The notes below the pieces were generated by a model. That model did no database searches. It was not told the origin of the DNA and saw only the letters and a list, made by a program, of their open reading frames with translations. From Magnetococcales bacterium (lineage in GTDB: Bacteria; Pseudomonadota; Magnetococcia; Magnetococcales; Magnetaquicoccaceae): a DNA stretch of 33,264 nucleotides. The stretch spans positions 1 to 33,264 of the forward strand of contig JADGBU010000011.1 in NCBI GenBank assembly GCA_015231295.1. Reading direction: 5' to 3'. The position numbers and the translations under genes were made by a program. Below are positions 1 to 33,264 of this stretch, in pieces. Numbering within the stretch: position 1 is the stretch's first letter; every line of letters starts with the position of its first letter.

Positions 1-1
1 C

Positions 2-199
2 CAGCGTGACGAGACCGATCTTGAGATCGCAACCCGGGTGGAGCATTCGCGCCCGATGATCCGGGTGAGTGTTGGGGAACCACACCTCGCCGTAGCGTAT
101 GACGCATTTGTGCCGATGCTGATCAAGGCTGTTCAGGAGTTGCACGCCAAAAATATCGCCCTGGAGAGTCGTCTGGCGACTATTGAGGGGAGAGCGTGA
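2..199 (+). CDS. C-terminal fragment of a probable tail fibre/spike with S74-type chaperone end
   Basis: This frame is open from the window edge to TGA at 197-199 and gives 65 residues, so the gene is cut off on its 5' side. The visible end reads LAVAYDAFVPMLIKAVQEL and continues into a short coiled coil (ALESRLATIE). Ends of this kind, a helix with an 'A-Y-x-x-F-V-P-x-L-I-K-A-V-Q-E-L' pattern followed by heptads, are typical of the Peptidase_S74 intramolecular chaperone that trimerises and then cleaves itself from phage tail fibres and spikes. The catalytic Ser/Lys part would lie upstream of the window and cannot be checked. A Shine-Dalgarno sequence for the next gene lies inside its last codons. 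Identification rests on about 35 residues, so it is tentative. Confidence 0.5.
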   Translation, partial: QRDETDLEIATRVEHSRPMIRVSVGEPHLAVAYDAFVPMLIKAVQELHAKNIALESRLATIEGRA

Positions 200-200
200 C

Positions 201-554
201 ATGGGCGATTTGATCATCACTCAGGCGGACACCATCGGCGAACAGGAGGTGGCTCGCCGCTGCCTTCAGGTGCTGCACCTCCACTACCCTGGATACGATT
301 GGGAGGTCAATTGCCATGGGGGAGTGGTCGAGGTGTTCAATCTGACCCTGCATCCCAATTTCGGCTTCCGGCGCAAGATGAGCGAATTGAGCAACGATCC
401 ATCGTTGCGGCTGATCATGCGGGCCGGTGGAGAGTTGATGGAAAGGTTCCATGTGACCCGGACACGATTGGCCATGGGACAGTTGATGGAAATGGTGATG
501 GCCCGCCCACGGGGGTTGCGGGATGAAATGCTCGGGGGGGATCTGGCCAAATGA
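201..554 (+). CDS. Small phage protein of unknown function, upstream of portal
   Basis: 117 residues, mixed alpha/beta in appearance, with no motif I recognise. ATG at 201 is preferred over the in-frame TTG at 183 because a strong purine-rich site (GGGGAGAG, 187-194) lies just before it. The preceding gene stops at 199. The C-terminal half is Met- and Arg-rich and predicted helical (residues about 70-117). The stop overlaps the portal start as ATGA at 551-554, which suggests translational coupling and a role in head assembly or packaging. It is not a recognisable terminase small subunit: I see no helix-turn-helix. Confidence 0.75.
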   Translation: MGDLIITQADTIGEQEVARRCLQVLHLHYPGYDWEVNCHGGVVEVFNLTLHPNFGFRRKMSELSNDPSLRLIMRAGGELMERFHVTRTRLAMGQLMEMVMARPRGLRDEMLGGDLAK

Positions 555-2545
555 TGGATGACGTGGACTACTCCATGCCAAAAGAGGATACGCCGGTCGA
601 AGAACTGGCGGATGAAGAGTGGCTGGCCCTGGCGGATGCGGCATGGTCGGCATCGAAGGACTGGATGGCCACCAATCTTCAACACAGGTGGGAGCGGTCA
701 ATCGCCAACTTCCAAAGCAAACATCCGCCCGGATCCAAGTATCACACCGAGACCTACAGACGGGGCCGGTCGCGGTTGTTTCGACCGAAAAGCCGGTCAG
801 CGGTCCGGCAGAACGAAGCGTCCGCAGCCAAAGCGTTCTTCTCGACTTCTGACGATGTGCATATCGAAGCCGAAAACAAAAACGATCCGCACCAGTTGGC
901 GTCCGCCCAGTTCATGCAGTCCCTGGTGAACTGTCGCCTGGACCGGACCTTGAAATGGTTTCTGATCCTGATCGGGGCGTTTCAGGATGCCCACATCTAT
1001 GGCATCTGCGCCTCGAAACAGACTTGGGAATATCGGGAGGAGGAGGAGACCTTTCTGGTTCCGGTTCGGGATCCGATCACCGGGCAACCCACGATCAATG
1101 CCGCCGGGAAACCGGAGATGGAAGAGCAGACCAGGGTGAAAGTGGTGCAGGATCGACCGCGCATCGACCTGTTGCGCCCGGGGAACGTGCGCATCGCTCC
1201 GGAATCGGACTGGACCGATCCGATCAACTCATCCCCCTATCTGGTACTCATCATCCCGATGTTCGTCCACGAAGTGCAAGAGCGTATGAAGACAGGGAAA
1301 TGGCGCGAATACGAGATGGACGAAATCCTTCAATCCATCGAGGAGTTGAACGACGACGACACCGTGGATGCCATGCGCCGCCGGGACGAAATCAGAAAAG
1401 GGGATCATAAACCCCTCAAGGCATACAGTGTCGTCCATGTCCACGAGAATTTCCTGCGGCGCGATGGCAAGGATTGGGTTTTCATGACCCTGGGCAAGTC
1501 ATTCTTGTTGACCGACCCCAAGGAGGCCCGGGAGGTGTATCCCTATGCCGGGAGGCCGGTCACTTTGGGATATTGTGTGCTGGAGACCCACAATGCCTTT
1601 CCGGCAGGATTGGTGGAGTTGGGGTGGGAGATCCAGGCGGCGTTGAACGATGTACAGAACCAGCGGTTCGACAACGTGCAACTGGCGATGAATGGCCGCT
1701 TCCTGGCCCGCCGATCCGGTGGAACGGATACGGCATCGCTGGTCAAGAACATCCCTGGATCCGTGACCTACACCAACGATCCGGCGGGGGATGTGGTGCC
1801 GCTGCAAACGCGGGATGTCACCGCATCCGCCTACCAGGAACAAAACCTCCTGAACAATGACCTGGATGATATTTTCGGCAGTTTCAGCCAATCCTCGGTC
1901 AACACCAACCGGCGGCTGAACGAAACGGTTGGAGGCCTGCAGATGCTCTCCGAGGACTCCTCGGAGATGGTGGAATACGTGCTGCGGACGTTCTCCGAGA
2001 CGTGGGTGGAGCCGACGTTGCGACAACTGCTCAAAATGGAACAGACCTATGAATCCGACGCGATGATCATGCAGTTCGCCGGACGCAAAGCGCCATTGGT
2101 CCAGCAGTACGGACTGAACGATCAATTGGATGCCATGCTGGATGCCAGTGTCACGGTCAAATGCAAAGTGGGGACCGGGGCCACGAAGACAACCCAGAAG
2201 CTGGAAAGCCTGGTGCAAGGGTTGACCATCATCGCCAACACCACCGGGATCAGACCCAATCCCAAGGAGGTCATTGCCGAGGTGATGGGACTGCTCGGGT
2301 ATGAAGACGGGGAACGGTTCTTCCCGGATCCGAACCAACCCCCCCCTGCCCCACCCCCGGATCCGAAAATGGATCTGGAGCGGGAACGGATGGCGCTGGA
2401 AGACAAGCAGAAAGAGATTCAGGCCCAATTGCAGGCCATGGAGATCGCCAACCGGAGAGATGCCAAATTGCTGGATGCCACCCTGAAGCACCGGGCACAG
2501 ATGGGGACAGCCATGACGAGAATCGGCGGGGGGAACATGGCATGA
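551..2545 (+). CDS. Portal protein, podovirus (P22-like) type
   Basis: 664 residues, the usual size for portals of short-tailed phages. Portals form the dodecameric ring at one capsid vertex through which DNA is packaged and ejected. The order fits that family: an acidic N-terminus, an Arg-rich early segment (YRRGRSRLFRPKSR), a clip/stem-like middle, a region around residues 350-420 (ALNDVQNQRFDNVQLAMNGR) resembling conserved portal helices, then 'NNDLDDIFGSFSQSS'. It ends in a Pro-rich linker (about residues 595-605) and a long charged coiled coil like the P22 portal barrel. It is coupled by ATGA overlaps at both ends, to the small gene before it and the one after it, and is followed by scaffold and capsid genes, the standard portal-scaffold-capsid order. 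The terminase is not in the window. Confidence 0.9.
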   Translation: MMDDVDYSMPKEDTPVEELADEEWLALADAAWSASKDWMATNLQHRWERSIANFQSKHPPGSKYHTETYRRGRSRLFRPKSRSAVRQNEASAAKAFFSTSDDVHIEAENKNDPHQLASAQFMQSLVNCRLDRTLKWFLILIGAFQDAHIYGICASKQTWEYREEEETFLVPVRDPITGQPTINAAGKPEMEEQTRVKVVQDRPRIDLLRPGNVRIAPESDWTDPINSSPYLVLIIPMFVHEVQERMKTGKWREYEMDEILQSIEELNDDDTVDAMRRRDEIRKGDHKPLKAYSVVHVHENFLRRDGKDWVFMTLGKSFLLTDPKEAREVYPYAGRPVTLGYCVLETHNAFPAGLVELGWEIQAALNDVQNQRFDNVQLAMNGRFLARRSGGTDTASLVKNIPGSVTYTNDPAGDVVPLQTRDVTASAYQEQNLLNNDLDDIFGSFSQSSVNTNRRLNETVGGLQMLSEDSSEMVEYVLRTFSETWVEPTLRQLLKMEQTYESDAMIMQFAGRKAPLVQQYGLNDQLDAMLDASVTVKCKVGTGATKTTQKLESLVQGLTIIANTTGIRPNPKEVIAEVMGLLGYEDGERFFPDPNQPPPAPPPDPKMDLERERMALEDKQKEIQAQLQAMEIANRRDAKLLDATLKHRAQMGTAMTRIGGGNMA

Positions 2546-2898
2546 CCATGACGCAAGACGACATTCTGGCCCTGGTCCGTTCCGGGGCAGGCCGTCTGAC
2601 GGCGGCGGTCGATGATCATGAATTCCAACAGGAGATGGCCAGAAGCGAAGTCAGACTGGCGCGCAAAGGCATCCAGTTGTTGCGGACCGATATCGGCCAA
2701 TACCTGATCGGTCAGGCGGTCGAGTCGATCCTGGTGGCGCACCGGGCGTTGGAGACGGTGTTGCCGGAAGACACGACCGAGATCCGCAAACTGCAAACCC
2801 AGGCCCACAATGGGCGGTCCTTCATCCAATGGCTGGACGAAGCCATCCAACGCGGCCTGGACATGGAACAATTACTTCAAGAGGAACAACAGCCATGA
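2542..2898 (+). CDS. Small helical protein between portal and scaffold
   Basis: 118 residues, strongly helical, with a Gln/Glu-rich C-terminus (MEQLLQEEQQP). The start ATG overlaps the portal stop (ATGA, 2542-2545); ATG 2548 is a possible alternative. The stop overlaps the scaffold start in the same way (2895-2898). A conserved-looking stretch reads KLQTQAHNGRSFIQWLDEA. Small genes at this position are common in podovirus head operons, but I cannot assign a role; head assembly or a connector-associated function is inferred from position only. Confidence 0.75.
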   Translation: MTMTQDDILALVRSGAGRLTAAVDDHEFQQEMARSEVRLARKGIQLLRTDIGQYLIGQAVESILVAHRALETVLPEDTTEIRKLQTQAHNGRSFIQWLDEAIQRGLDMEQLLQEEQQP

Positions 2899-3977
2899 GT
2901 GACCATGAGGCCATCCTGAACGAGGACGCCCAAGACCAAGACGTGTTGGAAATGGAGGAAGGTTCGGAAACGGAAGACCGAACCGAAGCGGAGAATACCG
3001 AAGGGGAGAAAGGAAAAGAGGCTCCGTTCAATCCGCGTCAGGCGGCACTGGATCTGATTGCCGAACAGCGGGAAAAGGAGTTGCTGGGGGAGACCGGGGA
3101 GGAGAACGAACAAAACGCCGTGGATGCAGACGATACCGGCGATCCGGAGACTCCACCGGCATCCAAAGAGCCGATCAGGGGACGCCGGGCCGAAGATCAT
3201 GACCGGATCACGGTGATTGTCGATGGGGTGGAGCGGGAAGTCCCGGTCTCCGAAGTGCGCGCGGCCTACCAGATCGAAAAGGCGGCCCGGCAGCGGATGA
3301 CCCAGGCGGCCATCCTGGACAAGGCCCTGAATGACCGGGCGGAATTCCTGGCCGCCAAGGAGCGGGAACTGCTGGCCAAAGAGCAGTCGTTGCAAGGGGG
3401 AAAAGAAAATGGAGAGCCAGCCAAAGCCACGGTGGACAAGGCCGCCGCGCTGCACGCGGCCCTCTATTCCGAGGATCCGGCCAACATCGATGCCGTTCTG
3501 CGGGACTATGTGAAAGAAATCGTCCCGCAACAGTCTGGACAACCGCCGGTGGAAATCGCGACCCAAGTGCGGCACGAGGTGCGCAGGGCGCAGTTGTCCA
3601 ACCAGGTGCAACAGGCGCAACAGGTGATCGCCCAGGAATTTCCTGATATCTCCAAGGATCCGATACTGGCCAAGCTGGCCGATGAGTTTGTGGGGAGCGA
3701 ATTCCAAAAAGACCCGAACCAGGACATGATCCGCTTGTTCCGTTCAGGGTGCATCCACGCCCGCAAAACCGCCGAGCAGATGTATCAGCGTGTGCGGCAA
3801 CACGCCGGCCAGACCCCCATCCAGACCTCCAGGCAGGATCTGAAGAGGCAAACCACAAAATTACAGGCGCCGGTCGGCATCGGTCGGTCGGCGTCCCCCG
3901 TCAAAAAGGAATCCCGCGAACCGACTGCACGCGATGAACTCAACGAGTTGCGCCGGATGCGGGGGCAAGCATCATGA
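2895..3977 (+). CDS. Capsid scaffolding protein
   Basis: 360 residues from ATG 2895, which overlaps the previous stop; an upstream in-frame start at 2829 would overlap that gene by 70 bases and is less likely. Scaffolds direct capsid assembly and leave or are cleaved before packaging. The composition fits: a very acidic, disordered N-terminal quarter, a short beta-like segment (VIVDGVEREVPVSEVRAAY, about residues 105-125), then long Gln/Glu/Lys-rich helices likely to form coiled coils, and a short basic tail (ELRRMRGQAS) of the kind used for capsid binding. It sits directly before the major capsid gene. There is no protease motif, so this is not a protease-scaffold fusion. Confidence 0.82.
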   Translation: MSDHEAILNEDAQDQDVLEMEEGSETEDRTEAENTEGEKGKEAPFNPRQAALDLIAEQREKELLGETGEENEQNAVDADDTGDPETPPASKEPIRGRRAEDHDRITVIVDGVEREVPVSEVRAAYQIEKAARQRMTQAAILDKALNDRAEFLAAKERELLAKEQSLQGGKENGEPAKATVDKAAALHAALYSEDPANIDAVLRDYVKEIVPQQSGQPPVEIATQVRHEVRRAQLSNQVQQAQQVIAQEFPDISKDPILAKLADEFVGSEFQKDPNQDMIRLFRSGCIHARKTAEQMYQRVRQHAGQTPIQTSRQDLKRQTTKLQAPVGIGRSASPVKKESREPTARDELNELRRMRGQAS

Positions 3978-3994
3978 ATTGAGGAGAAAAACGT

Positions 3995-4966
3995 ATGGCA
4001 GCAATCACAGTGTCGGGGTCGGACGGATTGGTCTGGACCCAACAAAGCGGATACCTGGCCAGCAACAAAATCAGCCGCAAACTGCGAACCGAAACGCCGA
4101 AACTGGCCCGGTTCCGTCAGTTCTGCGACGTGCAAGAGGCGATTGGGTATGGAGGGGGGGACACCTTTCATTGGGATCTACACGGGAACCTGAAAAAGAA
4201 GGGCGGCAAGTTGAGAGAGGGCACCCCGATTCCGGAAACCAGCTTTGACACCGCGCAAGGCACGCTGGTCATCGACGAGTACGGCAATTCCGTACCGTTC
4301 ACGAAAAAGTTGGAAACCCTGTCCGAAATCCCGATCATGGAAGTGGTCAACAAGACCTTGAAGAAGGACTGTGCGGAAGCCCTGGATCGGGAGGCCCACG
4401 CGCAGTTTTCCACCACCCCGATGCGGATGACGGCGGGAACTTCCACCTCCACGGTGACCCTTACCACCAACGGCACCGCCGCCGAGACCAACAACGTCCC
4501 CATGGGCAAAGGGCACGTCAAGTTGATCGTCGAGACGATGAAGACCAACAGCGTGCCCACGCACGACAATGGCGACTTCTACGCTATCGGCAGCTTCTTT
4601 GCCTTCCGGCAACTCAAGAGCGATCTGGAGGCGGTGCATCAATACACCGAATCCGGCGCGCAATTGATCATGCGCGGCGAGGAGGGGCGGTACGAAGGAT
4701 GCCGTTTCGTCGGTCAGAACAACATCGCCGCCGGTGTCGGGTCCACGGCAGACGTTGCCTGGACCAACGCCAAAAGCGATGCGGTGTTCTTTTTGGGAGC
4801 GGACACCGTGACCGAGGCGATTGCGGTGCAGGAGGAGATCCGGGTGAAGATTCCCGGCGACTATGGGCGTGACCGTGGTGTGGCCTGGTTTGCCATGGTC
4901 GGATACGCCCTGGCCCGACCGCTCGCGAGTCAGGCCCGCGTCTACATGTGGGACAGCCTGACCTGA
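3995..4966 (+). CDS. Major capsid protein, HK97 fold (N4 gp56-like family)
   Basis: 323 residues with its own good ribosome site (GAGGAG, 3981-3986; ATG 3995). It builds the icosahedral shell. The sequence matches the N4 gp56-like capsid pattern: an early 'LREGTPIPETSFDTAQGTL' (E-loop-like Gly/Thr segment), then 'VIDEYGNSVPFTKKLETLSE', then a long spine-helix-like segment (PIMEVVNKTLKKDCAEALDR). A Thr-rich loop follows at residues about 147-167, and the end is beta-rich (YGRDRGVAWFAMVGYALARP). It is shorter than N4 gp56 itself (about 400 residues) but usual for this wider family. It directly follows the scaffold. A strong hairpin lies just after its stop. Confidence 0.85.
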   Translation: MAAITVSGSDGLVWTQQSGYLASNKISRKLRTETPKLARFRQFCDVQEAIGYGGGDTFHWDLHGNLKKKGGKLREGTPIPETSFDTAQGTLVIDEYGNSVPFTKKLETLSEIPIMEVVNKTLKKDCAEALDREAHAQFSTTPMRMTAGTSTSTVTLTTNGTAAETNNVPMGKGHVKLIVETMKTNSVPTHDNGDFYAIGSFFAFRQLKSDLEAVHQYTESGAQLIMRGEEGRYEGCRFVGQNNIAAGVGSTADVAWTNAKSDAVFFLGADTVTEAIAVQEEIRVKIPGDYGRDRGVAWFAMVGYALARPLASQARVYMWDSLT

Positions 4967-4974
4967 CCTGAATC

Positions 4975-5008
4975 CATGATGTCGCCTGACCCATCGGGCG
5001 ACATCATG
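4975..5008 (+). promoter_or_regulatory. Strong RNA hairpin between capsid and decoration genes
   Basis: A 12-bp perfect inverted repeat: CATGATGTCGCC (4975-4986) and GGCGACATCATG (4997-5008). The stem can extend by a G-U and two more pairs into a 4-base loop. No U-run follows, so it is not a standard intrinsic terminator. The next gene has its own strong ribosome site (AAAGGAGG, 5018-5025). An mRNA-stabilising or processing hairpin that keeps capsid mRNA abundant, or a weak terminator, are the likely roles. Confidence 0.6.
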
Positions 5009-5033
5009 AACCATTCCAAAGGAGGACAAGAGC

Positions 5034-5405
5034 ATGGGTTACATGGATCCAAATCATCGGGTGGTCCGGGAGCATCACACCGCCACCTCGACCGCCGGGG
5101 CGACCACGGCAGGTCCGGCGATGCGCGTATTTCAAAAAACCATCGTCAAGGGGGTGCATGCCATCGCCAAGGTGGCGGGCACGGTGGCAGGACACGGGTT
5201 CGACGTTTACAACGGGACCAGCTCCATCGGCACCCTTTCGTTGGGCACGGCGGCGGCGGAAGCGACCGCTTCCGCCACCCTGACCGGCGACACCACGATC
5301 CCGGCCTTCGGGACGTTGAGCGTGAAGTCTCTGGCCGATGCCACGGGCACGGCGCAATTCATCTTTGAAACCCAGGTGGCCATGGACGCCGTTCAGTCCG
5401 CGTAA
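5034..5405 (+). CDS. Probable capsid decoration/head-associated protein
   Basis: 123 residues with one of the best ribosome sites in the window (AAAGGAGG, 9 bases before ATG 5034), which implies high expression. The protein is rich in Ala, Thr and Gly with predicted short beta strands (GFDVYNGTSSIGTLSLG, then ATASATLTGDTTIPAFGTLSV) and ends in a beta/alpha segment (FIFETQVAMDAV). Such small, highly expressed beta-rich proteins immediately after the capsid gene are usually decoration or stabilising proteins. There is no specific family match I can name. The assignment is from position, size and composition. Confidence 0.6.
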   Translation: MGYMDPNHRVVREHHTATSTAGATTAGPAMRVFQKTIVKGVHAIAKVAGTVAGHGFDVYNGTSSIGTLSLGTAAAEATASATLTGDTTIPAFGTLSVKSLADATGTAQFIFETQVAMDAVQSA

Positions 5406-5448
5406 CCAACCCGTGGCAACCGACAACGATAAACAGGAGAACCAGAAA

Positions 5449-5643
5449 ATGGGCAAGAGTACTGGAAACGGTGGATGGGGCGGCGGTGGGGGCGGTGGCA
5501 AAGAGTCAGCCGCCGACGAGGGGCTGACGCGCAAGGAGTCGTTCAAGGCCCCGGTCGCCAAGCCGGGAGAAGGGGAACGGCTGCCGTCCAATGCGGGCAT
5601 CGAGAAGGTCCAACACCAGGGCAAATCGTTCGAGATCGGATAA
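5449..5643 (+). CDS. Small Gly-rich phage protein
   Basis: 64 residues from ATG 5449, with AGGAGA 9 bases upstream (5435-5440). An N-terminal glycine run (GGWGGGGGGG) is followed by a charged, probably disordered segment ending GKSFEIG. It is the last gene before a transcription terminator and so closes the head operon. Function unknown; a minor head protein is possible. The ribosome site and tight packing support a real gene. Confidence 0.6.
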   Translation: MGKSTGNGGWGGGGGGGKESAADEGLTRKESFKAPVAKPGEGERLPSNAGIEKVQHQGKSFEIG

Positions 5644-5670
5644 CCGATTCAGCACGGAGCCCCTTTCAGA

Positions 5671-5700
5671 AAGGCCGGGTCATCCCCGGCCTTCTTCGTT
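5671..5700 (+). terminator. Intrinsic terminator closing the head module
   Basis: Perfect 9-bp stem AAGGCCGGG (5671-5679) / CCCGGCCTT (5685-5693) with a 5-base loop, followed by a moderately T-rich tail (CTTCGTT). It lies 28 bases after the stop of the Gly-rich gene and 15 bases before the next start, so it separates head genes from the next group or gives partial readthrough. Confidence 0.75.
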
Positions 5701-5714
5701 ATATGGAGGCGAGA

Positions 5715-5915
5715 ATGGCCGGGCAGGACAAAAAAGACTATTCGGAAGGGTGCGTCTCCGTCGAACGGATGAACCGGGCGCAAAGAGAACCCTGGTGCAA
5801 TGACCTGTATCCAGTCGGTGAACAGGAACCGGAACCTGTCAGAAGACGCCGTATCGGGTGGGGGGAGGTTGGGGTTAACCCGGAATTCTACGGGGATGAG
5901 GAGGTGGTGAAATGA
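5715..5915 (+). CDS. Small acidic phage protein, unknown
   Basis: 66 residues. ATG 5715 is chosen because GGAGGCGA lies just upstream (5705-5712); ATG 5703 in the same frame overlaps that site. The protein is highly charged, with two Cys residues (EGCVSVERMN, PWCNDLYPV), a basic patch RRRR near residue 46 and an acidic end. No known family. Its stop overlaps the next start as ATGA at 5912-5915. Confidence 0.6.
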   Translation: MAGQDKKDYSEGCVSVERMNRAQREPWCNDLYPVGEQEPEPVRRRRIGWGEVGVNPEFYGDEEVVK

Positions 5916-6133
5916 TCGATTGGCAGCGACCTTATGGCACGGCCAGCCATGTGGGGGAGCATGGGGAGAAGTTCATCCAGAACGGCCAATGGTTCAACCT
6001 GAAAGGCCACCCGGTGATGCCACCGGCAGTGTCTGCCGAATCCCACGAGCAACCGGTCGAGCAACCGGATGATCCTCATGAATCCGAAGATCCCCCTGCC
6101 CCACGGCGATCCCGGATCCGGAAAGGCGTCTGA
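5912..6133 (+). CDS. Small phage protein, unknown
   Basis: 73 residues. The ATG overlaps the stop of the preceding gene, and GGAGGTGG precedes it at 5900-5907. The N-terminal half (PYGTASHVGEHGEKFIQNGQ) looks like a small folded unit with the pattern 'GQWFNLKGHPV'; the rest is a Pro/Glu-rich, probably disordered tail ending in basic residues. It is coupled to its neighbours. Function unknown. Confidence 0.6.
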   Translation: MIDWQRPYGTASHVGEHGEKFIQNGQWFNLKGHPVMPPAVSAESHEQPVEQPDDPHESEDPPAPRRSRIRKGV

Positions 6134-6137
6134 AGCC

Positions 6138-7751
6138 ATGAGCGGATACACCAACGATCTGACTCGCGAAATCCGCTGGTTCGCCGTGCCGTACACACGC
6201 GGGACCGGACTGGATATGGGGTGCGGGGTGGAACGGTTGCGCCGCGACTCCATCGGCGTGGATGTCAAAATGGTCCCAGATGGGGCGACAATCATTGGGG
6301 ATTTCCATGTTGCACCCAATCTCTTTGCCGAGAATTCTCTCGATTATGTGTTTACCTCACGTCCCATGTCTCCCCGGATTCTGGAGGCTGTGGACTCTTT
6401 CTGGCGCGTCATCCGGGTCGGGGCGTGCCTTGTGGTTTATCAGCCGGAGGCGGAAGCGGAGCAATGGCATGCGGCGGTCCGTCAGTGCGCGGTGGGAGCC
6501 ACGCTCATGGAGGATGAGACGAGCCAGGACGGCCAATCCCGGTTCATGGTGTGGCGCAAGGAATCGGACCCGGGCTGGAAAGAGGAGATGGCTTTCAAGC
6601 GCCACGACAAGCCCCGCGCCCTGGTGGTCCGCTATGGAGGCTTTGGGGATCAGTTGCAAGCCTCTGCCGTGTTCCCAGGCTTGAAGGCGCAAGGCTACGA
6701 GGTATGGATGAATACGTTCCCAATCGGACAAGAGGTGCTGAAACACAACCCGTTCATCGACGGGTGGTTGGTGCAGGATCCCTTGCAGGTGCCAAACCAC
6801 GAACTGAGGGAGTATTGGCAAGCCATGGAAAGACGGTTTGCCAAGGTGGTCAACTTGAGCGAGTCGGTGGAGTGGACCACCCTGGTCCAAGAAGATCGCC
6901 TGGTCTTCAGATGGCCCACCGCAGCGCGGAAGTATTTGTTCGACACCATCAACTACCAGGAACTGATCCACAAAATCGCCGACGTGCCCGGTCCGTATGA
7001 CGTGACGTTCTTCTCCACCCCGGAAGAGCAGAAATGGGCCATGCGGCAACGGCGGGAGATGGCCGGAAAAGGCCCTGTCATCCTGTGGGTATTGTCCGGG
7101 TCGGCGTTCCACAAAGCGTGGCCCTGGACGGCGGATGTGGCCCGCAGCGTGTTGGACCAATGGCCTGATGCCGTGATCGTGACGTGCGGCCACACGAATT
7201 GCCAGATCCTGGAGGAGGAGTTGCCGGACGATCCCAGGGTGGTGCGTCGTTCCGGGGTGTGGTCCATCCGGGAGACCATGGCCTTTGCCCAGGCATCCAC
7301 CATCGTGGTGGGGCCGGAAACCGGGGTGCTGAACGCGGTCGGAACCATGGAAACCCCGGCCAAGGTGCTGATGCTCTCCCACTCCAGCCGAATCAATCTG
7401 GCCAAGCACTGGCGCAAGACCGTCTCCCTGGAACCGGATGTTGCCTGTTTTCCTTGTCATCAAATGCACTACAGCAAAAAAAGCTGTGTGGAAAACCAGA
7501 CCACCTTCGCTGCCGAATGCGCCACCCGCATTTCACCCGAAGCGGTCTATCACGCCATCGAAAGGATTTTGAAAAATGATGCGAAACGAGGCGATGTCCA
7601 TGGTGTCCATGCGGATCGGGGATCCGGAATTGACCGGCGCACGCATCATCGCCGAGATGCAAATGGCGCAAAAAGAGCTGGAACGCCGCCCTACCCTGCC
7701 ATTTTTCCTGCTGACCGACACGCAGGATCTGACCCTGGCGGCCAACCATAA
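6138..7751 (+). CDS. SAM methyltransferase fused to GT9 (heptosyltransferase-family) glycosyltransferase
   Basis: 537 residues from ATG 6138, just after the previous stop; in-frame ATGs at 6069 and 6078 would overlap the previous gene. The N-terminal domain (about 1-140) is a class I methyltransferase: motif I GLDMGCG (24-30), acidic motif II GVD (40-42) and a motif-IV-like 'SLDYVFTSRP'. From about residue 160 a GT-B fold of the GT9 family begins (VVRYGGFGDQL, 163-173), with the sugar-nucleotide site GPETGVLNAVG (392-402) and a CFPC motif (437-440). GT9 enzymes transfer heptose in lipopolysaccharide synthesis; here the target could be host surface or virion glycan. The last 58 or so residues are Arg/His/Gly-rich and overlap the next gene by 176 bases out of frame, so they are probably not a conserved part. 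A TGA at 7570-7572 in the +1 frame marks the likely ancestral end. Confidence 0.8.
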   Translation: MSGYTNDLTREIRWFAVPYTRGTGLDMGCGVERLRRDSIGVDVKMVPDGATIIGDFHVAPNLFAENSLDYVFTSRPMSPRILEAVDSFWRVIRVGACLVVYQPEAEAEQWHAAVRQCAVGATLMEDETSQDGQSRFMVWRKESDPGWKEEMAFKRHDKPRALVVRYGGFGDQLQASAVFPGLKAQGYEVWMNTFPIGQEVLKHNPFIDGWLVQDPLQVPNHELREYWQAMERRFAKVVNLSESVEWTTLVQEDRLVFRWPTAARKYLFDTINYQELIHKIADVPGPYDVTFFSTPEEQKWAMRQRREMAGKGPVILWVLSGSAFHKAWPWTADVARSVLDQWPDAVIVTCGHTNCQILEEELPDDPRVVRRSGVWSIRETMAFAQASTIVVGPETGVLNAVGTMETPAKVLMLSHSSRINLAKHWRKTVSLEPDVACFPCHQMHYSKKSCVENQTTFAAECATRISPEAVYHAIERILKNDAKRGDVHGVHADRGSGIDRRTHHRRDANGAKRAGTPPYPAIFPADRHAGSDPGGQP

Positions 7752-8184
7752 CGAACTGACCCTGCCGACCGGATTCATCCGGGAGTACGAGGAGGGGGGA
7801 GTCTACCGACTGGGGGATGAAGAGGAGGAGAGTTGGGAGAAGTTGGGGAAACTGACCCACAATCAGGCCATACGCCATTCGGGGTCTGGAACCCCGTCCT
7901 GCTATGCCATTCTGGGCAACACGCTTTCTGTCTATCCCACCCCCACGACAGAGGAGACGATCCGGCTGGTTCACTACGCATCAGCCACGGCGTTGGACAC
8001 CAATGTGAGCAACGGCTGGTTGCAGCACGCTCCGGAACTTTTGATCCTGCTCACGGAGGCCAGATGCAAGCCTGGAGCGGCGGAATTCGCGCGTCAGGAA
8101 GCGGAAAGACAATGGATGTTGCTGGCGGACGAGACCTTCAGACGCCGGTTTGAACAACAATCTTTGGTGATCGAGGTCAATTGA
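7576..8184 (+). CDS. Head-tail adaptor-like protein, copy 1
   Basis: 202 residues, ATG 7576 or 7579 (tandem ATG ATG). The central motif 'YAILGNTLSVYPTPTTEETIRLVHYA' is characteristic of a family of phage neck adaptors of short-tailed phages, where a beta-hairpin with 'YPTP' precedes a long helical C-terminus. The N-terminal half is helical (ARIIAEMQMAQKELERR). It is the first of three consecutive genes with the same plan (7576, 8186 and 8859), the other two being closer to each other. Adaptors join the portal to the tail nozzle. Its first 176 bases overlap the tail of the glycosyltransferase ORF. Confidence 0.68.
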   Translation: MMRNEAMSMVSMRIGDPELTGARIIAEMQMAQKELERRPTLPFFLLTDTQDLTLAANHNELTLPTGFIREYEEGGVYRLGDEEEESWEKLGKLTHNQAIRHSGSGTPSCYAILGNTLSVYPTPTTEETIRLVHYASATALDTNVSNGWLQHAPELLILLTEARCKPGAAEFARQEAERQWMLLADETFRRRFEQQSLVIEVN

Positions 8185-8185
8185 A

Positions 8186-8857
8186 ATGGCATACATCCCA
8201 CCCTCAAAGGCCCAAGCGCGCCAACTGGTCATGTCGAAATTCCAGGGAAGACAAGACCTGGGAATGATCGTTGACACGGAATTCCTGCTGGCTCAAACCC
8301 AGGTTCTGGAAGGGTCCGGCGACTACTTACCAGCCTTTCTCTACCAGCAAAACGTCAAGACCGGCATCACCTCCGGGACCAACACCCTGTCCCTCAAGGC
8401 CCTCGGGACAGGAGGAACCACCCGTTTATTGGGGATCCCGCATGATGGCCTGGTGGGATGGGCCGCCACCGGGGGGACCAAACCCACCGTGGAACTGGTC
8501 AATGGCGAGAACAAGTTCCTGTGGATCAAGTTCAATGCGGCAGCGGCGGACACGCCGAGTTATTACTCCATACAGGGCGACACGATGACCCTGTTCCCCA
8601 CCCCCAACGCCAACTGCGACATTTACATCAACGGCATGTTTGCCGATGTCGATTGGGATTCCATGGCCAACACCGACACCAATCTGTGGCTGCGGTACGC
8701 GGGGGACTGGCTGATGGCCGAATCGAGCCGCCGGGTGGCCCAGCACATCGGTGACAAAGAGGCCGAGGGCCGCTTCGCTGCTGAATCAGAGTTAGCCAAA
8801 AAAAGGGTGATGAGTTCCGATCAGACGCGGGCCATGCAACAACGGGTAGGCCACTGA
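8186..8857 (+). CDS. Adaptor-like structural protein, copy 2
   Basis: 223 residues, ATG 8186 with GAGG at 8173-8176. It has the same plan as the next gene: an N-terminal helix with 'DTEFLLAQTQVLEGSGDYLPAFL', a beta region 'SGTNTLSLKALG', the motif 'GDTMTLFPTPNANCDIYI', an aromatic 'WLRYAGDWLMAE' and a helical C-terminus. The LFPTPN motif links it to the YPTP motif of the previous gene. It is a virion neck component by position. A 43-base stretch is nearly identical to the next gene. Confidence 0.7.
   Translation: MAYIPPSKAQARQLVMSKFQGRQDLGMIVDTEFLLAQTQVLEGSGDYLPAFLYQQNVKTGITSGTNTLSLKALGTGGTTRLLGIPHDGLVGWAATGGTKPTVELVNGENKFLWIKFNAAAADTPSYYSIQGDTMTLFPTPNANCDIYINGMFADVDWDSMANTDTNLWLRYAGDWLMAESSRRVAQHIGDKEAEGRFAAESELAKKRVMSSDQTRAMQQRVGH
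8576..8618 (+). repeat. 43-base direct repeat, first copy
   Basis: Identical to 9228-9270 apart from one base, while the flanking sequences of the two paralogous genes are well diverged. It encodes the GDTxTLFPTPNANC motif. Recent gene conversion or strong constraint would explain it. Confidence 0.85.
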
Positions 8858-8858
8858 C

Positions 8859-9512
8859 ATGACGCCATACACCAAAACGCAGATCAAGGCCCTGATCGCC
8901 AGCCGATGGGGTGGACGGTCCGATACCGACACCATCGTGGACTTCGAGATGCAGTTGGCGCAGACCATGACACTGGAGGGGACGGCAGGGTTTCTGCCGT
9001 CCTTTTTGATCAAGACCGTCTCCTCCACACTGACGAGCGGAACCGCCACACTCTCCCTGAAGGCTTTCAACGCCAACCGGGTGTTGCGGATCGGAGAGAA
9101 TGGACGGGTGATGTGGGGGGCATCCGGGGCGACCGCCGGGACGATTGAGTTGATCCGCGCCACCCATGCCCAACTCTTTGCCAAATACGGGACGAACACC
9201 GGCACCCCCGCAGCCTTCGCCATCGATGGCGACACGCTGACCCTGTTCCCCACCCCCAACGCCAACTGCGTGATCTTCATCACGGCCCATTTCCAGGACA
9301 CCGCCTGGACGGACGTTGCGTCCGGGGCCAACAATCTGTGGATGGAGTTTGCCGCCGACTGGTTCATTGCCGAGGGGATGCGGCGCATGGCCATGCATTT
9401 CACCGACGAGAAGGCGATGATGCTCTACGCCGCCGAAGCGGATGCGGCCAGAAAGCGGGTGATGGAGTGGGATGATGCGCGGCGTCATCCCATGGACAGG
9501 AGGGAGGGGTAA
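8859..9512 (+). CDS. Adaptor-like structural protein, copy 3 (paralogue of copy 2)
   Basis: 217 residues, ATG 8859 one base after the previous stop, with GGTAGG upstream. It is clearly homologous to the preceding protein over its whole length: 'DFEMQLAQTMTLEGTAGFLPSFL', 'SGTATLSLKAF', 'GDTLTLFPTPNANCVIFI' and 'LWMEFAADWFIAEGMRR'. The two probably arose by tandem duplication and may form different rings in the neck or hetero-oligomers. The stop is followed at once by the next ATG (9513), whose ribosome site is the last Gly/Arg codons (GGAGGGAGGGG). Confidence 0.7.
   Translation: MTPYTKTQIKALIASRWGGRSDTDTIVDFEMQLAQTMTLEGTAGFLPSFLIKTVSSTLTSGTATLSLKAFNANRVLRIGENGRVMWGASGATAGTIELIRATHAQLFAKYGTNTGTPAAFAIDGDTLTLFPTPNANCVIFITAHFQDTAWTDVASGANNLWMEFAADWFIAEGMRRMAMHFTDEKAMMLYAAEADAARKRVMEWDDARRHPMDRREG
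9228..9270 (+). repeat. 43-base direct repeat, second copy
   Basis: Second copy of the repeat at 8576-8618. A run of 33 bases is identical, and the copies differ only at 8585/9237 (A versus C). Confidence 0.85.
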
Positions 9513-10499
9513 ATGTTCGCCAATTACGCCTACCAATCCGGTGCCTCCAAGGCCAACATCCTGAACGATCTGGTACTCCTGGCCACCGGCACGACGGACA
9601 AAACCCTGCTATCGTCCGACTGCGATCAGGCCAACACCACGATCACATCGACCGATGCCGCAGGGTGGAGCGTTTACGACTCGTCAGCCGGGACCAACGC
9701 GAAATGCCTGCGCGCCCCACTCGCGGACGATGCATCCAGTTACAAATACATCGTCATCGACACCAACACCACCGGTGAATTGTATCTGGGGGTCTACGAC
9801 GACTGGAACCCGGCCACCCATGCCGGAACCAATCTGGCCCACTACTCCAGAACGGCAGGATATGGCCAAAGATGGACCGCTTCAGGGGCGGGAAACATTC
9901 TGGTTCACGCCACCGAACGGCATCTGGTTCTTCTCGGGATTTACGGAGCCACGGTTGGAGGGGCATCCAATATTGCTCCATGCGGATGTCTGGAGAGATC
10001 CAGGGTCGGATCGTGGGATGTCGTCGGTGGTGCAACCAAGCCTTATGTGTGGTGGGCACCGTTGGCATTCAATTTAGGACATGGCAGTAGTGGCTTGGTA
10101 TACGGGGCTAATGTATCCATAGTACGTCAAGGTTGTGCTGCATCGGCACCATCGATAAGGAGAACTGATGGGGCAATAATCACTGGATCCAGCGCGTATT
10201 TTGCTTGCAGCATTATCGGGATTAACACAAGAAACTTCCTCAGCTCAGGAGATTACAATTATATCCTTCCTGACGCAATTTATCCACGTTCGGCAAATGC
10301 CTCTGGCGGGTATGAAATACCGTTCCTGCAAATATTCCTGACAAACTACATGCTGGCCCCGGTACCATATGGAGAAATATCTTTGGTCAATGACATGTGG
10401 TTCAGCTTTCCGGGAATCTTCGCCAAGCAGGATGAAATCGTGAAAGATGGAGTCACGTATGTGGCGCTGGATACGTTCCTTCTGTTCAAGAAAGGGTGA
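9513..10499 (+). CDS. Phage structural protein, mosaic 3' half
   Basis: 328 residues, ATG 9513, very strong ribosome site. The N-terminal half starts 'ANYAYQSGASKANILNDLVLLATG', resembling short-tail phage structural proteins whose N-terminus helps assembly, followed by beta-rich Thr/Ser/Gly sequence (YKYIVIDTNTTGELYLGVYDDW). From about base 10060 codon use changes sharply to AT-rich codons (ATA, GTA, AGA, GGA) and stays so to the end, while the flanking genes are GC-rich. This suggests the C-terminal half (residues about 185-328) was replaced by recombination, as often happens in receptor-contacting virion proteins. Specific function not recognised. Confidence 0.65.
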   Translation: MFANYAYQSGASKANILNDLVLLATGTTDKTLLSSDCDQANTTITSTDAAGWSVYDSSAGTNAKCLRAPLADDASSYKYIVIDTNTTGELYLGVYDDWNPATHAGTNLAHYSRTAGYGQRWTASGAGNILVHATERHLVLLGIYGATVGGASNIAPCGCLERSRVGSWDVVGGATKPYVWWAPLAFNLGHGSSGLVYGANVSIVRQGCAASAPSIRRTDGAIITGSSAYFACSIIGINTRNFLSSGDYNYILPDAIYPRSANASGGYEIPFLQIFLTNYMLAPVPYGEISLVNDMWFSFPGIFAKQDEIVKDGVTYVALDTFLLFKKG

Positions 10500-10506
10500 T
10501 TGACAG

Positions 10507-10698
10507 ATGGCCACCATCACGGACACACCGATTCCGATTTCACCCGATGTCGGGTGGCATCTGACCAGCACCACTCCCCAAACGGTGGGCATACCGATTG
10601 CTCCAGTCGGGTGGCAATTCACCCGTTTTTCTGCCAACAGTTCAGGCTCTGCCTCTGGTGCCTGTTATTCCCCTGCCACCCGCTGGACGACCCCATAA
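10507..10698 (+). CDS. Small Thr/Pro-rich phage protein
   Basis: 63 residues, ATG 10507, eight bases after the previous stop, with weak AAAGGG upstream. The sequence is rich in Thr, Pro and Ser with a regular 'ISPDVGWHLTS...IAPVGWQFTRFS' duplication, so it may fold as a small beta unit. Its stop overlaps the nozzle start (TAATG, 10696-10700). The tight coupling and GC-rich wobble positions support a real gene; the function is unknown. Confidence 0.55.
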   Translation: MATITDTPIPISPDVGWHLTSTTPQTVGIPIAPVGWQFTRFSANSSGSASGACYSPATRWTTP

Positions 10699-12122
10699 TG
10701 CCTGTCAAGCTCATCACGAACCTGTCGGAACACGGAATCATCGTGGACCGGCCCGCGCATACCCTGCCCCCGAATGCCTTCAGCGGCGGGATGAACGTGC
10801 GCTTTGCCAACGGCACCGCCCAGAAGGTGCCGGGATACGTCGGGGTGCTGGGGACTCCAAACACCGCCCCCTGGTTCCTGCGGTACATGTACGACCAGTT
10901 GCTCTATGCCGGGGCGGCATCGGTGCATACGATCAAGGCCGGAACGCATTACGACATCACCCGCACAGCGGTCGAGGACGACCAGGTTTACGACGGCTCG
11001 TTCTCCGACCCGGACAGCACGAGGCCCTGGTGGACCACGGGAACGGGATGGAGCATCGGATCCGGCACGGCGACTTGTGACGGCTCCCAGACGGGGAGTT
11101 CCGCACTGGCCCAGAACGTGGGGGTGGTGAACACGGAAAGCTACACCGTGACCTTCACCGTCTCCGGGCATTCCGCCGGGGCGATCACTCCCAAGCTGGG
11201 GGGAACCGCCGGGACGGCCCGCTCTTCCAACGGCACCTTCACCGAGACCATCGTGGCCGGGAGTGCCGGGACATCCCTGGTGCTGGAGGGGGACGCCGAC
11301 TTCGCGGGATCGGTGACCGACATCCGCGTCACCAACAACGCGCCAGCCTATCATGCCACGGCGGATCAGGGATGGAACGGGGATGCCCTGGGCGGCATCG
11401 GGTATCTGAACAATGGCATCGATGCCCCCCAGATGTGGAACCCCATCATCGAGACCACCCGGCTCACCAACCTGACCAACTGGCCCGCCGGAATGCGGGT
11501 GCAGGCGTTGCGGTTCTTCAAGTCCATCCTGATCGGCCTGCACGTCACCAAGGGTGGCGTGGCCTACCCGCAGTTGATGGCCTGGTCCGATCCGGCGGAA
11601 CCAGGGCAGGTTCCCTCCTCATGGGCTATCGATGACCCCACCAAGCTCTCTGGCCAGATGACCGTGGATGAAACCGGGTCGGCCCTGGTGGAAGGGCAGC
11701 CGCTGCGCGATACCTTCGTGATCTACAAGGATGACCAGATCTGGGGAGCCTCCTTCATCGGTGCGCCCTACATTTTCCAGGTGGCGCCCATCGTCAAAAG
11801 CGTCGGGGTGCTGACCCAGAATTGCGTGACCATGGTGGATGGCACCCACTATGTGATGGGGAGAGACGACCTTTACGCCTTCGACGGCAACTCGGCCCGG
11901 TCGCTGCTGACCGGTAAAAACAAGTCCTGGTTCGAGCAAAGGGTTGACCCCACCCACAAAGACCGGTCGTTCGTGGCCGCCAACCGGACCGAACGGGAGG
12001 TGTGGTTTTGCTTCCCGGAACGGGGGGCCTCCTGGTGTACCTTGGCCCTGACCTACAACTACGCCTTCAACACCTGGGGCACACGCCAACTGCCGAATTT
12101 GAGCGCGATGGCCGAGGTGTGA
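10698..12122 (+). CDS. Tail nozzle/stabilisation protein (P22 gp10-like), N-terminal part
   Basis: 474 residues from ATG 10698, which overlaps the previous stop; the longer ORF from 10500 starts with unlikely His/Cys-rich sequence. The opening 'LPPNAFSGGMNVRFANGTAQKVPGY' is typical of gp10-like nozzle and stabilisation proteins that close the portal and form the short tail tube. Beta-propeller-like repeats follow (MRVQALRFFKSILIGLHV, DTFVIYKDDQIWGASF, MVDGTHYVMGRDDLYAFDG). Residues about 99-212 form an inserted jelly-roll-like domain resembling carbohydrate-binding modules (GWSIGSGTATC, SYTVTFTVSG, SNGTFTETIVAG). The protein stops at 'YNYAFNTWGTRQLPNLSAMAEV', where full-length relatives go on to a C-terminal beta domain; that domain is found in the two later genes. 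Confidence 0.7.
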   Translation: MPVKLITNLSEHGIIVDRPAHTLPPNAFSGGMNVRFANGTAQKVPGYVGVLGTPNTAPWFLRYMYDQLLYAGAASVHTIKAGTHYDITRTAVEDDQVYDGSFSDPDSTRPWWTTGTGWSIGSGTATCDGSQTGSSALAQNVGVVNTESYTVTFTVSGHSAGAITPKLGGTAGTARSSNGTFTETIVAGSAGTSLVLEGDADFAGSVTDIRVTNNAPAYHATADQGWNGDALGGIGYLNNGIDAPQMWNPIIETTRLTNLTNWPAGMRVQALRFFKSILIGLHVTKGGVAYPQLMAWSDPAEPGQVPSSWAIDDPTKLSGQMTVDETGSALVEGQPLRDTFVIYKDDQIWGASFIGAPYIFQVAPIVKSVGVLTQNCVTMVDGTHYVMGRDDLYAFDGNSARSLLTGKNKSWFEQRVDPTHKDRSFVAANRTEREVWFCFPERGASWCTLALTYNYAFNTWGTRQLPNLSAMAEV

Positions 12123-12166
12123 TGGCATCACATCCCAACCAACATTCCAACCAACGGAGTCATGAC

Positions 12167-12370
12167 ATGGACGATTTGCAAAACCGGTTCAGCTATCACC
12201 CCCCGAAACCTGGTCAAGCGGATCGGTATCAAAAGATCCGGGCCGCCGCGCTGGATTTTGCCCAGTTGATATGTGCGGAAACACCCAAAAGCCGTGAACA
12301 GGCTCTGGCCATCACCCATCTGGAGGATACGGTGATGTGGACCAACGCGGCCATCGCCCGCAACGAGTGA
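12167..12370 (+). CDS. acb2: Acb2-type anti-CBASS cyclic-nucleotide sponge
   Basis: 67 residues. ATG 12167 is chosen for the ACGGAG site 7 bases upstream and because the family begins here; ATG 12122 in frame overlaps the nozzle stop and would add 15 residues. The protein fits the Acb2/Tad1 hairpin family closely: N-terminal NRFSYHPPKPGQADRYQKIR, a helix 'ALDFAQLICAETPKSREQAL', and the C-terminal hallmark HLEDTVMWTNAAIARNE. Known members are small helical hexamers that bind and sequester cyclic di- and trinucleotide signals made by CBASS enzymes, so the Cap effectors are not activated. It sits between the two parts of the nozzle and would be expressed late with virion genes. Length is typical of short members. 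Confidence 0.85.
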   Translation: MDDLQNRFSYHPPKPGQADRYQKIRAAALDFAQLICAETPKSREQALAITHLEDTVMWTNAAIARNE

Positions 12371-12377
12371 TCCTCGC

Positions 12378-13937
12378 ATGGGAGGGATCGACTACGGACT
12401 TTCGCCCTGGCAGGAGGAGCAGATCGTTGGCGTCACCTCCCCATGCCTGTGCGGGGGATGTTCGATCGCGATCACCTCCACCGGGGACATGCATTCGGTC
12501 CGGGCGATCACGGATGGGGAGGTCCGCTATGCCCGATCCCTGGACGGCGGTGCCACCTGGACCGATGGCCAATTGGTGGAAAACGGGGTGCGCTGGTGGA
12601 ACCACTCGGTCCACATCATTGGCGACTCGTCGGACCGGCTCTATGTGTTCTTCGTGGACGCGGATGACACGTTGAGGGTCAAAAAGTCCACCGACAACGG
12701 AGACAGTTGGACACCGCACACCATCGGCTCCCCATCCGGGAAAACGTTGGGGAGACGATTGTGGGCGGTGGCGGATGGCTCCGATCTCCTCCACGTGGCC
12801 ATCCGGGATGACGAGGGGACGGTCTGGCACTCCAAATCCCTTGATCTGGGGGTTTCATGGGCCACCTGGAAGCAGGTATCCGGCCCCATCGTCCACCTGG
12901 ATTGGGCCACCAACATCCAAATCGCCGTGGATGGCGCGGGGAACCTGCACCTCGTTGCCGAGGCGATTGTGTCGGATGCCAGAACCACATTCTGGGCGAT
13001 GTCGCGGGATATCGGGGCCACCTGGACAGAGTGGAGCCAGGGATGGCATGCCGGGGCGGCTTGCGCGGCAACCATTGCCGCCAAGTGGACCAACAAGGTC
13101 TGTATCGTCTATGTCGAGGGCAACGACATCCGGTCGGCCAGATCGTCGAATGGGGGGACTGCCTGGACCCATGAAACGGTCATCACCGGAACGGCTGATT
13201 TCATTTTCGACCTGTGGTCTCCACCGGGCTTGATCGCCCTGGCGGATGGCGGTTGGCATGCCTTCGTCTATGTGGGCGGGGCGGTCCACAAAATCCTGAA
13301 TTTTTACAAAACCGCCTTCGACGCCCCCTGGACCATGGGGGAATACGTGATTGTGGGCGCGGAATGGAAAACCCCGGCGGACATCACTGCCGCCTCCAGG
13401 GGGGCGAACACGGTGGTGCAAGCGTCGGTCGGGGTATCCCCCACCCACGGCGTGGTGAAAATCACAGCCGGGACCGGAGCGAGGGGAACCTCTGGGGGGG
13501 ATTCGGCTCATGGTGACACGGCGACCATCCTGGCCACCGCCACCCGCACGAAAAGAGTCGATCCGGATCAGGTGGCGTCCGGGGTCGGGGACCATCTATA
13601 TCTGATGGATTGCGGCACCAGGGCCAACGGGAACGACCTGTCAATCAGCCTGGAGCGCACCGGGATCGTGCTCGAAGAAGGATCCATCGTGCAGGTGAGC
13701 GAGGTGTGGCCCGAGATGATCGGGGATAGTCCTCTTGATGTGCAGGTCGGGAGTCATTCCTCACCGGAGGGAGAAATCACCTGGAATACAGCGCAAACCT
13801 TCGACCCGATCATGAATGAGAAAGTGGATGTGCGGGTGACCGGGCGGTTCATCGCGATTCGCTTCATCGGGGCCAACGCATCGACCTGGGAGTTGGCCGG
13901 ATTTGCTCTGAAGTATGAAGTCAGGGGGAGATACTGA
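12378..13937 (+). CDS. Asp-box (BNR/sialidase-like) beta-propeller with nozzle-like C-terminal domain
   Basis: 519 residues. Five Asp-box motifs of the form SxDxGxxW occur at regular spacing: SLDGGATWT (54-62), STDNGDSWT (104-112), SLDLGVSWA (154), SRDIGATWT (209) and a degenerate SSNGGTAWT (256). This indicates a sialidase-like beta-propeller, usually glycan-binding or glycan-cleaving in phages. I could not find a convincing sialidase Arg triad, so binding is safer than catalysis. Residues about 393-519 form a separate beta domain ending 'RFIAIRFIGANASTWELAGF' and 'KYEVRGRY'. This domain matches the whole of the next gene and the usual C-terminal domain of gp10-like nozzles. The start has only a weak ribosome site, so translation may depend on readthrough from acb2. 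Confidence 0.72.
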   Translation: MGGIDYGLSPWQEEQIVGVTSPCLCGGCSIAITSTGDMHSVRAITDGEVRYARSLDGGATWTDGQLVENGVRWWNHSVHIIGDSSDRLYVFFVDADDTLRVKKSTDNGDSWTPHTIGSPSGKTLGRRLWAVADGSDLLHVAIRDDEGTVWHSKSLDLGVSWATWKQVSGPIVHLDWATNIQIAVDGAGNLHLVAEAIVSDARTTFWAMSRDIGATWTEWSQGWHAGAACAATIAAKWTNKVCIVYVEGNDIRSARSSNGGTAWTHETVITGTADFIFDLWSPPGLIALADGGWHAFVYVGGAVHKILNFYKTAFDAPWTMGEYVIVGAEWKTPADITAASRGANTVVQASVGVSPTHGVVKITAGTGARGTSGGDSAHGDTATILATATRTKRVDPDQVASGVGDHLYLMDCGTRANGNDLSISLERTGIVLEEGSIVQVSEVWPEMIGDSPLDVQVGSHSSPEGEITWNTAQTFDPIMNEKVDVRVTGRFIAIRFIGANASTWELAGFALKYEVRGRY

Positions 13938-14389
13938 TGGGAAGCATCGATTTCACGACGTGGGTGGCATCTCCCAGAGGCAATCGGGTGGAACCGGATG
14001 TGGTGATGGCGTCCGCCGGAGATACCAAGCTCTATCTGGCGGATGCCGGGAATACCTGCGATGGAGCGATGATGACGGCCACGCTGACCCGTACCGGACT
14101 GAGACCCTCCGAAGACCCGACCCAATTTGTGCAACTGGTCAACTTGTGGCCCGCTCTCGATGCGACCGGGCCGATCAAAATCAAGGTCGGGTATCAAAGA
14201 AAGACCACCGACGCGGTGACATGGGGACCGGACATCACCTTTGACCCGGCCACCAAAGACCATCTCGGACAATCCGGAGCGGTGAACGCCACCGGACGGC
14301 TGCTGGCGGTGCATTTCAGCAGCGACACGGACGCATCCTGGGAGTTGGGATCGTATGGGATCGAGTTCAACGTGAAAGGGAGATATTGA
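13937..14389 (+). CDS. Free-standing nozzle-like C-terminal beta domain
   Basis: 150 residues, ATG 13937 overlapping the previous stop (TGATG), ribosome site AGGGGGA upstream. The sequence aligns with the last 125 residues of the previous protein: 'NRVEPDVVMASAGDTKLYLAD', 'ALDATGPIKIKVGYQ', 'WGPDITFDPATKD', 'GRLLAVHFSSDTDASWELGSYGIEF' and the shared ending KGRY (RGRY in the previous protein). Stand-alone duplication of a nozzle domain suggests a role in closing or completing the tail ring. No enzyme motif is visible. Confidence 0.68.
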   Translation: MGSIDFTTWVASPRGNRVEPDVVMASAGDTKLYLADAGNTCDGAMMTATLTRTGLRPSEDPTQFVQLVNLWPALDATGPIKIKVGYQRKTTDAVTWGPDITFDPATKDHLGQSGAVNATGRLLAVHFSSDTDASWELGSYGIEFNVKGRY

Positions 14390-14643
14390 TGGCAGACTAT
14401 TCACCGGCCCAACCCCCCACAGGGGGGGATTTGCGGGCGGCCCTGGCCTGGGTGTACCAGCAATTGGCCATGGTGGCGACCCGGATGCGTGAGGGCAGTG
14501 ACACCCTGCAACTCACGGTGCTGCACAGACCCCCCGCGAAATTCGCCGAGGGAACAGTGGTCTTCGCGGATGGAGCCGACTGGAACCCTGGCTCCGGGCG
14601 GGGGATGTATTGCTATGAAGATAATACATGGAGCAAAAAATAA
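14389..14643 (+). CDS. Small virion-associated protein, unknown
   Basis: 84 residues from ATG 14389, overlapping the previous stop (the TTG three bases earlier is less likely). The N-terminal half is a helix (GDLRAALAWVYQQLAMVATRM); the C-terminal part resembles a tail-protein module: 'KFAEGTVVFADGADWNPGSG' then 'GMYCYEDNTWSKK'. This 'G...YCY.dg.W' ending is common in phage tail proteins and collar components. Its last codons contain the ribosome site of the next gene. The base composition turns AT-rich from about 14620. Confidence 0.65.
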   Translation: MADYSPAQPPTGGDLRAALAWVYQQLAMVATRMREGSDTLQLTVLHRPPAKFAEGTVVFADGADWNPGSGRGMYCYEDNTWSKK

Positions 14644-15644
14644 TGGGTTATTTACTGCAAAATAAAGTAAAATATAATGAGGCTCCGAGATATACTAACG
14701 GACTTACTTATATAAGACTATCTGATAAACTACCAACAAAGATATCTGACACACTAGCATCTGAAGAACCTATAGCAACAGTTAAACAATCAACCAGCTT
14801 CGATGCAGCAGCGCAACAAAAAATGTGGCAGGACGCATTGGACAAAAATAACCAAGCGTCAAGAGAATCGCAATCCGCATTTGCTGCGGCCATGAAGAAG
14901 CAAACTGAAGAAGCGGACAAGCGGTCCGCAGACCTATTCAAGGGGTTTGAAAGCACACTTTCCTCCACGATGGACAAGCGCATGCAGGACATGAGCAATC
15001 TGTTGTCTGAGACCCAGGTGGCGCAAGCCATGAGATTGAAAGAACAGGAAGACAGGCAACGCGAGCAGGACCAATCCGCATGGGATTCCGCAGTCCAATC
15101 CAATGATGCCATGGCCGACATGACCAGGCAGAATTTCGACATCAACCAAGGGGTGACCCTTAAATCGGACGCCATTGGAGCCGGAGCGTTCGGTTCATCG
15201 CGCTCGGCTATCGCGTCGGGAATCGCCCGTGGAGGCATGGAACAGGATATCGCCAACCAGTCCATGCAAAATCTGTCCGGTTTCGCCGGCAAAGAAATCG
15301 ACCGCAGCAACCAGACTTGGCAGACGCACAATCAGATCGGCAATTCCATCATGCAACAGGCGATGGATGCCTCGTCGGCGGCAGGGCTGGAGCAACTGAA
15401 ATCCGGATTGACGGGTGTGCAGAGTTTGGTTGATGCCAGCCATGAGATTGGGAAAACGATTCTTGGAAATCAGAACAAAATGACATTGCTGGATGCGGCA
15501 GGAACGCAACAGAATAACCAATTATTGTTGGATACAGATCAAAGGAATCAGTTGGAAACACTGGCAAGCCAGACAAAAAGGGACATCTCTGCCCTCAATA
15601 CGAATCAGGTTGGCAGTAACCTGATCGGTCTGATCAAACCATAA
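14643..15644 (+). CDS. Probable internal virion (ejection) protein, coiled coil
   Basis: 333 residues from ATG 14643 (TAATG overlap; GGAG 14630-14633); ATG 14628 would add five residues. Almost entirely helical and rich in Gln, Asn, Ser and Asp, with long heptads at residues about 45-150 and 'RNQLETLASQTKRD' near the end. A Gly/Ala/Ser-rich hinge sits mid-protein (AIGAGAFGSSRSAIASGIARGG); such segments are common in ejection proteins that cross membranes with the DNA. The first 60 or so codons are strikingly AT-rich with rare codons (ATA, TTA, AGA), unlike the rest of the gene. Confidence 0.6.
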   Translation: MGYLLQNKVKYNEAPRYTNGLTYIRLSDKLPTKISDTLASEEPIATVKQSTSFDAAAQQKMWQDALDKNNQASRESQSAFAAAMKKQTEEADKRSADLFKGFESTLSSTMDKRMQDMSNLLSETQVAQAMRLKEQEDRQREQDQSAWDSAVQSNDAMADMTRQNFDINQGVTLKSDAIGAGAFGSSRSAIASGIARGGMEQDIANQSMQNLSGFAGKEIDRSNQTWQTHNQIGNSIMQQAMDASSAAGLEQLKSGLTGVQSLVDASHEIGKTILGNQNKMTLLDAAGTQQNNQLLLDTDQRNQLETLASQTKRDISALNTNQVGSNLIGLIKP

Positions 15645-15655
15645 AGGATAACCGA

Positions 15656-16531
15656 ATGCCTAAATTAACCGGGATCGGTGCGGCCATACCCATGATTGAG
15701 AAAAATCAGAACAATTTTTCTCAAAACCAGTTGCAGGCACAAAACGCCCAAATGATGGACATCCGTGGCCGGTCCACCCCTGGCCCCATGGCATCAACAG
15801 GCGGGGCAGAAATTGCCAGCCAGTGGGGGGCAAGACAGAGAGAATCCATGCCAATGCGCCCCGTTACCACCGATGCTCAGGCCGGAACCGGGCGCTATGG
15901 AGACGCCAATAGCGAGATTGGAAACTCCATTGTGGCAAAGATGATAGGCACGGCTCAGAGCGCCTATGGCGCACGGGCCAACGCGGGGATGCAGAGTCAA
16001 CAGTCCAAGAACGCCGCCGATCTGGCCAATCAGAACGCCAGACAAATCGGAACCTCCATCCTGGCTGCCAATAAATTCGGATACGACACCGAAGCGGCCT
16101 ACCAGGGGGCCGGTGACAAATGGGCCATTGGCGAAGACGCCTACCTGAACGATCTTGCCAAAATGAACGTCCAGCAGGATGGAGATTTGGCTTTTCAGGC
16201 GCAACAAGCGGCGATCAAACAAGACATCAGCGAATCCGTATTTGGGAAGAACCTGGAGCATCAACAGGAGATGTCAGCGGCTGACCTGCTGGCGGCCATG
16301 CAGGCATCCAAAGGTGTGAACGAGGCGATGGCTTCCGCCGAAGCCATATCGTTGCAGAACAAGTACAACCAACAAGCGCAACAGAACATGCGCTCTTATG
16401 TACCGACCGCGATGAAAGGGCCAACACCGTCTGAATTGGCTAAGAAAGCGCAACAAAAAAATACGCTTACCCAATATCTTTCTCCGACGGCCATCAAGGC
16501 CGTCAGTGACTATCTTTCCAGGAAGCCGTGA
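15656..16531 (+). CDS. Probable internal virion protein
   Basis: 291 residues, AAAGGA at 15644-15649 before ATG 15656. Gln/Ala/Asn-rich, helical and without Cys. Repeated 'QQ' and 'NQNA' stretches and the Gly/Ala segment 'MIGTAQSAYGARANAGMQ' are like the previous gene, so the two are probably partners in an ejection complex. It ends with a basic tail (SDYLSRKP). No enzyme motif is seen; the role is inferred from position between tail genes and the next large internal-protein gene. Confidence 0.6.
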   Translation: MPKLTGIGAAIPMIEKNQNNFSQNQLQAQNAQMMDIRGRSTPGPMASTGGAEIASQWGARQRESMPMRPVTTDAQAGTGRYGDANSEIGNSIVAKMIGTAQSAYGARANAGMQSQQSKNAADLANQNARQIGTSILAANKFGYDTEAAYQGAGDKWAIGEDAYLNDLAKMNVQQDGDLAFQAQQAAIKQDISESVFGKNLEHQQEMSAADLLAAMQASKGVNEAMASAEAISLQNKYNQQAQQNMRSYVPTAMKGPTPSELAKKAQQKNTLTQYLSPTAIKAVSDYLSRKP

Positions 16532-16536
16532 CAGCC

Positions 16537-18186
16537 ATGGACATTACTCAGGATCAATTGGATCAATACATGGCGGCGGTTGGCAGGGGAGAAATAGACG
16601 CGCACCCCGAAATCGCGACGTTGATGGGAAACAATAACCCCTCCCCCGCCACCCCAGAGCCAACTGCGGAGCCGTCGCAACGGCAGCAGATCAAAGAGCA
16701 GACTATGGGGATGAAACAGGGGCAGAGTGGGCAGAGCGCGCCGGGTGAATCGATTGGGAGGTCGATCCGCAGTATCCTGGGGATCGAGGCCGCAACCGAC
16801 AATGCCCCATACCGAGAGGACAGGCCGCAGGGCGGATGGAACATCAACCAGGCGGTTCAGGATTTCAAACAGCGGCAGGCTGAAAAATGGTCCGACAACA
16901 ACGAACCCCCGGCGGCACCGGTGAGGGTTCCGTCCAAATTGTCCCAATACCGGGATTGGCTCCAGGGGAAAAATGAGCAGTTTTATGGCCAGGGAGAGAA
17001 CCCGGCTCAACCTGGTCCAGAACAGGCACAAGGAAAACCATCTGCACCTGCACCACAAGAGCCTCCAAGGGAAATGCTGACGCCGCAACAACTGGAAATC
17101 CTTGGATCCGCCCAGGCGAATGTCGAGGCGGTCAATAAATCCTTGAATAGGAGGCAGCCACCACCGAAGGTGGGCAGCATTATTCTTGATTCGCCAGGGG
17201 CGGTAGCCGGATTCGCGGGGACTGTCAATCCCGGCGGAAGTGAATTGGTTCACTACCTGTCAAAACAGCCGCCGGCGGTGCAGCAAGCGTATGCCGAGGC
17301 GAAAAGGAGAATGAGTCCAGAGGCGTACCAAAAATTCGTGGACGGCGGTGGACCCGGAGAGTTCCTGCCGGGTGAGAAAGTCCACGTTCCCGGGGTCGGC
17401 AGGATGAGCGCGGATGAGGCGGATGCCTATGTGGAGCGGCAGCGATACCGCCCCAAAACCCAGGAGGAAAAACAGGCGGCGCGGCACAGGGATTTGATCA
17501 CCAATGCGATTTCCGGACCGCCGGAGCAGGTGGCCGGGAGCCTCATGGCTTTGGTCCAGGCCGGGGTCGAGGTGCCCAAAAATGCCATCCCGGATGCCAT
17601 TGCCAAAATTCCTGACCCGGCCATGCGGCGCAATGTCACCATAGGGGTCATGAACGCCCTCTCGGGGGCCAAAACGGAGAAAACCAAGGCGGCAACGGAT
17701 GACCTGAAGTTGCAGTCCTATCAGAACGATATAACGCGCAAGAGCCAGGAGCAGGAGGTGATGCAGGTGGCTCATGCGGCGCTGGCGGGATATCTCAATG
17801 GCTACGATGAAAATGCCGGTCCCATGTCATTGGCGGCGGTCATCGGACAGACCAAAGGATTCGACATGACCAACCCGGTCCACCGGGCGGCGCTGCCGTT
17901 GATCGCCGAGACCGTGGTGAAAATGGAGAAAAACCGGAACGCCCCACCGGATCCAACCAAACAGGAAAAGGCCCGGGTCGATCTGGAAAACGCCAAAATG
18001 CAAAATGCCAAAATGCGCCAGGAGGCGGCGATGTTCGCCCCGGTGGGAGCGTCCACCCCCAAAAGCGGGGGGGGGAGAACGCTCCCGGGGCAATATGCGA
18101 ATCTCGATGAAGTCATCAGGGCCGGGGGGAGGCCGGGGGATCGCTTCAAAAGCAGCGTGACGGGGACGTGGGGATATATTCAATAA
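16537..18186 (+). CDS. Probable internal virion protein, Pro-rich
   Basis: 549 residues from ATG 16537, with AGGAAG 11 bases upstream; a GTG at 16528 overlapping the previous gene is an alternative. Residues about 28-215 are Pro/Gln-rich and low complexity. A folded central part begins near residue 225 (PGGSELVHYLSKQPPAVQQAYAEA), with 'FLPGEKVHVPGVGRMSADEADAY', then helical sequence, a Lys-rich coiled coil and a C-terminal 'GRPGDRFKSSVTGTWGYIQ'. No lysozyme or other catalytic motif is evident. As the third internal-type gene in a row it probably forms part of the ejectosome. It is the last gene of the late block. Confidence 0.58.
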   Translation: MDITQDQLDQYMAAVGRGEIDAHPEIATLMGNNNPSPATPEPTAEPSQRQQIKEQTMGMKQGQSGQSAPGESIGRSIRSILGIEAATDNAPYREDRPQGGWNINQAVQDFKQRQAEKWSDNNEPPAAPVRVPSKLSQYRDWLQGKNEQFYGQGENPAQPGPEQAQGKPSAPAPQEPPREMLTPQQLEILGSAQANVEAVNKSLNRRQPPPKVGSIILDSPGAVAGFAGTVNPGGSELVHYLSKQPPAVQQAYAEAKRRMSPEAYQKFVDGGGPGEFLPGEKVHVPGVGRMSADEADAYVERQRYRPKTQEEKQAARHRDLITNAISGPPEQVAGSLMALVQAGVEVPKNAIPDAIAKIPDPAMRRNVTIGVMNALSGAKTEKTKAATDDLKLQSYQNDITRKSQEQEVMQVAHAALAGYLNGYDENAGPMSLAAVIGQTKGFDMTNPVHRAALPLIAETVVKMEKNRNAPPDPTKQEKARVDLENAKMQNAKMRQEAAMFAPVGASTPKSGGGRTLPGQYANLDEVIRAGGRPGDRFKSSVTGTWGYIQ

Positions 18187-18490
18187 ATGCCAGTGCGCAC
18201 CAGCAGAGCATACACGCGGACCATGGCATGGCCAGCGCCCCATTGAGCCAGCGTCGCCAGCTGTGGGGTTCCACCCCACCCTCGATGCCGCCTTCACTTG
18301 CGAGAGGTCGGCGGCATCGAGGACGCCATGGAGCAGAGGGCACGTAGTGTGGGCAGGGAGAAGGATTTAACCAAAACAAAATTTATGCCAAGTTTCCGCA
18401 TCGCGATCAAAAATTCTCGGCCTACGTTTTCTCAAATGTGTTAAAATACCCGCAGGATCCAGAACACTTCCCTAACCACTACGAATAAAA
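18187..18490 (+). other. Intergenic region with a structured element
   Basis: No gene is supported here on either strand. The first half is GC-rich and highly structured (18221-18331); the second half is AT-rich and leads to the toxin-antitoxin pair. A -10-like TAAAAT lies at 18442-18447, about 40 bases before the antitoxin start, but no good -35 is at the right distance. The antitoxin has no clear ribosome site, so it may be translated from a near-leaderless mRNA. Confidence 0.5.
18221..18331 (+). other. Predicted three-way-junction RNA/DNA element
   Basis: Nested inverted repeats: an outer CCATGGC (18221-18227) / GCCATGG (18325-18331), then two adjacent inner hairpins. These are GTGGGGT (18263-18269) / ACCCCAC (18273-18279) with a 3-base loop, and a 13-bp stem CCTCGATGCCGCC (18280-18292) / GGCGGCATCGAGG (18310-18322) with a 17-base loop. 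No U-run follows. It could be a small RNA, a repeat-family palindrome, or a recombination relic at the edge of the inserted toxin-antitoxin genes. Confidence 0.45.
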
Positions 18491-19051
18491 ATGCTCATTG
18501 ATCTTTCAAGGCAAAAACTGTTCAATGCTATAGCTTACTTTGTTGATAACACTAAATGGTGTTACAAGACAAAGCTGTTTAAGCTTCTTTTCCTTTTGGA
18601 TTTTCAGCACTATCAGGAAACGGGCCGGTCTGTGACCGGATTACACTACAATGCGTGGCCGATGGGGCCTGTTCCTGTCTCACTTTTTGATGAAATCAAA
18701 TCCAAACAAACCGACCTAGCTCAACGCTTCACCATGCAAGAGAAAAAGCATGGCAAAGGAAATGCGCTGACCATCATCCCGCAATTTTCTTTCGATCCTG
18801 CGCTATTCTCAAGACGCGAATTGCGAATCATGGAGAGCCTGACACAGGAATTCCATACGGCATCTGCTGATCGAATGGTTGAGAAAACACATCTGGAGAA
18901 CCAACCATGGCACACAGTCTACCAGCAATGGGGGAAACAACAGGCGCTGATACCGTATGCTCTGGCCATCCGTGAATCAGAAAAGCAGGAGATGGGAAAT
19001 CTCATCCAGGATCGCAACGAATTTCTTGCGGAATTCGGGTCAAGGAAATGA
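18491..19051 (+). CDS. panA: Panacea (DUF4065/SocA-like) domain antitoxin
   Basis: 186 residues. The signature of the Panacea domain is clear near the N-terminus: YKTKLFKLLFLLDFQHYQET, then 'GRSVTGLHYNAWPMGPVP', and further on 'SFDPALFSRRELRIMESL', a typical C-terminal hallmark of this family. Panacea proteins act as antitoxins that neutralise many unrelated toxins encoded beside them, probably by direct binding. It overlaps the next gene by ATGA (19048-19051), the usual antitoxin-toxin arrangement. The DNA is clearly more AT-rich than the virion genes, consistent with acquisition by transfer. Length is normal for a stand-alone Panacea protein, with no DNA-binding domain attached. Confidence 0.82.
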   Translation: MLIDLSRQKLFNAIAYFVDNTKWCYKTKLFKLLFLLDFQHYQETGRSVTGLHYNAWPMGPVPVSLFDEIKSKQTDLAQRFTMQEKKHGKGNALTIIPQFSFDPALFSRRELRIMESLTQEFHTASADRMVEKTHLENQPWHTVYQQWGKQQALIPYALAIRESEKQEMGNLIQDRNEFLAEFGSRK

Positions 19052-19470
19052 CCCCTGGTACGGTGCTATTCCACACTGAGTTCCCATTCAGTGATTCTCA
19101 GGTTCCAGGGCGCAAACTCTGCATTGTTTTGAACAATGGCAAAATCGGATACTACTTGGTCGTCAAAACGACATCGCAGCCTCATCATTTCTCTTCAAAA
19201 TACGGATGCCAACCACCACCGGCAAGACATCCTGCATTCTACCTGCCTCAAGCAACCGGAACTTTCCAAAAGGATACCTGGGTTCAATTGGGAGAATTTT
19301 TCAGATTTGACATGCACACCCTGCTCAACAAAAGAATGCAAGGGGTTGTTCTGGTCAAATGTATGCTTCCGAAGCCATTCGTCAAAGGAATTTTGGAGTG
19401 CGCTATTTTGAGCGATGATCTGCTGTCAGCAGATATCCCTGTGTTGCAAGAATCATTGCGTGGATTGTGA
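19048..19470 (+). CDS. Putative toxin partner of the Panacea antitoxin (MazF/PemK-like fold)
   Basis: 140 residues; its ATG overlaps the antitoxin stop, and AAGGAA precedes it. The N-terminal half looks like the small beta-barrel of MazF/PemK/Kid nucleases: a 'TPGTVLFH' first strand, 'GRKLCIVLNNGKIGYYLVVKTTS' where family members have 'R-P-x-V-V-L' and 'v-x-x-x-T-S', and a late 'TWVQLGEFFRFDMHTLLNK'. If so it would be an mRNA interferase; the match is by pattern only, and the usual Arg/Ser/Thr catalytic set cannot be confirmed. Position and coupling make it the likely toxin. AT-rich like its partner. Confidence 0.6.
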   Translation: MTPGTVLFHTEFPFSDSQVPGRKLCIVLNNGKIGYYLVVKTTSQPHHFSSKYGCQPPPARHPAFYLPQATGTFQKDTWVQLGEFFRFDMHTLLNKRMQGVVLVKCMLPKPFVKGILECAILSDDLLSADIPVLQESLRGL

Positions 19471-19550
19471 CATCCCCCCTTCTCCAATCATCGCATCCAT
19501 CGCCTTCTCCGTGGTGGCGTAGCCAGGAACCTCACCAAACCTGACCATGG

Positions 19551-19645
19551 AAAAAGTATGGCAACCTGAACGATAACTTATGGTTTTATAGACAGCGCAT
19601 GAGATGTTTCAGCAGTTCGGAGGGGTGCGAAAAAAGTATGCAACA
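19551..19645 (+). repeat. Pair of AAAAAGTATG direct repeats, 80 bases apart
   Basis: AAAAAGTATG occurs at 19551-19560 and 19631-19640, each followed by (G)CAAC, exactly 80 bases apart, in the non-coding stretch between the toxin gene and the promoter for the giant gene. They could be operator half-sites for a phage regulator. The rest of 19471-19759 holds no supported gene. Confidence 0.4.
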
Positions 19646-19648
19646 TTT

Positions 19649-19680
19649 TTGACAGGATCGTGATAAATTGTTGATATTAT
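19649..19680 (+). promoter_or_regulatory. Putative sigma70-type promoter before the giant gene
   Basis: A perfect -35 TTGACA (19649-19654) lies in an AT-rich stretch. Candidate -10 boxes are GATATT (19673-19678, 18-base spacer) or TATTAT (19675-19680, 20-base spacer). Neither spacing is ideal. It points toward the giant gene, but an intrinsic terminator follows within about 50 bases. Confidence 0.45.
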
Positions 19681-19703
19681 TGCGAGACATCTGCCAAATT
19701 CAG

Positions 19704-19736
19704 AACCCGCCCTGGGAGACCAAGGCGGGTTTTTTG
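19704..19736 (+). terminator. Intrinsic terminator in the leader of the giant gene
   Basis: Stem AACCCGCC (19704-19711) / GGCGGGTT (19724-19731) with a 12-base loop and a six-T run (19730-19735). It ends 24 bases before the giant gene's ATG and after the putative promoter. It may end transcripts of the toxin-antitoxin pair, or act as an attenuator that keeps the giant gene off unless anti-termination occurs. The same stem sequence recurs inside the giant gene (28593). Confidence 0.8.
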
Positions 19737-19759
19737 TTGCCAGGAGAGATGGAGGGAAA

Positions 19760-22700
19760 ATGAGCACAGAGCAGACAAAATCGTGGGAGGAAATGTTCCC
19801 GGGGACGATCCAAATCGACCCACCAGACCAGTCGCGGACGTGGGGGGAATTTGCCCAGGATGCGGCGCTGTCGCTCGGGAAAGGGGTGGTGGGTCTAGGG
19901 GAAAGTGTGGTTGGCATGGGAGACCTGGCCACCGGGAACCGGGTTGGCCCGGCAATCGACGCTATCGGATCCGGGATTATGGCCCTGGCCGACAAAATGG
20001 GGGTGGCGAGTGCGCTGACCGGAGTGGAAGGTGCTGAAGGCGCGCCATCAGGGCCATGGTATGCGCCGGACAATCCGGTATTTTCACCCAAGCAAACAAA
20101 CGAATGGCTCTCATCACTGCAAAGCCCGCTGCAACAACGCAGTGATCGAGCGGTGCATGAGGCCATGCAGGATGGATTCATGCCGACCGTGAAGGCCGCC
20201 GTGATCAACCCCTCCAGCATCTTGGGAGGGGCCATCGAGGCTGTGCCAGGAATCGTGGGGATCACGGCTGGTGTGAGTGCCCATGCGGCCCGTCTGCTGG
20301 CGAGCCTGGGAGTGAAGGCCGGGACGGCGGAAGCGGCGGCCATCCTGAGCCACCCGAAGGTCATGGCCTCGCTGGCCATGGCATCCGGCATCGGTGAGGG
20401 GGCATTGCAGGCGGGGAGCCTCCAGGAGCAAGCCAGGGAGGAAGGACGGACGTGGGAGCAGTCGGCACCATACGCCATCGGATCCGGTCTGCTGGACGCC
20501 GCCATCACCATGGGAGCGGGGCGCATCCCGGGGCTGGGTGGCGACCTGGAGGCCAAAATGGTGGCGGGGGCACAAGGCGGTGTGCCGCTCAAGGATCGGG
20601 TGGTCAATATTGGCCGGAGCATCCTCGGCGAGGGGGTGGCCGAGGAGCTGCCGCAGTCGTATCAAGAGCAGGTGGCCCAGAATCTCGCAGAGGGCAAGCC
20701 GTGGGATGAAGGCGCGGCTGGTGCGGCTGGCATGGGCATGGTGACCGGCATGGCCATGGGCGGGTCCATGGGCGGGATTCACGAGGCCAGGGGGGCATTG
20801 TCGGGGCAGCCAGGGACGGGGACGGGGACGACGGATCAGACTGATCAACCCCCGCCGCCTGACGCTATGCCACCGGAGGCGCAACCGGATGCAACACAGT
20901 CACCGGATGGTCCACAACAAACCACTGGCGAACCCCCCATTGCACCCCCTGCCCCACCCCAAGATGACCAATTTGGGACAGAGGCGGCACAGGCGCAGGG
21001 CGGCATGATGCCATCACCCACTCCACCACCTCCACCCCCTGCACAACCCGTGGCCCCTGCCATTCAGATCGCACAGGCTCCGACACCGGCCCGGAAAATG
21101 GCAGAGGAGATTATGGCGTCCACCACGCCAGTCCAGACACCAATCTCCACGCCCGACCCGATGGCTATTAATCAGGCCACACCGGAGACCACACCCCCAT
21201 TGCCCCCATCCGAACCGATCCAGCCACAAGCCAAAACCATTCAGATGATCGAACAGGCGTTCGGGAGGCACGGAGTTTCCAGGACGCATCTGGAGCAAAT
21301 GTTGCGCAAACCCCTGGACAGCGCCACCGATGCCGACCTCAACGGGCTGAAAAAATTCAGTGACGCATTCGTGGAAGGATCGCTCAAGCCGGAGGAGGTT
21401 TTTCATGGATTGAGGGTCGAACAGACCCTGAAGAGTCGTCACTACGACGGGACCGCACTATACAACGACGATGGCCGGGCATGGCCCAGCAAACACACTG
21501 CCAGTCGTGAATCTGGCAGTGCCTGGACCACAGCACTCCGAGAGGCCGGGTATGACATCGGTATCGAGCAGCGTGGGAATGGGTGGGTGGTGACGGCGAC
21601 CTCGCCTGGGGAACTGCCGACCGATCAAATCAAGGCTCCGACGCCGGAACCGGCACCAGTTAGTGCAAAAAATGCAACAACTGAGTTGTCAACTGAGGCA
21701 ACGACTTCCGTCGCAATGCAGCCTGAACAATCAGCCGGGTATGATGACATCGGCATCAATGACATCGGTATCAGTGGGGCGCCTTTTGGAGGGAAGCGTT
21801 CCGCGACCATGGCGGCCAGGGCCAGGAAACTGACCAAAACCCATGTTCCGGTCCAGGTGGGGGAAAAGGAGTGGGTGCTGCGGCCCAAGACCGAATCGAC
21901 CCAGACACCACCGCCCGCATCAGAGACGGTACACGGTGAACTGCCGGGGGATGGAGTTTCAGCCAAACCGCACGCCGGTGCGCACATATTCGAGAACGAC
22001 CCGGATTGGGAGCCAGCCAAAAAGAATGGGGATATCGACGCCTCACGACGATTCGCGGAACGAACCTGGACCGCAGAAAACACGGAGGAACTCAAGGCGA
22101 GGCTGAAGGATCCGGCCAATACGATTTTCATCTCGCAACCGAGCAGCAGCGGCGGAAACGTTCTCCCGGTCGGACTGGCTGAGAAATTGGCAGCAAGCCT
22201 GGGGGCGAAATACCTGAACGGCGGGAAATACTTCCTCGCACAGCACACGGAAGAATCGAAAAGAGTTCCGAAAGATCGTCGCGTTTTCCATCCACGGGAT
22301 TACAAAATCATCGACCCCAATGCGTTGAGGAAGGAGACACAAGGCAAAGAGGTGGTGATCGTTGACGACATCTTCACCACGGGCGGTTCTGTTGGACAAC
22401 TCATTCGCGCCATGAAAACAGCCGGGATCGCGACGAAAGCGGCGGCAGGATATGTGGGGGATACCCGGTTGAAACCGGAACCGCAGATCATTTCCGCATT
22501 GCAAAGTGCCATCAGGAATGCCAAACTCGATTTCAAAGGAAAAGATCTGGCGGCTGTCCTGACACGGGCGGAAGTACAGGAAATCACGAGGTTGATCAAC
22601 GATGCGCGCACACCTGAAACCCGACAGACCCTTGCCGGAGAGCTACAAGGGCTACTCTCCAGGGGAGCTGTTGACTCTCCTGGACCAAATCAACAATCCC

Positions 22701-25700
22701 CCTCCTGGGGAATACGGAATCCCGAGGACGACTCCCAAGGAGAAGGTAGCCGCCATGCGGAGTATGATTTTGGAATACCGGATGACCCCGGAACTCAAAC
22801 GGCCTCCTGGGGAGAGGGAGATCGAGCCTCCCAATTTCCGGAACAGGTAAACAGCCCACCTGAATCCCAACAACCCGCGCCACCCAACCAATCAACGCCC
22901 TCCCCCAAAGAGGGCGTTGTCGTTTCTGGGGTGGCAATGCCCCCTACCCAGGAAGAGGAAGAGTCTGACGCGACGGATGCCGGGTCGCGTCAGGTTGGAA
23001 AAAATGCCGATGGCCATGAGGTGTTCGAGGACCAACGCGGCATCCGTTCTTTCGTCGAGAACGGGATCCGCAACACGGAGTCGGTTGCCGTGCGCCCTGG
23101 TGTCGGAATGGGTGTTGATCGTACCCGTGGACGCAAGCCGGAGTTCGTGACGGTTGATGAAAGCCATATGGAACAGAAAACGTCCGGAACCGAAGTTGGA
23201 ATTCCAAAACAGAATGAAATGGTGGTACAATCTGAGCCATCGTCAACCACCAACCCAAAAGGCCAGAACGATGAATATCGACCCGAACATGATCTTGATG
23301 CAACTCAAACAGGACGATCCGGAGGAGTACAAACGGCTGAAAAAAGAGGGGGGGGTGAAGGCCCTGGACGAGTACGTCCGGGAGAAGGAGCGGGAGATCA
23401 GGGATACCCTGCAATACATCACCCCCGTGAACCCGAACGCGGAGTATCCCAACCCGGCGGACGCGGTGATCGCCCGGGAACTGGCCATGAGCTGACCAAT
23501 CATCGGATCCTGCCTGGATCGCTGGAGGAGTCCCGTGGCCCCAAGACCAAGGCCCGGGACAATCTGGCCGCCGTCAAGCTGGTCAAGCAAATCGCTGCCG
23601 AAGGGCGTGCGGCCACTCCGGATGAACAAAAAAGCATCGCCAAATACGTGGGCTGGGGGGGATTGAGCGGGGTGTTCCCGAACCCCAAAGGGCAGATGAA
23701 TCCAGGACTGCGGGAAATCGGGGAAGAATTGCAACAGGTGCTGTCCGGAGACGAGTATGCCACGGCCCGCAAGTCAACCCAATACGCCCATTACACCTCG
23801 GAACCCGTGGTGCGCGCCATGTGGGGGGCGGTGGAGCGCATGGGGTTCAAGGGCGGCAAAGTGTTCGAGCCGGGCATGGGAACCGGAAACTTCGTCGGGA
23901 TGATGCCGGAGGCATTGACGGCAAAATCGGAATACACCGGCGTGGAGATGGATCCCATGACGGCCCGCATCGCCCAAACGCTCTATCCGCAGCACGACAT
24001 TCGGGAGGAGGATTTCACCAAGTACCAAGCCCCGAAAGAGACTTTCGACCTGGCCATCGGCAATCCACCCTTTGCCGACATCCCCATCAAGTCCGATCCG
24101 GCATACGCCAAGCACGCTTTCCTCCTGCACGACTATTTCTTCGCCAAGACCATGGATGCCCTGCGGCCCGGTGGCCTCCTGGCGTTCATCTCATCGGCGG
24201 GCACCCTGAACAAAATGGACCCCAAGGCGCGCAATCATCTGGCGGACCGGGCCGACCTGGTGGGTGCGATCCGTCTGCCGGGAAATGCCTTCGCCAAAAA
24301 TGCCGGAACCGAGGTGACGACGGACATCATCTTCCTGCGCAAACGCGAGGCCGGAGAAAAACCTGGGGATCGCACCTGGACCCAGACCGGCACATTCACC
24401 GGGCCGGACAAGACAGGAGAGATGAAGACCGGGTACAAAAACGCCTACTTCGACGCACACCCGGAGATGGTCCTGGGGGAAGAGGGGTTCTTCGACACCC
24501 TGCATCTCGGGCGGTACGCAGTGCGGGCACGGCCAGGGGATGATCTGGCCAAACTGCTGGAAGAGGCCATTCAACGGCTTCCGGCGGATGTGATGGCAGG
24601 TAAAAAGACGCCCAATGCGCGGGAAAAGCAAACCGACACCCGGGTTGCCGAAACCAAGAACGGATCCTTCTACATGAAGGACGGCGGGCTATTCCAGTTC
24701 GAGGATGGGCGCGGTGTGCCGGTGCGGACACGAGGACCGGGGGTGATCGGCGGCAGGACCAAAACGGAACAGGAGACGGTCAAACGATTGATCCCGATCC
24801 GGGATGCATTGCGGGCAGTATACGCTGCGGATGCAACCAACAACGCCCGGCAAGCGGCCAAAGCCAGAAAGGATCTGAACCGGCTGTACGATGCCTTCGT
24901 GGCGTCCCATGGCCCGATCAACAGAACGGTGGTCACCACCAGTAGGCCAACCCTGATTCAACAGGAAAAGGCCCGGAATGAAGCCCGCGAGCAGTCCGAA
25001 GGCTTTGACGAGGGGTCATTCGACCCGAACGAGATGCTGCTGGCGAATCGACCGCTCAAAGAGATTGCCGAGGCCCGGCAGAAGGCCAGGAATGAGGCCC
25101 TGGCCAAAAAACTGCCCTGGGATGAAGGATCGTTCAACCCGGAAGAAATGCCGGACAACGAGATTTTCCGCTATCCAAACATCGACCCCTTTGCCGACGA
25201 TCCGGAGAGCTACCGGCTGCGCGCCATTGAGGACTATGACCGAGACAGCGGAAAGGCGACCAAGCGACTGGTCTTCACGAAAAACCCGGTGGCCGTGGAA
25301 TCCGCACCAGCCATACGGTCCGTTGGGGATGCCCTGCTGCACGTCCTGAACAAAACCGGACAGGTGGATATCGGGGCCATCATGGAGGTGTCCGGCAAAA
25401 GCCGGGATGCGGTCATCGGGGAGTTGGGCGACAAGGTTTTCCCGTTGCCGGGCAGAAATGACAAGTGGGTGACTCGGGACGAATACCTGTCCGGTCGCGT
25501 CCGGACCAAACTCCAGGAGGCCAAAGAGGCGGCGGAACGGGATCCGGCATTTGAACGCAATGTGGAGGCCCTGGTCAAAGTTCAACCGGCCCCCCTTGCT
25601 CCGGAGGAGATCCGGTTGACCCTGGGCATGAACTGGATCCCGGAGAACATCATCGAGGATTTTGCCACCAAGGGACTCGGATTGAAGCATGCCTCGGTGA

Positions 25701-28700
25701 CGCAGATTGGTGGTCTGGGGGAGTGGCTGGTGCGAGGGGATGAACGCTCGGCAGAAGCCACCAGCGTGTGGGGGACACCCGAGAAATCAGCCATCGAACT
25801 ACTGCGTCATGCCCTCAACAAACAGGTGCCACGTATCCACCACCCGGGAGACGAACCCGGCAAGCAGGGGCCGCTGAATGTGGAAGCCACCGGGGCAGCG
25901 GTCGCCAAATTGCAGGAGATTCAAGAGAAGTTCACGGAATGGGCATCCGGGGTCGATGCGCTGTTCGTGCAGTACAACGAACTTTTCAACAACAACGTGG
26001 TGCCGAACCGGGTGGACGGGGAGTATCTGACCACGCCGGGCGTGCGAGTCGGCTGGGAGTGGCGGCCTCATCAGAAGTCGGTGATCGCCAGGATCATCAT
26101 GCGCGGCAACACCTACATGGGACACTGCGTCGGATCCGGCAAGACCTCGGCCATGATCGGCTCATCCATGGAGATGCGCCGCCTTGGACTGGTGAAGAAA
26201 CCCATGTTCGTGGTGCCGAACCACATGTTGATCCAGTTCACCAACGAATTCTATGACCAATACCCGACCGCCAAAATCATGGTGGCGGACGAGGAGAAAT
26301 TCCACACCTCCCGGCGCAAGCAATTCATTGCCGACGTGGCCAGCCAGGATCTGGACGCGGTGATCATCACCCATTCGGCTTTCGGCATGATCCCGATCAG
26401 TGACGCCTTCCAGAACACAATGCTGGAGGAGCAGGTCGAAATCTACCGCAATGCCATCACCGAGGCCGAAAACGAAAAAGGTGAGGATTCACGCATCACC
26501 ATCAAGCGGCTTGAAAAACAGGTGCAACGGCTGAAAGAACGCATTGCCGGCCAAAACAGCTTGAAGAAAGATCAGGTGTTCACCTTCGAGGAGATGGGGG
26601 TGGACTTCCTGTATGTGGACGAAGCCCACGAGTTCCGGAAACTCTCTTTCCCCACCAAACAGCAATTGAAGGGGATCGACCCGGAGGGGTCCAAGAAGGC
26701 GTGGGATCTGTTCACCAAGACCCGCTATCTGGAGACCGTGCGCCCCGGTCGCAACCTGGTCATGGCATCCGGAACGCCGGTCACCAACACCATGGGGGAA
26801 CTATTCAACCTGTCACGATTCATCCAGCCCAAAGAACTGGAACAGGTTGGGTTGAATCATTTCGATGACTGGTCCTCGATGTTCGGCACCGTCAGCGCCG
26901 ATCAGGAGCAGACCCCGACGGGTGGGTATCAGTTGGTGACCCGGTTCAACCGCTTCGTCAATGTGGCGGACCTGTCCCGCATGGTGCGGCAAAACATGGA
27001 TGTGGTGACCTCCACCCAATTGGGGGAGTTCGTGACACGCCCGCAAAACGAACGCAACCTCCACGTCCTGCCACGCCTGCCCATCCTGCAATCGTTCCAG
27101 AAGCATTTGAGCGAGAGATGGGAAAAAATCAAAAACCGTCACGGCAAACCGAAACCCGGGGATGACATCATCCTGAACATCATCGGGGATGGCCGCAAAG
27201 CATCGTTCGACATGCGGTTGATCGACAAATCTGCCCCTTCCGATCCGGACAGCAAACTGAACACCATCATCCGCAACGTCCATAGCATCTGGCAGAAAAC
27301 CGCCAAACACGAGTTCTTCGACCCGAAGACCGGGAAATCCAAAGGGAGAGGACCAGCATCCCAGATCATCTTCGCTGACCAGGGGGTGAATCCGCTCAAC
27401 GGTTTTCACGCCTATGGGTGGATGGTGCGTGAATTGGTGCGCATGGGGGTGCCCAGAGACCAGATCGCCGTGATCAACGACTTCAAGAGCCATTCCGACA
27501 AGCAGAAGCTGTTCGCCAAGGTCAAAACGGGTGCAGTGCGCATCCTGATCGGGTCCACCGCGAAACTCGGCACCGGGACCAATGTGCAAGACCGCCTATT
27601 CGCCATCCACAATGCGGACCCGCAGTGGTATCCGGCAGCGGATGAACAGCGGGTCGGACGCATCGTCCGCCAGGGCAACTTCAACCGGCATGTCGAGGTT
27701 CACGACTATTCGGTGAAAGGCACCTACGATGCCACCATGTGGAAGATGATGGCCAAAAAGGCCCGGTTCATCGAGGAGTTCTTCCGGGGAGATCCGAACC
27801 TGCGCGAGATGGAAGACCTGGGCGAAGCCAGCATGTACGAACAGGCCAGCGGCATGACCGTGACCGATGACCGGATCCTGCGGCTTGTGACCCTGAAGCA
27901 GGAGTTGAGCGACGCCAAGCGCAAAAAGGTCTCGCATGGAAAAGACCAAGCCCGCGTCCGGGGGAACATTTCCTCCCTATCTGAAGAGATCGATGCGTGG
28001 GGTGAAAAAATCCCGTTGCTCGAAAAGGATCTGGCCCAACGGGTGGATGTGTCCGGGGAGAAATTCAAGGCGGTCATCAACGGCGAAACCCTGACCAAGC
28101 GGGCGGATGTGGGGCAGACGATCCTGCATACCTTCGATACAGCGCCGGCGGGCAAAGACATCAACAAAAAAATCGGCACGATGGGCGGCTTCGACCTACA
28201 CATGCGAATCGCGCACAAGCAGGACATGACCGGAAAATACGATGTGAAGATGATCACCCTTGAACGCCACGGCGGGCCAAGGGAGGTGCGTATCGACAAG
28301 TTCTCCACCGATACCGGTATCGTCCAGTCCCTCGAATACGCCATCCGGACCATCGATCAGGAATTGACCAAAGCCAAGGCCAGGATCAAGGATGCCCGGA
28401 CAGAGTTGGAGGGGTACAAGAAACGGGTGGGAACGCCTTTTGCCGGTCAGGAGAAGATCAACACCCTTCAGGATCAAGTCAACGCACTGGAGGCGGATCT
28501 GATCGCCCATCCGGAAAAGCAAGAGGAGGATGACACGCCGGTTGAAACGTGGAAGCCACCTGCTGACGTAGGCAAAACCGATGAATCACAAGAACCCGCC
28601 AATGGCGGGTTTTTTGATGGGCAGATCAAAGAATCACGACCCCCCACCCCTGCCCCGTCCACCCTGTTCACCGCGTCGTCTCAGCAGGCACTGTCCGATC

Positions 28701-31700
28701 ACCTGGTCAAGGTCGGTCTGGATGGAAAGATCGCGGTCAAGGTGGTGGAGGCATTGCGTGGTGGCGTGGAGCGAAACGGAGCGGCGGGAACCTACCAGAA
28801 CCGGTTGATCGAAATCGCCGCCACGCACGGCAACAAGATGGCGGCCTTGAACCATGAGATCATCCACGCCCTGCGCGATCTTGGGGTGTTGCGCCCTCTG
28901 GAATGGACGGTGCTGAAACGGCATGTGGAAGCTGACGAGGCCCTGATGGAAAGCGTGGCCGAGCGCTACCCGGAACTGACCCATGACGAGCAGGTGGAAG
29001 AAGCCATCGCCGACCGGTTCGCGGAATGGATGGACACCCCTGCCCCCAAGGGATTCATCGAAAAGGCGTTCACCCGTTCCAAGGCGTTCATCGAGGCGGT
29101 GGGCAATTGGCTGCGAGGAAACGGTTTCAGAAGCGCACGGGAGGTGTTCAAGGACATCGCATCCGGAGAGGTAGGGAAACGGCACTCCGTGCGACACCCG
29201 GAGACAGGACGCTATGCCCCTGGCAAGGCCAAGGAGATGCGCGTGTTCGGGCGGGAAATCACCAAGCGTGGCCTTTCCGTCTGGGCCAAGGATCTGCTCA
29301 CCCAAAGCAAGCCGACCCTCTTGCAGTTCCTGGGAGGACGGCAGTTGACCGAGATGTACGCCAGAATCTTCCCGAACGACGGAGAGCATTTGAAGGAGTT
29401 GACCGGACTCATTCAGTCCCAAGATGCCGACATGAACAAATTGGCCCACGAGGCCAGCAAGGTAACGGATGATTGGGAAAAGCTTCCCAAAAATGAATCG
29501 GACAACCTGACCGAGGTGATGCACTCCGGGACGGTCTGGGAGTATCACCCGGATGAACCGTTCGATGACAACGATCTGATCCAGGCACGGTTGATGGCCA
29601 AGATGAGCAACCGGGCGGTGACGGCCTTCCAGCGTGGACACAACCTCAATGATCTATCCCCGGCGGAACAACAGGACTTCGACAAACTGACCGCTGCGGT
29701 CCATCACGGGAAAATGGTGCGCGAGGTGGTTGGCTTCGCCCTGCAAAACGGGATGACCAAGCAACAGATCCTCTCCACCCTGGCCAAAAATGCGGACCGC
29801 TTACCCATTCCAACGGACAAGGCCGCAGCGTTGGAATCCTACAATACCCTGAGCGGTGAAGAGAAAATCGAATACCGGACGGCTGGGGCGGCAGGATATG
29901 GCCGTGCTGTCCGGAAACTGGATGCTTTCAAGAATGGGCACAAGATTGACAACCTGAACCAGGAGGAAAAAGCGGAATACGACCGGCTGACGGCAGCCCT
30001 GACCAAGCACTCCAAACAGGAACGCTTCGAGTCCGAGCGGTCCAGGGAGGCCGCCAAGGGGATCGACCTGTACCAGCAGTTGAGCGAGGAGGCAAAGAAG
30101 GTCTATCGGTCAGCCAGGGAGATGTATGCCAAGCGGTATGCCGATGTGCGCAGCTCTCTGGAGGAGCAAATCAAAGACAACAGCACCATCAAGCCAAAGG
30201 AGGCACAACGGCTGATCGCCTCCTTGAGGCTGAAATTCGAGAAGAACATGGTCAGTCGCGGCCCCTACTTCCCCTTGAGCCGGTTCGGCAAATACACGGT
30301 CTTTGCCAGCGGCAGAGACCTGGAGACCTTCTTCGGAATGGCCGAAACCCCTGCCGAACAACGGGAACTGGTCCAGGCGTTGCGGGAAAGCGGATACCAG
30401 ATCATCGAGACCGGATTCAACGGCGAGTTCACCCGGAAGCAACGGGAGGTGGCCCCGCAATTCGTCAAGGAGGTAATCACGATCCTGGATGGGGACATCT
30501 TCGACAGCAAGGCGGTCAAGGAGTCCAAGGAGTTGGAGCGGTCCCGAGAGGCCATGAAGGATGCGGTCTGGCAGATGTATCTGGAAACCATGCCGCAATT
30601 CAGCATCCGCAAAAAGTTCATCCACCGGAAGAAAACCGCCGGGTGGTCTCAAGACGCCTTGCGCGCCTTTGCCCAGCACATGTTCCACGCCTCCAAACAG
30701 ATTGCCCGCATGCGCTACGGCTACAAAATGCAAAACGAACTGGATGCCATGACGGAAGAGGTGACAGGCCGCAAAACGGTCGTCAAGGAGGTGGAAATCG
30801 ATGGCAAGACCTTCCCGAAGGTGATGACGGAACGGATGAAACCGGAGGAGATGGTGACTCCGGAAAACAAGGTGCTGGCCGGACAAGTTCTGGATGAGAT
30901 GGTCAAGCGGCACGAGCAGGTAATGAATCCTCCCGGATCCGGATTGGCGAACCGACTGAATGCCGCCGGGTTCCTGCTCTATCTGGGTCTCTCCCCCGCA
31001 TCCGGGCTGGTCAACCTGTTGCAGACCCCCATGGTGGCCATCCCGATCATCGGGGCACGCTACGGCAACCTCAAGACCTGGAAGGTCTACCGGGACGTGG
31101 CCATGGAGTACAAAAAAAAGGCCGGTTTCCTGACCGACAATCCCCTCTTGAGTGAAGACGAGCGGAAGTTGATGAAAAAACTGTCCGAGGATGGGACCAT
31201 CGATGTGACCCAGACTCACGACTTGGCGGGCTTGGGGGGCGATGAAGGGTTGAACCCGTTGCGTGGGAAGACGCGCCAGTTCATGCAAATGGCCGGGTGG
31301 TTCTTCCATGCGGCGGAACGGATCAACCGGGAAAGCACAGCCTTGATGGTCTATCGCCTGGCCAGGGGGAAAGGGATGAACCATGAAGAGGCACTGGTGG
31401 AGGTCAAGGATCTGGTTCACAAAACCCACTTCGACTATTCGGCCAACAACCGGCCCCGGATCATGCGCGGGGATGTGATGCGGGTGATCACGCAGTTCAA
31501 GCAGTACGGTCAGAATACGGCCTACACCCTGGCCAGGGCTGCCTACCTGTCCGTGAAGGGGCAATCCCCTGAAGAGATCCGGGAAGCCCGTCACCAACTC
31601 ACATCCCTGCTCCTGACCCATTTCATGGCCGCCGGAGTGGCGGGGTTGCCCCTGGTGTGGGTGGTGCCCATGGTCATGAGCGCAGTGGCCGGGGCGTTCG

Positions 31701-32464
31701 GGGACGATGACGAGTATTACGATCCGGAGGCGTATTTCCGGAACCTGTTGAACGACTCGATAGGCCAACTCCCCGGCCAAATGATTGCCAAGGGTCCGGT
31801 GAGCGCCTTGACCGGATTGGACTTCGCGTCGCGCCTGGGGCTGGCGGATCTGTTCTGGAGGTCCACCGATCAGCACATGGAGGGACGAGACGCCTTTGCC
31901 CACGGACTGACACAGATCCTCGGCCCGATGGTGGGATACGTCGGACAGGTGTTTGCCGCATCACAAGTGGCCGGAGACGGCAATCCGGAGCGCGCCTTGG
32001 AAATGGTGGTGCCAAAGGCGGTCCGGGACGTGATGAAGGCCGGTCGCTATGTGGCCGATGGTGGGGTGATCACCATGAAGGGAGACCGGGTGTTGGAGGA
32101 CCAACTTTCCGCAACCGAGTTGATGGCCCAAGCCATTGGGTTCTCCCCCTTGCGGGTGAACGAGCAATATTCCGCCAACACGACGATCCGCAATGCCGAA
32201 CGGTTCGTCAACGACCGGAGGCAGAAACTCCTGAACCAGTATGCCGAAGCGTGGAAACAACAGGATCAGGAAGGGATGGAATCAGCCAAGGAGGCGTTCA
32301 TGGCTTTCAACCAGGAGCATCCGCGCTATGCCATCACCGGGGACACTGTGATGCACTCCTTGAAAGCGCGGGAGCAAATGCGCCGGCGTGCGGTCGGTGG
32401 GATGGTGGTCAATCCGAAGTTGGCGGAACTGAGAGAATTGGGGCGGTATGGGGCTGGTGGATAA
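19760..32464 (+). CDS. Giant polyvalent protein (PRTase, N6-adenine methylase, SNF2-like helicase, zincin, LPD38)
   Basis: 4,234 residues; ATG 19760 follows GGAGGG. Order: residues 1-345, a Gly/Ala-rich hydrophobic head (AIEAVPGIVGITAG; GVAEELPQSYQEQVAQN) as in ejected virion proteins; 350-460 Pro-rich; about 740-950 phosphoribosyltransferase-like, with EVVIVDDIFTTGGSVG (864-879) as PRPP loop; 1268-1530 DNA adenine methylase with VFEPGMGTGNF (1368-1378) and NPPF (1435-1438); about 2100-2720 SNF2-type helicase with Walker A VGSGKT (2124-2129), DEAH (2287-2290) and motif VI DEQRVGRIVRQ (2628-2638); about 3010-3110 zincin with HEIIH (3032-3036) and EEAIAD (3080-3085); then helical LPD-type sequence and an LPD38-like end (about 3840-4050) with a membrane-like helix near 3950-3980. 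This matches the DarB-like polyvalent proteins of phages, thought to be injected with DNA to block restriction. In two stretches (about 948-1031 and 1172-1246) coding signal lies in the +1 frame. Confidence 0.88.
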   Translation: MSTEQTKSWEEMFPGTIQIDPPDQSRTWGEFAQDAALSLGKGVVGLGESVVGMGDLATGNRVGPAIDAIGSGIMALADKMGVASALTGVEGAEGAPSGPWYAPDNPVFSPKQTNEWLSSLQSPLQQRSDRAVHEAMQDGFMPTVKAAVINPSSILGGAIEAVPGIVGITAGVSAHAARLLASLGVKAGTAEAAAILSHPKVMASLAMASGIGEGALQAGSLQEQAREEGRTWEQSAPYAIGSGLLDAAITMGAGRIPGLGGDLEAKMVAGAQGGVPLKDRVVNIGRSILGEGVAEELPQSYQEQVAQNLAEGKPWDEGAAGAAGMGMVTGMAMGGSMGGIHEARGALSGQPGTGTGTTDQTDQPPPPDAMPPEAQPDATQSPDGPQQTTGEPPIAPPAPPQDDQFGTEAAQAQGGMMPSPTPPPPPPAQPVAPAIQIAQAPTPARKMAEEIMASTTPVQTPISTPDPMAINQATPETTPPLPPSEPIQPQAKTIQMIEQAFGRHGVSRTHLEQMLRKPLDSATDADLNGLKKFSDAFVEGSLKPEEVFHGLRVEQTLKSRHYDGTALYNDDGRAWPSKHTASRESGSAWTTALREAGYDIGIEQRGNGWVVTATSPGELPTDQIKAPTPEPAPVSAKNATTELSTEATTSVAMQPEQSAGYDDIGINDIGISGAPFGGKRSATMAARARKLTKTHVPVQVGEKEWVLRPKTESTQTPPPASETVHGELPGDGVSAKPHAGAHIFENDPDWEPAKKNGDIDASRRFAERTWTAENTEELKARLKDPANTIFISQPSSSGGNVLPVGLAEKLAASLGAKYLNGGKYFLAQHTEESKRVPKDRRVFHPRDYKIIDPNALRKETQGKEVVIVDDIFTTGGSVGQLIRAMKTAGIATKAAAGYVGDTRLKPEPQIISALQSAIRNAKLDFKGKDLAAVLTRAEVQEITRLINDARTPETRQTLAGELQGLLSRGAVDSPGPNQQSPSWGIRNPEDDSQGEGSRHAEYDFGIPDDPGTQTASWGEGDRASQFPEQVNSPPESQQPAPPNQSTPSPKEGVVVSGVAMPPTQEEEESDATDAGSRQVGKNADGHEVFEDQRGIRSFVENGIRNTESVAVRPGVGMGVDRTRGRKPEFVTVDESHMEQKTSGTEVGIPKQNEMVVQSEPSSTTNPKGQNDEYRPEHDLDATQTGRSGGVQTAEKRGGGEGPGRVRPGEGAGDQGYPAIHHPREPERGVSQPGGRGDRPGTGHELTNHRILPGSLEESRGPKTKARDNLAAVKLVKQIAAEGRAATPDEQKSIAKYVGWGGLSGVFPNPKGQMNPGLREIGEELQQVLSGDEYATARKSTQYAHYTSEPVVRAMWGAVERMGFKGGKVFEPGMGTGNFVGMMPEALTAKSEYTGVEMDPMTARIAQTLYPQHDIREEDFTKYQAPKETFDLAIGNPPFADIPIKSDPAYAKHAFLLHDYFFAKTMDALRPGGLLAFISSAGTLNKMDPKARNHLADRADLVGAIRLPGNAFAKNAGTEVTTDIIFLRKREAGEKPGDRTWTQTGTFTGPDKTGEMKTGYKNAYFDAHPEMVLGEEGFFDTLHLGRYAVRARPGDDLAKLLEEAIQRLPADVMAGKKTPNAREKQTDTRVAETKNGSFYMKDGGLFQFEDGRGVPVRTRGPGVIGGRTKTEQETVKRLIPIRDALRAVYAADATNNARQAAKARKDLNRLYDAFVASHGPINRTVVTTSRPTLIQQEKARNEAREQSEGFDEGSFDPNEMLLANRPLKEIAEARQKARNEALAKKLPWDEGSFNPEEMPDNEIFRYPNIDPFADDPESYRLRAIEDYDRDSGKATKRLVFTKNPVAVESAPAIRSVGDALLHVLNKTGQVDIGAIMEVSGKSRDAVIGELGDKVFPLPGRNDKWVTRDEYLSGRVRTKLQEAKEAAERDPAFERNVEALVKVQPAPLAPEEIRLTLGMNWIPENIIEDFATKGLGLKHASVTQIGGLGEWLVRGDERSAEATSVWGTPEKSAIELLRHALNKQVPRIHHPGDEPGKQGPLNVEATGAAVAKLQEIQEKFTEWASGVDALFVQYNELFNNNVVPNRVDGEYLTTPGVRVGWEWRPHQKSVIARIIMRGNTYMGHCVGSGKTSAMIGSSMEMRRLGLVKKPMFVVPNHMLIQFTNEFYDQYPTAKIMVADEEKFHTSRRKQFIADVASQDLDAVIITHSAFGMIPISDAFQNTMLEEQVEIYRNAITEAENEKGEDSRITIKRLEKQVQRLKERIAGQNSLKKDQVFTFEEMGVDFLYVDEAHEFRKLSFPTKQQLKGIDPEGSKKAWDLFTKTRYLETVRPGRNLVMASGTPVTNTMGELFNLSRFIQPKELEQVGLNHFDDWSSMFGTVSADQEQTPTGGYQLVTRFNRFVNVADLSRMVRQNMDVVTSTQLGEFVTRPQNERNLHVLPRLPILQSFQKHLSERWEKIKNRHGKPKPGDDIILNIIGDGRKASFDMRLIDKSAPSDPDSKLNTIIRNVHSIWQKTAKHEFFDPKTGKSKGRGPASQIIFADQGVNPLNGFHAYGWMVRELVRMGVPRDQIAVINDFKSHSDKQKLFAKVKTGAVRILIGSTAKLGTGTNVQDRLFAIHNADPQWYPAADEQRVGRIVRQGNFNRHVEVHDYSVKGTYDATMWKMMAKKARFIEEFFRGDPNLREMEDLGEASMYEQASGMTVTDDRILRLVTLKQELSDAKRKKVSHGKDQARVRGNISSLSEEIDAWGEKIPLLEKDLAQRVDVSGEKFKAVINGETLTKRADVGQTILHTFDTAPAGKDINKKIGTMGGFDLHMRIAHKQDMTGKYDVKMITLERHGGPREVRIDKFSTDTGIVQSLEYAIRTIDQELTKAKARIKDARTELEGYKKRVGTPFAGQEKINTLQDQVNALEADLIAHPEKQEEDDTPVETWKPPADVGKTDESQEPANGGFFDGQIKESRPPTPAPSTLFTASSQQALSDHLVKVGLDGKIAVKVVEALRGGVERNGAAGTYQNRLIEIAATHGNKMAALNHEIIHALRDLGVLRPLEWTVLKRHVEADEALMESVAERYPELTHDEQVEEAIADRFAEWMDTPAPKGFIEKAFTRSKAFIEAVGNWLRGNGFRSAREVFKDIASGEVGKRHSVRHPETGRYAPGKAKEMRVFGREITKRGLSVWAKDLLTQSKPTLLQFLGGRQLTEMYARIFPNDGEHLKELTGLIQSQDADMNKLAHEASKVTDDWEKLPKNESDNLTEVMHSGTVWEYHPDEPFDDNDLIQARLMAKMSNRAVTAFQRGHNLNDLSPAEQQDFDKLTAAVHHGKMVREVVGFALQNGMTKQQILSTLAKNADRLPIPTDKAAALESYNTLSGEEKIEYRTAGAAGYGRAVRKLDAFKNGHKIDNLNQEEKAEYDRLTAALTKHSKQERFESERSREAAKGIDLYQQLSEEAKKVYRSAREMYAKRYADVRSSLEEQIKDNSTIKPKEAQRLIASLRLKFEKNMVSRGPYFPLSRFGKYTVFASGRDLETFFGMAETPAEQRELVQALRESGYQIIETGFNGEFTRKQREVAPQFVKEVITILDGDIFDSKAVKESKELERSREAMKDAVWQMYLETMPQFSIRKKFIHRKKTAGWSQDALRAFAQHMFHASKQIARMRYGYKMQNELDAMTEEVTGRKTVVKEVEIDGKTFPKVMTERMKPEEMVTPENKVLAGQVLDEMVKRHEQVMNPPGSGLANRLNAAGFLLYLGLSPASGLVNLLQTPMVAIPIIGARYGNLKTWKVYRDVAMEYKKKAGFLTDNPLLSEDERKLMKKLSEDGTIDVTQTHDLAGLGGDEGLNPLRGKTRQFMQMAGWFFHAAERINRESTALMVYRLARGKGMNHEEALVEVKDLVHKTHFDYSANNRPRIMRGDVMRVITQFKQYGQNTAYTLARAAYLSVKGQSPEEIREARHQLTSLLLTHFMAAGVAGLPLVWVVPMVMSAVAGAFGDDDEYYDPEAYFRNLLNDSIGQLPGQMIAKGPVSALTGLDFASRLGLADLFWRSTDQHMEGRDAFAHGLTQILGPMVGYVGQVFAASQVAGDGNPERALEMVVPKAVRDVMKAGRYVADGGVITMKGDRVLEDQLSATELMAQAIGFSPLRVNEQYSANTTIRNAERFVNDRRQKLLNQYAEAWKQQDQEGMESAKEAFMAFNQEHPRYAITGDTVMHSLKAREQMRRRAVGGMVVNPKLAELRELGRYGAGG
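22602..22850 (+). CDS. Overlapping +1-frame ORF inside the giant gene, first
   Basis: 82 codons in the +1 frame relative to the giant ORF. From about 22610 the third codon positions are GC-rich in this frame and not in the giant frame, so the selected protein here appears to be this one. It looks like a real protein: 'SYKGYSPGELLTLLDQINN', 'PKEKVAAMRSMILEYRM' and a basic tail. CACGAGG (22584-22590) may serve as a weak ribosome site, although its spacing to ATG 22602 (11 bases) is long. Forty-four bases after its TAA comes a terminator-like hairpin (22894-22918). It could be a separate small gene, or the true end of the upstream part reached by frameshift. The giant frame reads through it as Gly/Ser/Pro-rich linker. 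Confidence 0.45.
   Translation: MRAHLKPDRPLPESYKGYSPGELLTLLDQINNPPPGEYGIPRTTPKEKVAAMRSMILEYRMTPELKRPPGEREIEPPNFRNR
22894..22926 (+). terminator. Terminator-like hairpin inside the giant ORF (weak U-run)
   Basis: Perfect 9-bp stem AACGCCCTC (22894-22902) / GAGGGCGTT (22910-22918), 7-base loop, followed by GTCGTTTC. It is translated in the giant frame as a linker (NQSTPSPKEGVVVSG). ATG 22937 follows in the giant frame and could once have begun a separate gene. The T-run is short, so termination may be partial. Confidence 0.5.
23271..23495 (+). CDS. Overlapping +1-frame ORF inside the giant gene, second
   Basis: 74 codons from ATG 23271, again +1 to the giant frame, with AAAAGG about 9 bases upstream and a -10-like TACAAT at 23225-23230. 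Third positions are very GC-rich in this frame, while in the giant frame they are the AT-rich second positions of these codons. The protein is a normal charged helical one: 'MILMQLKQDDPEEYKRLKKE', 'KALDEYVREKEREIRDTLQY', then 'NPNAEYPNPADAVIARELAM'. The giant frame in the same stretch is Gly/Arg/Pro-rich and looks like out-of-frame translation. This is stronger evidence than for the first nested ORF. Function unknown. Confidence 0.55.
   Translation: MNIDPNMILMQLKQDDPEEYKRLKKEGGVKALDEYVREKEREIRDTLQYITPVNPNAEYPNPADAVIARELAMS
28593..28616 (+). terminator. Intrinsic-terminator sequence inside the giant ORF
   Basis: Stem AACCCGCC (28593-28600) / GGCGGGTT (28604-28611), 3-base loop, six T's (28610-28615). 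It is identical in stem and T-run to the terminator at 19704-19736. It is in frame and encodes EPANGGFFDG in the linker between the helicase-associated coiled coil and the zincin domain. By sequence it is the strongest terminator in the window, yet translation continues through it for 3.8 kb. Confidence 0.7.
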
Positions 32465-32479
32465 CCGGTGGAGGGAGAG

Positions 32480-32677
32480 ATGGATTTCTTGAAACCATGC
32501 CCCTACTGCGGGCATGACGATGCAATCGTGGTCCATATCAACGCGCCGGAACAAAGCGGCGTGCCGCCTGACGAATGGCGCGTTGCCTGTGAACGTCCGC
32601 AATGCGGGGCGCAGGGACCGAAAGCGGAAGAAAGGAAGCGGGCTGTGTGGGGATGGAACATCCGGGCCAGCCGATGA
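32480..32677 (+). CDS. Lar-like restriction-alleviation family zinc-ribbon protein
   Basis: 65 residues, ATG 32480 with GGAGG at 32470-32474; a GTG at 32468 would place the ribosome site inside the gene. It follows the Lar family pattern: an N-terminal LKPCPYCGHDDAIVV, 'WRVACERPQCGAQGP', then an Ala-rich helix leading to 'AVWGWNIRASR'. The four Cys (CPYC and CERPQC) would bind one zinc. Lar of the Rac prophage reduces restriction by type I enzymes; for most family members the role is not tested. It is placed directly after the polyvalent gene, which also carries restriction-related domains, so an anti-restriction role is plausible. Confidence 0.78.
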   Translation: MDFLKPCPYCGHDDAIVVHINAPEQSGVPPDEWRVACERPQCGAQGPKAEERKRAVWGWNIRASR

Positions 32678-32680
32678 GTG

Positions 32681-32711
32681 GGCAACTGTCAAGCCATTCT
32701 TGACAGTTGCC
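32681..32711 (+). promoter_or_regulatory. Perfect 13-bp inverted repeat between small genes
   Basis: GGCAACTGTCAAG (32681-32693) / CTTGACAGTTGCC (32699-32711) with a 5-base loop. It starts three bases after the zinc-ribbon stop codon. No T-run follows, so it could be a terminator of unusual type, an mRNA end-protecting hairpin or a protein-binding palindrome. Confidence 0.55.
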
Positions 32712-32751
32712 TGATACCAGAAATCTTGACCTGACGATCTGGAGGGAAACC

Positions 32752-33006
32752 ATGTTGGAAAATGCGGATGTGCCGGGAGCGATTCGTGAGGAATTGGATT
32801 TGCACTCATGGAATGCAATTCGCGGCTATTGCAAACAGCGGGTGCAGGAGTTGGTGGAGGTTGCCGACATGCTGGCGGTGCGCGGATTTGATGTGGACGA
32901 TGTGTCCGGGGTGACGGGACTGGCCAGGGCCACCAAAATGCTGGCCGAGCAATTCAAGGACCGGACGACGGTGATGGATGGGGATTTGCGGTTGGATGAT
33001 TGCTGA
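32752..33006 (+). CDS. Small helical protein next to the attachment region
   Basis: 84 residues from ATG 32752 with GGAGG 6 bases upstream; the in-frame start at 32707 lies within the preceding hairpin. Helical and acidic (about 17 Asp/Glu), including 'WNAIRGYCKQRVQELVEVADML' and 'GFDVDDVSGVTGLARATKML'. No helix-turn-helix or basic surface is obvious, so it does not look like a typical excisionase, although it is the last gene before the att region. Function unknown. Confidence 0.6.
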   Translation: MLENADVPGAIREELDLHSWNAIRGYCKQRVQELVEVADMLAVRGFDVDDVSGVTGLARATKMLAEQFKDRTTVMDGDLRLDDC

Positions 33007-33018
33007 ATGGCCAATCCG

Positions 33019-33084
33019 ATGCACCTGAAGTGCACTCCAGGTGCACCTCAGGTGCACTGGAGGTGCATTTGTGATGCACCACGA
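33019..33084 (+). repeat. Six tandem 11-bp repeats (RTGCAY iterons)
   Basis: RTGCAY cores begin at 33019, 33030, 33041, 33052, 33063 and 33074, exactly 11 bp apart: ATGCACCTGAA, GTGCACTCCAG, GTGCACCTCAG, GTGCACTGGAG, GTGCATTTGTG and ATGCACCACGA. The core GTGCAC is itself palindromic. Spacing of about one helical turn puts all sites on one face of the DNA, as for cooperative binding of an excisionase, repressor or replication initiator. Confidence 0.85.
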
Positions 33085-33187
33085 CAATTCACGACACATC
33101 ACGTTGCCTTTTTGAAGACGGGATAAGTGCATAATTTCAATAGGCAATATCAAGTCACGACAAGGCATGACAAGACACGACAATTCA
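33080..33187 (+). repeat. Two clusters of 10-bp-spaced CACGACA repeats (probable integrase arm sites)
   Basis: CACGACA occurs at 33080, 33090, 33156 and 33176, with near matches at 33100 (CACGTTG) and 33166 (CATGACA), so there are two groups of three at 10-bp steps. The 12-mer CACGACAATTCA is exact at 33080-33091 and 33176-33187. An AT-rich spacer separates the groups. They lie within 130 bp of the tRNA-derived core, as arm-type sites do for tyrosine integrases. Confidence 0.7.
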
Positions 33188-33210
33188 TAATAATTTGCAT
33201 GAACATGAAA

Positions 33211-33255
33211 CTCTTAATCAGCGGGCCATAAGTTCGAGTCTTATACGACCCACCA
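33211..33255 (+). other. Attachment site core: 3' half of a tRNA-Lys(CUU) gene
   Basis: The sequence from 33211 matches a tRNA-Lys from the anticodon loop (CTCTTAA, anticodon CTT) through the variable region to a T arm (ATAAG-TTCGAGT-CTTAT), the 3' acceptor strand ACGACCC, discriminator A and encoded CCA (33253-33255). The upstream bases (33180-33210) do not pair with the anticodon stem, and no 5' half (GGGTCGT...) is present, so this is a tRNA fragment. That is what a phage-borne attP or a prophage end looks like. The integrase is not in the window. Confidence 0.8.
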
Positions 33256-33264
33256 ATCCAATCT

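Follow-up and report, generated by a model that had tools for sequence, protein, structure and literature searches.

Two putative small genes overprinted at +1 within a DarB-like polyvalent gene from a Magnetococcales bacterium

The window analysed here is the whole stretch of 33,264 nt from a Magnetococcales contig, and it carries a giant ORF of 4234 aa in which two smaller ORFs are nested (Table 1). The giant ORF product is matched by PHROG 10089 ('DarB-like antirestriction') at 2107 bits. It joins an N6-methylase and an SF2/SNF2 helicase in one giant phage protein, the combination by which we recognise a DarB-like polyvalent protein. Upstream of it lie phage genes for a portal (551-2545) and a major head protein (3995-4966), and the contig also carries a gene for a virion structural protein. 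The start of the DarB methylase domain has 40-85% identity to 12 other loci (alignment A3) and was found in 106 phage records. Rfam search of the window returned no RNA family.

Table 1 Features of the giant ORF region. Positions are those of the window.
Feature	Position	Strand	Remarks
Giant ORF, host gene for both nested genes	19760..32464	+	PHROG 10089; Pfam N6_Mtase, Helicase_C, LPD39
GAGG, Shine-Dalgarno-like, ahead of ATG 22602	22588..22591	+	-5.4 kcal/mol with anti-SD
Putative nested gene 1 (block 1), 82 aa, +1 frame, ATG to TAA	22602..22850	+	Kept in L007 and L024; N/S
Terminator-like hairpin; linker unit, repeated and in frame, that codes TPS.KEGV.VSG	22893..22919	+	MFE, repeat copies
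Weak Shine-Dalgarno-like AAAAGG upstream of ATG 23271	23257..23262	+	-3.2 kcal/mol
Putative nested gene 2 (block 2), 74 aa, +1 frame, ATG to TGA, TnpV-like	23271..23495	+	Directly upstream of DarB methylase domain
DarB N6-methylase domain start, giant frame	23496..24700	+	Anchor for collecting all relatives

The first-pass annotation of this DNA had reported that the coding signal moves to the +1 frame in two blocks of the giant ORF, and the block coordinates it gave coincide exactly with the two nested ORFs. The +1 frame of block 2 has a GC content of 0.60/0.31/0.84 at codon positions 1/2/3 and the giant frame one of 0.85/0.61/0.31, compared to 0.61/0.41/0.75 for the giant frame over the rest of the ORF. 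Codon-usage log-odds per codon for the giant, +1 and +2 frames are -0.51, +0.58 and -1.21 in block 2, and -0.30, -0.10 and -0.97 in block 1. The corresponding values of the flanks are +0.27/-0.55/-0.66 just upstream and +0.34/-0.55/-0.69 just downstream. The excess of the +1 over the giant frame is 0.20 in block 1 and 1.09 in block 2, and it was matched in none of 744 windows elsewhere in the ORF. GC3 and codon bias by frame thus place a switch to +1 in both blocks and nowhere else, and the +1 coding signal is beyond chance; block 2 shows it very strongly and block 1 modestly. The giant frame had also been described as normal again after each block. This is the case after block 2 (+0.34); between the two blocks it again ranks best, though only weakly (0.01 vs -0.29).

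Two further copies of the arrangement were compared. L007 is the second contig (C296) of the same genome and carries a paralog that is 74-86% identical, and L024 is a third copy, from a genome of the same genus (G005). Both +1 ORFs are present in all three loci, and because these agree, a sequence error is very unlikely. The gene 1 protein has 82% amino-acid identity to that of L007 and 59% to that of L024; for gene 2 the values are 84% and 77%, with identical length. N/S for gene 1 is 0.31-0.41 in the nested frame vs 1.3-2.0 in the giant frame, and for gene 2 it is 0.24 and 0.48 in the nested frame vs 2.19 in the giant frame. Relatives with a conserved giant-frame linker and broken +1 frames had been envisaged as evidence against the two blocks. 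The alignment contradicts this, with the +1 proteins kept under purifying selection (N/S 0.24-0.48) and the giant frame at 1.3-2.2. The exception is in L007, where the gene 1 region is also present as a duplicate that has lost its +1 start and gained a stop. In L024 a stop shortens gene 1, and beyond this stop another stretch continues to match the C-terminus.

Gene 1 is preceded by a GAGG site that is also present in L007 and L024, at -5.2 kcal/mol. Its product has no family matches in Pfam, PHROGs or NCBIfam, and the gene was found only in these three closely related loci. We also considered gene 1 as a diverged copy of gene 2, and this was rejected on comparison. Gene 1 is very probably a young, lineage-specific nested orphan gene, as judged from three related loci. 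The terminator-like hairpin that had been noted after block 1 is real (MFE -28.9 kcal/mol and z -4.1 for the region 22880-22945), but it is a poor sign of separate transcription. Its linker unit has five exact copies in the genome, all of them in the polyvalent contigs C53 and C296, and since the hairpin is a repeated in-frame linker unit it says little for an independent transcription unit.

When the small proteins of the window alone were used as queries, nothing was found outside the genus in Pfam, PHROGs and NCBIfam, by tblastn of phages and plasmids, or in viral contigs. The gene 2 family surfaced only when loci were gathered by the neighbouring DarB methylase domain and then scanned frame by frame. 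The 95 loci collected in this way come from viral contigs, phage records and genomes, and 91 of them have a +1 ORF of about 75-145 codons whose end lies at most about 135 nt from the DarB domain start. The family loci are related to each other, falling into 33 clusters at 50% amino-acid identity, so that locus counts here and below are not independent. For an out-of-sample test, an HMM was built from loci L030-L057 alone and searched against 1138 ORFs. It matched gene 2 of the window (E 1.7e-8), its counterpart in L007 (1.3e-7) and that of phage DC1 (1.7e-4), together with about 60 further ORFs in the predicted slot (nearly all held-out loci), and the first match outside the slot had an E of 0.25. 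A proline is conserved at the same place in 79 of 81 family proteins. In the 52-sequence alignment A4, which includes the window, this proline is invariant and a glycine is conserved to at least 90%. Gene 2 of the window has the features that define the nested family: a +1 ORF adjoining the DarB methylase domain, the invariant proline and the near-invariant glycine. These comparisons argue that gene 2 is almost certainly a real nested gene of an old and widespread family. The family itself appears to be unannotated and deeply conserved, with members in dozens of phages and mobile elements that are distantly related to one another.

In order to examine how the nested frame may be reached, starts were sought 8-30 codons upstream of the conserved proline, choosing the best Shine-Dalgarno (SD) among the candidates and handling controls identically. 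The family starts are 74 ATG and 6 GTG, most of them 15-18 codons upstream of the proline. An SD of -6 kcal/mol or better precedes 81% of the 80 loci vs 5% of 3200 controls, and the SD sequence is AGGAGG in many family loci. The window has a weak site for gene 2, with values of -5.1 kcal/mol in L007 and -6.4 kcal/mol in L024, and its ATG stands at the family-conserved position. In 29 of the 80 loci the nested frame is closed by a stop no more than 30 nt upstream of the start, and in the window a stop lies 6 nt upstream of the ATG of gene 1.

These start signals bear on one of the explanations that had been proposed, a programmed frameshift in which ribosomes of the giant frame slip to +1 and yield shorter products ending at 22850 and 23495. 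Such slippage would be compatible with the window, where the +1 frame is open for 120 nt upstream of gene 2, and with phage PBC5, an exception in which the nested sequence forms the in-frame end of an upstream ORF. However, conserved internal ATG or GTG codons with an SD are present in most loci, the nearby stops described above close the nested frame ahead of the start, and protein homology begins at about the ATG. PBC5 is moreover a single sequence, and its two frames overlap over about 580 nt, as expected from an indel. Since the nested genes have starts and SD sites of their own, with a nearby upstream stop for gene 1 and in 29 of the 80 family loci, internal initiation is favoured, and we regard programmed frameshifting as highly improbable. 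A match to phrog_938, which would make the nested protein an in-frame C-terminus of an endolysin-type protein, was traced to PBC5 as well, and an indel or frameshift in that record is the simpler account.

The giant frame, for its part, is kept open. No giant-frame stop was observed inside 80 nested genes, vs about 250 expected from synonymous-codon resampling of the nested proteins, and the same frame of standalone TnpV genes contains 1-5 stops in nine of nine cases. Across the nested gene, 9% of giant-frame residues are strongly hydrophobic and 38% are Pro, Gly or Arg, a composition that makes the giant frame look like a flexible linker there. Among 20 independent locus pairs, N/S is below 1 in the nested frame in all 20 and above 1 in the giant frame in 18. 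Substitutions that are synonymous in the nested but not in the giant frame occur at 1.43 times expectation. Given the lack of stops together with a giant-frame N/S above 1, the giant frame is kept open, but little depends on the residues it encodes. Selection acts on the nested protein, and both frames would be in use.

Separate genes might also have been fused recently by stop loss, with the giant frame through the blocks being accidental or an assembly error. The unselected look of the giant-frame amino acids across the blocks and the existence of standalone TnpV-family genes elsewhere would fit this, although the giant frame is open in nearly all of the 95 loci, which lie on unrelated contigs, and the congener and the paralog agree. 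The giant DarB-like protein of phage JC1, gp69, is moreover present in virions (PMC9144972). The chance of a recent fusion is accordingly very slight, since in practically every relative the giant frame reads on across the nested gene without a stop. Fusion after stop loss, one of the options in the first-pass annotation, may still fit the very distant past, because TnpV-family genes also exist on their own.

The relation to TnpV (Pfam PF14198) was seen with profiles. This family is matched by 25 of 52 nested proteins at E<=0.05, and any other family is matched by at most one. A profile of the phage nested proteins (A5) matches the TnpV profile (A6) with an E of 6.3e-8 and a probability of 94.7%, and the HMM derived from nested genes of other phages detects both gene 2 of the window (1.7e-8) and the TnpV of locus L016 (1.1e-3). 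The nested family resembles TnpV of Tn4451-type and other mobile elements in its conserved Pro and Gly, its helices and a C-terminal AEE motif. The window protein differs in being shorter and in having no N-terminal GDYY part. Its translation (23271-23492) has no Pfam match even at E 0.05, the gathering score of TnpV being 27 bits, and direct profile comparison of A1 with TnpV was not significant. Because the window copy is below the Pfam threshold, it is named TnpV-like and not TnpV. At the profile level, the nested gene 2 family is homologous to TnpV.

TnpV itself is nested at +1 in large ORFs of Maledivibacter (L016, L110), of a Lachnospiraceae genome (L018/L116) and of a Virgibacillus plasmid (L121). 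Of these loci, L016 and L018 have the DarB domain; in Virgibacillus the large ORF is annotated as SNF2-related. Elsewhere TnpV is an ordinary separate gene, and most annotated TnpV genes are standalone. A role of TnpV in excision has been postulated, from likeness to lambda Xis (PMC3158075). Such homologues also bear on the view that the giant frame is the sole coding frame and that the +1 pattern results from constraints that composition or RNA structure put on a repetitive linker. Linkers rich in Gly, Pro and Arg can bias codon positions, but the +1 translations align as homologous proteins over deep divergence, as the held-out HMM demonstrates, substitutions are concentrated at nested third positions, and standalone homologues of the nested protein exist. 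We give this view hardly any credence.

Nested gene 2 is carried by phages VvAW1, Itty13, LASTA, SopranoGao, Atu_ph08, POI1126, Pavtok and PEp14, and also by Stean, Mwe-JY07, DC1, CSP3, BcepIL02, BcepMigl and JC1. LASTA, Itty13, Atu_ph08, POI1126, Pavtok and Mwe-JY07 were checked directly, and each has the gene at +1 with an SD-like site and zero host-frame stops. In the known-phage records examined, the nested gene had no annotation of its own and only other, larger products were matched. The arrangement of the window is like that of the DarB-like polyvalent proteins of Bcep22-like phages (JC1 gp69, DC1, BcepIL02), where the nested gene is in the same slot. In the open-licence literature, including the JC1 paper (PMC9144972) and a survey of polyvalent proteins (PMC5512222), we found no account of any gene nested in a DarB-like polyvalent gene.

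A known parallel is Rz1 inside Rz, likewise a small gene wholly within a larger one, in another frame and with its own start; JC1 itself has an embedded gene of the Rz1 type (PMC9144972). The genes themselves are different ones. In the present case the host frame probably encodes a disordered linker within a giant multi-enzyme protein, and the small gene comes from a mobile-element family that also stands alone. DarB of P1 is of the same methylase-helicase type. The P1 darB gene begins at the methylase domain and, as a negative case, has no nested TnpV-like ORF by HMM.

Taken together, we put the probability that two independently translated small genes are nested at +1 in the DarB-like polyvalent gene at about 0.92. 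Among the explanations first proposed for this region, overprinting of small genes in interdomain linkers is the one favoured for both blocks by the relatives, the frame-specific selection and the internal starts. On one mRNA, ribosomes would begin either at the start of the giant ORF or at the internal Shine-Dalgarno/ATG sites. The product of gene 2 would be an all-helical TnpV-like protein of about 74-130 aa, and the giant frame over gene 2 would form a flexible Pro/Gly/Arg-rich linker leading into the DarB methylase-helicase. Translation of both nested genes, like an action of gene 2 with the methylase-helicase, is what we infer from these sequences. As for its history, a small gene beside a DarB-type gene may have been read over in the other frame when upstream domains joined DarB, and neither frame could have been lost afterwards. 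Gene 2 appears to be old and widespread and gene 1 new and local.

The AlphaFold model of gene 2 has three helices, one of them long (pLDDT 80). Fold searches gave no significant match, and sequence matches to solved structures were not significant either. That gene 2 is placed so strictly before the DarB methylase-helicase points to a role as its partner. Tentatively, gene 2 may be a conserved small partner of this enzyme in phages and conjugative elements, kept by overprinting in the adjoining linker. Its product, made in the same place as DarB, might, for example, hold DarB inactive, or load DarB into the capsid or onto DNA, and overprinting just ahead of DarB would make the two hardly separable by recombination. 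Since standalone TnpV genes exist, such a role would not be obligate in every element. Antirestriction by P1 DarB needs the helper proteins Ulx, DdrA, DdrB and Hdf, and the authors of the JC1 study reported no homologues of the P1 helper proteins in their phages (PMC9144972). The nested protein is a candidate for a helper of the P1 type.

Gene callers retain only the giant frame, and for this reason a whole gene family has apparently been missed in known phages (Bcep22-like phages, VvAW1, LASTA, Pavtok, PEp14 and others). The finding would link phage DarB systems to TnpV of conjugative and mobilizable elements and would supply a giant antirestriction protein with a candidate helper that is small and tractable. 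It may also be a clear natural case in which two frames, coding for a folded protein and for what is probably a disordered linker, are tied to each other over deep time.

TnpV (Pfam PF14198), to which the family of the second nested gene is related, is represented by 14 copies over the Pfam cut-off in the Lachnospiraceae genome that is the source of locus L018. Ten of these 14 copies were checked: nine stand alone, and the tenth lies nested within a large ORF. In Sinorhizobium phage PBC5 (L028 / L132), the ORF upstream shares some 580 nt with the DarB frame, and the nested protein is read in the frame of that upstream ORF; this is either an indel from sequencing or a genuine frameshift. The record of Pseudomonas phage Itty13 (L127, MW460249) lists hypothetical genes across the DarB-like region, but places them on the other strand from the DarB reading frame; the strand seems to have been miscalled.

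In the congener locus L024, the giant-frame module between the two nested genes appears to have been exchanged for another short domain; both nested genes on its flanks are retained. In the paralog contig of the Magnetococcales genome (L007), the gene 1 region also occurs as a duplicate. There the start codon of the nested gene is gone and its frame has acquired a stop, while the giant frame is still open: a nested gene in decay.

Coordinates of the giant-frame module, the gene 1 duplicate and the hairpin repeat copies.
Feature	Locus	Positions	Orientation
Module between nested genes 1 and 2	Window	22937-23270	
Corresponding module, apparently a different short domain	L024	9050-9300	
Gene 1 duplicate	L007	160-498	
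Hairpin repeat	Window	22893-22919	forward
Hairpin repeat	L007	109-144	forward
Hairpin repeat	L007	512-555	forward
Hairpin repeat	L007	1435-1460	forward
Hairpin repeat	L007	2440-2473	forward

The hairpin-forming repeat CGCCCTCNNNNAAAGAGGGCG has five copies in the Magnetococcales genome, confined to the two polyvalent contigs and found in forward orientation only. Read in frame, it encodes a TPS.KEGV.VSG linker, and it lies close to duplicated modules. Its copies may sit at the borders between modules or at sites of recombination.

Follow-up and report, generated by a model that had tools for sequence, protein, structure and literature searches.

Helix-phased RTGCAY repeats beside a tRNA-Lys att core in a Magnetococcales prophage are probably integrase arm-type sites

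The stretch of DNA analysed here (the window, 33,264 nucleotides) makes up the whole of contig C53 in a draft Magnetococcales genome of 353 contigs, and carries the late genes of a podovirus-like prophage, including an SU10-type portal and adaptor, head proteins and a 4234-aa polyvalent protein. The last is encoded by a single ORF (19760-32464) with LPD39, N6-methylase and helicase C-terminal matches and is read as a giant polyvalent phage protein. Also in the late region are a Panacea-domain (SocA-like) gene (18491-19051) and a Lar-like restriction alleviation gene (32468-32677), which are likely to be defence or counter-defence cargo. The Lar-like gene is separated from the last ORF by a stretch that includes, at 32681-32711, an inverted repeat with perfect 13-bp arms (GGCAACTGTCAAG/CTTGACAGTTGCC) and a 5-nt loop. 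The product of that last ORF (32752-33006) does not stand out as an excisionase (RDF), since it is acidic (10 K+R vs 17 D+E) and has no family match, and no relatives of it were found among viral contigs; the early region of the phage lies outside the window. Relatives of the portal were found in seven genomes at 46-49% identity, and at 71% on contig C214 of the same genome, where positions 1-12652 (L044, G000) represent a second, related phage with its integrase upstream of terminase and portal.

The contig ends in the att core (Table 1), which was recognised as part of tRNA-Lys(CTT) via an intact gene in a same-genus genome, and the phage's own integrase and P' arm lie beyond the contig end. 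Since the 54-bp core recurs in contig C159 of the same genome, and a further contig, C242, begins within the 5' half of the tRNA, tRNA-Lys serves as a hotspot at which several elements have integrated. C159 (L005, G000) also has a 2.2-kb remnant at 7763-10012, flanked by two tRNA-Lys cores and carrying a broken integrase as well as a pair of GTGCAC repeats; these are tandem elements at one tRNA hotspot.

Table 1. Features between the last phage gene and the contig end (RDF, excisionase).
Feature	Position	Strand	Remarks
Last phage gene before the array	32752..33006	+	84-aa acidic protein, no family match; no obvious DNA-binding RDF
Six RTGCAY repeats, 11-bp steps	33019..33084	+	Proposed P-arm integrase arm-type array; from layout and both-arm logic
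Core 1, ATGCAC	33019	+	
Core 2, GTGCAC	33030	+	
Core 3, GTGCAC	33041	+	
Core 4, GTGCAC	33052	+	
Core 5, GTGCAT	33063	+	
Core 6, ATGCAC	33074	+	
Distal CACGACA cluster, 10-bp steps	33080..33103	+	Copies at 33080 and 33090, and a third, degenerate one (CACGTTG) at 33100; proposed RDF/excisionase sites
Core-proximal CACGACA/CATGACA cluster, 10-bp steps	33151..33190	+	Copies at 33156, 33166 and 33176; proposed RDF/excisionase sites
att core	33211..33264	+	3' half of tRNA-Lys(CTT), 54 bp common to C159; contig end

Between the last phage ORF and the tRNA 3' end, within ~250 bp of the att core, lie six direct repeats with RTGCAY cores in exact 11-bp steps. A preliminary description had claimed six helix-phased repeats that run straight into CACGACA with no gene over them, and these claims were borne out: the steps show zero slip, the last unit meets CACGACA at 33080, and the + strand is free of genes after 33006, the only overlapping frame being a 125-aa antisense ORF (32806-33183) that looks mechanical. 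The full palindrome GTGCAC is present in 3/6 cores and RTGCAY (also RRTGCAYY) fits all six. Triple RTGCAY at 11 bp gave four overlapping matches in the window vs none in 100 dinucleotide shuffles, and chance is excluded as the source of the array. No other 6-mer was repeated at least five times at any spacing of 7-30 bp in the 33-kb window. GTGCAC occurs at three sites in the whole window, vs ~10 expected from shuffles, and all three are inside the array. The CACGACA/CATGACA copies form two clusters with a spacing of 10 rather than 11 bp within each; searches for CACGACA pairs elsewhere in relatives gave single matches and no clusters.

Palindromic repeats at the end of a late operon might work at the RNA level, by forming a strong hairpin or a terminator, and the RNA of 33007-33120 does fold stably (-46.6 kcal/mol, z -4.66). 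Helix-phased palindromes fold well regardless, however, a hairpin has no need of an exact 11-bp phase and no terminator-like site was found on the + strand at the array, so that this explanation is most improbable.

The clearest guide to the array came from elements at tRNA-Lys in related genomes, which encode an integrase with an Arm-DNA-bind_3 domain. Reading from the integrase towards the tRNA, the order in these relatives is an outer 11-bp direct repeat, an inner 10-bp repeat and the core, and the outer word reappears as a pair beyond the tRNA and its terminator. Among 15 regions upstream of one integrase family from the host's order (Magnetococcales), a 6-mer was repeated at 11 bp in 14 and at 10 bp in 12 (shuffle mean ~1, maximum 5), and the remaining spacings between 7 and 19 bp were seen in 0 to 5 regions, near the shuffle range. 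The inner word is nearly constant (GTTTCCG) and is found on one side of the core only, whereas the outer word, in 2-4 copies, varies by element (GGGTACT, TGCTTACT, TGATTGCT, GGAACCCA) and is found on both sides. Both arms of the same element carry it in G011 and G013, with 12-bp steps on the P' arm, and a near-identical 11-bp word is shared by C159 (P) and G006 (P'). GTTTCCG at 10-bp steps between the 11-bp repeats and the core was observed upstream of integrases at L005, L110, L111, L113, L114, L116-L119, L122 and L123, and is a candidate RDF site common to many elements. Pairs at 11 bp also occur upstream of two unrelated integrases of the window's own genome, that of C214, on the contig with the related portal, and that of C184, beside tRNA-Met. 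It was proposed earlier that the palindromic core implies binding by a dimer; the palindrome itself stands for half of the cores, but dimer binding does not follow, because related elements have 11-bp words (TGCTTACT, TGGGTTCC) that lack a palindrome.

Comparison of 13 integrases of the host's order, using the similarity of the N-terminal arm-binding and catalytic domains and 5000 label permutations, revealed that the 11-bp word goes with the arm-binding domain. Integrases with the same word had arm domains more alike than their catalytic domains (0.66 vs 0.58), while between integrases with different words the relation was reversed (0.55 vs 0.60). The observed difference was reached in none of the 5000 permutations, a figure that comes from 13 integrases with shared ancestry not fully removed, though the contrast with the catalytic domain makes a simple lineage effect less likely. 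With its occurrence on both arms and its covariation with the arm domain, the 11-bp repeat of the relatives can be taken as an integrase arm-type site, and the 10-bp repeat fits the position of an excisionase site since it occurs on one arm only, between arm sites and core. It also became apparent that elements at the same tRNA-Lys differ in their 11-bp word because their integrases differ, which makes the refutation proposed at the outset, absence of the array from phages using the same site, ill-posed.

A similar arrangement is known from well-studied systems. The arm-type sites of lambda are direct repeats that flank the core att, lie outside the accessory-protein sites and are read by the N-terminal domain of the integrase, and the Xis sites lie between the distal arm sites and the core (PMC4880445). 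Like the lambda arm sites (P1, P2, P'1-3), those predicted in the window would place 11-bp repeats outermost, then 10-bp repeats and, innermost, a tRNA core; unlike them, the candidate sites form six uninterrupted, helix-phased copies of a palindromic hexamer on one arm. Candidate arm repeats containing TGCACA(A) have been described in the attP of Oenococcus oeni prophages (IntA-IntF), where they are matched to different integrase N-termini and occur beside tRNA genes, tRNA-Lys among them, in 2-4 copies per arm (PMC8074189), although the bacteria and integrases differ and the Oenococcus copies are fewer.

Direct repeats with a 10-11 bp spacing can also mark excisionase sites (PMC7498355), and the earlier suggestion that the array binds excisionase has to be weighed against this background. 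Polymers of small proteins on the six repeats would then bend the P arm, with CACGACA serving as integrase arms. In attP, Apl of phage 186 binds five direct copies of a 6-bp word, spaced at 10-11 bp, RDF sites are generally one-turn direct repeats (PMC7498355), and six copies on a single arm resemble RDF sites more than they do sets of 2-4 arm sites. Repeats about one helical turn apart are, however, provided by GTGCAC (11 bp) and CACGACA (10 bp) alike, and it is CACGACA that comes nearest to the Apl operators in spacing and one-sidedness. The GTGCAC array, unlike those operators, is outermost, with the CACGACA clusters on its inner side and not the reverse; the genome has GTGCAC repeats on the P' side of tRNA-Lys as well, and G152 has them on both arms. 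As the 11-bp word of the relatives is both-armed and tracks the integrase arm domain, which the inner 10-bp word does not, the roles were probably assigned the wrong way round, and excisionase binding to the array is unlikely.

The RTGCAY array is therefore read as the outer set, and CACGACA as the RDF site, because registers and order match those of the relatives, 11 bp outside and 10 bp inside. By this analogy the array probably comprises the outer (P-arm) integrase arm-type sites of the prophage at tRNA-Lys(CTT), and CACGACA is likely to be the excisionase (RDF) site; we infer that the phage's own integrase is what reads GTGCAC. In such a scheme the N-terminal domain of the phage tyrosine integrase would bind the RTGCAY repeats, all facing the same side of the helix at intervals of one turn, and the catalytic part of the enzyme would hold the tRNA core ~130-190 bp from the array. 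Excisionase on the CACGACA repeats, with their 10-bp steps, would bend the arm and set the direction, and the missing P' arm would be expected to carry a second, shorter GTGCAC set. The more general proposal of a control element belonging to the att site is supported.

The only other 11-bp GTGCAC pair in the genome is that of C159, on the P' side of tRNA-Lys directly past the tRNA terminator, and it supports the arm-type reading because the P' pair of the relatives sits at the same place. A caveat is that the window has six copies on one arm vs 2-4 in the relatives. The integrase of G006, an 82% relative of the C159 integrase fragment that lies beside GTGCAC repeats, is without GTGCAC upstream and speaks against the reading, with the consequence that the GTGCAC binder could not be named. 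The analogy also crosses integrase families, since the 10-bp words differ (CACGACA in the window, GTTTCCG in the tested family), and the phage's integrase probably belongs to a family other than that of the 13 tested. The array was absent from the four portal relatives with fetched contigs and from C214, and among 150 related genomes the only triple GTGCAC was the window's own copy, so that the word is specific to the window's element. Annotated phages searched with the P-arm DNA gave chance matches only.

Arrays of GTGCAC do occur more widely. At L033, L146, L180 and L152 they occupy the interval from a tRNA 3' end to an integrase gene, the tRNA-Ser genes at L146 and L180 being found by ARAGORN and the contig of L033 opening with a tRNA-Ser-like 3' end, and similar arrays adjoin integrases in Planctomycetes and Propionibacteriaceae. 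In the Propionibacteriaceae genome of L152 a second GTGCAC pair adjoins an intact tRNA-Met on another contig with a 20-bp core in common, from which it follows that GTGCAC is on both arms there. Three-copy 11-bp arrays are also frequent in Rhodobacteraceae (L145-L224; Leisingera, Loktanella, Lentibacter, Tateyamaria), with several per genome, as a dispersed chromosomal repeat. A tRNA was near the array in 3/105 cases vs 1/62 control windows, counts that are too small to use.

Triple GTGCAC at 11 bp was also found in 25 viral contigs, but enrichment of the word itself is modest, as control scans gave 5 matches for CACGTG at 11 bp and 12 for GTGCAC at 10 bp. In 15 of the 25 the array lies within or next to a gene for replication initiation, a helicase loader or a primase, and such arrays (L011-L032) are candidate origins. 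The window's array could by the same token be an iteron-type phage replication origin that stands beside attP by chance. It shares the hexamer and 11-bp steps with the repeats at DnaD-like loaders and primases, but those sit in or beside replication genes and not beside an att core. Such an origin role, also raised in the preliminary description, is very unlikely and is disfavoured by three observations: no initiator family was found among the scanned window proteins, including the products of the genes just before the array; at 36-45% AT the array is not AT-rich and offers no AT-rich unwinding region; and in the genome the word is found again on the opposite arm of this att site. Function is told by position and not by the GTGCAC word alone. 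There is a slender chance that 11-bp GTGCAC is a recurrent word read in helical phase both by unrelated integrases of several phyla and by phage replication initiators, in which case control elements may be shared or exchanged between att arms and origins.

As an arm-type array, the GTGCAC repeats are a known sort of site, fairly ordinary but unusually long and regular. What is of wider use is the spacing rule, an 11-bp arm word on both arms and a 10-bp accessory word on one, by which both sets of sites may be readable from sequence alone for unstudied integrases and which links the arm word, in a testable way, to residues of the arm domain.
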